Shown in pieces: positions 1-44,103 of a stretch of DNA of 44,103 nt (position 1 is its first letter; every line of letters starts with the position of its first letter). The notes under the pieces were generated by a model that saw only the letters and a list, made by a program, of their open reading frames with translations, was not told the DNA's origin and made no database searches. This DNA is from Lachnospiraceae bacterium (GTDB lineage Bacteria; Bacillota; Clostridia; Lachnospirales; Lachnospiraceae). The position numbers and the translations under genes are program-made. The stretch is taken from the NCBI GenBank assembly GCA_024405155.1, contig JAKSPC010000015.1, positions 1 through 44,103 on the forward strand. Reading direction: 5' to 3'.

Positions 1-72
1 TTCAAATTTAAGAGTGTTGATATATTCCTCCTGTCTATCATTTTTACATCAAAAGTATTTGCGAGGTGCCTT

Positions 73-1149
73 ATGGATGCTCACAACGAAATGCTGGTAG
101 AACAGTTTGAAGAACGGATCCCCGTTTTTGAAAAGATCAAGGAATATGCGCTTGACCGGATCAAAAAAGGTCTGAAAGAACAGAATATTACCGTGGCCGG
201 CGTGGAAGGCCGAGTGAAAAAACTGGACAGTTTCAAGGGAAAAATGGAACTGAAAGGGTACAAATACGATTCCATTTATGACATTACGGACTGCGTAGGC
301 TGTCGTGTGATCACTTTTTATGCACATGAGGTGGATAAAGTGGCCGGCATCATCGGGCGCCTGTTCAATGTGGACTGGAGCGATTCCGTGGATAAACGGA
401 CCATTCAGGACAGTGACCGGTTCGGGTATCTGTCTCTTCATTATATCGTTTCCATTCCGGAAAGCACCATGACCATCGAAGGCTGCCCGGATTTCAACAA
501 GATCCGTTTTGAGATCCAGATGCGTACCATCCTGCAGCACATGTGGTCTACGGCAAATCATGACACGGGTTATAAGTCTGACATTCAGATCCCCAAGCAA
601 TACAGCAGAAAGCTGGCGCAGCTGGCAGGTCTCATGGAAATGGCAGACAGTCAGTATGATGAGCTGATTAGCGACATTGAGAACTACAGAAGAAACGTAA
701 AGGAGCTGATCTCCAGCGGTGATCTGGAAAATGTGGATCTGGACTGGGATGCCTTCCAGAACTATCTGCAGCATGATCCTTTCACAGGGCTCAATAAACG
801 CATTGCTTCCATCAATATGGCAGAGATCCAGGAAACGACGCCGTATCCCTATTTTGAAGTTCTTAAGAGACTGGGGATCGAGAAGCTTAGTGAACTGGAG
901 GAAATGAGAGAGAATTATTCGGACGATGCCTACCGTCTGGCGGTGGCTCAGCTTTCCGGCACGGATCTGGACATCCTTTCGTCCAACGTGGGACTGCAGA
1001 ACGTGATCCTTTCCTATCTGATCCGCGAAAAGGGTCTTAAGGGGCTTATCGATTATTATGACATCACCAAGGGCGGAAAGAACAGCGTCTCACAGGCGGA
1101 GAGGATGATGAAACTGGCAGAAAAAGCCAACATCACCCCTGCTGAGTGA
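73..1149 (+). CDS. Stand-alone RelA/SpoT-type (p)ppGpp synthetase
   Basis: This 358-residue protein carries a RelA/SpoT nucleotidyltransferase domain at about residues 25-200, expected to transfer pyrophosphate from ATP to GTP/GDP in the cytoplasm. The synthetase signature R47-x-K49-x3-S53-x3-K57 is intact, followed by D70-I-T-D73 with GCR, the GYLSLHY loop (118-124) and EIQMRT (147-152) before HMW. There is no HD hydrolase domain before it and no TGS/ACT tail, so it belongs with small alarmone synthetases. It is longer than the roughly 210-residue housekeeping type because of about 140 C-terminal residues I do not recognise. A GAGGTG ribosome site precedes the ATG. Its 3' end overlaps the convergent ABC-F gene by 17 bases. 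A toxin-type synthetase is possible, but no antitoxin gene is visible. Confidence 0.85.
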   Translation: MDAHNEMLVEQFEERIPVFEKIKEYALDRIKKGLKEQNITVAGVEGRVKKLDSFKGKMELKGYKYDSIYDITDCVGCRVITFYAHEVDKVAGIIGRLFNVDWSDSVDKRTIQDSDRFGYLSLHYIVSIPESTMTIEGCPDFNKIRFEIQMRTILQHMWSTANHDTGYKSDIQIPKQYSRKLAQLAGLMEMADSQYDELISDIENYRRNVKELISSGDLENVDLDWDAFQNYLQHDPFTGLNKRIASINMAEIQETTPYPYFEVLKRLGIEKLSELEEMRENYSDDAYRLAVAQLSGTDLDILSSNVGLQNVILSYLIREKGLKGLIDYYDITKGGKNSVSQAERMMKLAEKANITPAE

Positions 1150-2938
1150 TCTTTTCGTTAAGATCTTCCAGATAGTAATAACGTTCCATTTTTTGTTCCA
1201 GGAGGGTATTCGTATCCTCCTTTTCTTTTGCGATCTCTGAAAGCTTCGCAAAATCCGTGCTGATGGAGGAATCGGACAGTTTCCTGTCCAGTTCACAGAT
1301 CTTTGCCTCCAGGTCGCTGATGTCTTTCTCGATGGAATCGTATTCCTTCTGTTCCGCATACGTGAACTTCAGTTTCTTATTCTGGGATTTCTGCTCCTTA
1401 TAGGCAGCACTTGCCGACAGGTTTCGGGAAGATGCCGGAGTGAGGACATTCTCCTCCCGCAAAGCTTTCTTTTCCAGATAGTATTCCGTATAGGTACTGT
1501 TATAGAGGCGGATCTTCCCGTTTCCTTCGAAACAAAGGAGCCGTTTTGTGACACGGTCCAGGAAATAGCGGTCGTGGGATACGGCGATGACGATGCCGGC
1601 AAAGGAATCCAGATAATCTTCCAGGATGCGAAGAGTGGTGATGTCCAGATCATTGGTGGGTTCATCCAGAAGAAGCACGTTGGGCGCCGTCATCAGTACT
1701 TTTGCCAGGTAGAGCCGCCGCTTTTCACCGCCGGAAAGTTTCTCAATCTTCTGATGCTGCAGTGAGCCGTTAAACAGAAATTTTTCCAGCATCTGGGATG
1801 CCGTGATGACAGTATCCCCGCTTTTTATGTATTCCGCCGTGTCTTTGATGTAATCGATGACTTTTTCGGACGGATCCATGGACTCGCAGTCCTGGGCATA
1901 ATAGCCGATCTTTACGGTATCGCCGATCTCCACGCGGCCGCTGTCGGGAAGGATCTCTCCCGTGATCATTTTCAACAGAGTGGATTTTCCGCAGCCGTTT
2001 TCTCCCACGATGCCCACCCGGTCATTTTTCAGAAAGATAAAGGAGAAGTCTTTGATGAGGACTTTGTTTCCGTAGGCTTTTGTGACCTCACAAAGTTCCA
2101 CGGTCTTTTTCCCCAGCCGGGAGGATACGGCATCGATCTGTGTGACGCCGTACGTTTCGATCTTTTTTTCATCCCGCAGGGCTTCATAGCGCTGGATGTG
2201 GGCTTTCTGCTTGGTGGAACGGGCACGGGCTCCCCGTGAGATCCAGGCGATCTCTTTTCTGAGGATGTTCTCGTGCTTTTTCTGCGTAGCCATGGCCATG
2301 GCTTCCCGTTCCGCCTTGAGAGCCAGGAAACCTTCATAGTTTTCTTTATAGGAATAGATCTTTCCCTTGTCGATCTCTACGATGCGGTCACATACAAGGT
2401 CCAGAAAATACCGGTCGTGGGTCACCATCAGGATGGCGCCGCGGTAGGCGCGGAGCTTTTCCTCCAGCCATTCGATGGAAGCGTTGTCCAGATGGTTGGT
2501 GGGCTCATCCAGGATAAGGATCTCTGCCCGTATCAGAAAGGCGCGGATAATGGCCAGCTTTTTCTTCTGACCGCCGGAGAGGGTATCCACTTTCACGGCC
2601 GTATCAAAAAATCCCAGCTGATTCAGCATGTTTTTGGCATCGCCTTCCAGGTCTCCGGGATCGGGGAGACCGTCAAGAACGTAGTCAAGTACCGTTTTGT
2701 CCGAGGAAAAGTCGGGCATCTGGGGCAGGTAATTGATATGGACGTGATTTCCTTTCACGTATTCTCCGCCGTCCGGTTCCGAAAGACCCGCCACGATCTT
2801 AAGGAGGGTGGATTTTCCGGTGCCGTTGATGCCCACGACGCCCACTTTTTCCCCTTCTTCCAGGGAAAGATCCGTGTCGTCAAAAAGTACTTTGTCGGTA
2901 TAGGATTTTGACAGATTTTTGATGGTAAAAAGATTCAT
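1133..2938 (-). CDS. ABC-F family ATPase, Uup-like
   Basis: This 601-residue soluble protein has two ABC ATPase domains and no membrane segments, the ABC-F arrangement that acts on ribosomes. NBD1 has Walker A GINGTGKST, signature LSGGQKKK and DEPTNHLD; NBD2 has GENGCGKST, LSGGEKRR and DEPTNDLD. A charged coiled coil fills the last 90 or so residues, as in Uup. I chose the ATG at 2938 (MNLFTIKN) because the upstream in-frame extension would run through a promoter. A GGAGG lies 20 bases upstream but inside the -35/-10 spacer, so it would not be transcribed; the message appears leaderless. Function in ribosome rescue, structured-RNA handling or drug protection cannot be told apart from sequence. 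Confidence 0.9.
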   Translation of the reverse strand: MNLFTIKNLSKSYTDKVLFDDTDLSLEEGEKVGVVGINGTGKSTLLKIVAGLSEPDGGEYVKGNHVHINYLPQMPDFSSDKTVLDYVLDGLPDPGDLEGDAKNMLNQLGFFDTAVKVDTLSGGQKKKLAIIRAFLIRAEILILDEPTNHLDNASIEWLEEKLRAYRGAILMVTHDRYFLDLVCDRIVEIDKGKIYSYKENYEGFLALKAEREAMAMATQKKHENILRKEIAWISRGARARSTKQKAHIQRYEALRDEKKIETYGVTQIDAVSSRLGKKTVELCEVTKAYGNKVLIKDFSFIFLKNDRVGIVGENGCGKSTLLKMITGEILPDSGRVEIGDTVKIGYYAQDCESMDPSEKVIDYIKDTAEYIKSGDTVITASQMLEKFLFNGSLQHQKIEKLSGGEKRRLYLAKVLMTAPNVLLLDEPTNDLDITTLRILEDYLDSFAGIVIAVSHDRYFLDRVTKRLLCFEGNGKIRLYNSTYTEYYLEKKALREENVLTPASSRNLSASAAYKEQKSQNKKLKFTYAEQKEYDSIEKDISDLEAKICELDRKLSDSSISTDFAKLSEIAKEKEDTNTLLEQKMERYYYLEDLNEKITQQG

Positions 2939-2944
2939 GAGCCT

Positions 2945-2973
2945 ATTATAATACGATGCCTCCTTTTCGTCCA
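2945..2973 (-). promoter_or_regulatory. Leaderless sigma-A promoter for the Uup-like gene
   Basis: On the minus strand TGGACG (2973-2968), a 17-base spacer and a perfect TATAAT (2950-2945) end 6 bases before the ATG at 2938. Transcription would therefore start at or within a base or two of the start codon. It sits back to back with the B12 operon promoter, with only 3 bases between the two -35 boxes. Confidence 0.65.
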
Positions 2974-2976
2974 CGG

Positions 2977-3005
2977 TTGACGAACAGGAGGCGGTAAGGT
3001 AGAAT
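2977..3005 (+). promoter_or_regulatory. Sigma-A promoter of the cobalamin-uptake operon
   Basis: TTGACG (2977-2982), an exact 17-base spacer and TAGAAT (3000-3005) form a strong promoter directly upstream of the cobalamin-type riboswitch. Start of transcription is expected near 3012. It is divergent from the ABC-F promoter. Confidence 0.75.
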
Positions 3006-3011
3006 GTAGGC

Positions 3012-3146
3012 ATCCGAATTCAAGGATCTCCGGTGGGGAACACGGTGAAAGGCCGTGACAGCTCACTCTGCGGTATGAGGCAAACGCTTCCAAGTCCGAA
3101 TGCCATCGGAAGACCCTCAATATTTTCTTTTGGTGAGGGAAGGAGA
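3012..3146 (+). promoter_or_regulatory. Cobalamin riboswitch with translational expression platform
   Basis: The leader shows the conserved cobalamin aptamer features: GGTGAAA (3044-3050) followed by CCGTGACAGC, and the B12-box-like AAGTCCGAATGCC (3092-3104). CCGGTGG (3030-3036) pairs with CCATCGG (3103-3109) to close the core. After the core, CCCTCA (3114-3119) can pair with TGAGGG (3134-3139), which overlaps the GGGAAGGAG ribosome site of the lipoprotein gene, and no U-tract follows. This suggests control of translation rather than termination. The downstream genes encode an ECF transporter, consistent with B12-repressed cobalamin uptake. An in-frame extension of the next gene through this region is not credible coding sequence. 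Confidence 0.82.
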
Positions 3147-3149
3147 AAT

Positions 3150-3638
3150 ATGAAACGTTCTATCATTCTCGTAACAGTTCTTTTGATCATTTTTTCATTT
3201 ACCGCCTGTAAGAAAACAGAAGCGAACGTGCCTGCGGGTGACGTGTGCTACGTGACGGTGGATTGTCACACGGCCGTCGCCAATGCAGCGCTTTCTGCAG
3301 AAAAGCGGGAAGTGCTTCCGAAGGACGGCTTGGTGCTGGATCACGCTGCCGTTTCCGTAAAGGAAGGCATGAACGCCCTGGAAGCCTTTGAAGCGGCCAT
3401 GAAAGAAAATAAGCTCCAGTATGAGCTGCAGGTATCGTCCTTTACGGGGACGACCTACGTGGAAGGGGCCTGCAACCTGTACAGCTTAGACTGCGGCGAT
3501 CTTTCCGGCTGGCTCTTCAGCTTTGACGGCGAGTTCCCGCCCGTGGGCATGGCGGATACGCCCGTGAAAAAAGATTCTCAGATCCTTCTGATCTATTCCT
3601 GTGACATGGGTCCCGACGTGGGATATACCTGGGAATGA
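3150..3638 (+). CDS. DUF4430 (transcobalamin-C-like) lipoprotein
   Basis: A 162-residue secreted lipoprotein: the signal peptide ends in the lipobox FTAC with Cys20 as the lipidation site. The remainder matches the DUF4430 fold that resembles the C-terminal domain of transcobalamin, with the typical stretch giving GDLSGWLFSFDGEFP about two thirds along. It probably captures cobalamin or a corrinoid at the cell surface and delivers it to the ECF transporter encoded next. The start was placed at 3150 because GGGAAGGAG lies just upstream and the longer reading runs through the riboswitch. Its stop overlaps the next start as ATGA, so the two are translationally coupled. The ligand is inferred from the riboswitch and neighbours. 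Confidence 0.85.
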   Translation: MKRSIILVTVLLIIFSFTACKKTEANVPAGDVCYVTVDCHTAVANAALSAEKREVLPKDGLVLDHAAVSVKEGMNALEAFEAAMKENKLQYELQVSSFTGTTYVEGACNLYSLDCGDLSGWLFSFDGEFPPVGMADTPVKKDSQILLIYSCDMGPDVGYTWE

Positions 3639-4522
3639 GACGGGATCTTTTTTCAGAGTTTCATCCCGCAGGAAATTTCCTGTTTTTTATCGTGGTGATC
3701 GGTGTCAGCATGTTTGTGATGAACCCGGTCCTGCTTTTCGCATCTTTTGTTTCCGGCACCTGGTACCACGTGCGGCTGAAAGGACAGAAAGCGGTGAGGG
3801 ATACCCTTTTGGGGATCGTTCCCCTGGCGCTTTTTTCGGCGCTTCTCATGCCGCTTTTCAACCATCAGGGAGTCACGATCCTTTTGTATTTTCCCACGGG
3901 AAATCCGCTGACGAAGGAATCCGTGATCGCAGGGGTGTGCGCCGGACTCCTTCTGGCGTCCGTGGTCACCTGGTTTGCCTGTTATAATGCCGTATTTACC
4001 ACGGACAAGTTCGTATATCTCTTCGGAAAGGCCGTTCCTTCCCTGGGGCTGGTGCTTTCCATGGTATTGAGGTATGTTCCGCGTTTCTGCAAAAAGCTTT
4101 CCGAAGTAAAAGAAGTGCAGGCTTCCTTCGGGACGGGCGAGGAAAAGAAAGGCATGGGGAAAAAGGTAAAAGACGGAGTGAGCGTCTTTTCCGCCATGCT
4201 TACCTGGTCCATGGAAAATGCCGTGGAAACGGCGGATTCCATGCGGGCAAGGGGATACGGACTTCCCGGCAGGACAGCGTTTTCTCTCTACCGGATGGAA
4301 ACGAGAGACAAACTCCTTTTGGGATGGATCTTCCTCGGCTTATTGGGTGTCATCCTTGCACATGCGGGAGGTTATACGTATTTCCGCACCTATCCCACGG
4401 TTAAACTGGCCGAACAGACCGTTTCCGCGGTCCTTTTTGAAATGTTTTATTTTGTTTTCTGCCTTACGCCGGTGATCTTTTCTCTGGCGGAGGAGAAAAG
4501 GTGGAGGCACAATGCTTCTTGA
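3635..4522 (+). CDS. ECF transporter transmembrane (T) subunit
   Basis: This 295-residue membrane protein is an EcfT/CbiQ-type subunit that couples the ECF ATPases to the substrate-binding S subunit. Hydrophobic helices lie near residues 13-40, 55-75, 97-120, 225-247 and 260-283. The C-terminal coupling helix carries the hallmark ARG (S-M-R-A-R-G at 202-207). The first coupling motif, which is usually also A-R-G, reads A-S-F-G here (163-166), a departure from the family pattern. The start overlaps the lipoprotein stop (ATGA) and the stop overlaps the A1A2S gene by 11 bases, so all three should be made together. Cobalamin specificity is inferred from the riboswitch. Confidence 0.87.
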   Translation: MRRDLFSEFHPAGNFLFFIVVIGVSMFVMNPVLLFASFVSGTWYHVRLKGQKAVRDTLLGIVPLALFSALLMPLFNHQGVTILLYFPTGNPLTKESVIAGVCAGLLLASVVTWFACYNAVFTTDKFVYLFGKAVPSLGLVLSMVLRYVPRFCKKLSEVKEVQASFGTGEEKKGMGKKVKDGVSVFSAMLTWSMENAVETADSMRARGYGLPGRTAFSLYRMETRDKLLLGWIFLGLLGVILAHAGGYTYFRTYPTVKLAEQTVSAVLFEMFYFVFCLTPVIFSLAEEKRWRHNAS

Positions 4523-6941
4523 GATCAGAAATTTAAACTTTACCTATCCGGGGCATAACGTAAAAGCTCTTTCCGGCATCGATCTTTCCGTAAGGGAAGG
4601 AGAATTCGTGCTGCTCTGCGGTACTTCCGGCTGCGGAAAATCCACGCTCCTTAAGAACTTAAAGACCGTTCTTACGCCGGCGGGGACCGTTTTGGGAGAG
4701 GTGAGATACGACGGAAAAAAGCTTTCCGAAGTGGAGGAGCGGATCCAGGCAAAAGAGATCGGTTTCATCAGCCAGTCCCCGGAAAACCAGATAGTGACGG
4801 ACAAGGTATGGCATGAGCTGGCGTTCGGGCTGGAAAGCCTGGGCACACCTTCCGGGACCATCCGGAAACGGGTGGCGGAGATCGCCTCCTTTTTCGGTAT
4901 AGAAAGCTGGTTCTACAAAGACACGGCGGAGCTTTCCGGCGGACAGAAGCAGCTCCTTATCCTGGCAAGCGTCATGGTGACGGCCCCGAAGCTCCTTATC
5001 CTGGACGAGCCCACCAGTCAGCTCGATCCCATTGCCGCATCGGATTTCATAGAGATGCTGTCCCGCATCAACCGGGAATTCGGCACCACCATCCTGATCA
5101 CGGAACATCGGCTGGAAGAAGTGTTTTCCGCGGCGGGGAGAGTCATCGTCATGGACCGGGGGACCGTCATTTCGGACGGAACGCCCCGGGAGACGGGAAA
5201 ACTGCTGCGGGATCAGAAAGAGAAGATCTTTTCCAGCCTGCCGTCACCGGTACGTATCTGGGCGGCAGCGGAAAAGGAAGAGTCGGAATGCCCGGTCTCC
5301 GTTTCGGAAGGAAGGAGCTGGATCGGCCGGTTCACCGGGAAACACACGGTGAGAGAACTGCCGCCGGAAGTACCTGCCGAAACGGACGCAGAAGTGAAGA
5401 TCTCGGCAAAGGGCGCGTGGTTTCGCTATGAGAAAGAGGGGGCCGATATCGTACGGGGGCTGGATCTTATCCTTCATAAGGGAGAATTCCTGGCGCTCCT
5501 TGGCGGAAACGGCACCGGAAAATCCACGGTACTAAAGCTCCTTTCCGGAACCGGGAAGGCGTACCGGGGGAAGGTCGAAGTCCATGGAAAAGTGTCCCTG
5601 CTTCCCCAGGATCCGCGGACGCTTTTTGTAAAGGATACGGTGCTTTCGGACCTTCAGTCCGTGACCGGGGATGAAAAAAAGATCCGGAACGTTATAAGGA
5701 TCTGCCGGCTGGACGGACTTCTGGAAAGACACCCTTATGACCTTTCCGGGGGAGAACAGCAGCGTGCGGCACTGGCAAAGGTGCTGCTTTCCGATCCGGA
5801 GATCCTTTTGCTGGACGAGCCCACCAAAGGCATCGACGGGGATTTCAAGTACGTGCTTGCCAAAGTGCTTTACGAGCTTATGGCAAAGGGCGTGTCCGTG
5901 CTGATGGTAAGTCATGACGTGGAGTTCTGCGCCCGGTACGCCCAGAGGTGTGCCCTGTTTTTTGACGGACAGGTGATCAGTGAGGGGACGCCCCGGAAGT
6001 TCTTTTGTGACAACTGTTTTTATACCACCGCGGCAAGCCGCATGACACGGGGGATCCTTCGGGATGCCGTCACGGCGGAAGACGTGATCTATGCTCTGGG
6101 AACGGACGTGTACGTGCCTGATGAAGAAAGATGTTTTCCGGAGGATGACGGAGACCTGCCGGGCGGCGGCAGCAGGGCGGAAGATACGCGGCATTTACCG
6201 CCGGAAGAAAGCAGGCGTGAGGAGATGATGCCTCATGAGAAGACGCCGCTTCCCAAAAGTACCGTCCTTGCCGCAGGGATCTGTTTCCTTTTGATCCCGT
6301 TTACGATATACTTTGGTCTGAAGCTTTCGGTAAACCGGGGGTACTACGGCATATCTCTTATGGTGGTACTGGAGTGTCTGATCCCGTTTTTTCTGATCTT
6401 TGAAGGCAGAAAGCCCCGGGCCAGGGAACTGGTGGTCATTGCCGTGATGTGCGCTCTGGGCGTGATCGGCAGGATGATGTTTGCCATGCTGCCGGAGTTC
6501 AAGCCGGTGTTTGCCGTCACCATCGTGGCAGGCATCGCACTGGGAGCGGAAACGGGATTTCTGGTGGGAGCACTCACCATGCTGCTTTCCAACATGGTCT
6601 TCGGACAGGGGCCCTGGACGCCCTGGCAGATGTTTGCGCTGGGGCTCATTGGATTTCTTTCCGGGATCTGTTTCCGAAAAGGGCTGTTAAGGCCCACGAA
6701 GCTCGTAATGGCCGTTTTCGGCGCCGTGACGGCAGTCTTTGTATTTGGCGGCATCATGAATCCGGCTTCGGCGCTCATGTGGCAGCAGGATGCGGTGACA
6801 GCCGGGATGATCGCGGCATACTTTGCGGCAGGGCTTCCTTTTGATCTGGCAAACGGAGCGGCAGCGTTTCTTTTCCTGTATTTCGGCGGGGAGCCGGTAC
6901 TTAAAAAACTGGAGAGAGTGAAAGTGAAATACGGCATATGA
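4512..6941 (+). CDS. Fused ECF ATPases A1-A2 and S subunit (probable cobalamin)
   Basis: One 809-residue polypeptide carries three ECF modules. ATPase A1 (about 1-240) has Walker A GTSGCGKST, LSGGQKQ and LLILDEPTSQLD. ATPase A2 (about 295-520) has GGNGTGKST, LSGGEQQR and LLLDEPTKGID. A roughly 50-residue acidic linker follows. From about residue 583 to the end there are six hydrophobic helices of an S (substrate-binding) subunit, with the conserved GPWTPWQMFALGLIGF segment seen in ECF S components. With the T subunit this would complete an energy-coupling-factor importer. GTGGAGG precedes the ATG. Fusion of S to the ATPases is unusual, since S is normally a separate protein. CbrT-like cobalamin specificity is inferred from the riboswitch and the DUF4430 lipoprotein. 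Confidence 0.87.
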   Translation: MLLEIRNLNFTYPGHNVKALSGIDLSVREGEFVLLCGTSGCGKSTLLKNLKTVLTPAGTVLGEVRYDGKKLSEVEERIQAKEIGFISQSPENQIVTDKVWHELAFGLESLGTPSGTIRKRVAEIASFFGIESWFYKDTAELSGGQKQLLILASVMVTAPKLLILDEPTSQLDPIAASDFIEMLSRINREFGTTILITEHRLEEVFSAAGRVIVMDRGTVISDGTPRETGKLLRDQKEKIFSSLPSPVRIWAAAEKEESECPVSVSEGRSWIGRFTGKHTVRELPPEVPAETDAEVKISAKGAWFRYEKEGADIVRGLDLILHKGEFLALLGGNGTGKSTVLKLLSGTGKAYRGKVEVHGKVSLLPQDPRTLFVKDTVLSDLQSVTGDEKKIRNVIRICRLDGLLERHPYDLSGGEQQRAALAKVLLSDPEILLLDEPTKGIDGDFKYVLAKVLYELMAKGVSVLMVSHDVEFCARYAQRCALFFDGQVISEGTPRKFFCDNCFYTTAASRMTRGILRDAVTAEDVIYALGTDVYVPDEERCFPEDDGDLPGGGSRAEDTRHLPPEESRREEMMPHEKTPLPKSTVLAAGICFLLIPFTIYFGLKLSVNRGYYGISLMVVLECLIPFFLIFEGRKPRARELVVIAVMCALGVIGRMMFAMLPEFKPVFAVTIVAGIALGAETGFLVGALTMLLSNMVFGQGPWTPWQMFALGLIGFLSGICFRKGLLRPTKLVMAVFGAVTAVFVFGGIMNPASALMWQQDAVTAGMIAAYFAAGLPFDLANGAAAFLFLYFGGEPVLKKLERVKVKYGI

Positions 6942-8536
6942 ACAACTACAGGCAGCTGGAATACAAACTTAACTCAGTGGAGATCGACGATTCCATCCGT
7001 CAGGCCGTTTCTTTCCTTTCGGAAAGAGAAGCGGACAAAAAGAACATTCTGCGGATCCGGCTGGGGCTGGAAGAGGCACTTCTGGACTACCGGGACGCTT
7101 TCGGGGAGGATGAGAAATTTCTCCTCAAGATGACGTACGGCTGGGGGCAGACCCATGTCTCCGTTTCCGTGGCGGGAAGGATGCTGGATCCTTTCGTGAA
7201 AAACGGCGCCGGTGAGCTGGATTCCTCCTTTATCCGCGCGGCTCTTGCCGGCATGGGAGAGATGCCGGTATGGAAGTATTCCCGCGGCATCAATACCATT
7301 TCCTATACCGTAAAGAAAAAGACCATGAGCAGCTGGGCACAGCTCCTTCTGGCGCTTTTCCTGGCGGTGGTCTGCGGGCTCATTCTGAAATCCATCCCGC
7401 AGAACATCACCGGCATGATCCATCAGGACATCCTTACACCGCTTCTGAATACTTTCATGAACCTTCTGTCCGCCATTGCCGGGCCCATGATCTTTCTGGC
7501 CGTGGTGTGGGGCATTTACAGTATCGGTGACGTTTCCGCCTTCAGCGTGGTGGGGAAAAAACTGCTTTTCCGCCTGCTATTCTACATCGTGTTTCTTACG
7601 GCTGCGGCCGGCATCCTCATGACGCCCGTCTTTCTTTTGAAATACGGCAGCGCCAAGGTGGGAAACGGATTTTCAGAGATCTTCGAAATGGTGCTCAACA
7701 TCATTCCCGAAAACATCATCCGGCCCTTTGCCGACGGCAACACGCTGCAGATCCTTTTCATCGGCATCGTCATGGGCGTTTCCATGATCATCATCGGGGA
7801 AAAGACACAGACGGTGGCCCTGTTTGCGGAACAGCTCAACTACATCGTACAGCTGATCATGGATTTCATCAGCAGACTGGTACCTTTTTTCGTGTTCGGA
7901 AGCCTTCTTGACGTGATCTTAAACAATCAGCTCAGCGACATCAAAGTGTCCACCAAGCTGTTTGCCGTCAATGCCCTGGGGTGCCTTTTGTTTCTGATCT
8001 TTTATCTTGTGATCGTGGGGATCCGCATGAGGGTAAGTCCCTTTATTTTTCTGAAAAAAGGATTGCAGACGCTGATCATCGGTCTTACCACGGCATCCAG
8101 CGCGGCGGCTTTTTCCACCAGCCTGGAAACATGTCATGAAAAGTACGGCATCGAGAAGAGTTTTACGGATTTCGGCGTTCCCTTTTCCCAGGTGATCTAC
8201 AAGCCCAGCGTGTCGATCCTTTATTTTTCCTCGGCGCTGTTTGCGGCGGAAGCCTACGGCGTTCCCGTATCCGCTTCCTGGTTCGCGGCGGCGTTTCTCA
8301 TGAGCACCATCCTTTCCGTGGCCACACCGCCCATCCCGGGAGGGACGCTTGCCAGCATTTCCGTCCTGTTTACGCAGCTGGGCCTTCCGCAGCAGAGCAT
8401 GGCGGTGATCCTGGCTCTCAATATCATCCTGGATTTCCTGGAAACGCCCACGGATATTTTCGGCGGCCACGCCATGCTGATCCTCACGGCAAGGAAGCTT
8501 GGCCTTATAGACAGAGATGTGCTGAAAAATCCATGA
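6938..8536 (+). CDS. SDF-family Na+/dicarboxylate-type carrier with RsbW-like N-terminal domain
   Basis: Residues 1-128 resemble an anti-sigma-factor (RsbW/GHKL) ATPase fold: R-L-G-L-E-E-A-L-L-D (41-50) sits where the N-box is found, but the usual Asn is replaced. From about 130 there are 8-10 hydrophobic segments of the dicarboxylate/amino-acid:cation symporter family. The first hairpin is T-T-A-S-S-A-A-A-F-S-T (about 385-395), the second A-T-P-P-I-P-G-G. The canonical NMDGT sodium/substrate motif is not recognisable, so substrate and coupling may differ from characterised members. The start overlaps the stop of the ECF fusion gene (ATGA), placing it in the B12-controlled operon. The physiological link to cobalamin is unknown. 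Confidence 0.78.
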   Translation: MNNYRQLEYKLNSVEIDDSIRQAVSFLSEREADKKNILRIRLGLEEALLDYRDAFGEDEKFLLKMTYGWGQTHVSVSVAGRMLDPFVKNGAGELDSSFIRAALAGMGEMPVWKYSRGINTISYTVKKKTMSSWAQLLLALFLAVVCGLILKSIPQNITGMIHQDILTPLLNTFMNLLSAIAGPMIFLAVVWGIYSIGDVSAFSVVGKKLLFRLLFYIVFLTAAAGILMTPVFLLKYGSAKVGNGFSEIFEMVLNIIPENIIRPFADGNTLQILFIGIVMGVSMIIIGEKTQTVALFAEQLNYIVQLIMDFISRLVPFFVFGSLLDVILNNQLSDIKVSTKLFAVNALGCLLFLIFYLVIVGIRMRVSPFIFLKKGLQTLIIGLTTASSAAAFSTSLETCHEKYGIEKSFTDFGVPFSQVIYKPSVSILYFSSALFAAEAYGVPVSASWFAAAFLMSTILSVATPPIPGGTLASISVLFTQLGLPQQSMAVILALNIILDFLETPTDIFGGHAMLILTARKLGLIDRDVLKNP

Positions 8537-8612
8537 TGACGCAAAGCGCCGCTGCAAGCGCGTGCGGTCCGGCTTTCATAACAAAAGCACTGAGCCCGAT
8601 CTTAAGAAGCTG

Positions 8613-8641
8613 TTGACAAAGCGGTGCTATTCTAGTAAGAT
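8613..8641 (+). promoter_or_regulatory. Promoter of the tRNA operon
   Basis: A consensus TTGACA (8613-8618), a 17-base spacer and TAAGAT (8636-8641) lie 23 bases before the first tRNA gene. The stretch 8537-8612 before it holds an imperfect hairpin (AAAGC pairing with GCTTT around 8545-8575) that could weakly terminate the carrier gene; nothing else is visible there. Confidence 0.75.
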
Positions 8642-8664
8642 AATGAAGCTGTGAACAGCAGTAC

Positions 8665-8737
8665 GCCGATATGGCTCAATTGGCAGAGCAGCTGATTTGT
8701 AATCAGCAGGTTTTCGGTTCGAGTCCGAATATCGGCT
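8665..8737 (+). tRNA. tRNA-Thr (anticodon TGT)
   Basis: A complete cloverleaf: acceptor GCCGATA pairs with TATCGGC, the anticodon stem GCTGA/TCAGC closes the loop TTTGTAA, giving anticodon TGT, and the T arm contains GGTTCGAGTCC. The 3' CCA is not encoded and must be added by a nucleotidyltransferase. It is the first of three tRNA genes. Confidence 0.95.
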
Positions 8738-8770
8738 TTTTATTTTCTTTATTTTTAAAGAAAATGAGAC

Positions 8771-8844
8771 GGTTCCTTAGCTCAGTTGGTTAGAGCAACC
8801 GGCTCATAACCGGTCGGTCCTGGGTTCGAGTCCCCGAGGAACCA
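8771..8844 (+). tRNA. tRNA with anticodon CAT (elongator Met, or Ile2)
   Basis: Acceptor GGTTCCT pairs with AGGAACC; the anticodon stem ACCGG/CCGGT closes CTCATAA, so the anticodon is CAT. The three consecutive G-C pairs of initiator tRNA are missing, which excludes formyl-Met initiator. The choice between elongator Met and lysidine-modified Ile2 cannot be made by eye. CCA is not encoded. Confidence 0.9.
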
Positions 8845-8884
8845 TGCGGGCGAGCGCGTGAGCTTGTCCGTTTTTAGAAAAGAT

Positions 8885-8970
8885 GCCGGAGTGGCGGAAT
8901 TGGCAGACGCCCGGGACTTAAAATCCCGTGGGTAGTGATACCCGTGCCGGTTCGACCCCGGTCTCCGGCA
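8885..8970 (+). tRNA. tRNA-Leu (anticodon TAA)
   Basis: An 86-base class II tRNA with a long variable arm. Acceptor GCCGGAG pairs with CTCCGGC; the anticodon stem CGGGA/TCCCG closes CTTAAAA, giving TAA. The variable arm GTGGGTAGTGATACCCGT folds on itself. CCA is not encoded. Confidence 0.95.
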
Positions 8971-8972
8971 GA

Positions 8973-9001
8973 AGAGCAGCTTCTTTGAGGCTGCTCTTTT
9001 T
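8973..9001 (+). terminator. Rho-independent terminator of the tRNA operon
   Basis: AGAGCAGC (8973-8980) and GCTGCTCT (8990-8997) form an 8-base-pair stem with a 9-base loop, followed by a run of T. It lies 3 bases after tRNA-Leu. Confidence 0.9.
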
Positions 9002-9059
9002 GTTCACGGATCTTTCACATAGTTTACGGTTTCACCACGAAGTCTTAAGCAGACCTTAA

Positions 9060-9088
9060 TTGACAAAGAATACGGAAATCGGTACGAT
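9060..9088 (+). promoter_or_regulatory. Promoter of the DUF4349 lipoprotein gene
   Basis: TTGACA (9060-9065), a 17-base spacer and TACGAT (9083-9088) lie 45 bases before the start codon of the lipoprotein gene. Confidence 0.7.
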
Positions 9089-9133
9089 GTGGGCAGAAGT
9101 ATCAGTGTATTTCCATGGGAGGTAATCTGACTG

Positions 9134-10219
9134 ATGAAAAAGAAAATGAGATCGTTACTTTCTGTACTGACAGTTTTAATTGCAGTATTTTCCCTTACTG
9201 CCTGTGCATCAAAGGCGGCCACGAGCGAAGAGGCATATTATGACAGCGGTTACGGCAGAAACGATGCGTATGCGGTGGAGACCGCTGCGGCAGCCGCGGA
9301 TATGGAAATGGCCTACGCGGAGCCGCAGATCGATTATGCCATGGCAAAGACGGCAGCTGTATCCGGCGGTGCGGGAGAGCAGGGCGTAAGCGAAACGGAC
9401 CTTCAGGCGGCCGCAGATCCGGCACCGACACAGAGAAAGCTCATCCGCAATTTTGACGTCACTATCCAGACCACGAAATTCGAAGATCTGTATAACGGCA
9501 TCAAGAATAAAGTGACGGCGCTGGGCGGCTATATCGAGAGTTCGGGGATCTACAACAACAACTCCTACGGCGGAGGCACCAGAAACGGAAACCTATGCGC
9601 ACGTGTACCGGACGATAAGATCGATGAGTTCATGAATACGGCGTTTGCAGACGGCACCGTCACCTCAATGAATGAGAACACGGAGGACGTGACGCTGCGC
9701 TACAGCGAGCTTACCAGCCGGGTGGAATCCCTGGAGACGGAAAAGCAGCGTCTCAATGACCTGATGAAAACGGCACCGGACGTGGAATCCATCATCGCCA
9801 TCGAGGCAAGACTTTCCGAAGTGCGCTCCGAGATCGAAAACATCCGTTCCAACTTGCGGAACATGGACAACCGCATCACCTATTCCACCGTCTGGATCAA
9901 CATCAATGAGGTGAAAGTGATCGAGCCCACAAAGAAGGCAACGTTCTTTGAAAGGATCAAATCCGGCTTTGCGGCAAATACGAGAGACTTCATTGAGGGA
10001 GTCGGAGATTTCATCATCTGGTTCATCACCAATATCTTCAGCATCCTTCTGTTTGCCGCCATCGTGACGGGCATCGTGCTTCTCATTAAGAAGCTGGTAT
10101 CCGGAAAGAAGGCAAAGAAGACAGCGAAGAAAGAGAAAAAGTCAGATGGAGAGAAAGCTGAGGATGTGAAGCCGGAAGAGCCGAAGACGGTACCTGCTTT
10201 CGAGGAAGAGCAGAAGTAA
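9134..10219 (+). CDS. DUF4349 domain lipoprotein
   Basis: This 361-residue protein starts with a lipoprotein signal peptide ending in LTAC (Cys24). A low-complexity Ala/Tyr/Glu-rich linker follows to about residue 95. The DUF4349 domain (about 98-270) begins R-K-L-I-R-N-F-D-V and includes a coiled-coil-prone central segment (LETEKQRLNDL...EARLSEVRSEIENI). A hydrophobic helix at about 293-316 then precedes a strongly basic and then acidic tail. It is expected to be anchored to the membrane at both ends with the DUF4349 domain outside. The biochemical role of DUF4349 is not known. GGAGGT lies 10 bases before the ATG. It is monocistronic, between its own promoter and terminator. Confidence 0.88.
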   Translation: MKKKMRSLLSVLTVLIAVFSLTACASKAATSEEAYYDSGYGRNDAYAVETAAAAADMEMAYAEPQIDYAMAKTAAVSGGAGEQGVSETDLQAAADPAPTQRKLIRNFDVTIQTTKFEDLYNGIKNKVTALGGYIESSGIYNNNSYGGGTRNGNLCARVPDDKIDEFMNTAFADGTVTSMNENTEDVTLRYSELTSRVESLETEKQRLNDLMKTAPDVESIIAIEARLSEVRSEIENIRSNLRNMDNRITYSTVWININEVKVIEPTKKATFFERIKSGFAANTRDFIEGVGDFIIWFITNIFSILLFAAIVTGIVLLIKKLVSGKKAKKTAKKEKKSDGEKAEDVKPEEPKTVPAFEEEQK

Positions 10220-10315
10220 TTAGCCACGTTTCAAATTAAATGCAACGGTTTGCTGGGCAGATTCGCAGACAGTGAGACCGAATTTCGAATAAGAATCAAA
10301 CAGATTGTGTCAGGA

Positions 10316-10359
10316 ATGTCACGGGCTGTCAATCGTCAGCCTGTGGCATTTCTTCTTTT
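10316..10359 (+). terminator. Rho-independent terminator after the DUF4349 gene
   Basis: A 13-base-pair stem, ATGTCACGGGCTG (10316-10328) with CAGCCTGTGGCAT (10337-10349) including two G-T pairs, an 8-base loop and a T-rich tail. It is 96 bases past the stop codon. The 10220-10315 stretch holds nothing else I can name except a TAAATGCAAC motif (10236-10245) that recurs at 13098. Confidence 0.85.
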
Positions 10360-10416
10360 GTGAAGGCGTATCGATAATTGCACCGTTTATATCGTTGACG
10401 ACGATGGCAGGATAAA

Positions 10417-10445
10417 TTGAAATCAATCGGTGGAAATGATACAAT
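10417..10445 (+). promoter_or_regulatory. Promoter upstream of the flavoprotein gene
   Basis: TTGAAA (10417-10422), a 17-base spacer and TACAAT (10440-10445). Transcription would begin near 10452, leaving a leader of about 90 bases before the small ORF at 10544. The rest of the 420-base gap between 10219 and 10639 shows no other gene. Confidence 0.65.
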
Positions 10446-10543
10446 AGCGTAAATCCAAAGGCCCATTTCCCGTGTGATCCCGCCGATACCAGACAGAACA
10501 CGGAAACGCCGGTGTACAGCTTTTGTGTAAGAGGACTGAAGAA

Positions 10544-10648
10544 ATGAAGAGACTGAAAAAAATGACTGCACTTATGCTCACGCTTGAGGAATATGTATAT
10601 ACCAGAGACAATATCATGATGACATCAAGAGGAGGAAAATGCAGATGA
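10544..10648 (+). CDS. Putative 34-residue leader ORF or remnant signal peptide
   Basis: A short ORF with its own ribosome site (AAGAGG, about 8 bases upstream) encodes a product that begins like a secretion signal (MKRLKKMTALMLTL) but turns charged at once (EEYVYTRD). Its stop overlaps the likely flavoprotein start as ATGA, so it could couple translation of the next gene. It might equally be the stump of a deleted lipoprotein gene. There is no conservation evidence available here. Confidence 0.35.
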   Translation: MKRLKKMTALMLTLEEYVYTRDNIMMTSRGGKCR

Positions 10649-11172
10649 AGATCGTAGCAGTAAACGGCAGCCCCAGAAAGGGGAACACCCTTGCCGCCAT
10701 CAGCGCGTTTACAGAAGGCGCAAAGGAGAAGAATGAGCTAGAGATCATCCATGCTGATGAGGTAAGCATCAGCCCCTGCAGAGGCTGTGACGCCTGCCAG
10801 TGCATGAACGGCTGTGTGGCTGCCGATGATACGAACCGGGTGATCGACAGTCTGGCAGATGCCGATATGATCGTTTTCGGCACACCGGTTTACTGGTGGG
10901 GCATGACGGCACAGCTGAAGCTCATTATCGACAAATGCTACTGCAGGGGAGCGTATCTCAAGAACAAGAAGATTGGGATCATCCTTTGCGGCGGAGCTTC
11001 CACGGAAAATGAAGAGTACGACCTTATCAAACGTCAATTTGAGTGCATGGCGGAATACCTTTCCTGGGACATCCTTTTTGTCGGAAAATACTGTGCAAAT
11101 GATCCCGATGACCTTTCAAAAGACACCGGTTCCATTGCAGAGCTTAAAGCTCTCGGGAAAAAGATCAGCTGA
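10645..11172 (+). CDS. NADPH-dependent FMN reductase-like iron-sulfur flavoprotein
   Basis: A 175-residue flavodoxin-fold protein. The N-terminal V-N-G-S-P-R-K-G-N loop (6-14) binds FMN phosphate, and T-P-V-Y-W-W-G-M follows near residue 80. A cysteine cluster C45-x2-C48-x2-C51-x-C53-x3-C57 matches the iron-sulfur flavoprotein subgroup and could hold a [4Fe-4S] cluster; such proteins move electrons or reduce quinones and oxidants in anaerobes. The ATG at 10645 is preferred over 10639 because GAGGAGG would then be about 9 bases away instead of 3. It lies downstream of a 34-codon ORF with which it overlaps. The physiological substrate is unknown. Confidence 0.85.
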   Translation: MKIVAVNGSPRKGNTLAAISAFTEGAKEKNELEIIHADEVSISPCRGCDACQCMNGCVAADDTNRVIDSLADADMIVFGTPVYWWGMTAQLKLIIDKCYCRGAYLKNKKIGIILCGGASTENEEYDLIKRQFECMAEYLSWDILFVGKYCANDPDDLSKDTGSIAELKALGKKIS

Positions 11173-11223
11173 GAGAAACGGACCGGTTCTATACGCCTCA
11201 CTATAAACAAACATTTTGTTGCC

Positions 11224-11643
11224 ATGAAAAAGATCCCGAAAATCAATACCAACTCCTACGGGTGGAAATGGATCCTTCTTTCCGTTCTGATCGGGGGAGT
11301 GCTGCCGCTTCTTATTCGGCTCATTACCGGGAAGTTCCTGTGGCAGCTGTGTGTCGCAGGCGGATTGATCCTCGCTGTTTTTCTCTGCGTCTTCCTTATG
11401 GAAATGCGGCAGGATTTCGGCAAGATGCCTTACTACGAAAAGCATTTGAAAGAGCAGTTTCCTTTTGATCCGGGAAAGCAGGAAGCTGTGATGAAAGTCT
11501 CCATCTGCACGGGTGAAAAAGTGGCCGGATTCCGGGACCTTAAAGACGGGCACTTTACGGAAGTCATGCTGATCCGGACGCAGGCAGAAGAGGAGAGATT
11601 TAAAGAGATCTACGGGATCCCGACATTAAAGAACATATACTGA
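11224..11643 (+). CDS. Hypothetical two-helix membrane protein
   Basis: A 139-residue protein I do not recognise. Two hydrophobic helices (about 15-35 and 39-60) are followed by a soluble C-terminal domain of about 80 residues with a conserved-looking core (KVSICTGEKVAGFRDLKDGHF) and alternating beta-strand character. No clear ribosome site precedes the ATG; an ACAAA/TTTGT dyad lies just upstream. It is 51 bases after the flavoprotein gene and 51 bases before the YhhN-family gene, so the three may be co-transcribed. Confidence 0.65.
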   Translation: MKKIPKINTNSYGWKWILLSVLIGGVLPLLIRLITGKFLWQLCVAGGLILAVFLCVFLMEMRQDFGKMPYYEKHLKEQFPFDPGKQEAVMKVSICTGEKVAGFRDLKDGHFTEVMLIRTQAEEERFKEIYGIPTLKNIY

Positions 11644-11694
11644 TATGTGATGCACCAGGTTTCTGCGCATGGATCAAGAAAAGGGAGGACCACC

Positions 11695-12351
11695 ATGATC
11701 CAGTATATCAAGGTAACCATAAGCCTTATATTAAGCCTTCTGGCGATATGTCTTTATCTGAAGCTGGGAGGTGTGGAACGAAAATACTGTATGGTCGGCA
11801 TGATGCTCTCAACGGCTGGCGATGTCTTTATGACGGATGTACTGAAGCTTGGCTCCATTGGCACATATCCCGGAGCAGCCTTCTTTATCCTTGCGCACAT
11901 CGTATATGCTTGCTGCTTTTTCAGGGCAGGAAAGAAATACGGGATCACACTGAAGAACAAAGGATTCTATGCAGGGATCCTGATGGCGGTATCTGCCGCA
12001 GGCCTGCTCACGGTCCTGATGTTTCTGAAAACGGGGACCATGCAGCCGATGTACCTTCCGCTGCTCCTCTATCTGGTATTCATCGGCATCAACCTTGTCA
12101 GCCAGTTCTCCTTCGGCTACGGGAAAAGAGGCTGGTGCATTTTCCTCATCCCTGCAATGACCTTGTTCCTGATCTCGGATTTTCTGGTTTTCCTGCCGAT
12201 GCTTTCCGTACTGCCCGAAAGTGTTGGCTACAACATTCTGATCTGGGTCTTTTATGTGCCGGCGCAACTTCTGATCATCCTTTGCAATACGGATGACAGA
12301 ATCAGTCAAAGAAGACTGGAAAAAACGGACCAACGGCCCGTTCACCGATAA
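11695..12351 (+). CDS. YhhN/TMEM86-family membrane protein (lysoplasmalogenase-like)
   Basis: A 218-residue integral membrane protein with about eight hydrophobic helices. The YhhN/TMEM86 pattern is visible: L-S-T-A-G-D near the second helix, an F-F-I-L-A-H-I-V-Y helix, a F-L-I-S-D-F-L-V-F helix near 160, and a final F-Y-V-P-A-Q-L-L-I-I helix. Characterised relatives hydrolyse the vinyl-ether bond of lysoplasmalogens; many anaerobic clostridia contain plasmalogens, so the role is plausible though unproven. The start at 11695 was chosen because GGGAGG lies 6 bases upstream; the earlier in-frame ATG (11647) has no such site. Confidence 0.75.
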   Translation: MIQYIKVTISLILSLLAICLYLKLGGVERKYCMVGMMLSTAGDVFMTDVLKLGSIGTYPGAAFFILAHIVYACCFFRAGKKYGITLKNKGFYAGILMAVSAAGLLTVLMFLKTGTMQPMYLPLLLYLVFIGINLVSQFSFGYGKRGWCIFLIPAMTLFLISDFLVFLPMLSVLPESVGYNILIWVFYVPAQLLIILCNTDDRISQRRLEKTDQRPVHR

Positions 12352-12377
12352 TATAACTCTTTTCTGACTGACGCTTC

Positions 12378-12427
12378 AATGCATAAAAGCGCTAAAGTTT
12401 TGCGCTGAGCTATGCATTCCGCATTTT
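12378..12427 (+). terminator. Long imperfect inverted repeat, probable terminator
   Basis: AATGCATA (12378-12385) pairs with TATGCATT (12411-12418), and AGCGC (12388-12392) with GCGCT (12402-12406), with a small asymmetric internal loop. CCGCA then TTTTT follows. It is 26 bases past the YhhN-family stop. The offset T-run makes termination likely but not certain. Confidence 0.5.
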
Positions 12428-12492
12428 TCGCGAAATAGGCGCGCCCAATCCGCAGGAATTGATAATGAACCGTGGTTTGGGATATGGTATAG

Positions 12493-12547
12493 TATAATTG
12501 AAGGGGAGGTCTCCCCTCAAAAATCGAAACGGCCGGGAAACGTCCCG
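12493..12547 (+). promoter_or_regulatory. -10 box and structured leader of the peptide genes
   Basis: A perfect TATAAT (12493-12498) lacks a good -35 box at 16-18 bases, so an activator may be needed. Just downstream are two perfect short hairpins, GGGGAG-GT-CTCCCC (12503-12516), which spans the expected start of transcription, and CGGGA-AACG-TCCCG (12534-12547), immediately before the AAAAGGAGG ribosome site. Confidence 0.5.
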
Positions 12548-12566
12548 TTAAAAGGAGGACACGACA

Positions 12567-12767
12567 ATGTCAGAAGAAAAGAAAACCGAAGTAACTGAAG
12601 AAGTAAAAGAAGAAGTTCGCAAGCTTACCGAGGAAGATCTGGAGCAGGTGACCGGCGGAGGGTCTGCTACGCTCGAGGTCGCCAGTGAAGTTGCACGTGC
12701 AATATTCGGCACAGAGCAGATGGATATTGTTGCTACGCATATGCCAAAGCAACTATCAGAAAATTGA
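12567..12767 (+). CDS. Double-glycine-leader peptide 1 (bacteriocin/RiPP-like precursor)
   Basis: A 66-residue peptide with a Glu/Lys-rich leader ending in L-T-E-E-D-L-E-Q-V-T-G-G (20-31), the classic double-glycine motif cut by peptidase-containing ABC exporters. Cleavage after Gly31 would release a 35-residue core, residues 32-66, with no cysteine and no evident GxxxG. AAAAGGAGG lies 8 bases before the ATG. A second peptide with a closely similar leader follows 53 bases later. No peptidase, transporter, immunity or modification gene occurs in the window, so the mature product and its export route are unknown. Antimicrobial, signalling and host-directed roles are all possible. Confidence 0.72.
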   Translation: MSEEKKTEVTEEVKEEVRKLTEEDLEQVTGGGSATLEVASEVARAIFGTEQMDIVATHMPKQLSEN

Positions 12768-12820
12768 CTGACCATTTGGGGAAGTAAATCGTATATCATC
12801 TCATTTTTGAAGGAATTACC

Positions 12821-13000
12821 ATGTCGAACGATAACAACGAACTGAAGAACAATGCGCCCTGTGAAGAGAAGCAGGAAGTGCGTCAACTTACTGAGGAAGA
12901 GTTAGAGAAGGTCAACGGCGGAATCAAGGCCACGGTTCCTGTGCTTTCTTCAGTAGCGATCCTTGGCAAAGCCACAGGCGGTTTCGATTCCGTAAGATAA
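12821..13000 (+). CDS. Double-glycine-leader peptide 2 (bacteriocin/RiPP-like precursor)
   Basis: A 59-residue peptide whose leader ends in V-R-Q-L-T-E-E-E-L-E-K-V-N-G-G (20-34), nearly the same as peptide 1. Processing after Gly34 would give a 25-residue core, IKATVPVLSSVAILGKATGG then FDSVR, which is hydrophobic in the middle with a basic end. The only cysteine (Cys14) is in the leader. A GAAGGA ribosome site precedes the ATG. The strong leader similarity and weak core similarity suggest a duplicated pair served by one exporter, perhaps acting as a two-peptide system. A rho-independent terminator follows. Confidence 0.68.
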   Translation: MSNDNNELKNNAPCEEKQEVRQLTEEELEKVNGGIKATVPVLSSVAILGKATGGFDSVR

Positions 13001-13034
13001 TAGCCACCACGCCGCGCCATGCTGTTGTTACAGG

Positions 13035-13062
13035 AAGGGATCTCGATGAGGTCCCTTTTCTT
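13035..13062 (+). terminator. Rho-independent terminator after the peptide pair
   Basis: AAGGGATCTC (13035-13044) and GAGGTCCCTT (13048-13057) form a 10-base-pair stem (one G-T pair) with a 3-base loop, followed by TTTCTT. Confidence 0.85.
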
Positions 13063-13097
13063 ATGTCATCAAATCAGTGGTTATCATCCATTCAACT

Positions 13098-13123
13098 TAA
13101 ATGCAACCCCAGAGTTGCATTTA
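13098..13123. repeat. Perfect inverted repeat, possible operator
   Basis: TAAATGCAAC (13098-13107), six bases, then GTTGCATTTA (13114-13123). There is no T-run, so it is more likely a protein-binding dyad or leader stem than a terminator. One arm recurs at 10236-10245. Confidence 0.5.
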
Positions 13124-13181
13124 CCTGAAAACTTTCACAGCAAAAAGAATTGAATGAAGTACAAGAAATGTGCTTGAAAAG

Positions 13182-13218
13182 AAAGCCATTGTGTGAGAAA
13201 ATCAACAATGGCTTTTTA
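13182..13218 (+). terminator. Terminator or attenuator ahead of the NifU-like gene
   Basis: AAAGCCATTGT (13182-13192) pairs perfectly with ACAATGGCTTT (13205-13213 and following), with a T-run immediately after. It lies only about 30 bases before the start codon and 120 bases past the previous terminator, in the expected leader of the NifU-like gene, so it may be a conditional attenuator. Confidence 0.7.
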
Positions 13219-13248
13219 ATTATGCACTTTATTGAAAGGAGTATTTTC

Positions 13249-13953
13249 ATGACTTATACAAAAGAAGTTGAGATGATGTGCCCTGTGGCCCAGGGAGTTC
13301 ATCACGGCGCTGCTCCCATCCCGGAAGAGGGAAAGTGGATCCAGGCCAAAGAGATCAAAGACATTTCCGGTTTCACACATGGTGTGGGCTGGTGTGCTCC
13401 TCAGCAGGGCGCCTGCAAGCTTTCCTTAAACATTAAGGAAGGCGTGATCCAGGAAGCTCTCGTTGAGACCCTTGGCTGCTCCGGCATGACCCATTCCGCA
13501 GCCATGGCAGCAGAGATCCTTCCCGGACTTACCGTTCTGGAAGCTCTGAACACCGACCTTGTGTGCGACGCTATCAATACCGCCATGAGAGAGCTGTTCC
13601 TTCAGATCGCTTACGGCCGTTCCCAGTCCGCGTTCTCCGATGACGGACTTACCATCGGCGCCGGTCTTGAGGACCTTGGCAAGGGCCTTCGTTCCCAGGT
13701 CGGTACCATGTACGGCACCAAGGCAAAGGGACCCAGATACCTGGAGATGGCAGAAGGCTACGTAACAGGTATCGCTCTGGACAAAGACGACCAGATCATC
13801 GGCTATCAGTTCGTGAACCTTGGCAAGATGACCGACTTCATCAAGAAGGGTGACGACGCCAATACCGCATGGGAGAAAGCAAAGGGTCAGTACGGCCGCG
13901 TTGCCGATGCCGCAAAGATCATCGATCCCAGAACGGACAAAGAAGTGAAATAA
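13249..13953 (+). CDS. NifU-like iron-sulfur scaffold-type protein
   Basis: This 234-residue protein resembles the IscU/NifU N-terminal scaffold fold. Cysteines at 49, 56 and 77 lie in contexts (G-A-C-K-L-S-L-N-I and L-G-C-S-G-M-T-H-S-A-A) comparable to scaffold ligand positions, and Cys11 is extra. The long C-terminal part is unlike standard IscU. In clostridia this gene is typically paired with a GGGtGRT-family gene, as here 20 bases downstream. It may assemble or hold a cluster for that partner; the enzymatic role is not established. AAAGGAG precedes the ATG at 13249; an earlier in-frame ATG at 13150 would read through the terminator hairpin and is rejected. Confidence 0.72.
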   Translation: MTYTKEVEMMCPVAQGVHHGAAPIPEEGKWIQAKEIKDISGFTHGVGWCAPQQGACKLSLNIKEGVIQEALVETLGCSGMTHSAAMAAEILPGLTVLEALNTDLVCDAINTAMRELFLQIAYGRSQSAFSDDGLTIGAGLEDLGKGLRSQVGTMYGTKAKGPRYLEMAEGYVTGIALDKDDQIIGYQFVNLGKMTDFIKKGDDANTAWEKAKGQYGRVADAAKIIDPRTDKEVK

Positions 13954-13973
13954 GGGTTAAGGAGGAGAAAATC

Positions 13974-14984
13974 ATGGCACTTTTCGAAGGTTACGAGAGA
14001 AGAATTGATAATATCAACAAAGTCCTTAACTCCTATGGCATTAAGGACATCGAAGAAGCAAGAAAGATCACCGAGGATGCAGGTCTTGACGTTTACAGCC
14101 TCATCAAGGGGATCCAGCCCATCTGCTTTGAGAACGCATGCTGGGCATACATTACCGGTGCAGCCATCGCCATCAAGAAGGGATGCCGCAACGCAGCAGA
14201 CGCGGCAGCAGCCATCGGCGAAGGTCTGCAGGCATTCTGCATCAAGGGTTCCGTAGCAGATAACCGTAAGGTTGGTCTGGGCCACGGCAATCTTGGCAAG
14301 ATGCTTCTTTCCGAAGATACCGAGTGCTTCTGCTTCCTGGCAGGCCATGAGTCCTTCGCAGCAGCCGAAGGCGCCATCGGTATTGCCAACAACGCAAACA
14401 AGGTACGTAAGAACCCCTTAAGAGTTATCCTTAACGGTCTCGGCAAGGATGCCGCTCTCATCATTTCCCGTATCAACGGCTTCACCTATGTGGAGACCGA
14501 GTACGATCCCTACAGCAATACCGTAAAGGAAGTTTACAGAAAAGCATACTCCGACGGCCCCCGCGCAAAGGTAAACTGCTACGGCGCAAACTCCGTTCCG
14601 GAAGGCGTTGCCATCATGTGGAAAGAGAACGTTGACGTTTCCATCACCGGAAACTCCACCAATCCCACCCGTTTCCAGCATCCTACGGCAGGCACCTACA
14701 AGAAGGAGCGCATCGAAGCCGGCAAGAAGTACTTCTCGGTAGCTTCCGGCGGCGGCACGGGACGTACCCTGCACCCCGACAACATGGCAGCAGGTCCCGC
14801 TTCCTACGGTATGACCGATACCCTTGGCCGTATGCACTCTGACGCGCAGTTCGCAGGTTCTTCCTCCGTTCCCGCACACGTAGAGATGATGGGTCTCATC
14901 GGTGCCGGCAACAATCCCATGGTAGGCATGACTGTTGCAACGGCTGTTGCCATCGCAGAGGCTGCAAAGGCAGGAAAGTTCTGA
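13974..14984 (+). CDS. GGGtGRT-family protein
   Basis: This 336-residue soluble protein contains the family-defining S-G-G-G-T-G-R-T segment near residues 257-264, followed by H-P-D. It is rich in Gly and Ala, with several cysteines (for example E-C-F-C-F-L and A-F-C-I-K-G) that could interact with a metal cluster. The family is widespread in anaerobic Firmicutes but its reaction is unknown to me. It follows the NifU-like gene with an AAGGAGGAG ribosome site, so the pair forms an operon ended by a strong terminator. Codon choice favours abundant-tRNA codons, as expected for a well expressed protein. Confidence 0.82.
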   Translation: MALFEGYERRIDNINKVLNSYGIKDIEEARKITEDAGLDVYSLIKGIQPICFENACWAYITGAAIAIKKGCRNAADAAAAIGEGLQAFCIKGSVADNRKVGLGHGNLGKMLLSEDTECFCFLAGHESFAAAEGAIGIANNANKVRKNPLRVILNGLGKDAALIISRINGFTYVETEYDPYSNTVKEVYRKAYSDGPRAKVNCYGANSVPEGVAIMWKENVDVSITGNSTNPTRFQHPTAGTYKKERIEAGKKYFSVASGGGTGRTLHPDNMAAGPASYGMTDTLGRMHSDAQFAGSSSVPAHVEMMGLIGAGNNPMVGMTVATAVAIAEAAKAGKF

Positions 14985-14999
14985 TAAGAACACATGAGA

Positions 15000-15033
15000 G
15001 GATGCCGTTCCCGGCGAACGGCATTCTTTTTTT
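15000..15033 (+). terminator. Rho-independent terminator of the GGGtGRT operon
   Basis: GATGCCGTTC (15001-15010) and GAACGGCATTC (15016-15026) form a 10-base-pair stem with a 5-base loop, followed by seven T. Confidence 0.93.
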
Positions 15034-15095
15034 GTGTATTCCTTTTTTGCCCGTTCCGTGGTAAAGTGAACAAAAGTCATTTCGAGAGGGCATCC

Positions 15096-16013
15096 ATGAA
15101 TTCAGAACAGCTGAGACAATTTAAAGCCATCGCCGAGACCGGAAGCCTTACCAAAGCAGCCGAACAGCTCTATGTAACGCAGCCGGCCCTCAGCATGTCC
15201 CTTTCCAAGCTGGAGGACGAGATCGCAAGACCTCTGTTTACCAGGCAGGGAAAGTCGCTTAAGATCACGGAAAGCGGGATTAAACTTCTGGAGTATGCCA
15301 ACCGTGTGGTGGATACGCTGGACGAGGCACAGCATTACTTTAACATCAACAATCACAACGGAACGATCCGCCTGTACCGGATCGGCGGTACGGCCATTTC
15401 GCTTCTGACGGAAGGATGCTATTTCCTGCCGGATATCCGGCTGGAATCCTCCATTGTGAAAAATGAGGATATCGCCCGGGTGATGTCGTCCGGTTCCGCC
15501 GATATCGTGATCGCCGATGACAGACACGTGGAGAGCGTATTCAACAAGTATACGAAACGCGCGTTCCTGTTCCATCAGATGCTTTTACTTTCCGTACCCA
15601 AGGGGCATCCTTTATCGGAAAGAGACGAGATCTCTGCGGAAGAGCTCCCCACCATAGAGATCGCCGGCCGGAATACGCCGCTTGGTTTCAATTCCTGGAT
15701 CAATGAATTCAAAAAGGAGAACGGCATCGATTTTGAGGAATCCATGCTGTTAAATACCGTCAGCTATTTTACGCACAGAGATCAGCTGCCGGTGCCGTAT
15801 CTGATGGGCAGCTTCGGCATCGGTGTGGAATCCGGAGCCGAGTATTTCTCCAAGAGAAAAAGCATACGGGTACTGGGCAAATACTGTGAGCGGGATATAT
15901 GCGTTTACTGGAGCTCCCGGAATTCCAAAAAGATCAGTCCCGTGATCGATACCATCCGGAATAACGCCGCCGCCATCAATGAAAAAGATCAGGCCATGAA
16001 TTACGGATTCTGA
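15096..16013 (+). CDS. LysR-family transcriptional regulator
   Basis: A 305-residue LysR-type regulator. The N-terminal winged helix-turn-helix (1-65) has the family pattern L-R-Q-F-K-A-I-A-E-T-G-S-L-T-K-A-A followed by V-T-Q-P-A-L-S. The effector domain (about 90-300) is of the periplasmic-binding-protein type. The start at 15096 was chosen over 14994 because the longer frame crosses the previous terminator. The gene lies on the same strand just before a four-gene metabolic unit and is separated from it by its own terminator. Inference: it senses a substrate or product of that unit and acts at the palindrome-containing region 16086-16152. Confidence 0.88.
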   Translation: MNSEQLRQFKAIAETGSLTKAAEQLYVTQPALSMSLSKLEDEIARPLFTRQGKSLKITESGIKLLEYANRVVDTLDEAQHYFNINNHNGTIRLYRIGGTAISLLTEGCYFLPDIRLESSIVKNEDIARVMSSGSADIVIADDRHVESVFNKYTKRAFLFHQMLLLSVPKGHPLSERDEISAEELPTIEIAGRNTPLGFNSWINEFKKENGIDFEESMLLNTVSYFTHRDQLPVPYLMGSFGIGVESGAEYFSKRKSIRVLGKYCERDICVYWSSRNSKKISPVIDTIRNNAAAINEKDQAMNYGF

Positions 16014-16042
16014 CAAAAGAACGCTTCGGCCGGCAATACATG

Positions 16043-16068
16043 AGACTGCAGAAATGCGGTCTTTTTTT
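16043..16068 (+). terminator. Rho-independent terminator after the LysR gene
   Basis: AGACTGCA (16043-16050), a GAAA tetraloop and TGCGGTCT (16055-16062) form an 8-base-pair stem with one G-T pair, followed by a run of T. Confidence 0.9.
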
Positions 16069-16085
16069 GTGTTTTCAAACCGAAC

Positions 16086-16152
16086 ATATAAGTTATATTT
16101 ATGAAAACATAGATTATTGGAATGCATATAGGAATTATTCATCGTATACAAT
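16086..16152 (+). promoter_or_regulatory. Candidate LysR-controlled promoter region
   Basis: ATATAAGTTATAT (16086-16098) is a perfect palindrome about a central G, fitting the AT-rich T-N11-A style of LysR boxes. TACAAT (16147-16152) is a good -10 but no -35-like hexamer sits 17 bases before it, as is usual for activator-dependent LysR targets. ATGAA (16101) and TTCAT (16137) form a second wider dyad. Assignment to the neighbouring LysR is inference. Confidence 0.45.
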
Positions 16153-16188
16153 AGAAGTGAATTATAACCAGAATCGGAGGGCTTACAA

Positions 16189-19020
16189 ATGATCAAAAGT
16201 CTTTTTAATCAGGCAAAGGGAAAAATGCGTGTGGCAGGTGTGGCCAGCGGCAGCGGAAATACCCTGTGGGCGGCGTATGCCATGCAGAAAGAGATGGAAA
16301 AGACGTTTGAGGGATGTCCTTTTGAGATCGTAGGCATCTTTGCGGATTCCGGCGAGGCGAAATGTCTGCAGACGGCATCCGAGCTGGGGATCCCCAGCGC
16401 CTATGTGGATATCCGCAAGTTCTACGAAGAAAAGAACGCTCCTTTAAAGGATAAAAAAGTCAGGGCTCAGTACGACAGGGAAATGGTAAAGGCTCTGGCC
16501 AAATGGGAGCCGGATTTCGTCATGCTTGCCGGATACGTATGGGCAGTGACGGATGTGGTGACCGGCCGCTTCCAGGTCTACGGGGTACACCCCGGAGATC
16601 TTACCTGGCAGAAGGACGGCAAGCGTCTTCTTGCCGGCGCTAACGGCGTAAAGAGTGCTTTCAAATACAACAGACCGGAAGTCAGGGCATCTTCGTACCT
16701 GGCGACCAGCGCCATTGACGGCGGCCCTATTCTGATCACCTCCCCCGGAGTGCCGGTGGATTATACCATGCACGACAACGAGGATGACAGATTCCGTTAC
16801 TATCTGAAGAAAGTCAACGAACAGAGCCGCCTGGTAGGTGCCCGCACCACGCTGGAGATCGCAAACGGCAATTTCCAGATCGGTGACGACGGCTACTACT
16901 ATAAAGGGGAAAAGATCGAAAAAGGCATCAAGTTTGAATCCTGGGAGGAAGACAAGCCAAGGTTCCAGCTGCAGCCGGAAATGATCACCAACCCCAAGTC
17001 CATTGCCGTTCTGGGCGCTTCCAACAAGAAGACCATCGGCAACGCGGCGGTAAGAAACCTGATCGAAGCCGGTTTCAAGGGCGACATCTATGCCATCAAT
17101 ACCCGCGGGGAAGACGTGCTGGGAGCAAAGGGCTACAAGTCCGTTCTCGACGTCCCCGGTGACATCGACATGGCCATGATCTGCGTTCCCTCCCGGGCGG
17201 TGCTTTCCGTGGTGGAAGAGTGCGGAAAGAAGGGTGTCAAAGCGCTGGTGTGCATCGCCGCCGGATTCAAGGAAGTTGGCGGTGAGGGCGTAAAGAACGA
17301 AAAGAAGCTGATAGAGCTGCTTCACAAGTACGGCATGGTGATGACCGGCCCTAACTGCATGGGCGTGATCAATACCGGCAATGACATGAATGCCACCATG
17401 CTGACGGACGTGCCCCGGAAAGGAAATCTTGCCATGCTGACACAGTCCGGTGCGCTGGGCGCTGCTATGGAGGATTTTACCGGGTATTACGGCATCGGAT
17501 TCTCCATCGTAGTCTCTCTGGGCAACCAGGCGGACCTCAACATGTGCGACTTTCTTCCCATCGTGGAGGCGGATCCTAACACCAAGGTGGTGCTGATGTA
17601 CATCGAGGGGATCACGGAGCCCCTTCGTTTCAGAAATATCGTAAGCAAGATGACAAAGCCCGTCATCGTGTTCAAGGCGGGAAAGACCGCGGCGGGAGCC
17701 ACCGCTGCAAGCTCTCACACCGGTTCCATGGCCGGAAACGAGAGAGTGGCACAGGCCCTTATCCATCAGTCCGGCGCCATCGAGTGCGTTTCTCTGGAGG
17801 ACGCCTACCGTCTGGCAGCCACCCTTTCCAAGGTGGACATGATCAAAGGAAAGAGGGTCGGTATCGTTTCCAATACCGGCGGTATCGACATCATCATGGC
17901 GGACGCACTCACCAAGAAGGGATTCCAGCTTCCCCAGATGCCGAAAAAGTGCGTGGAGTACTTAAAGCCTCAGCTCTTTGCGGAAGCTGCCGTGAGGAAC
18001 CCCATCGACATCGTGGCGGCGGCGACGCCGGAGCAGTACAAAGTGGTGGCGGAAGTCATGACCACCTGCGGCACCTATGACGCAGTGCTCTTTATCGTGG
18101 TACCGGCAGCCACCGTGGAATCCGACGATATTGCAAGAGCAATGGTGGAACCGGCACAGAAGTCCGAGATCCCCGTTCTTTCCTGTTTCTACGGTCCCTA
18201 CATTGCGGGCAAGGGCGCGCAGGTGATGAAGGAGAACAACATCCCCACCTACGAGTATCCGGAAAAGATGGCGGATATGCTGTCCTACATGGTGAAGGAG
18301 CCGACCCCGAAGTATAAGGGAAAGATGCCGAAGTATAAAGAAAAGGAAAGAAAAGCCGCGCAGGCGGTGATCGCCGCATCCGAGAGCGGCAAGTATCTTT
18401 CCGTAAAGGATTGCGAGACCGTGCTTTGCGGTTATTGCATTCCCATCGCTCGTTCCGGCTACATGAAGTGTGAAGGCTGTGCCGACAGGGTGGAGCTTAC
18501 CTTCCCGGTGGCCGCAAAGATCGATCATCCCGATATCGTGCACAAGGCCGACGTGGGCGGCGTGGTGCTGGGCATCAAGAGCAAAGAGGAACTTAAGAAA
18601 CTTTATCAGGAGTGGGAGAAGAAGTTCCCCGGCCTTAACGGCATTTTCCTTCAGGAAATGGTGAACGGCAAAGTGGAACTGATCATCGGAAGCACTTTCG
18701 ATCCCACCCTTGGTCATGCCGTGCTCTGCGGCATGGGCGGGACGCTGGTGGAACTGATGAATGATACCAGCGTAGGCCACGTGCCCGTATCTCCGGACAC
18801 GGCGGCAGAGATGGTGGAGAAGCTGCATTACTATCCGGTGCTGAAAGGATACCGCGGCGCAAAGGGCGTGGATATCAAAAGATACGAGGAACTGATCCTC
18901 AGAGTGGATCAGATGCTTCGGGACAACCCGGAGATAAAGGAACTGGACATCAATCCGCTGCTTTTCGATAACGAAAGGAACGATTTCGTGGCAGTGGATT
19001 TCAGGATCAAGAAAAGATAA
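16189..19020 (+). CDS. PurN-like formyltransferase domain fused to ADP-forming acyl-CoA synthetase
   Basis: A 943-residue multidomain enzyme. Residues 10-235 resemble glycinamide-ribonucleotide/formyl-THF transferases (ASGSGNTLWAA, LAGYVW, then V-H-P-G-D-L and A-I-D-G-G-P-I-L). The catalytic Asn that normally precedes the His is replaced (Y-G-V-H instead of N-x-H), while His and Asp persist. From 264 comes a CoA-binding Rossmann domain (P-K-S-I-A-V-L-G-A-S), then the succinyl-CoA-synthetase-like region with the phospho-His motif S-S-H510-T-G-S, and a C-terminal ATP-grasp domain (about 720-943). The synthetase part should interconvert acyl-CoA + ADP + Pi with acid + CoA + ATP. GGAGG precedes the ATG. 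The acyl substrate and the role of the N-terminal domain are unknown. Confidence 0.83.
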   Translation: MIKSLFNQAKGKMRVAGVASGSGNTLWAAYAMQKEMEKTFEGCPFEIVGIFADSGEAKCLQTASELGIPSAYVDIRKFYEEKNAPLKDKKVRAQYDREMVKALAKWEPDFVMLAGYVWAVTDVVTGRFQVYGVHPGDLTWQKDGKRLLAGANGVKSAFKYNRPEVRASSYLATSAIDGGPILITSPGVPVDYTMHDNEDDRFRYYLKKVNEQSRLVGARTTLEIANGNFQIGDDGYYYKGEKIEKGIKFESWEEDKPRFQLQPEMITNPKSIAVLGASNKKTIGNAAVRNLIEAGFKGDIYAINTRGEDVLGAKGYKSVLDVPGDIDMAMICVPSRAVLSVVEECGKKGVKALVCIAAGFKEVGGEGVKNEKKLIELLHKYGMVMTGPNCMGVINTGNDMNATMLTDVPRKGNLAMLTQSGALGAAMEDFTGYYGIGFSIVVSLGNQADLNMCDFLPIVEADPNTKVVLMYIEGITEPLRFRNIVSKMTKPVIVFKAGKTAAGATAASSHTGSMAGNERVAQALIHQSGAIECVSLEDAYRLAATLSKVDMIKGKRVGIVSNTGGIDIIMADALTKKGFQLPQMPKKCVEYLKPQLFAEAAVRNPIDIVAAATPEQYKVVAEVMTTCGTYDAVLFIVVPAATVESDDIARAMVEPAQKSEIPVLSCFYGPYIAGKGAQVMKENNIPTYEYPEKMADMLSYMVKEPTPKYKGKMPKYKEKERKAAQAVIAASESGKYLSVKDCETVLCGYCIPIARSGYMKCEGCADRVELTFPVAAKIDHPDIVHKADVGGVVLGIKSKEELKKLYQEWEKKFPGLNGIFLQEMVNGKVELIIGSTFDPTLGHAVLCGMGGTLVELMNDTSVGHVPVSPDTAAEMVEKLHYYPVLKGYRGAKGVDIKRYEELILRVDQMLRDNPEIKELDINPLLFDNERNDFVAVDFRIKKR

Positions 19021-19038
19021 GGAACAGGAGGAGAAGTT

Positions 19039-20244
19039 ATGGAGTACAAGTTCAACAGAAGGATCTCCGGCGTAAAGCCTTCACCGATCCGTGAGATCAT
19101 CAAGATGGTCATCGCGAATCCCACCATCATTCCGCTTTCTACGGGAAACCCTTCTATGGAATCCATCCCGGTGGAGCAGATCCACGAGATCTCCGATGAG
19201 ATCTTTAAGACCCGGGGCGGGCAGGCGCTCAACTACGGCGCAACCGAAGGTTACATTCCGCTGATCGAGACCACAAAGAAGAGACTGAAAGACGCCTACG
19301 GCATCGGCAGAGATTTTGATGACGTGATCATCACCACCGGCGGGCAGCAGGGCCTGTATCTTCCGCCGAGCGTTCTGTGCAACGAAGGCGACACCGTGAT
19401 CGTGGAGAGCCCCACTTTCGTTTCCGGCATCATCGCCATGAAAGAGAACGGCTGCCACGTGGTAGGCGTGGAGATGGACGATGAAGGCATCAGGATCGAC
19501 GGCCTTCTGGATGCCATCAAAAATAACGATAATGTAAAGATGCTGTATCTTATCCCCACGTTCCAGAACCCCAAAGGAACGACCATGAGCCTTGCACGCA
19601 GAAAAGAAGTTTACGATATCTGCGTGAAGAACAACATCATCATCCTGGAGGACAATCCTTACGCCGAGCTTCGTTTTGACGGCGAAGAAGTGCCGCCCAT
19701 CAAGTCTTTCGACGAAGAAGGCATCGTCATTTACAACGGTTCCTACTCCAAGGTGCTTTCTGCCGGCATGAGACTGGGATTCACCTGTGCGCCGAAGCCG
19801 ATCATGCAGAAGCTGATCATCGGAAAGCAGGGCGCGGACTGTCATTCCAATCTGTTCTTCCAGATGGTCACCGACGAGTTCTTCAAGAAGTACGGCTGGG
19901 ACAACCACGTGAAGCTTATCCGTGAAGTCTGCGAGCACAAGGCAAAGTTCATGCTTTCCTGCCTGGACAAATACATGGATAAGAGAGTCACCTGGACAAA
20001 GCCCCAGGGCGGCCTTTTCCTGTGGTGCACCCTTCCCGACGGACTGGACGGCTATGATTTCTCCAAGTTTGCCTGCGAAAAGGGCGTGGCTGTGGTCCCC
20101 GGATGCTGCTTTATGGTGGATGACGACGCCATCTGCTCTGCATTCCGTCTGAACTATTCTACTCCCAGCGACGAGAACATCGAAAAGGGCGTGAAGATCC
20201 TGGCAGCAGCGGCAGCGGAATACATCGATTCCCATACAAAGTGA
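19039..20244 (+). CDS. PLP-dependent aminotransferase, class I/II
   Basis: A 401-residue fold-type I aminotransferase close in pattern to the 2-aminoadipate/aromatic (LysN, MocR catalytic domain) group. It shows the N-terminal S-T-G-N-P, L-N-Y-G-A-T-E-G-Y, I-T-T-G-G-Q-Q-G-L, the P-T-F-Q-N-P-K-G segment with the cofactor-contacting Asn, and the Schiff-base lysine K238 in N-G-S-Y-S-K-V-L, with R-L-G-F after it. It should convert an amino acid to its 2-oxo acid or the reverse. AGGAGGAG lies just upstream, and the gene is 18 bases after the acyl-CoA synthetase fusion. Substrate is not determinable; context suggests it feeds or drains the homocitrate-synthase-like enzyme encoded next. Confidence 0.88.
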   Translation: MEYKFNRRISGVKPSPIREIIKMVIANPTIIPLSTGNPSMESIPVEQIHEISDEIFKTRGGQALNYGATEGYIPLIETTKKRLKDAYGIGRDFDDVIITTGGQQGLYLPPSVLCNEGDTVIVESPTFVSGIIAMKENGCHVVGVEMDDEGIRIDGLLDAIKNNDNVKMLYLIPTFQNPKGTTMSLARRKEVYDICVKNNIIILEDNPYAELRFDGEEVPPIKSFDEEGIVIYNGSYSKVLSAGMRLGFTCAPKPIMQKLIIGKQGADCHSNLFFQMVTDEFFKKYGWDNHVKLIREVCEHKAKFMLSCLDKYMDKRVTWTKPQGGLFLWCTLPDGLDGYDFSKFACEKGVAVVPGCCFMVDDDAICSAFRLNYSTPSDENIEKGVKILAAAAAEYIDSHTK

Positions 20245-20262
20245 TCTTTGGAGGTAAATAAA

Positions 20263-21495
20263 ATGAGTTACAACTTTAAGGTAGACGGCAAGTGGTGGGT
20301 CAGCGAAGCCAACTTCGCGGACGAAGTGACAAAGGACTTCCATTTCCCGGAGAAGATCGAGATCCTGGATACCACCCTTCGTGACGGTGAGCAGGAGATC
20401 GGCATCATCTTCACAAAAGAGGAGAAAGTGGCTATCGCAAAGAAGCTGGATGCGGCCGGCGTGCAGAGGATCGAGGCAGGCTGCCCCGCCACCAGTGACG
20501 AGGACGCTGCAGCCATCAAGGCGATCTGCGATCTGGGCCTCAAGGCAGACATCTACTGCTTTGTCCGCGGCGTGCTTTCCGATATGGATCTGGCAAAGTC
20601 CTGCGGTGTTGACGGTGTCATCATGGAGATCCCCGGGAGCCCCCAGATGCTGGGCGGCGGCATGAAGTGGGGCGTGGAGAAGGCTGTGAATTCCGCCATC
20701 GAGGCCACCAGGCATGCAAAAGAGCTGGGACTTAAGATCACTTATTTCCCCTCCGACGGTTCCCGTGCCAACATCGATTTCCTCTGCGACATGCTGAATG
20801 CGGTCCTGGATGGCGGCGGATACTTTGATTCCGTAGCTCTCGTGGATACCTTCGGTGCTTTCTCACCCGAGGGCGCAGCCTACATGACAAGAGAAATCTT
20901 AAAGAGAGTGGGCAAGCCCGTAGAGGCACATTTCCACGAGGATTTCGGTCTTTCCGTGGCAACCACCATCGAGGCATTGAAGGCCGGCGCCTCCGTTGCT
21001 CACGTTACCGTAAACGGTATCGGTGAGAGAGCAGGCAGCTGCCCCATCGAGCCCCTGGTAATGAGCCTTCAGTGTCTGTACGGACAGGATACCGGCATCA
21101 AGTACGATCAGCTGATCCCGCTGGCAAAGCTGGTGGCAGAGCTTTCCGGAAAGCCCATCCCGCCCACAAAGGCCATCGTAGGAGACCGTCTGTTCGGATG
21201 GTCCACCGGTCTTCCCGTAGGCTACTACAGAAAGTCCAAGGACGTGAACCCGCTTATCATGATGCCGTATCATTTCACCATGACCGGCCAGCATGAGCCC
21301 TACATCTACATGGACAAGAAATCCGGCGGTGCCAACGTGGAGTTCTGGAACGAGAGACTGGGCCTTAAGGCTATCGAGGACAAGGATCTGGTAAAGGCTC
21401 TCTTAAAGAAGATCAAGGAACTTTCCATCGAAAAGAAGGCAGTCATCACCGACGAGGAATATCTGGCGTTCTACAACGAGATGTTCGGTGAATAA
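20263..21495 (+). CDS. Homocitrate/isopropylmalate synthase-like DRE-TIM metallolyase
   Basis: This 410-residue TIM-barrel enzyme belongs to the Claisen-condensation-like branch of the HMG-CoA lyase superfamily. It has L-D-T-T-L-R40-D41-G-E-Q, the metal-binding H223-F-H225-E-D, and N-G-I-G-E-R-A-G-S in place of the usual E-R-A-G-N. Members condense acetyl-CoA with a 2-oxo acid (homocitrate, citramalate, isopropylmalate, Re-citrate synthases), or run the lyase direction. There is no LeuA-type regulatory domain; the last 80 residues are a helical tail. GGAGGT lies 9 bases before the ATG at 20263, favoured over an earlier in-frame ATG. Its pairing with an aminotransferase and acyl-CoA synthetase hints at a dedicated 2-oxo-acid pathway. 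Confidence 0.82.
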   Translation: MSYNFKVDGKWWVSEANFADEVTKDFHFPEKIEILDTTLRDGEQEIGIIFTKEEKVAIAKKLDAAGVQRIEAGCPATSDEDAAAIKAICDLGLKADIYCFVRGVLSDMDLAKSCGVDGVIMEIPGSPQMLGGGMKWGVEKAVNSAIEATRHAKELGLKITYFPSDGSRANIDFLCDMLNAVLDGGGYFDSVALVDTFGAFSPEGAAYMTREILKRVGKPVEAHFHEDFGLSVATTIEALKAGASVAHVTVNGIGERAGSCPIEPLVMSLQCLYGQDTGIKYDQLIPLAKLVAELSGKPIPPTKAIVGDRLFGWSTGLPVGYYRKSKDVNPLIMMPYHFTMTGQHEPYIYMDKKSGGANVEFWNERLGLKAIEDKDLVKALLKKIKELSIEKKAVITDEEYLAFYNEMFGE

Positions 21496-21554
21496 GTATT
21501 TATTGGCATTGTGCCATAAATATAAATCCCCAAAAATAATATAGGAGGTATGTT

Positions 21555-22925
21555 ATGGGTAACAACGAAACAAAAGAGCCCAAGAAGCGTGAGCAGTGGT
21601 CTTCCAGCTTAGGTTTCATCCTGGCGACTGCAGGTTCTGCTGTTGGTCTCGGCAACATCATGAAGTTCCCCTGGATGACAGGTAAGAACGGTGGTGCGGC
21701 ATTCCTTTTCACCTACATCATCATCATGCTGATCGTAGGCGTAGGTATGCTTCTTTGCGATTTCCTTCTTGGACGTAAGGGAAAAGCTAACGCAGTGGCA
21801 ACTTACACGAAGCTGTTCGGCGCAAAGTTCAAGTGGATGGGATATCTGGGAATCTTCTCAGCACTCCTTGCACTTTCCTACTACGCTGTATTCGGCGGCT
21901 GGATGATCCACTACATCATCAATTCCTTCGGCACTCTGGCCAACATCAACCCCGATGCCGTTGGTGATTTCTTCGGCGCGACCGTAAGCGGGACCGTTGT
22001 TCCCCTTATCGAGTCTGCCATCTTCCTTGCCGTTACCGCTGTGATCGTTGTCGGCGGTGTTAAGGGAGGAATCGAGAAAGCCAACAAGATCATGATGCCC
22101 GCTCTGATCGTGATCCTTCTGATCCTCATCGTAAGAGCTCTGACTCTTCCGGGTGCAGGCGCAGGTATCTCTTACTACTTAAAGCCCGACTTCTCACTGA
22201 TCACCTTCCCCGTGATCGCGGCTGCAGTAGGACAGTGCTTCTTCTCACTGAACATCGGTACCACCGGTATGGTCAACTACGGTTCCTACTTAAGTGATCA
22301 CGAGGATGTGTTCAAGTCCACTTCCAAGATCGCTTTCACGGACTTCGCAGTTGCATTCCTGGCAGGCCTTATCATCATCCCGTCAGCATTCGCATTCAAC
22401 ATCGACGTAGGATCAGGCCCCGCACTTCTGTTCGTCACCATGCCCTCACTGTTCGCACAGCTTCCGGCAGGCGGACTGTTCTGCTTCCTGTTCTTCGTAC
22501 TCCTTCTCTTTGCTTCTCTGACTTCATCCATCTCTATCCTGGAGATTTACGTTCCTTACGCAGTAGAGAGCTTCAAGGGAATGAGCCGTAAGAAGGCATC
22601 CATCATCGGTGCCGTTGCCTGCTGGATCGCCGGTATCCCGGTTTCCTACAGCTTCGGTATCTGGGGCGACGTCCGTATCTTCGGTATGGACATCTTCACG
22701 TGCTATGATAACTTCATCTGCATCATCGCTTACCCCCTGATCTCCCTGGTAACGGCTATCCTCGTTGGCTGGGTATGGGGCAAGGACAATGCTCTTGGTG
22801 CTATCACCAACAACGGCGAACTGGAGACCAAGTGGTATCACAAGCTCTGGTTCTTCCTTGTGAAGTACATCTGCCCGATCTTCCTTCTCCTGGTAGTTCT
22901 TACCGGATTCGGAATCATCAAATAA
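21555..22925 (+). CDS. NSS-family sodium-dependent amino acid symporter
   Basis: A 456-residue membrane protein with about 11 helices and the neurotransmitter:sodium symporter signature in TM1 (L-A-T-A-G-S-A-V-G-L-G-N-I-M-K-F-P-W), which forms the sodium and substrate sites, and the partly unwound TM6 region later. Bacterial members (Tyt1, MhsT, LeuT) carry hydrophobic or aromatic amino acids. AGGAGG precedes the ATG. It closes the four-gene unit and is followed by a strong terminator, so it likely imports the amino acid acted on by the aminotransferase. A bulged hairpin (TTTATTGGC/GCCATAAA, about 21500-21525) sits in the gap before it and may trim expression or stabilise the message. Confidence 0.88.
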   Translation: MGNNETKEPKKREQWSSSLGFILATAGSAVGLGNIMKFPWMTGKNGGAAFLFTYIIIMLIVGVGMLLCDFLLGRKGKANAVATYTKLFGAKFKWMGYLGIFSALLALSYYAVFGGWMIHYIINSFGTLANINPDAVGDFFGATVSGTVVPLIESAIFLAVTAVIVVGGVKGGIEKANKIMMPALIVILLILIVRALTLPGAGAGISYYLKPDFSLITFPVIAAAVGQCFFSLNIGTTGMVNYGSYLSDHEDVFKSTSKIAFTDFAVAFLAGLIIIPSAFAFNIDVGSGPALLFVTMPSLFAQLPAGGLFCFLFFVLLLFASLTSSISILEIYVPYAVESFKGMSRKKASIIGAVACWIAGIPVSYSFGIWGDVRIFGMDIFTCYDNFICIIAYPLISLVTAILVGWVWGKDNALGAITNNGELETKWYHKLWFFLVKYICPIFLLLVVLTGFGIIK

Positions 22926-22946
22926 CTGTTGCAAACAGTTAAAAAT

Positions 22947-23002
22947 GCTGCAGCATGCTTTTGGCCGGTACCCCCTGACCAACTGCCATGCTGCAGCTTT
23001 TT
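22947..23002 (+). terminator. Rho-independent terminator of the LysR-linked operon
   Basis: GCTGCAGCATG (22947-22957) pairs with CATGCTGCAGC (22987-22997), an 11-base-pair stem with a 29-base loop, then TTTTT. Each arm is itself partly palindromic (GCTGCAGC). It ends 18 bases before the folA start. Confidence 0.8.
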
Positions 23003-23019
23003 GAAAGTGAGTAAAACAT

Positions 23020-23517
23020 ATGCTTGGACTGATCGTGGCACGTTCGAAAAACAACGTGATCGGAAGAAACGGAAAGACTCCGTGGAAAATAAAGGGAGAA
23101 CTGAGCCAGCTGAGGGATCTCACCATGGGAAACGTGATCATCATGGGGCGCAGATCCTATGAAGAGATCGGCCATCCGTTAAAGGGACGGACCAATATCG
23201 TGGTTTCCAATACGAAGGAATTTACGGGAGAAGATCTGATCACTGTGCATTCTCTGACGGAAGCTTTAAAACTGGCCGGTGACAGGGATGCTTTCGTTAC
23301 AGGCGGCGTACGGATGTTTGAAGAGGCGATCCCCATGGTGGATAAGATGTACATTACGGAGATCGACCTTACGGTGGAAGACGGAGACGCGTTCTTCCCG
23401 GCCTTTGATCCGGAAGACTTTGACCTTACGGTCGGAGAGACCGCAGGAGATGAGATACGTTATACCAGGACCTGCTACACAAGAAAAAAACGCGGAAAAG
23501 AAAAATTCCATCCGTAA
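23020..23517 (+). CDS. folA: Dihydrofolate reductase
   Basis: A 165-residue DHFR that reduces dihydrofolate with NADPH. Family marks are I-G-R-N-G-K-T-P-W (14-22), the active-site acid Glu27 in the position where E. coli has Asp27, I-I-M-G-R-R-S-Y-E-E-I-G-H (40-52), and V-T-G-G-V-R-M-F-E-E-A for the second NADPH contact, with Phe where Tyr is usual. The ribosome site is weak (GAAAGTGAG). The last codons (G-K-E-K-F-H-P) lie inside the first of three tandem repeat units that run towards uvrB, so the C-terminal tail may have been reshaped by that repeat. No thyA is in the window. Confidence 0.9.
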   Translation: MLGLIVARSKNNVIGRNGKTPWKIKGELSQLRDLTMGNVIIMGRRSYEEIGHPLKGRTNIVVSNTKEFTGEDLITVHSLTEALKLAGDRDAFVTGGVRMFEEAIPMVDKMYITEIDLTVEDGDAFFPAFDPEDFDLTVGETAGDEIRYTRTCYTRKKRGKEKFHP

Positions 23518-23705
23518 GCCAGTTTTTCGGCCTTCCGGGGGAACAAACGCAGTGACACGGCAACTGCGGAAAAGAAAAATTCCATCCGAAAGCCTTGTTT
23601 TCGGCCTTTCGGTTGAAAATCCGGCATCGTGAAAAAATCTGTACCGAAAAAATTCCATCCGTAAGCCCGTTTTTTGAGCAATCGGATGGAAAAAAATTTT
23701 TTGGC
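23500..23705. repeat. Three tandem 73-74 bp units, stacked terminators for uvrB
   Basis: GAAAAATTCCATCCG starts units at 23500, 23574 and about 23647. Each unit also holds a hairpin such as CCGAAAGCC/GGCCTTTCGG in unit 2, and TTCCATCCG/CGGATGGAA in unit 3. Read on the minus strand, each hairpin is followed by AATTTTTC, that is three rho-independent-like terminators in series downstream of uvrB. Unit 1 overlaps the folA stop. Confidence 0.7.
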
Positions 23706-23718
23706 AATTTTTGAGGAA

Positions 23719-25704
23719 TCATTTTTGGACGTCGTAGAGCAGTTTGCGGATCTCCGCCATGCGGTCTCTCAGGGCGGCGGCTTCCTCGAAGTTCAGTTCC
23801 GCGGCTGCGGCCCGCATCTTCCGGTTCAGTTCTTTTTCCAGCTGCTGAAGCTCGGGGACGGACATGGATTCCGGATCCCTGGCATCTTTTGCGCCGGGAG
23901 CTTCCGCGGCTTTCGAAATGGTGATCAGGTCACGGACGGCCTTTTTGATAGTCTGCGGTGTGATGCCGTGGGCTTTGTTGTAATCGTCCTGCACCTTACG
24001 GCGCCTGTTTGTCTCGTCGATGGCTTTCCGCATGGAATCCGTCATGGTATCCGCGTACATGATCACGTGACCTTCCGCATTTCTGGCGGCACGGCCGATG
24101 GTCTGGATGAGAGAGGTCTCGCTTCGTAAGAAGCCTTCCTTATCCGCATCCAGAATGGCTACCAGAGACACTTCCGGAATGTCCAGGCCTTCTCTTAGGA
24201 GGTTGATGCCCACCAGTACGTCAAATACGTCCAGACGCATGTCACGGATGATCTGGGACCGTTCCATGGTATCCACGTCGGAGTGCAGATACCGTACCCG
24301 CATGCCCAGATCCTGCATATATTTGGTAAGATCCTCCGCCATTCTTTTGGTAAGCGTGGTGACGAGGACTTTATTTTTTTTCTCTGTTTCCCTATTGATC
24401 TCCGAAATGAGATCGTCGATCTGACCTTCCACGGGATGGATCTCCACTTTGGGATCCAGAAGACCGGTGGGACGGATGATCTGTTCCGCCCGCAGAAGTT
24501 CGTGGTCTGCTTCGTATTCCCCGGGCGTGGCGGATACGAACAGCATCTGGTCGATCTTTTGCTCAAACTCCGTGAAGTTCAAAGGACGGTTGTCCAGGGC
24601 GGAGGGAAGACGGAAGCCGTAATCCACCAGGGTCATCTTGCGGGAGTGGTCACCGGCATACATGCCCCGAACCTGGGGCAGGGTGATGTGGGACTCGTCC
24701 ACGATGATGAGGAACTCCTTCGGGAAGTAATCCAGCAGTACGTAGGGCGGTTCGCCGGGCTTGGTGCCCTGCAGATGGCGGGAATAGTTTTCGATGCCGG
24801 AGCAGATGCCGGTCTCTTTTAACATTTCCACGTCGAAGGTGGTGCGTTCTTTGATGCGCTGCGCTTCGATGAATTTGTCTTCGGAAGTAAAATACTCCAC
24901 CTGTTCCTCCATCTCGGCAAGGATGTTGTCACATGCTGCCTCCATGCGGTCTTTGGGGACCACGTAGTGGGAGGCGGGATAGACGATGCAGTGAGCAAGG
25001 GTAGCCTTTGGCTTTCCCGTAACGGAATCGATAGCCGTGATGCGGTCCACCTCGTCACCGAAAAACTCGATGCGGTAGGCTTCACCGCCGGAGTAGGAGG
25101 GATAGATCTCCAGAACGTCTCCGTGAACACGGAAGGAACCGCGCTTGAAATCCATTTCGTTCCGGTTATACTGCATGTCCACCAGTTTCCGCATGATCTC
25201 TTCCCGGTCGTATTCCACACCGGGACGGAGCGATACCGTCATCTTTTTGTAATCAATAGGGGAGCCCAGGCCGTAGATGCAGGAAACGGAAGCCACGATG
25301 ATCACGTCGTTTCTCTCGGAAAGAGCAGCCGTGGCCGAATGGCGCAGCTTGTCGATCTCGTCGTTGATGGCGGAGTCCTTTTCGATATAGGTATCCGTGG
25401 AGGGAACGTAGGCTTCCGGCTGGTAATAGTCGTAATAGGAGACGAAGTATTCCACGGCATTTTCCGGGAAGAATTCCTTCATCTCGCCGTAGAGCTGGGC
25501 GGCCAAGGTCTTATTGTGGGAAATGATCAGGGTGGGGCGCTGCAGCTTCTGGATCACGTTTGCCATGGTAAATGTCTTGCCGGAGCCGGTGGTGCCCAGA
25601 AGCGTCTGGAACTGATTGCCCGCACGAAAACCTGCCGCAAGCGCTTCGATGGCCTGCGGCTGATCGCCGGTGGGTTGAAATTCCGAGTGCAGTTTAAATT
25701 CCAT
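23719..25704 (-). CDS. uvrB: Excinuclease ABC subunit B
   Basis: A 661-residue UvrB, the DNA-damage verification helicase of nucleotide excision repair. It shows Walker A T-T-G-S-G-K-T near residue 40, the [10 protein letters not shown] beta-hairpin that inserts between the strands, Walker B D-E-S-H, helicase motifs including Q-T-I-G-R-A-A-R, and a C-terminal UVR domain ([11 protein letters not shown]) for UvrA/UvrC contact. The ATG at 25704 (M-E-F-K-L-H) is preferred: a -10 box ends 7 bases upstream and no Shine-Dalgarno exists, so the message seems leaderless. The in-frame ATG at 25713 overlaps the -10 box. uvrA and uvrC are not in the window. Confidence 0.95.
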
Positions 25705-25706
25705 GT

Positions 25707-25735
25707 TTGCCATTATAACACATCTGTGGTAAAAT
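25707..25735 (+). promoter_or_regulatory. Promoter of gpmI
   Basis: TTGCCA (25707-25712), a 17-base spacer and TAAAAT (25730-25735). It overlaps the divergent uvrB promoter almost completely, so the two must compete for polymerase. The resulting gpmI leader would be about 225 bases and contain the structured repeat at 25780-25905. Confidence 0.6.
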
Positions 25736-25740
25736 GCCAC
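25712..25740 (-). promoter_or_regulatory. Leaderless promoter of uvrB
   Basis: On the minus strand GTGGCA (25740-25735), a 17-base spacer and a perfect TATAAT (25717-25712), ending 7 bases before the ATG at 25704. No LexA/DinR-type box was recognised here. Confidence 0.6.
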
Positions 25741-25779
25741 ATGCTGACTATAGCGATGGCTGTTATGGCCTGCAAGCGC

Positions 25780-25905
25780 AGGCACATTGCGGAGGCTTTT
25801 CAGATTTTCAAGGTTTCCAAGCCTGCAAAGCAGGGTCCACGAGCGAATGCGAGATGGCACCCCTGCGAAGGCGCAGGAAAGCTTAGAAAATCGAAAACCG
25901 GAGCA
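25780..25905 (+). repeat. Structured intergenic repeat, copy 1 (gpmI leader)
   Basis: GGAGGCTTTTC and ATTTTCAAGG-TTTCC on the left (25791-25818) pair with GGAAAGCTTAGAAAAT-CGAAAA on the right (25876-25897), with small bulges. An inner stem GCAGGG/CCCTGC (25830-25835/25861-25866) sits in the loop. A second, inverted copy with the same arms but a different loop stem is at 41448-41626. It could be a MITE-like element or a structured RNA. Confidence 0.6.
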
Positions 25906-25966
25906 GCAGTGCCGGCGAATGCAGACCAAAACAGACAGCGATCAATGGATATGGAGGAATACATAC

Positions 25967-27508
25967 ATGAAAGATAAACCGGTTGTTCTGGTGATTATGG
26001 ACGGTTACGGTCTCAGAGACGGCAGCGACGGCAATGCCATCGCTCTGGCGAAGAAGCCCAACCTGGATAAGCTGATGAAGGAATGCCCCTTCGTACCGGG
26101 TCTTGCTTCCGGCCTTGCCGTAGGTCTTCCCGACGGCCAGATGGGCAACTCTGAGGTAGGCCACCTGAACATGGGTGCCGGCCGCATCATTTATCAGGAA
26201 CTGACCCGTATCACCAAGTCCATCAATGACGGTGATTTCTTCAAGGTGCCGGAGCTTCTTTCGGCAGTGGAAAACTGCAAGAAGAATGACAGCGCCATTC
26301 ATTTCTACGGGCTCCTTTCCGACGGAGGCGTGCATTCCCACATCACCCATCTTTTCGGTCTTTTAGAGCTCTGCAAGAAAGAAGGCCTCAGGAAGGTCTA
26401 TGTGCACTGCTTCATGGACGGCCGTGACACGCCTCCGGATTCCGGCCTTTCCTACGTGAAAGCGCTGGAAGCAAAGATGAAGGAGCTTGGCGTGGGCGAG
26501 ATCGCTTCCATTTCCGGACGCTATTACGCCATGGACCGCGACAAGAACTACGACCGGGTAAAGAAAGCCTACGACTGCCTTACAAAGGGCGAAGGAAACC
26601 GTGCCGCTTCCGCCGTGGAAGCCATGGAGAAGTCCTATGCGGAGAAGGTCTATGATGAGTTTATCGTACCGGTAGCCATCGAAAAGGACGGAAAGCCCGT
26701 GGCGACCATCAAGGACGGCGATTCCATCGTATTCTTCAACTTCCGTCCGGACCGGGCCAGAGAGATCACACGCTGCTTCTGCGACGACGATTTCACTTTC
26801 TTCGAGAGAGGCCCCAGAAAGAACGTTCTGTATACCTGCTTCACCGATTACGACGAGACCATCGGCAACAAGCAGATCGCCTTCCACAAGGAGGAGATCA
26901 CCAGAACGCTGGGAGAGTACCTGGCAGAGAACGGTCTGACCCAGTGCCGCGTGGCAGAGACCGAGAAATACGCTCACGTAACGTTCTTCTTTAACGGCGG
27001 CGTGGAAGTGCCCAACGAGGGAGAGGACAGAGTCCTTGTTCCTTCTCCGAAGGAAGTTCCCACCTACGATCTGAAGCCGGAAATGAGCGCACCTCAGGTG
27101 TGTGACGAGCTGGTAAAGGCCATTGAGTCCGGAAAATATGACGTGGTGATCTGCAACTTCGCAAACTGCGACATGGTAGGACATACCGGCGTGATGGAAG
27201 CCGCCATCAAGGCCGTTGAGACTGTGGATACCTGCATCGGCAGAGCCTGCGAGGCAGTAAAGAAGACCGGCGGCACCATGTTCATCTGCGCCGATCACGG
27301 CAATGCCGACATGATGGTGGATCCCGCAACGGGCGATACCTTTACGGCACATACCACGAACCCGGTACCGTTCATCCTCTATAACGCGGATCCTTCGTAT
27401 AAGCTCATGGAGGGCGGCGTACTGGCTGACATCGCTCCCACGCTGCTTACGCTTCTGGGACTTCCCAAGCCGAAGGAAATGACAGGACATTCACTGATCG
27501 AAAAATAA
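25967..27508 (+). CDS. gpmI: 2,3-bisphosphoglycerate-independent phosphoglycerate mutase
   Basis: A 513-residue cofactor-independent phosphoglycerate mutase interconverting 3- and 2-phosphoglycerate in glycolysis. The length is typical. The N-terminal metal site D12-G-Y-G and the phosphoserine Ser62 in G-Q-M-G-N-S-E-V-G-H are intact, as are the G-R-D-T-P-P segment, R-P-D-R-A-R and the C-terminal A-D-H-G-N-A-D metal site. GGAGG lies 9 bases before the ATG at 25967; an upstream in-frame extension runs through the structured repeat and is not coding. The promoter overlaps that of uvrB, and comEC begins 5 bases after the stop. Confidence 0.97.
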   Translation: MKDKPVVLVIMDGYGLRDGSDGNAIALAKKPNLDKLMKECPFVPGLASGLAVGLPDGQMGNSEVGHLNMGAGRIIYQELTRITKSINDGDFFKVPELLSAVENCKKNDSAIHFYGLLSDGGVHSHITHLFGLLELCKKEGLRKVYVHCFMDGRDTPPDSGLSYVKALEAKMKELGVGEIASISGRYYAMDRDKNYDRVKKAYDCLTKGEGNRAASAVEAMEKSYAEKVYDEFIVPVAIEKDGKPVATIKDGDSIVFFNFRPDRAREITRCFCDDDFTFFERGPRKNVLYTCFTDYDETIGNKQIAFHKEEITRTLGEYLAENGLTQCRVAETEKYAHVTFFFNGGVEVPNEGEDRVLVPSPKEVPTYDLKPEMSAPQVCDELVKAIESGKYDVVICNFANCDMVGHTGVMEAAIKAVETVDTCIGRACEAVKKTGGTMFICADHGNADMMVDPATGDTFTAHTTNPVPFILYNADPSYKLMEGGVLADIAPTLLTLLGLPKPKEMTGHSLIEK

Positions 27509-27513
27509 TGTAA

Positions 27514-29823
27514 ATGAAACGACCACTGGCGTACACAGCACTATGGATGCTGGCTGGCGTTCTGTGCGGGATCCCCATCGTTCCCGCATACACAAAGGCA
27601 GCAATACTGATACTTGCCGTCGTTTCCGTCCTATGGGCGGTTAACAAAAGCAGGGACCTTGGAAAAGGTACCCTGCTTTTTTTATGCACCTGCGCGGTGA
27701 TATTTTTTCTGGCGGGATTTTTCAGAGGAAGGTCTTCCGGGAGGAGATACGAAGATGCAGAGCGGAAGCCTTTTTACGAAAAGTACGAGGCCACGAATCC
27801 CGGGGAATTCGATTATGCCCTGTATTTAAAGGGAATGGGCGTGACTAGTGAAGAGGAACGGGAAAGCATGGGCGAACCGCCTGCCGCCCTGAAAGCGGCA
27901 AGAACGTATCTGGAGGGGGTGCTTGACGCATGTCTTACGGAGCACGATGCCGGCATCTATAAGGCCATGCTCCTGGGGGACAAGACACAGATGGACGGGC
28001 AGGTAAAGGATCTGTATCAGACTTCCGGGATCGCGCATCTGCTTGCCGTATCGGGTCTTCACGTAAGCCTCATCGGCATGGGGCTTTACCGGCTCCTCCG
28101 GAAAAAGATCCGTCTTTCCGAGGAACTGTCTCTGGCAGCGGCATCTCTCTGCACGTTTCTGTACGTGTGCCTTACCGGTGCTTCCGCCTCTGCCGTAAGA
28201 GCGGGGATCATGCTCATCGTGAACCTTTCCGCCAGAAAGGCAGGCCGGTCCTACGATCTTCTGACGGCCCTTTCCCTTTCCTTCCTGGTGCTTTTGTGGA
28301 AGGAACCCTACACCGTGTTTTTAAGCGGCTTTCAGCTGTCCTTTGGTGCCATGGCGGGGATCTTCCTGGGAAATGAGGTGACACGGTCTTTGTACCGGTG
28401 CGGTACGCTGGAGAAGCGCTCCGGGCTTCTGTCGTCTTTCCTTTCCAGCCTGTGGGTGACTATCGTTACGCTGCCGGTGACAGTATCCAATTATTATTTC
28501 TTCCCGCCTTACAGCGTACTTCTGAATCTGGCGGTTATCCCTCTGATGACGGTGGTGATGGTTTCCGGACTCTGTGTGCTGGCACTGGGGATCCCGGGGC
28601 TTTGGAGCCTTTCTTCGGCGGCGGCTGCGCCGGGACATTACGTCCTTAGGTTTTACGAATGGATCTGCGGGAAGGTATCTTCCCTGCCGCTTTCAAAGAT
28701 CGTCACCGGAAAGCCGGGGCCTGCGGGGATCCTTTTCTATTACGTGATCCTTGCTGTGTGCTTTGTCTTTCTTACGACGGAGCTTTCCGTCCGGAAAAAA
28801 AGAGACCGTGAGAGCAGAAAACGGCAGAGAAAGAGGAACGGCTGCCGGATCGCTCTTACCGCGGCTTCCCTGGGAGCCGTCGTTTTCCTAAGATACCGTG
28901 AACCGGAACATGCTTACGTGGAAGCGCTTGACGTGGGGCAGGGCGACTGTTTTCACATCCATGAGGGGGGAACGGATATCCTGATCGACGGCGGATCCTC
29001 CGGGTACGACAAGGTGGGAGAAAACCTGATCGAACCCTACCTTCTGTCACGGGGGATACGGAAGCTGGATGCGGTGATCGTAAGCCACGCGGACAGTGAT
29101 CACATAAACGGGATCGAGTATCTTCTGCAGGAAGGGAAGGCGGACGTGGGGATCCTTCTGCTTCCTGCCATGGGGGAAACGGATGAAAAGTACGACCGTC
29201 TGAAAGCCGGAAAGTGCCGGGAGATCCGGTATCTGAAAGCAGGAGACAGGTTCTGTGCGGGATCCGCGTCCCTTACCTGCCTCTATAGCGGCGAGAGCGC
29301 GGCGGCACGTTCGGATACCAACCGGCAGTCGTCCGTGATGCTTTATGAGAGGGGGGACTTTTCCATGCTGTTTACGGGGGACATGACAAAGGAGGATGAG
29401 CTCTTGCTGATGGCCTCCGCATACGGAGGGTTGGCGGAAGATGTGGACATACTGAAGGTGGCTCACCACGGCTCGAAAACAGCTTCCGGAGAAGCGTTTT
29501 TAAATAAGGCGGCTCCCACGTACGCGGTGCTTTCCTACCGGAAGAACAATCGCTTCGGTCATCCCCACGAAGAGACCCTGAAGGCGCTTTCCGGGGCAGG
29601 GGTACGGGCGCTTAAAACACCGGAGACCGGGGCCATGAAGATCTGTGTGAAGGAGGATGGATATGTGATCGAAAGCTTTCGAAACGGGATACAAAGTGAA
29701 AACAAAGTGAAGGGTGAAGGAAAAAGGTTGACTTTCCCAAATCAACTGTTGTATAGTGCAGCGCATAAAGAGGTGAATGTATGTCACAGAAACTTGTTAT
29801 CGTCGAGTCACCGGCGAAAATGA
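27514..29823 (+). CDS. comEC: ComEC/Rec2 DNA-uptake channel, without OB-fold domain
   Basis: A 769-residue ComEC, the inner-membrane channel for transforming DNA. After N-terminal helices (about 5-70), the competence core has A-V-S-G-L-H-V-S and L-T-G-A-S-A-S-A-V-R-A-G with many helices to about 435. A C-terminal metallo-beta-lactamase-like nuclease domain follows: D-V-G-Q-G-D, S-H-A-D-S-D-H, G-D-M, A-H-H-G-S. Only about 20 residues separate the first helices from N-P-G-E-F-D-Y-A-L-Y-L, where ComEC usually carries the OB-fold domain, so that domain seems to be missing. No Shine-Dalgarno is visible; translation probably couples to gpmI. The 3' end overlaps topA by 43 bases. Confidence 0.88.
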   Translation: MKRPLAYTALWMLAGVLCGIPIVPAYTKAAILILAVVSVLWAVNKSRDLGKGTLLFLCTCAVIFFLAGFFRGRSSGRRYEDAERKPFYEKYEATNPGEFDYALYLKGMGVTSEEERESMGEPPAALKAARTYLEGVLDACLTEHDAGIYKAMLLGDKTQMDGQVKDLYQTSGIAHLLAVSGLHVSLIGMGLYRLLRKKIRLSEELSLAAASLCTFLYVCLTGASASAVRAGIMLIVNLSARKAGRSYDLLTALSLSFLVLLWKEPYTVFLSGFQLSFGAMAGIFLGNEVTRSLYRCGTLEKRSGLLSSFLSSLWVTIVTLPVTVSNYYFFPPYSVLLNLAVIPLMTVVMVSGLCVLALGIPGLWSLSSAAAAPGHYVLRFYEWICGKVSSLPLSKIVTGKPGPAGILFYYVILAVCFVFLTTELSVRKKRDRESRKRQRKRNGCRIALTAASLGAVVFLRYREPEHAYVEALDVGQGDCFHIHEGGTDILIDGGSSGYDKVGENLIEPYLLSRGIRKLDAVIVSHADSDHINGIEYLLQEGKADVGILLLPAMGETDEKYDRLKAGKCREIRYLKAGDRFCAGSASLTCLYSGESAAARSDTNRQSSVMLYERGDFSMLFTGDMTKEDELLLMASAYGGLAEDVDILKVAHHGSKTASGEAFLNKAAPTYAVLSYRKNNRFGHPHEETLKALSGAGVRALKTPETGAMKICVKEDGYVIESFRNGIQSENKVKGEGKRLTFPNQLLYSAAHKEVNVCHRNLLSSSHRRK
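29728..29757 (+). promoter_or_regulatory. topA promoter inside the 3' end of comEC
   Basis: TTGACT (29728-29733), an 18-base spacer and TATAGT (29752-29757), 23 bases before the topA ATG and within comEC coding sequence. It would allow topA expression apart from gpmI-comEC. Confidence 0.6.
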
Positions 29824-31781
29824 AAACCATAAAGAAATTTCTGGGCTCCGGCTACGACGTGGCCGCCTCCGTGGGACACGTGAGAGATCTGCCCAAGTCC
29901 ACCATGGGTGTTGACGTGGAAAATGATTTTGAACCCAGATACATTACCATCCGGGGAAAGGGCGACGTGATCGCCGATCTTAAGAAGCTTTCCAAAAAGG
30001 CCGATGTCATCTATCTGGCAACGGACCCTGACCGGGAGGGAGAAGCCATTTCCTGGCATCTGAAGGCCGCTCTGGGGCTGGACGGAGAAGAGAACGCTAA
30101 GAACGTAAAGAGGATCACCTTCAACGAGATCACGGAAAAAGCCGTGAAGGATGCCATCAAAAAGCCCAGGGACATCAACATGGATCTGGTGGATGCCCAG
30201 CAGGCACGCCGGGTGATGGACCGTGTGGTGGGTTATTCCATCAGCCCCATCCTGTGGGACAAGATCAAGAAGGGCCTTTCCGCCGGCAGGGTGCAGTCTG
30301 CGACTTTAAATATCATCTGCAGGCGGGAAGAGGAGATCGCCGCTTTCGTTCCCGAGGAATACTGGACCATCGACGCCTCCATGAAAAACAAGGCGAAGGA
30401 AGCAAAGGCCTCCTATTACGGGGAAGCTTCGGACGGGGGCAAAAAGACCGTGGTACGTACGGAAGCGGATGCGCAGAGGATCGTGGACGACGTGCGCGGT
30501 CAGGAGATGACCGTTACGGAAGTAAAGAAGACAGAGCGCGTAAAGAATCCGCCCTATCCCTATACCACATCTACCATGCAGCAGGATGCGTCCCGTCTGC
30601 TGGGGCTTTCCACTTTCAATACCATGCGCGTGGCCCAGAGGCTTTACGAAGGCGTGAAGGTGAACGGCTACGGCACCATCGGTCTCATCACCTACTTAAG
30701 GACCGACTCCATCCGTATCTCCGACGACGCGGCGGCTTCGGCAGCGGCGTTCATTAAAGACAAATACGGCAGCAGCTACGTTTCAAAGCGCGGAACCGGC
30801 AGCAAGGCAGGCGCCAACGTACAGGATGCTCACGAGGCCATCCGTCCCACCCATATCGAGATCACGCCGGAATCCGTAAAGGATCAGCTGGACAGAGACG
30901 AATTCCGTCTGTACCGCCTGGTATGGAACCGGTTCGTGGCCAGCCGCATGACGCCGGCGGTCTACGACGTGACGGGCGTGAAACTGGAAAAGGCGGGCCA
31001 CGTGTTCGCGGCAAACGGTTCTTCCGTAAAATTCGACGGATATCTTGCCGTTTACAAGTCCGGCGATGAGGAAGAGGAGAAGCAGGATCTTTCCTTCCTT
31101 TCCGAAGGCATGAAGATCATCTTTTCAAAGATCGAAAAGCAGCAGCACTTTACGGAGCCGCCGGCACACTATACCGAGTCGTCTCTGGTAAAGGAGATGG
31201 AGGAACTGGGCATCGGCCGTCCTTCCACCTATGCGCCCACCATTACCACGCTTCTGGCAAGGCATTACATCGCCAAGGAGAAGAAGAGCCTGTTCGTGAC
31301 GGAACTGGGCCAGGCGGTCAACGATCTTATGCGGAAGTCCTTCCACGACGTGGCGGATCCGAAATTCACCGCCCTCATGGAGGAAGATCTGGATAAAGTG
31401 GCCTGCGGTGAGCTGGACTGGAAGAAGGTGCTGCGGGATTATTATCCCGGTCTTCAAAGGGAGCTGGAAGAGGCAAAGACCGGCCTGGAAAAAGTGAAGG
31501 TGGCGGATCAGGTCTCTGACGTGATCTGCGACAAGTGCGGCCGCAACATGGTCATCAAGTACGGACCTCACGGCAAGTTCCTGGCCTGCCCGGGATTCCC
31601 GGAATGCCGGAACACGAAGCCGCTCTTAGAAAAGACGGGAGACAAGTGCCCGGAGTGCGGCGCCGACGTGATCAAGCGCCGTTCCAAGAAGGGACGCACC
31701 TTCTATACCTGCGAAAATGAAAAGTGCGAGTGGATCTCCTGGAACCGGCCCGGGAAGAAAGGAAGGACCGGAGAAAAATGA
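29781..31781 (+). CDS. topA: DNA topoisomerase I
   Basis: A 666-residue type IA topoisomerase that relaxes negative supercoils. The TOPRIM domain has V-E-S-P-A-K-M-K-T and D-P-D-R-E-G-E-A; the catalytic Tyr305 lies in L-I-T-Y-L-R-T-D-S. The C-terminal region holds two Cys4 zinc-ribbon motifs (C-D-K-C ... C-x7-C and C-P-E-C ... C-x4-C), fewer than the three or more of many relatives, which fits the slightly short length. GAGGTG precedes the ATG. A small ORF is coupled at its end through ATGA. Confidence 0.96.
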   Translation: MSQKLVIVESPAKMKTIKKFLGSGYDVAASVGHVRDLPKSTMGVDVENDFEPRYITIRGKGDVIADLKKLSKKADVIYLATDPDREGEAISWHLKAALGLDGEENAKNVKRITFNEITEKAVKDAIKKPRDINMDLVDAQQARRVMDRVVGYSISPILWDKIKKGLSAGRVQSATLNIICRREEEIAAFVPEEYWTIDASMKNKAKEAKASYYGEASDGGKKTVVRTEADAQRIVDDVRGQEMTVTEVKKTERVKNPPYPYTTSTMQQDASRLLGLSTFNTMRVAQRLYEGVKVNGYGTIGLITYLRTDSIRISDDAAASAAAFIKDKYGSSYVSKRGTGSKAGANVQDAHEAIRPTHIEITPESVKDQLDRDEFRLYRLVWNRFVASRMTPAVYDVTGVKLEKAGHVFAANGSSVKFDGYLAVYKSGDEEEEKQDLSFLSEGMKIIFSKIEKQQHFTEPPAHYTESSLVKEMEELGIGRPSTYAPTITTLLARHYIAKEKKSLFVTELGQAVNDLMRKSFHDVADPKFTALMEEDLDKVACGELDWKKVLRDYYPGLQRELEEAKTGLEKVKVADQVSDVICDKCGRNMVIKYGPHGKFLACPGFPECRNTKPLLEKTGDKCPECGADVIKRRSKKGRTFYTCENEKCEWISWNRPGKKGRTGEK

Positions 31782-32014
31782 GCAGAGCATTCGTGATCAA
31801 CGGGGATGAATGGGGCTACTGCATTCAGATGGCCAGGAAATGTTCCGGCGCGGACAGTGAAGGAAAGTGCATGAGAGCAGAATGCGACGAGGTACCGGAA
31901 TGGGAGAAGCCGAAGCGTAGCCTGGATGAGATCCGCCGGGCAAAGATCGAGGCGGAGCTGAAAGAAGCCGAAGAGAGGGAAAAAAGCAAAAAGAAAGTGA
32001 AAAAGAATTCATAA
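31778..32014 (+). CDS. Small Cys-containing hypothetical protein coupled to topA
   Basis: A 78-residue protein I do not recognise. The first half (W-G-Y-C-I-Q-M-A-R-K-C then G-K-C-M-R-A-E-C-D) has four cysteines, C-x6-C and C-x4-C, that could bind zinc or be a vestige of a longer ribbon. The second half is a highly charged Lys/Glu helix ending in a Lys-rich tail. Its ATG overlaps the topA stop as ATGA, so it is translated with topoisomerase I and may act with it. An earlier in-frame ATG inside topA is less likely. Confidence 0.65.
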   Translation: MSRAFVINGDEWGYCIQMARKCSGADSEGKCMRAECDEVPEWEKPKRSLDEIRRAKIEAELKEAEEREKSKKKVKKNS

Positions 32015-32019
32015 AAGGA

Positions 32020-32047
32020 TTGATTTTTGAAACTTCGGTGGTACAAT
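32020..32047 (+). promoter_or_regulatory. Promoter of the rimP-nusA-infB operon
   Basis: TTGATT (32020-32025), a 16-base spacer and TACAAT (32042-32047), about 75 bases before rimP. Confidence 0.6.
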
Positions 32048-32072
32048 AGAGACAGTTAAATAGTAGTTGACA

Positions 32073-32101
32073 TAAGGAGTGAGCACAGAGCCCACTCCTT
32101 A
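32073..32101 (+). promoter_or_regulatory. rimP-leader hairpin
   Basis: TAAGGAGTGAGC (32073-32084) pairs with GCCCACTCCTTA (32090-32101) apart from one A-C mismatch, and no T-run follows. It resembles the conserved hairpin often seen before rimP/nusA operons and may be an autoregulatory or NusA-responsive site; that role is inferred. Confidence 0.55.
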
Positions 32102-32125
32102 CTTCATTAAAAGGGAAGGATGTCT

Positions 32126-32512
32126 ATGAAAAACAGCGAATACGCGGCAAAGACCGCGGAGTTCATCAATTCCTTCATCGGGAAAGAGGGATACGTTCTT
32201 CTGAAGACGGAATTCGTCACGGAGGACGGGCTCAGATACCTGCGGGCCTACATCGATCTGACCGAAGAAGAGAGAAACCGGAGGGCGGAAGAGATCGCCC
32301 GGAAAAAAGCGGAAAAAGAAGCGGATGAGGCTGAGGAGCAGCCGGAAGGCGGATCGGAGGATGAGATCCCCGCACCGGAAGTAAGCATCAACGACTGTGC
32401 AGCCGTTTCCCGCAGAGTGTCCAAATGGCTGGACAAGGAAGATTTTATTGAAGAGGAGTACACTCTGGAGGTATGTTCCAGAGGTTATCTGAAAGAAGAA
32501 GGAGATAATTAA
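32126..32512 (+). CDS. rimP: RimP ribosome maturation factor, C-terminal domain absent
   Basis: The 128-residue product matches the RimP N-terminal domain needed for 30S maturation: G-Y-V-L-L-K-T-E-F, L-R-A-Y-I-D-L, then S-I-N-D-C-A-A-V-S-R-R-V-S-K-W-L-D and Y-T-L-E-V-C-S. Two departures stand out. A Lys/Glu-rich insert of about 40 residues (about 50-90) splits the domain. The protein also stops 12 residues after the L-E-V-S-S-P-G position (here L-E-V-C-S-R-G), so the C-terminal SH3-like domain is missing; nusA begins 3 bases later and leaves no room for it. The ATG at 32126 is chosen since AAGGGAAGG would abut the one at 32120. Confidence 0.8.
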   Translation: MKNSEYAAKTAEFINSFIGKEGYVLLKTEFVTEDGLRYLRAYIDLTEEERNRRAEEIARKKAEKEADEAEEQPEGGSEDEIPAPEVSINDCAAVSRRVSKWLDKEDFIEEEYTLEVCSRGYLKEEGDN

Positions 32513-32515
32513 GTT

Positions 32516-33622
32516 ATGAACAGCGAACTTAAGGAAGCACTTGAAATACTCGGTAAAGAGAGAAACATTTCCCAGGAGGCTCTTCTGGAAGCCATCGAAA
32601 GTTCTCTCCTCACTGCCTGCAAGAACCATTTCGGCAAAGCGGACAACTGTGAAGTGCACATCGACAGAGATACTTACGAATACAGCATCATCCAGAAAAA
32701 GACCGTGGTGGAACAGGTGACCGATCCCGTTCTGGAGATCAGCCTGGCAGATGCCATGATGATCGACAAATCGGCAGAGGTAGGCGACGAGATCGCATTC
32801 CCCATCGACTCCCAGAAGTTCGGCCGTATTGCTACGCAGAACGCCAAGGGCGTGATCGTACAGAAGATCCGTGAAGAGGAAAGAAATTCCCTGTATCGCG
32901 ATTTCTTCGATCACGAGCACAATATCATGACCGGTACGGTACAGCGTTTCCACGACAGAAACGTTACCATCAACCTGGGCAAGGCAGACGCCATCCTTAC
33001 GGAAGCCGAGCAGATCAAGGGAGAGGTCCTTCATCTGAATCAGCGCATCAAGGTATACCTTCTGGAAGTAAAGAACAACCCGAAGGGGCCCAGGATCAGC
33101 GTTTCCCGTACCCATCCCGATCTGGTAAAGAGACTTTTCGAACAGGAAGTTTCCGAGGTGAAGGACGGCACCGTGCAGATCATGGCCATTGCCCGTGAAG
33201 CAGGTTCCAGAACAAAGATGGCAGTGGTGTCCAACGATGAGAACGTGGATCCCGTTGGCGCTTGCGTCGGTGTGAACGGTACCCGTGTCAACACCGTGGT
33301 AGACGAGCTGGGCGGCGAGAAGATCGACATCATCAACTGGGATGAGAACCCCGCATTCCTCATTGAGAATGCGCTGAGCCCCTCCAAGGTCATCTGCGTG
33401 GTGGCAGACGAGGATTCCAAGGAAGCGACCGTTATCGTTCCCGATGACCAGCTTTCCCTCGCCATCGGCAAGGAAGGTCAGAATGCAAGGCTGGCCGCAA
33501 AGCTTACCGGTTACAAGATCGACATCAAGAGCGAGAGCCAGGCGGAGGAATCCGGACTCCTGGAAGAGCTTGGCATGATGGAGAGCGAGCAGGAAGCTTC
33601 CGAAGAGCAGACGGAGGAATGA
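32516..33622 (+). CDS. nusA: Transcription termination/antitermination factor NusA
   Basis: A 368-residue NusA that binds RNA polymerase and nascent RNA. The N-terminal RNAP-binding domain (1-125) is followed by an S1 domain (about 135-200, G-T-V-Q-R-F-H-D-R-N-V) and two KH domains (about 205-345), with V-G-V-N-G-T-R-V and L-A-I-G-K-E-G-Q-N-A-R-L-A-A as the KH loops. The acidic repeats of proteobacterial NusA are absent, as usual in Firmicutes. The ribosome site GAAGGAG lies within the end of rimP. The next gene starts 1 base after its stop. Confidence 0.96.
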   Translation: MNSELKEALEILGKERNISQEALLEAIESSLLTACKNHFGKADNCEVHIDRDTYEYSIIQKKTVVEQVTDPVLEISLADAMMIDKSAEVGDEIAFPIDSQKFGRIATQNAKGVIVQKIREEERNSLYRDFFDHEHNIMTGTVQRFHDRNVTINLGKADAILTEAEQIKGEVLHLNQRIKVYLLEVKNNPKGPRISVSRTHPDLVKRLFEQEVSEVKDGTVQIMAIAREAGSRTKMAVVSNDENVDPVGACVGVNGTRVNTVVDELGGEKIDIINWDENPAFLIENALSPSKVICVVADEDSKEATVIVPDDQLSLAIGKEGQNARLAAKLTGYKIDIKSESQAEESGLLEELGMMESEQEASEEQTEE

Positions 33623-33623
33623 T

Positions 33624-33944
33624 TTGGCAGACAGACTGAAAGGACTGCTGGGCATTTGTGCCAGAGCAGGAAAACTTGCCAGCGGTGAGTTTTCGTCGGA
33701 AAGATCCGTAAGATCCGGAAAAGCCAGACTATGCATCGTTTCCTCCGACGCGTCGGAGAATACCGTAAAGAAGTTCGAGGATATGTGCAGATCGAGAAAG
33801 GTCCCCTTCGTAAGAGCCGGATTCGGCATGAAGGAACTGGGACACGCCATCGGATGCTCCGACAGAACATCGGTGGTCATTGAGGACGAAGGTCTGGCAC
33901 AGGGTATGAATAAGCTTATCGAGGGAGGTACGGCCCATGGGTGA
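33624..33944 (+). CDS. ylxQ: YlxQ-like L7Ae/L30e-family RNA-binding protein
   Basis: A 106-residue protein of the L7Ae/L30e/S12e fold: K-G-L-L-G-I-C-A-R-A-G-K-L-A-S-G-E at the start, then a central V-S-S-D-A-S-E-N-T and E-L-G-H-A-I-G-C. It probably binds kink-turn RNA. It starts with TTG at 33624, supported by GGAGG 6 bases upstream and by the missing alternative ATG. It overlaps infB by 8 bases. In most Firmicutes ylxR lies between nusA and this gene; here only 1 base separates them, so ylxR is absent from the operon. Confidence 0.85.
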   Translation: MADRLKGLLGICARAGKLASGEFSSERSVRSGKARLCIVSSDASENTVKKFEDMCRSRKVPFVRAGFGMKELGHAIGCSDRTSVVIEDEGLAQGMNKLIEGGTAHG

Positions 33945-36786
33945 AGAGAAAGAAGTAAAAAAAGAAGTTACGAAGAAGAAACTGAACGTGGTGTTCAGAA
34001 GTCAGAATTCCCAGAGCAAAATGGAACTGCCCAAGTCGCTGAAAAGCGCTGCGTCTGCGGCAGGAAAGAAGGAATCGGGCAGCGTCAAAGTGGTGACCGG
34101 GGATAAAAAGACCCCCAGGCCTCTGCCTGCAGGCACCAAGCCGGTGAAGCCCGCCGTGTACGGAGAAACTGCGGAAGAAAAAGTGTCCGTGAACGACAAG
34201 AAAGCGGAATTCGAGGCCAAAGCTGCTGAACAGAAAGCTGCAGAGGCGGAAGCCAGAGCCAAGGCGCGTACGGAAGGTGCCGTGGTCGCCGGCGGTGCCG
34301 TGATCATCAAGAAAGCCAAAAAAGCGGAGGAAGCACCTGCTCCCGAAGTGAAGCCGGAGGAAGCGGCGGAAGTAAAGGCAGACCCCGCTCCGGAAATCGC
34401 AGAGAAAGCGGCAAAGCAGGCTGAGGAGAAGCCCGCAAAGAAGAAGCCCGAAAAGGAAGCTCCCGTAACGGAGAAGAAAGCGGAAGCGCCCGCACCGGAA
34501 AAGGAAGCAAAGAAGCCTGTACCGGTAAAGGTGGATGTACCTGCCACGCCTCACGTAAAGATCATCAAATCCTACGCGGGGTATGATGCCAATGCCATCA
34601 TCCGTGAGGCAACGCAGTCCCAGAAGAAAGCGGAGGCTGCAAACCGTCAGAAGGCAGGCGATGCAAAAGACGGAAAAGGCGGAAGAACGTTTATCGCCAG
34701 AAATCCCAGAGCAGGAGAAGATGGCGGCCGTTCCGGACAGAGACCTGCCGGCGGACGTCCTCAGGGAGGCCGTCCCGGAACGGGCAGCGGTCCCCAGGGA
34801 CAGAGATCCTTTGGCGGCGGTGCTCCCCAGCCCGGTGCTTTTGAAGGCCATGCCGGAAAGGGCGGCGCCGGAAAGGGCAGAAACGCTTACGCCAACAAGG
34901 ATAAGGACCGTAAGGACAAATACAGAGACGATCCGCAGCAGACCGCAAAGAAGACCGGAAAGGGTGCTTTCATCAAACCGGAGATCAAGCAGGAGAAGCC
35001 GGAAGATGACATCAAGGTGATCGTGATCCCGGAGAACCTTACCATCAAGGATCTTGCCGACAAGCTGAAGGTACAGCCTTCCGTGATCGTAAAGAAACTT
35101 TTCCTGGAAGGAAAGATGGTAACGCCCAACACGGACATTTCCTACGAGGAAGCGGAAGAGATCGCCATGGAATATGACATCCTCTGTGAAAAGGAAGTGC
35201 CCGAGGACGTGATCGCGGAACTTCTTGCCGAAGGCGAAGAGGACGAGTCCAAAATGGTGAAGAGGCCTCCCGTGGTCTGCGTGATGGGTCACGTTGACCA
35301 TGGTAAGACATCTCTTCTGGACGCCATCAGAAAGACCAACGTTACCTCTCACGAGGCAGGAGGCATCACCCAGGCCATCGGTGCCTCCGTGGTGAAGATC
35401 GGCGGAAAGAACATTACGTTCCTGGATACGCCCGGCCATGAGGCATTTACGGCCATGCGCTTAAGAGGCGCCCAGGCGACGGATATCGCCGTACTGGTGG
35501 TCGCAGCCGACGACGGCGTGAAGCCTCAGACGGTGGAAGCCATCAATCATGCCAAGAGCGCCGGCGTGGAAGTCGTTGTTGCCATCAACAAGATCGACAA
35601 GCCGGATGCCAACGTGGACAGAGTAAAGAAGGAACTGACCAATTACGAGCTGGTAGCCGAGGAATGGGGCGGTTCCACGCCCATGGTGCCCGTATCCGCA
35701 AAGACCGGAGAAGGCATTGAGGATCTTCTGGAGATGATTCTTCTGGAGGCGGACGTTCTGGAACTGAAGGCAGATCCGGACCGTGAGGCAAGAGGCATCG
35801 TCATCGAGGCCGAACTGGACAAGGGCAGAGGTCCCGTTGCCACCGTACTGGTACAGAAAGGTACCCTGAAGGTGGGCGACAACGTGGCTGCCGGCGCCTG
35901 CTACGGCAAAGTAAGAGCGATGCTGGACGACAAGGGCCAGAGAGTAAAGAAGGCCGGTCCCTCCACTCCCGTGGAGATCCTGGGCCTTAACGACGTTCCC
36001 AATGCGGGCGAAGTCTTCATGGGCTGCGCCGACGAGAAGGAGGCAAGAAACATTGCCGATACCTTCATCGCGGAAAACAAGAAGGCAAAGCTTGCGGAGA
36101 CCAAGCAGAAGATGAACCTGGACGATCTGTTCGACGAGATCCAGGCAGGCAATCTGAAGGAACTTCCCATCATCATCAAGGCCGACGTGCAGGGCTCCGT
36201 GGAAGCCGTGAAGCAGAGCCTCGGAAAGATGGGCAACGAGGAAGTGGTGGTCAAGGTCATCCATTCCGGCGTTGGCAACATCAACGAGTCCGATGTATCC
36301 CTTGCTTCCGCGGCCAATGCCATCATCATCGGTTTCAACGTGAAGCCGGATGCCGTGGCAAAGTCCACTGCGGAACATGAGAAAGTGGATATCCGCCTGT
36401 ACAAGGTCATTTATCAGGCCATCGACGATCTGGAGGCAGCCCTTACCGGCATGCTGGCACCCACTTACGAAGAGAAGATCACCGGTCACGCCATCGTCCG
36501 TCAGCTGTTCAAGGCTTCCGGCGTAGGCACCATTGCCGGCTGCTTCATAACGGACGGCGTTGTGGAACGCGGCTCCAAGGCACGCATCACCCGCGGCGAC
36601 AAGCAGATCTTTGACGGCGATATCGCGTCCTTAAAGAGATTCAAGGACGAGGTGAAGGAAGTGAAGACCGGTTTCGAATGCGGTATGGTATTCGAAGGAT
36701 TCAGCAATCTTCAGGAAGATGACCAGGTAGAGATCTACAAGATGGTGGAAGTACCCAGAACACCCAAAAAGGAAGCAAACAGCTGA
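33937..36786 (+). CDS. infB: Translation initiation factor IF-2
   Basis: A 949-residue IF-2, the GTPase that places initiator tRNA on the ribosome. Residues 1-365 are a long low-complexity extension, first Lys/Ala/Glu/Pro-rich then Gly/Arg-rich. The IF2N-type helical domain follows, then the G domain from about 445 with [14 protein letters not shown] and N-K-I-D. Domains II-IV fill the rest, ending in the initiator-tRNA-binding C2 barrel (E-C-G-M-V-F-E). GAGGGAGG precedes the ATG. It overlaps ylxQ by 8 bases and rbfA by one (TGATG). Confidence 0.97.
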
Positions 36787-37181
36787 TGAAAAAAGGCTCT
36801 ATTAAAAACAACAGGATCAACGGCGAGGTATTAAAGGCCATGACGGAGATCATCGGTTCCGAGGTGAAGGATCCCAATGTGGATCCTTTCGTCTCCGTGA
36901 CCAGAGTGGAAGTGACGCCGGATCTGCAGTTCTGCAAATGCTACGTTTCCACGCTGGGGAGCGCGGAGGAGCTGGAAAAGACCGTGGAGGGACTTACCCG
37001 CGCCAGAGGTTTTATCCGTACGGAACTGGCGCACAGGGTGAACCTCAGAAAAACACCTGAGATCACTTTCATTCCCGACAGATCCATGGAGTATGCCATT
37101 GAGATGTCGAAGAAGATCGATGAACTCTTGAAGCAGGCACGCAGCACTTCGGAAGGAAGCACGGATGAACAGAACGCTTGA
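36786..37181 (+). CDS. rbfA: Ribosome-binding factor A
   Basis: A 131-residue RbfA, a KH-like protein for 16S 5'-end maturation and cold adaptation. The motifs R-I-N-G-E-V-L-K, V-S-V-T-R-V-E-V-T-P-D-L and L-R-K-T-P-E-I-T-F are present. Its ATG shares a base with the infB stop, and its end overlaps nrnA by 17 bases, so translation of the whole run is coupled. Confidence 0.95.
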   Translation: MKKGSIKNNRINGEVLKAMTEIIGSEVKDPNVDPFVSVTRVEVTPDLQFCKCYVSTLGSAEELEKTVEGLTRARGFIRTELAHRVNLRKTPEITFIPDRSMEYAIEMSKKIDELLKQARSTSEGSTDEQNA

Positions 37182-38127
37182 TCACATGATCGAAAGAGCG
37201 CAGACCATCTGCGTTCTGGGACATATCAATCCGGACGGGGACTGTGTGGGGTCCACGCTGGCACTGTATAATTACATTCACAGAACAGATCCCGCCAAAA
37301 AGGTCACCGTATACCTGGAGGAACCTTCTTCCAAGTTCGCATTCCTTCCCGGCTTCGAGAAGATCGTTTCCGGGAATGAAGTGAAAAAAAGTTACGATCT
37401 GTGCATCGTGGCGGACTGTGCGGATACGGCACGGATCGGCAGGTTCGTGAACTATCTGGAAGCCGCGAAGGAATCGTTCCTTATCGATCATCATTTCACA
37501 AACAAGGGTTTCTGTGATGCCAGGGTGATCGATCCGGAATCCTCCTCCACCTGCGAACTTCTGTACGGTCTTCTGAAAAAGGATCGGATCGATGCCGATA
37601 TTGCCCGTTGTCTTTACACGGGCATCATTCACGATACCGGCGTCTTCAAGCACAGCTGCACCTCCCCGAAGACCATGCGGGTGGCGGCAAAGTGCATGAA
37701 GTTCGGTTTCGATTTCGGAAAGATCATCGACGACTCCTTCTATTCCATGAATATCGCGCAGAAGAAGCTGATGGGAGTCATGTTCCAGGATCTGAAACTT
37801 GCCTGCGAAGGAAAGTTCGTTTACGGGAAACTGAACATCAGGACCATGAAGGAATACGGCGTTACCTCAGGAAAGGATACGGACGGCTTCATCGACAACA
37901 TCCGTACCACCGACGGTACTGTTGCCGCGGGATTCTTCTATGAGCTTCCCGACGGTACCTATCGGGGAAGCCTGCGTTCCTCTACCGATCAGGTGAACGT
38001 GGCGGAGATCGCCCAGACCTTCGGCGGCGGCGGCCACAAGCGGGCAGCCGGGTTTTTCCTGGGAAAAGACATTGAAAAAGAGATCGATAAAGTGATCGGC
38101 ATGGTAGAAGAGCAGCTTACAAAATGA
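37165..38127 (+). CDS. nrnA: DHH phosphoesterase, NrnA type (nanoRNase/pAp phosphatase)
   Basis: A 320-residue DHH/DHHA1 phosphoesterase expected to degrade oligoribonucleotides of 2-5 nt and 3'-phosphoadenosine 5'-phosphate. Mn-binding motifs are H-I-N-P-D-G-D (20-26), C-A-D near 92, the L-I-D-H-H (about 108-112) and D-T-G (about 157). The DHHA1 domain ends with F-G-G-G-G-H-K-R-A-A-G. The start overlaps rbfA by 17 bases, and the stop overlaps truB-ribF as ATGA. Position between rbfA and truB is common in Firmicutes. Confidence 0.92.
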   Translation: MNRTLDHMIERAQTICVLGHINPDGDCVGSTLALYNYIHRTDPAKKVTVYLEEPSSKFAFLPGFEKIVSGNEVKKSYDLCIVADCADTARIGRFVNYLEAAKESFLIDHHFTNKGFCDARVIDPESSSTCELLYGLLKKDRIDADIARCLYTGIIHDTGVFKHSCTSPKTMRVAAKCMKFGFDFGKIIDDSFYSMNIAQKKLMGVMFQDLKLACEGKFVYGKLNIRTMKEYGVTSGKDTDGFIDNIRTTDGTVAAGFFYELPDGTYRGSLRSSTDQVNVAEIAQTFGGGGHKRAAGFFLGKDIEKEIDKVIGMVEEQLTK

Positions 38128-39740
38128 ATCACTATACAGGATTTCTGAACGTTTATAAAGAAAGAGGCATGTCCTCCATGGCAGTATGCGCCCGGATAAG
38201 GCGCATTCTTGATGTGGCCAAAGCAGGACATGCGGGCACGCTGGATCCCATGGCGGAAGGCGTGCTTCCCGTGGCTTTGGGCAGGGCCTGCAAGAGCTGC
38301 GATGAGGCAGGCGGCGGCAGGAAGACGTACCGCGCCGGTATGCTTCTGGGCGTGACTACGGATACCCAGGACGTTACGGGCACGGAGCTTTCACGCTATG
38401 AAGGAGAACTTCCCTCCGAAGAGGAGATCAGGAATGTGCTGCTTTCTTTTGTGGGGGACTATGACCAGCTGACGCCTATGTATTCCGCCAGACAGGTGGA
38501 CGGGAAAAGGCTTTACGAGATCGCCAGGGAAGGAAAGGAAGTGGAACGCGCCGTAAAGACCGTGGAGATCATGGACCTTACGATAGAAAAGATCGACCTT
38601 CCCCACGTGGTATTCTCCGTGACCTGTTCCAGGGGAACTTATGTCAGGACGCTCTGCCACGATGCGGGAGAGAAGCTTGGATGCGGCGCCTGCATGGAAT
38701 CTCTGGTACGTACTTCGGTCGGGGATTTCCGGGTGGAAGAGGCTCTTGCCACAGAACAGGTAAAGACTCTTTTTGAAAACGGCGGCATCGACAGGGAGCT
38801 TCGCGTGATCACCCCCACGGCAGTGTCCATCGGAAAATTCGACGGCACTCACCTGGGACACAGGAAGCTTTTGAGAGAACTGAGAAAATCCGCGGAAAAA
38901 CATCACCTGCGCTCCCTGGTACTTATTCTGGATACCCCGGGGAAAAGTGTGGAAGACAGAGCTTTACGAAAGGAAAAGATCCTTTCCATGGGCATTGATT
39001 ACTGCATCGAGTATGAACTGGACGAGGAACTGATGCGGATGAGCGCGGAAGCGTTCCTCAGAGAGATCCTGATCGGAAAGCTTTCCATGAAGTTCATGGT
39101 GGCGGGAAAAGACATTGCTTTCGGAAAGGGCAGGGAAGGAAACGAGGAATTCCTCAGAAAACATGCCGCGGAATACGGATTCACCTTTAAGCTCATTGAT
39201 AAGCTGAAGGACGGAGAAGACGGTCCGGTGATCAGTTCCACCGTGGTACGGGATCTGATCCGGAATGGTGACGTGGAAAAGGCAGGGCAGCTCCTGGGCG
39301 CGCCCTGGTCCGTTACCGGCGTCGTGGAGCACGGAAAACACATCGGCACCGATGTGCTGGGAGTCCCCACGGTGAACATTTCCGTTCCCGATGACCGGGA
39401 ACTGCCGCCCTACGGTGTCTACGCCACGGAGACTATGGTGACCTGTGATGCGGAGAAACAGATAAGGAACGATATTACCGCGCCGAAGAACAAAGATGCG
39501 GCCGTGTACGGAAGCATTTCCAATCTGGGCGTGCGCCCCACGGCGGAAGACGGAAGGCCGGCCACGCTGGAGACCGCCCTGTTCGGGGATCCCGGAGATC
39601 TGTACGGGAAGACCGTTGAGATAAGATTCCTCAGATACCTGCGCCCGGAACGGAAATTCGGTTCTTTTGAAGAACTTAAGGAACAGATGACGAAGGTCGA
39701 TATCCCCGAAGCACAAAAGTACTTGCAAAGCCGTAAATAA
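38124..39740 (+). CDS. truB-ribF: Fused TruB pseudouridine synthase and RibF FAD synthetase
   Basis: One 538-residue frame encodes two enzymes that are normally separate neighbours. Residues 1-225 are TruB (tRNA psi55 synthase) with catalytic Asp41 in [13 protein letters not shown]; the C-terminal PUA-like tail of TruB is missing. Residues about 230-538 form a full-length RibF. The FMN adenylyltransferase half has [10 protein letters not shown] and S-S-T-V-V-R. The riboflavin kinase half has G-V-P-T-V-N-I and Y-G-V-Y. No stop or restart signal lies at the junction (about 38780-38830). The start overlaps nrnA as ATGA, and the rpsO promoter lies in its last codons. Confidence 0.9.
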
Positions 39741-39751
39741 AGTAGTATTAT
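39723..39751 (+). promoter_or_regulatory. rpsO promoter in the 3' end of truB-ribF
   Basis: TTGCAA (39723-39728), a 17-base spacer and TATTAT (39746-39751), giving a leader of about 80 bases before rpsO. Confidence 0.6.
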
Positions 39752-39757
39752 GTCTGT

Positions 39758-39830
39758 TGCGCCGCTGCGCGGTCTTGCGCCTTTTCCTGACGGAGACCTG
39801 GCAGCCGGTAAGAATAAAAGTTGGAGGAAA
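39758..39830 (+). promoter_or_regulatory. Candidate S15 autoregulatory leader
   Basis: The rpsO leader contains nested GC pairing: GCG (39759-39761) with CGC (39778-39780), enclosing CCGC-TGC-GCGG (39762-39772). A GGAGACC...AGCCGGT segment follows before the TTGGAGG ribosome site. S15 commonly binds such leaders to repress its own translation; here this is inferred from position and structure only. Confidence 0.4.
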
Positions 39831-39837
39831 ACAAAAA

Positions 39838-40104
39838 ATGATCACTAAAGAGAAAAAAGCAGAGATCATGAAGAACTTTGGCCGCAAGGAAGGCGACACC
39901 GGTTCACCTGAGGTTCAGATCGCAGTTCTGACCGAGAGGATCAACGAGCTCACCCAGCACCTGAAGGCTAACCCCAAGGATCACCACTCCAGAAAAGGAC
40001 TTCTGATGATGGTTGGTCACCGCAGAGGACTTCTTGATTATCTTGCAAAGAAGGATCTGGAAGGATACAGAGAGCTCATTAAGAAGCTTGGTATTCGTAA
40101 GTAA
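39838..40104 (+). CDS. rpsO: 30S ribosomal protein S15
   Basis: An 88-residue S15, binding the central domain of 16S rRNA. The sequence is canonical: [23 protein letters not shown] and [15 protein letters not shown] lies before the ATG at 39838; an upstream in-frame ATG falls in the leader and is rejected. It ends the operon with its own promoter and terminator. Confidence 0.98.
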
Positions 40105-40116
40105 TTACGAAATGCG

Positions 40117-40147
40117 CTGCCATACCATAAGGTATGGCAGTCTTTAT
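40117..40147 (+). terminator. Terminator after rpsO
   Basis: CTGCCATACC (40117-40126) and GGTATGGCAG (40131-40140) form a perfect 10-base-pair stem with a 4-base loop, followed by a short TCTTTAT tail. The U-tract is weak, so some read-through is likely. Confidence 0.75.
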
Positions 40148-40241
40148 GTAGTTTCCGTCAGGTCCGCCGGATCACGGCAATGCCGGAAAAGGGTGGAAGT
40201 CGTATTCCTTAACAGGGAGTACCCTGAAGAGAGGTAACAGA

Positions 40242-41435
40242 ATGAGAACAGTAGGAACCGTATCCAGAGGCGTAAGATGCCCCGTGCTGAAAGAGGGAGA
40301 CGATCTTGTAAAGATCGTGACCGATGCCATCGTGGAGATGGGAAAAGAGCAGAACATCACCTTCCATGAGAAAGACGTGGTGGCAGTAACGGAAGCCGTG
40401 GTAGCGCGTACCCAGGGCAACTATGCGACGGTAGATCAGATCGCCGCAGACGCAAAGGCAAAGTTCGGAACGAGCGAGATCGCTCTCACGTTCCCCATCA
40501 TGAGCCGCAACCGTATTGCCATCTGCCTGAAGGGCATTGCCAGAGCTTTCGACAAGGTATATCTTCTGATGAGCTATCCGTCGGATGAAGTGGGAAATCA
40601 TCTGTTTGATGAGGACCTGCTGGACGAAAAGGGCGTGAATCCCTATTCCGACGTGCTGGATGAGAAACAGTACCGTGAGCTTTTCGGATACGTGAAGCAT
40701 CCCTTTACCGGTGTGGATTACGTGGAATACTACAAAGAGCTGTTTAACGGCGAAAACTGCGAAGTGGAATTCATTTTTGCAAACGACTGCCGCGCGGCAC
40801 TGAAGAAGTGCAAAAACGTTCTCTGCTGCGATATTCATACCAGAGAGCGCTCCAAAAGAAGACTTCTGGCAGCCGGCGCCGAGAAAGTACTGACCCTGGC
40901 TGACATCTGCAACGCTCCCGTAAACGGCAGCGGTTTCAACCGTCAGTATGGTCTGTATGGTTCCAACAAGGCCACGGAAGAGAAAGTGAAGCTCTTCCCC
41001 GCGGATCCGGAAAAATTCGTTTCCGCACTTCACGATTCTCTGGAAAAGGCCACCGGCGTGGACATGAACTGCATGGTTTACGGCGACGGTGCTTTCAAGG
41101 ATCCCGTCGGAAAGATCTGGGAGCTGGCAGATCCGGTAGTAAGCCCTGCATACACCGAGCGTCTGAAAGGAACTCCCAATGAACTGAAGCTTAAGTACCT
41201 GGCCGATAACGATCTGAAAGACCTTACCGGTGAAGCGCTTACCAAAGCCATGAAGGAAAGGATCGCAGCCAAGGGTACCGAGAGCCTGAAGGGAAATATG
41301 GCGTCCCAGGGCACCACGCCCAGACAGCTTACCGATCTTCTGGGATCTCTCGCCGATCTTACCAGTGGCTCCGGAGACAAGGGCACGCCCATCGTGTTCA
41401 TCCAGGGGTATTTCGATACCTACGCAGAGCAGTAA
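40242..41435 (+). CDS. CofE-like F420-0:glutamate ligase family protein
   Basis: A 397-residue soluble protein that looks like the F420-0:gamma-glutamyl ligase (CofE) family, whose proven members add glutamate to coenzyme F420. Suggestive segments are V-A-V-T-E-A-V-V-A-R near residue 50 and Y-G-D-G-A-F-K-D-P-V-G-K-I-W-E near 285. No other F420 biosynthesis gene is present in the window, and clostridia of this type are not known F420 producers, so the true acceptor may be another cofactor or peptide. GAGAGGT lies 6 bases before the ATG. The assignment rests on general resemblance, and a search is needed to confirm it. Confidence 0.6.
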   Translation: MRTVGTVSRGVRCPVLKEGDDLVKIVTDAIVEMGKEQNITFHEKDVVAVTEAVVARTQGNYATVDQIAADAKAKFGTSEIALTFPIMSRNRIAICLKGIARAFDKVYLLMSYPSDEVGNHLFDEDLLDEKGVNPYSDVLDEKQYRELFGYVKHPFTGVDYVEYYKELFNGENCEVEFIFANDCRAALKKCKNVLCCDIHTRERSKRRLLAAGAEKVLTLADICNAPVNGSGFNRQYGLYGSNKATEEKVKLFPADPEKFVSALHDSLEKATGVDMNCMVYGDGAFKDPVGKIWELADPVVSPAYTERLKGTPNELKLKYLADNDLKDLTGEALTKAMKERIAAKGTESLKGNMASQGTTPRQLTDLLGSLADLTSGSGDKGTPIVFIQGYFDTYAEQ

Positions 41436-41447
41436 AGTCTAAAAAAT

Positions 41448-41626
41448 AGAAGCCTCCATACATATGCCCGTCAGCGCTGGTTGTTCCGTTTTTCAATTTT
41501 CTAAGCTTTCCTGCGTCCTTCGTAAACGCGCTGGAACCTTGTTTTCCAGCGCACTCCGAACTGGGAAAGCTTGAAAATTAGAAAAGCCTCCACAATGCGC
41601 ATACGTGCATATGTACGGAGGCTTCT
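41448..41626. repeat. Structured intergenic repeat, copy 2 (inverted)
   Basis: An outer inverted repeat AGAAGCCTCC-A-TACATATG (41448-41466) matches CATATGTA-C-GGAGGCTTCT (41608-41626). Inside, 41490-41511 (TTTTCAATTTTC, AAGCTTTCC) pairs with 41564-41585. The innermost stem GCGCTGGAA/TTCCAGCGC (41528-41536/41544-41552) is perfect. Read on the minus strand, the arms match copy 1 at 25780-25905. A T-rich tail follows the outer stem on both strands, so it may also terminate the convergent genes on either side. Confidence 0.65.
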
Positions 41627-41657
41627 TTTATTGATCTCTATCCACCCGCGATTCAAG

Positions 41658-41864
41658 TTATTCTTTGCGGGATATTTCCGCGAATTTGAGTATGGCGTAG
41701 AATACGCAGGGGACCACCATGAGGCAGAAGAGGAGTGCCAGGATGGTGCCCGGCGCTGCTTTTCTGATGACGGCGATGATGAGCCCGATGACTAAAAGCG
41801 CCATAAGAACAAGGGTGATGACGGCGAGCACTTTTTTTACCTTGGGGTTCAGCTGCTTTTTCAC
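41658..41864 (-). CDS. Small two-helix membrane protein coupled to the ABC-F gene
   Basis: A 68-residue protein with two hydrophobic helices (about 11-33 and 39-62) joined by a short basic loop, with a basic N-terminus. The GTG at 41864 is the likely start: it overlaps the ABC-F stop as GTGA and has GGAGG 7 bases upstream. Longer readings would run back into the ABC-F gene. The family is not recognised. Tight coupling suggests a role together with, or in the same stress response as, the ABC-F protein. Confidence 0.65.
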   Translation of the reverse strand: MKKQLNPKVKKVLAVITLVLMALLVIGLIIAVIRKAAPGTILALLFCLMVVPCVFYAILKFAEISRKE

Positions 41865-43924
41865 GATCCTTCCTCCTCGAATTCTTCCAGTTCTGCGGAA
41901 AGCTTCTCCCATTCCTCGTAAAGAGCGGCAAGCTTTTCGTCAAGGGCTTCTTTTTCTTTGACAAGTTCGTTCAGCTTTCCGGGATCGGTGGCGATCTCGG
42001 GATGGCTCATGATCTCTTCCGTTTCCGATACTTTCTGTTCCGTCTTTTCAATATCGGTCTCGCATTTTGTGAGACTGTTTTTTAGCTTCTGCCTGGCGGT
42101 ACGCCGCTCTTTCTGCTCCTCAAAGGAAAGCTTGATGCGGCGGTCCTCACCGTCGATATAGTCTTTGATCGCTTCCGCCTTGCTGTTGTCAGCCTGGGGA
42201 AGAGGACGGTCTTCTTTGGAAACGGTCCCGCTTACCGACTTTAAGGGATCGAAATCCGGATCCGCCTTCTTTTCCAGATAATAATCGTAATTGCCTGTAT
42301 AGTTCACAAATCTGTTATGATCCAGTTCCAGGATGCGGCTTGCGGTCCGGTTGATGAAATACCGGTCGTGGGACACGCAGATCACTGTGCCTTCGTAGTT
42401 CCTTACGGCTTCTTCCAGGATCTCTTTTGACGTGATGTCCAGGTGGTTGGTAGGCTCATCAAGAAGCAGGAGATTTGCCTTGGAGAGCATGAGCTTTGCC
42501 AGGGACAGCCTTCCCTTTTCTCCGCCGGAAAGCTCTTTTACGGATTTGAACACGTCGTCTCCGGTAAACAGGAAAGATGCCAGAAGGTTCCGGATCTCCG
42601 TGTTGTTCATCTGAGGGTAGGCATCCGAGATCTCGTCGAATACCGTGTTTTCCGGATCCAGCACCTGATGCTCCTGATCGTAGTAGGCAATCTCCACACG
42701 GGTGCCGAAATCGATCTCACCGGAATCCGGATCGGCCCGGCGCTCGGCAATGGCAAGGCTTTCGGGAGAGGCGATGCCCCGTTCCACGGCGGCCGTGTTG
42801 ATGATTTTTAAGAGGGTGGTCTTTCCGGTGCCGTTGGGTCCGATGATAAGGAGCTTTTCTCCGCGCTTTACATCAAGACAGACACCGGAAAAAAGAGTTT
42901 TCCCGTTATAGGATTTGGACAGGCCTTCCGCGTACAGCACATCCTTTCCGGAAGTGCGGCAGGGAGTGAAGTGGAGCCGCATGGCATCGTCCACGTCAAA
43001 TGGCTTTTCCACACGTTCCATCTTTTCCAACATCTTTTCCCGGGACTGGGCGCGTTTGATGGACTTTTCCCGGTGGAAGCGCATCAGGGTATCGATGACT
43101 TCCTGCTGATGCTTTATCGCTGCCTGGTTATTGAGCCAGGCTTTCATCATGTCCTTACGGATGGCGGCCTTCTTTTCGGAAAACTGCGTATAGGTGCCCG
43201 TGTAGAGGCGGGCTTTTGTATTTTCGATATCCAGTACCTTGTTGACCACGCGGTCAAGGAAATACCGGTCATGGGAAACGATGAGGCAGGCGGATCTTAT
43301 GGACCTGAGATATCCCTCCAGCCAGGAAACGGAAGCAATGTCCAGATGGTTGGTAGGCTCGTCAAGGATGAGGATGTCGGGTTCTTCCAGCAGGATCTTT
43401 CCCAGCAGGAGACGGGTCTTCTGACCGCCTGACAGAACGGAGACTTTTTTGCTGAATTCGTCCTCTGTAAAGCCCAGGCCTTTCAGGATCCCCACCACGT
43501 TGCTCCTTACAGCATAGCCGCCTTCGGATTCAAAACGGGCGGAGAGTTCGGAATAGCGTTTGTAGACGCCTTCCAATTCGAAGGAATTCTCCGCATGCAG
43601 CCGCATTTTCTCTTCCAGGGAGCGAAGCTCCGATTCCATTTCGGAAAGGGATACCTTGGAAAGGATCACTTCCTCGTAGATGGTGCGTTCGGAATCGATG
43701 ACAGGGCTCTGGGGGAGATATCCCAGCCGGACGTCCTTCGGAAGGGATACAGAGCCGGCGTCAGGCTGTTCCTCACCGGTGATGATCCGAAGAAGCGTGG
43801 TCTTTCCGGCACCGTTGGCGCCGGTGATGGCAAGTTTGTCGTGGGCTTCAATGTGAAAAGACACCTGTGACAATACAGGTTTTTCGTCATAGGATCTGGA
43901 AATGTTGTTAACGCTTAAAATCAT
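41861..43924 (-). CDS. ABC-F family ATPase with C-terminal coiled coil
   Basis: A 687-residue ABC-F protein. NBD1 has G-A-N-G-A-G-K-T-T, L-S-G-G-Q-K-T and D-E-P-T-N-H-L-D; the linker between domains is long and basic. NBD2 has G-P-N-G-T-G-K-T-T, L-S-G-G-E-K-G and D-E-P-T-N-H-L-D. NBD2 carries an insert of about 20 residues (A-A-V-E-R-G-I-A-S-P) between Walker A and D-S-G-E-I. A predicted coiled coil covers the last 110 residues. The start at 43924 (M-I-L-S-V-N-N) matches the family N-terminus. A -10 box ends 6 bases upstream and no Shine-Dalgarno exists, so the message appears leaderless. Housekeeping (YdiF/YfmR-like) and antibiotic-protection roles cannot be told apart. Confidence 0.92.
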   Translation of the reverse strand: MILSVNNISRSYDEKPVLSQVSFHIEAHDKLAITGANGAGKTTLLRIITGEEQPDAGSVSLPKDVRLGYLPQSPVIDSERTIYEEVILSKVSLSEMESELRSLEEKMRLHAENSFELEGVYKRYSELSARFESEGGYAVRSNVVGILKGLGFTEDEFSKKVSVLSGGQKTRLLLGKILLEEPDILILDEPTNHLDIASVSWLEGYLRSIRSACLIVSHDRYFLDRVVNKVLDIENTKARLYTGTYTQFSEKKAAIRKDMMKAWLNNQAAIKHQQEVIDTLMRFHREKSIKRAQSREKMLEKMERVEKPFDVDDAMRLHFTPCRTSGKDVLYAEGLSKSYNGKTLFSGVCLDVKRGEKLLIIGPNGTGKTTLLKIINTAAVERGIASPESLAIAERRADPDSGEIDFGTRVEIAYYDQEHQVLDPENTVFDEISDAYPQMNNTEIRNLLASFLFTGDDVFKSVKELSGGEKGRLSLAKLMLSKANLLLLDEPTNHLDITSKEILEEAVRNYEGTVICVSHDRYFINRTASRILELDHNRFVNYTGNYDYYLEKKADPDFDPLKSVSGTVSKEDRPLPQADNSKAEAIKDYIDGEDRRIKLSFEEQKERRTARQKLKNSLTKCETDIEKTEQKVSETEEIMSHPEIATDPGKLNELVKEKEALDEKLAALYEEWEKLSAELEEFEEEGS

Positions 43925-43930
43925 GACGAT

Positions 43931-43959
43931 ATTGTAACATAAAACGATCCTCTTGTAAC
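43931..43959 (-). promoter_or_regulatory. Leaderless extended -10 promoter of the ABC-F gene
   Basis: On the minus strand GTTACA (43959-43954), a 17-base spacer and TG-T-TACAAT (extended -10; hexamer 43936-43931) end 6 bases before the ATG at 43924. Confidence 0.62.
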
Positions 43960-44006
43960 CATGGGAATTCACGTGCCGCAAAAAACGGAAAAGGGTGACT
44001 TGAAAA

Positions 44007-44081
44007 AGTAAGTTCCACTTTGCAGGAGTAAGTTCCATCATGTAGGACTAAATTCCACGGGATGGAACTTTTTTTGTCAAA
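44007..44081 (+). repeat. Three 20-bp direct repeats ending in a terminator-like hairpin
   Basis: Units AGTAAGTTCCACTTTGCAGG (44007), AGTAAGTTCCATCATGTAGG (44027) and ACTAAATTCCACGGGATGGA (44047) have an exact 20-base period. AAGTTCCATC in unit 2 pairs with GATGGAACTT (44061-44070), followed by a run of T. On the minus strand TTGACA begins just beyond the repeats and a TGGAAT lies 17 bases on, so the block could also be an operator array. The window ends at 44103 with no further gene. Confidence 0.6.
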
Positions 44082-44103
44082 AATTGTTGAAATTTGGCTT
44101 TTT

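Follow-up and report, generated by a model that had tools for sequence, protein, structure and literature searches.

A rare, mostly clostridial gene unit combining a PurN-like/acyl-CoA synthetase fusion with a DRE-TIM enzyme that has lost the Claisen triad: a possible amino-acid catabolic pathway

What might be the function of four closely spaced genes that together encode a sodium symporter, an aminotransferase, a DRE-TIM enzyme and an acyl-CoA synthetase carrying a formyltransferase-like head? The question is raised by a stretch of 44,103 nucleotides from a Lachnospiraceae bacterium (contig JAKSPC010000015.1), referred to in its entirety as the window. A first-pass annotation had read the genes, from the sequence alone, as amino-acid uptake, transamination, C-C bond cleavage or extension and ATP recovery from an acyl-CoA. 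Reading frames, family assignments and folding agree with its account of four genes in close order at 16189-22925 on the + strand, with a terminator behind them, and the locus is laid out as follows.

15096..16013, + strand: LysR-type regulator gene (PF00126, 71.2 bits)
16042..16063, + strand: terminator-like hairpin between the LysR gene and the unit (pattern scan and fold)
16189..19020, + strand: PurN-like formyltransferase/ADP-forming acyl-CoA synthetase fusion, 943 aa (Pfam/NCBIfam)
19039..20244, + strand: class I/II aminotransferase, 401 aa (PF00155, Aminotran_1_2)
20263..21495, + strand: DRE-TIM (HMGL-like) enzyme without the Claisen triad (PF00682, 201.8 bits; residues; tree)
21555..22925, + strand: NSS sodium symporter, 456 aa (PF00209, SNF)
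22947..23002, + strand: hairpin and T run 3' of the NSS gene, terminator (sequence and fold)

The DRE-TIM reading frame gives 410 aa from the ATG at 20263, and a TTG upstream, at 20248, is also open. Behind the NSS gene, positions 22926-23012 fold at -33.9 kcal/mol (z -4.15, 0 of 200 shuffles equally low); this terminator was missed by the pattern scan because its loop is too long, the scan itself yielding 9 terminator-like sites at 14900-23100 versus 8.3 in shuffles. The region around the hairpin after the LysR gene (16030-16075) folds at -15.1 kcal/mol (z -3.38, 2 of 200 shuffles equally low), and because the LysR gene is ended by a hairpin of its own, it is probably transcribed separately from the unit. 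The suggested LysR link is weak: the gene precedes the unit on the same strand, but it has that terminator of its own, and 11 other loci gave no match to it at E<=1e-8. We also weighed a LysR regulon and did not retain it. A regulator of the MerR-XRE-cupin type is found at six fusion loci and at the DRE-TIM locus of genome G122.

The gene set is rare but recurrent, occurring in few genomes, most of them clostridial, and our searches of the open-access literature turned up no account of a fusion or gene unit of this kind. Within one order, 4 of 249 genomes contain the fusion, and the closest DRE-TIM enzymes occur in those same four; in a 398-genome sample of the phylum, both occur in the same two genomes, G000 and G122, the two genes being unlinked in the latter. 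The DRE-TIM gene is linked to the fusion, within the available flank, in 12 of 13 fusion loci. Seven of the 13 hold the full set with aminotransferase and symporter, and five have a TRAP transporter instead, accompanied in two cases by a D-2-hydroxyacid dehydrogenase; no dehydrogenase was seen in L043, L047 and L048. Gene content is kept across the loci and gene order varies. Because it is conserved in relatives, the arrangement is more than a chance neighbourhood, an explanation that we rule out; our comparison turned up neither a missing neighbourhood in relatives nor clear orthology of each enzyme to a known unrelated pathway. A recent foreign origin was also considered for the patchy occurrence, but composition gives no hint of it: in 2-kb steps the window varies between 0.47 and 0.58 in GC content, and the unit, at ~0.50-0.56, does not stand out.

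One search of a plasmid collection was without any match, and another returned seven records, four annotated purN and the others unannotated; in a further search the best 25 of 347 records comprised annotated citramalate, isopropylmalate or homocitrate synthases as well as hypothetical proteins and sites without annotation, none above 37.3% identity. Among the solved TRAP receptors closest to the DctP protein of locus L049 are some that presumably bind erythronate or pantoate, which hints weakly at 2,4-dihydroxy acids.

For the aminotransferase and the symporter, Pfam and solved relatives bear out the original names. The nearest solved structure to the aminotransferase is 1x0m (E 3.4e-82), with 2egy and 4gdy also found, its kin being kynurenine/2-aminoadipate and archaeal multi-substrate aminotransferases; no NCBIfam cut-off was reached among the best 25 of 65 rows. 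Locus L077 has an aminotransferase of a different subfamily in this slot, with 21-27% likeness between the two subfamilies over long alignments, and this exchange suggests that transamination itself is needed. That uptake and transamination would supply a 2-oxo acid thus fits the relatives well, the slot being held by either of two aminotransferase subfamilies or by the D-2-hydroxyacid dehydrogenase. The symporter is nearest to 4us3 (E 1.6e-88), which we take to be MhsT, followed by LeuT (about 1e-43). Six of seven NSS homologues have Asn and Thr at two TM6 sites, presumably the positions of Ser256 and Phe259 in LeuT, so the pocket differs from that of LeuT.

The DRE-TIM enzyme would by score alone be named an isopropylmalate/homocitrate synthase, these being its nearest relatives by overall sequence, and its residues contradict that name. 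Asp36, Arg40, Asp41, His223 and His225, which belong to metal and 2-oxo-acid binding, are present in all 45 members of a triad-less family. The catalytic residues of the Claisen enzymes are gone: the Glu164 equivalent is found in 0/45 members versus 10/11 controls, that of His318 in 0/45 versus 11/11, and that of Tyr333 in 2/45 versus 10/11; a smaller comparison gave 0/24, 0/24 and 1/24 versus 11/11, 11/11 and 10/11. The 23 members placed in a tree form one group (support 99/98), which occurs in clostridial and Spirochaete drafts, and most members are extended at the N terminus by a stretch that contains W and N(Y/F). No NCBIfam cut-off was reached among the best 25 of 27 rows, the Claisen models LEU1_arch and NifV giving 292.2 of 484.75 and 259.2 of 462.9 bits.

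These observations bear directly on the possibility of a Claisen-type alkylmalate synthase, extending a 2-oxo acid with acetyl-CoA much as homocitrate synthase does. Overall similarity and the invariant Arg40, Asp41, His223 and His225 speak for such an enzyme, but we judge it very improbable, since the whole family is without the catalytic Glu and His and the unit in the window is without downstream alkylmalate enzymes. In methylthioalkylmalate synthase only E227Q and H388N are reported to have stayed active among the corresponding Glu/His variants (PMC11532901). The homocitrate-synthase-like chemistry of the first-pass annotation is accordingly not supported. Leucine, lysine and citramalate biosynthesis were rejected on the same loss of the triad and on absent partner genes, and Re-citrate synthase was rejected since three controls that we take to be Re-citrate synthases keep Glu and His. 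Given the 45 triad-less sequences compared, similar genes are probably mis-named elsewhere.

Could the family instead cleave an activated 2-oxo acid with CoA itself, giving an acyl-CoA directly along with another acid, and leave the fusion, SucCD or Ptb/Buk to recover ATP? We consider this retro-Claisen reaction unlikely, the argument for it being that three acyl-CoA-to-ATP modules (the ACD fusion, SucCD-like proteins and Ptb/Buk) adjoin family members. Such a module lies near 16 of 43 wider-family copies, but 27 have none nearby, among them three fusion loci (L047, L048 and L049) that are truncated by the edge of their contig; the modules might just as well act on an acyl-CoA that an oxidoreductase produces at a later step. 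As raw counts, HADH or aminotransferase genes lie within 7 kb of 23 of the 43 copies and neither is near the other 20.

The fusion protein consists of a PurN-like head (aa 1 to ~255) and an ADP-forming acyl-CoA synthetase body (aa ~264 to 941), with the Pfam domains Formyl_trans_N, CoA_binding_2, Succ_CoA_lig and ATP-grasp_5, in agreement with its earlier naming; the architecture is identical in 10 full-length loci. Its closest solved structure is the ADP-forming 4-hydroxybutyrate-CoA ligase 8wzu (E 2.7e-119), and the NCBIfam models for acetate and 4-hydroxybutyrate ligases score below cut-off (459.8 of 567.15 and 485.5 of 1300 bits). The body has the complete ACD set (CoA-binding, ligase and ATP-grasp), and His510, which we take to be the phospho-His of the SHT(G/A) motif, is kept in 10/10 full-length proteins, upholding the presence of an acyl-CoA-to-ATP module in the unit. 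Formyl_trans_N is weak in the window protein (23.6 bits, cut-off 26.1; 27 bits in another search) and reaches 56.1 bits in the G122 homologue. PurN is the sole formyltransferase model among the matches listed at E<=1e-3 (49.5 bits, below the cut-off of 150.1), and the best solved relatives of the head are PurN/GART. Of the Asn-His-Asp set, presumably catalytic in PurN, His134 and Asp177 are kept in 10/10 full-length fusions and the Asn in 9/10; the window protein has Gly132 instead, so that formyl transfer may be impaired in it.

Since the natural substrate of PurN is an amine, the head might formylate or deformylate an amino compound or aminoacyl-CoA rather than CoA, the body taking the resulting acid, and the amidohydrolase, M20 and hydantoin-racemase-family genes near the G122 fusion would suit such a role. 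No amine, however, would suit the unit in its amino-acid as well as its hydroxy-acid form, and since the head is joined to a CoA enzyme, CoA is the likelier acceptor, in line with the proposal for HypX (below); we therefore regard an amine acceptor as improbable. The hydantoin-racemase-family and amidohydrolase genes of G122 were also the reason for considering glyoxylate or glycine as substrate, which we keep only as a lead.

The PurN-like head, together with Fhs (formate-THF ligase) and a FocA-type channel, provides a folate/formate connection overlooked in the first reading. Fhs adjoins the unit in L041, L042, L044 and L076, that is in 4/7 loci with aminotransferase and symporter, and is the sole Fhs found in G788 and G789; the window, L077 and L078 have no Fhs next to the unit, nor was one seen in the five TRAP-type loci, some of which are short. 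The FocA-family channel occurs in L044 and L076, which are 99.6% identical there and represent one lineage. In the Spirochaete drafts G793 and G794, of unstated completeness, neither Fhs nor FolD was seen, and each has two formyltransferase-family matches besides the fusion. Another source of formyl-THF would then be wanted there, and an assimilatory direction would provide it: ADP-forming synthetases are reversible, and the fusion could spend ATP to turn formate or another acid into acyl-CoA and pass the formyl group to THF, substituting for Fhs in a unit that builds. We think this quite unlikely, given that an aminotransferase with an importer, or a dehydrogenase with a TRAP transporter, looks catabolic, that Fhs already adjoins the unit in four relatives, and that the drafts, in which the fusion genes run off the contigs, may merely be incomplete.

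In the reading that we prefer, with a probability of roughly 40%, the unit serves the energy-conserving catabolism of an amino acid that enters the pathway proper as its 2-oxo acid; its direction, substrate, DRE-TIM reaction and formyl-CoA intermediate we infer. The symporter would import the amino acid together with sodium and the aminotransferase would convert it to the 2-oxo acid, which in two relatives would come from a hydroxy acid through the dehydrogenase behind the TRAP transporter. The DRE-TIM enzyme would bind the 2-oxo acid in the manner of its superfamily, through the metal and Arg, and, because it is without the Glu/His/Tyr of the acetyl-CoA Claisen enzymes, we propose that it breaks a C-C bond much as an aldolase or a decarboxylase would, possibly through the newly conserved Glu122 and His247. 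A one-carbon part of the products might be kept as 10-formyl-THF, from which the head would transfer the formyl group to CoA, formyl-CoA being plausibly the acyl-CoA route, and the body would convert acyl-CoA to formate (or another acid) and ATP. Fhs and the formate channel of some relatives would serve the same one-carbon pool, although Fhs alone could yield ATP if formyl-THF is the carrier, making the fusion partly redundant. An acid yielding a 4-hydroxy-2-oxo acid, such as homoserine, is a weak guess at the substrate.

A bolder joint proposal appears rather doubtful to us: that the fusion is a second biological coupling of one-carbon folate to ATP (10-formyl-THF + CoA -> formyl-CoA; formyl-CoA + ADP + Pi -> formate + CoA + ATP), and that the DRE-TIM family is a new group of C-C lyases, its Claisen triad exchanged for a new Glu/His pair, opening fermentations of amino, hydroxy and sugar acids. 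The formyl-CoA route, if true, would be a new one-carbon energy enzyme and a candidate tool for formate assimilation, and the gene set renders an amino-acid catabolism directly testable.

Compared with known systems, the DRE-TIM enzyme shares with isopropylmalate, homocitrate and citramalate synthases the fold family, the TLRDGEQ motif and the metal and 2-oxo-acid residues, and differs by its lost triad, N-terminal extension and separate tree group. Its possible reaction type, through a metal-held 2-oxo-acid enolate, resembles that of 4-hydroxy-2-oxovalerate aldolase (DmpG/BphI), but it scores 67.6 bits against TIGR03217 (cut-off 286) and is without the aldolase His, which we take to follow RDG. 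Like ADP-forming acetyl-CoA and 4-hydroxybutyrate-CoA synthetases, the fusion has all domains and the SHT(G/A) motif, and it is set apart by falling below their models and by its PurN-like head. Should the formyl-CoA reading hold, the fusion would carry out the same interconversion of formyl-THF, formate and ATP as Fhs, to which it is unrelated, but via CoA. A precedent in design is HypX, in which a CoA enzyme carries a formyltransferase domain and for which formyl-CoA has been proposed as intermediate (PMC6802093). Both have a folate formyltransferase head on a CoA enzyme, but the C-terminal part of HypX is enoyl-CoA hydratase-like and that of the fusion is an ADP-forming acyl-CoA synthetase, so that ATP, and not CO as in HypX, would result.

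The four genes lie on the + strand at the positions proposed in the first-pass annotation, with intergenic gaps of 18, 18 and 59 bases:
16189-19020, +, fusion of a PurN-like formyltransferase head and an ADP-forming acyl-CoA synthetase (ACD) body
19039-20244, +, aminotransferase
20263-21495, +, DRE-TIM enzyme
21555-22925, +, NSS symporter
The genome has a single copy. The fusion combines a PurN-like head with a complete synthetase body (Pfam/NCBIfam), and both parts were aligned in relatives by tblastn. Its Formyl_trans_N match is slightly below the Pfam cut-off (23.6 against 26.1 bits), and that of the homologue in G122, a genome labelled Candidatus Sumerlaeota, reaches 56.1 bits. The terminator proposed 3' of the NSS gene is borne out by a fold far lower than those of shuffled versions. 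A LysR gene does precede the unit, but it is closed by its own hairpin, and the proposed link between them is weak. A pattern scan was uninformative by itself: its 9 terminator-like sites compare with 8.3 in shuffled sequence, and its 8 promoter-like sites with 6.3.

Immediately downstream of the unit, beyond its terminator, is a dihydrofolate reductase-like gene (23020-23517) that reached no NCBIfam cut-off among the best 25 of 30 matches; together with the PurN-like head it possibly marks a folate neighbourhood. Upstream, 13150-14984 encodes two proteins, one weakly NifU-like (21 bits against a cut-off of 188) and one of the GGGtGRT family (PF14057, 623 bits); a strong terminator follows them at 14996-15030 (z -6.66).

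By overall score the DRE-TIM enzyme groups with isopropylmalate and homocitrate synthases, in which Glu, His and Tyr serve acetyl-CoA enolisation, and it scores below every curated NCBIfam cut-off among the best 25 of 27 matches. For methylthioalkylmalate synthase, one study (PMC11532901) proposes His388 as the base, with Tyr399 stacked on it, and reports that among variants at Arg89, Glu227 and His388 activity was kept only by E227Q and H388N. Across the window's DRE-TIM family (45 sequences, those of L044 and L076 being identical and that of L047 a fragment), the catalytic Glu is kept in 0/45, His in 0/45 and Tyr in 2/45, as compared with 11 controls from relatives that we read as NifV-, LeuA-, CimA- and Re-citrate-synthase-like. 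One CimA-like control (L018) seems to be without its Glu in the 45-sequence set because the alignment is shifted there; an earlier alignment has this residue in 11/11 controls. Metal and oxo-acid residues are kept in all 45 members, and two newly conserved residues appear, Glu122 (44/45) and His247 (43/45). In a tree that took in the first 24-sequence set minus L047, the 21 later additions standing outside it, the 23 family sequences fall together on one side of a branch with strong support (99/98). With the triad lost and the branch separate, the name homocitrate synthase should not be applied to this enzyme. The residues thus contradict the first-pass assignment of the C-C enzyme as homocitrate-synthase-like; the accompanying outline of uptake, transamination, C-C step and ATP recovery remains plausible.

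The fusion was counted at no fewer than 13 loci, namely the window, L035 (also recorded as L045), L040 (also L046), L041-L044, L047-L049 and L076-L078, which are partly non-independent, as L044 and L076 are nearly identical, L041 and L042 close, and the fusion pieces of L048 and L049 agree as described below. At least nine came from a species-genome scan, at least seven of them new. The fusion is nonetheless rare, occurring in 2/344 genomes of the window's order and 2/398 of a phylum sample (E <= 1e-200), the window genome counted in both, and in 4/249 genomes of the order of the Sedimentibacter-labelled G791, itself counted. A close DRE-TIM gene was absent from the 24 other same-genus genomes searched, some of them incomplete (best E 1.7e-44, 29% identity). 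Named fusion genomes are labelled Eubacteriales, Clostridia, Oscillospiraceae, Sedimentibacter, Defluviitaleaceae, Spirochaetaceae (two) and Candidatus Sumerlaeota (one, G122), the last being placed in the window's own phylum by the genome catalogue. The fusions of L048 and L049, at contig ends in two Spirochaetaceae drafts, share identical first 83 residues (7786-8034 and 5517-5765); the DNA is not identical across the compared stretch and the upstream clusters differ. They may stem from a single organism carrying both copies or from closely related strains.

A DRE-TIM gene is linked to the fusion in 12 of the 13 loci. In the thirteenth, that of G122, it lies on a separate contig (L118), beside a 39% relative of a MerR-XRE-cupin regulator that also occurs at L041, L043, L044, L048, L076 and L077. 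Fusion and closest DRE-TIM genes share genomes (4/249 in one order, 2/398 in the phylum sample), the threshold that separates the closest DRE-TIM genes from the rest having been placed once the E-values were known (gaps from 8e-200 to 7e-162 and from 4e-196 to 9e-178). Content is constant across loci, while order and strand vary. Seven loci have the aminotransferase and NSS symporter (window, L041, L042, L044, L076, L077, L078), the L077 aminotransferase belonging to a different subfamily (24.5% to the window's); five have a TRAP transporter (L040, L043, L047, L048, L049), two of them with a D-2-hydroxyacid dehydrogenase (L040, L049). The simplest reading is that both versions meet at a 2-oxo acid.

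A folate/formate link, overlooked in the first-pass annotation, emerges from the same loci. The formate-THF ligase gene (Fhs) adjoins the unit in four of the seven aminotransferase/NSS loci (L041, L042, L044, L076) and was seen in 0/5 TRAP-type loci; in G788 and G789 it is the sole copy found. A formate/nitrite-family channel is present at L044 (Pfam) and L076 (by similarity). L041 and L042 also hold a second same-family synthetase without the PurN head (Pfam for L041), consistent with separate synthetases serving formyl-CoA and another acyl-CoA. Of the Asn, His and Asp that we take to be the PurN catalytic set, placed by alignment with solved PurN relatives, His and Asp occur in 10/10 full-length fusion heads and Asn in 9/10, the window protein being the sole exception. 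FolD was found in 10/12 genomes; neither FolD nor Fhs was found in the two Spirochaete drafts, each of which has two formyltransferase-family matches. Formyl_trans_N matches numbered three in 3 and two in 5 of the eight genomes searched. In the window genome (93% complete) the only two are a 353-residue, Fmt-sized open frame and the fusion, and no separate PurN-sized gene was seen.

We also read the surroundings, within 7 kb, of 43 copies of the wider triad-less family, several loci ending inside that distance; duplicates (L045, L046, L076), copy L008 and a partial copy in L132 were left out, and phylum-sample matches were limited to 20 regions. As purely descriptive counts, 34/43 are near an enzyme able to make or change a 2-oxo acid, 27/43 near a carboxylate or amino-acid transporter and 16/43 near an acyl-CoA-to-ATP module. 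The enzymes include D-2-hydroxyacid dehydrogenase (15), aminotransferase (8), UxaA/galactarate-dehydratase type (7), ketol-acid reductoisomerase (3), PanB (2), fumarase/tartrate-dehydratase type (2) and dihydroxy-acid dehydratase (1); the transporters TRAP (11), NSS (6), TTT (5), TAXI (3), DASS (3) and KdgT (2), the names TTT, TAXI and KdgT being our reading; and the modules ACD (8), SucCD (5) and Ptb/Buk (3). Among representatives checked (Pfam/NCBIfam), butyrate kinase, PanB, ketol-acid reductoisomerase, dihydroxy-acid dehydratase and a SucD passed NCBIfam cut-offs, unlike the dehydrogenases, LarA and the UxaA protein.

The cluster at L036 (7994-16506) holds a DRE-TIM relative, a TRAP transporter, a 2-hydroxyacid dehydrogenase and, both over cut-off, OrtA and OrtB of the ornithine-pathway thiolase. 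L085, L086 and L087 combine a triad-less DRE-TIM gene with phosphotransbutyrylase/butyrate kinase and a UxaA/SAF dehydratase pair, the latter two loci adding TRAP or TTT transporters, and look like another uncharacterised hydroxy-acid fermentation. Small Cys-rich proteins recur beside DRE-TIM or fusion genes (L036 13745-14578, L080 7151-7852, L129 10977-12523, L035 8378-9235), with Fer4 by Pfam in L035 only and QueG-like by our reading. A glycyl radical enzyme and its activator lie near DRE-TIM genes in L121 and L127, the L121 enzyme passing the broad subfamily model TIGR01774 and falling under all equivalog cut-offs listed. In L133 (3939-4903) two overlapping open frames together make up the DRE-TIM-adjacent 2-hydroxyacid dehydrogenase.

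We propose that a substrate would be taken up and converted to a 2-oxo acid, that a DRE-TIM enzyme no longer fitted for acetyl-CoA Claisen chemistry would carry out a metal-assisted C-C cleavage, and that ATP would be made from an acyl-CoA. A direct retro-Claisen variant of the DRE-TIM step is a less likely alternative. For the metal-assisted cleavage, a 4-hydroxy-2-oxo acid substrate would account for UxaA, IlvD, PanB, dehydrogenase and aminotransferase acting upstream, and would free an aldehyde, most simply formaldehyde, that could be trapped by THF. Where the fusion is present, the acyl-CoA that yields ATP may be formyl-CoA, with 10-formyl-THF as the formyl source. Searches of open-access PubMed Central turned up no account of this fusion or of the gene unit; HypX (PMC6802093) offers a precedent, joining a formyltransferase domain and a CoA enzyme in one protein.
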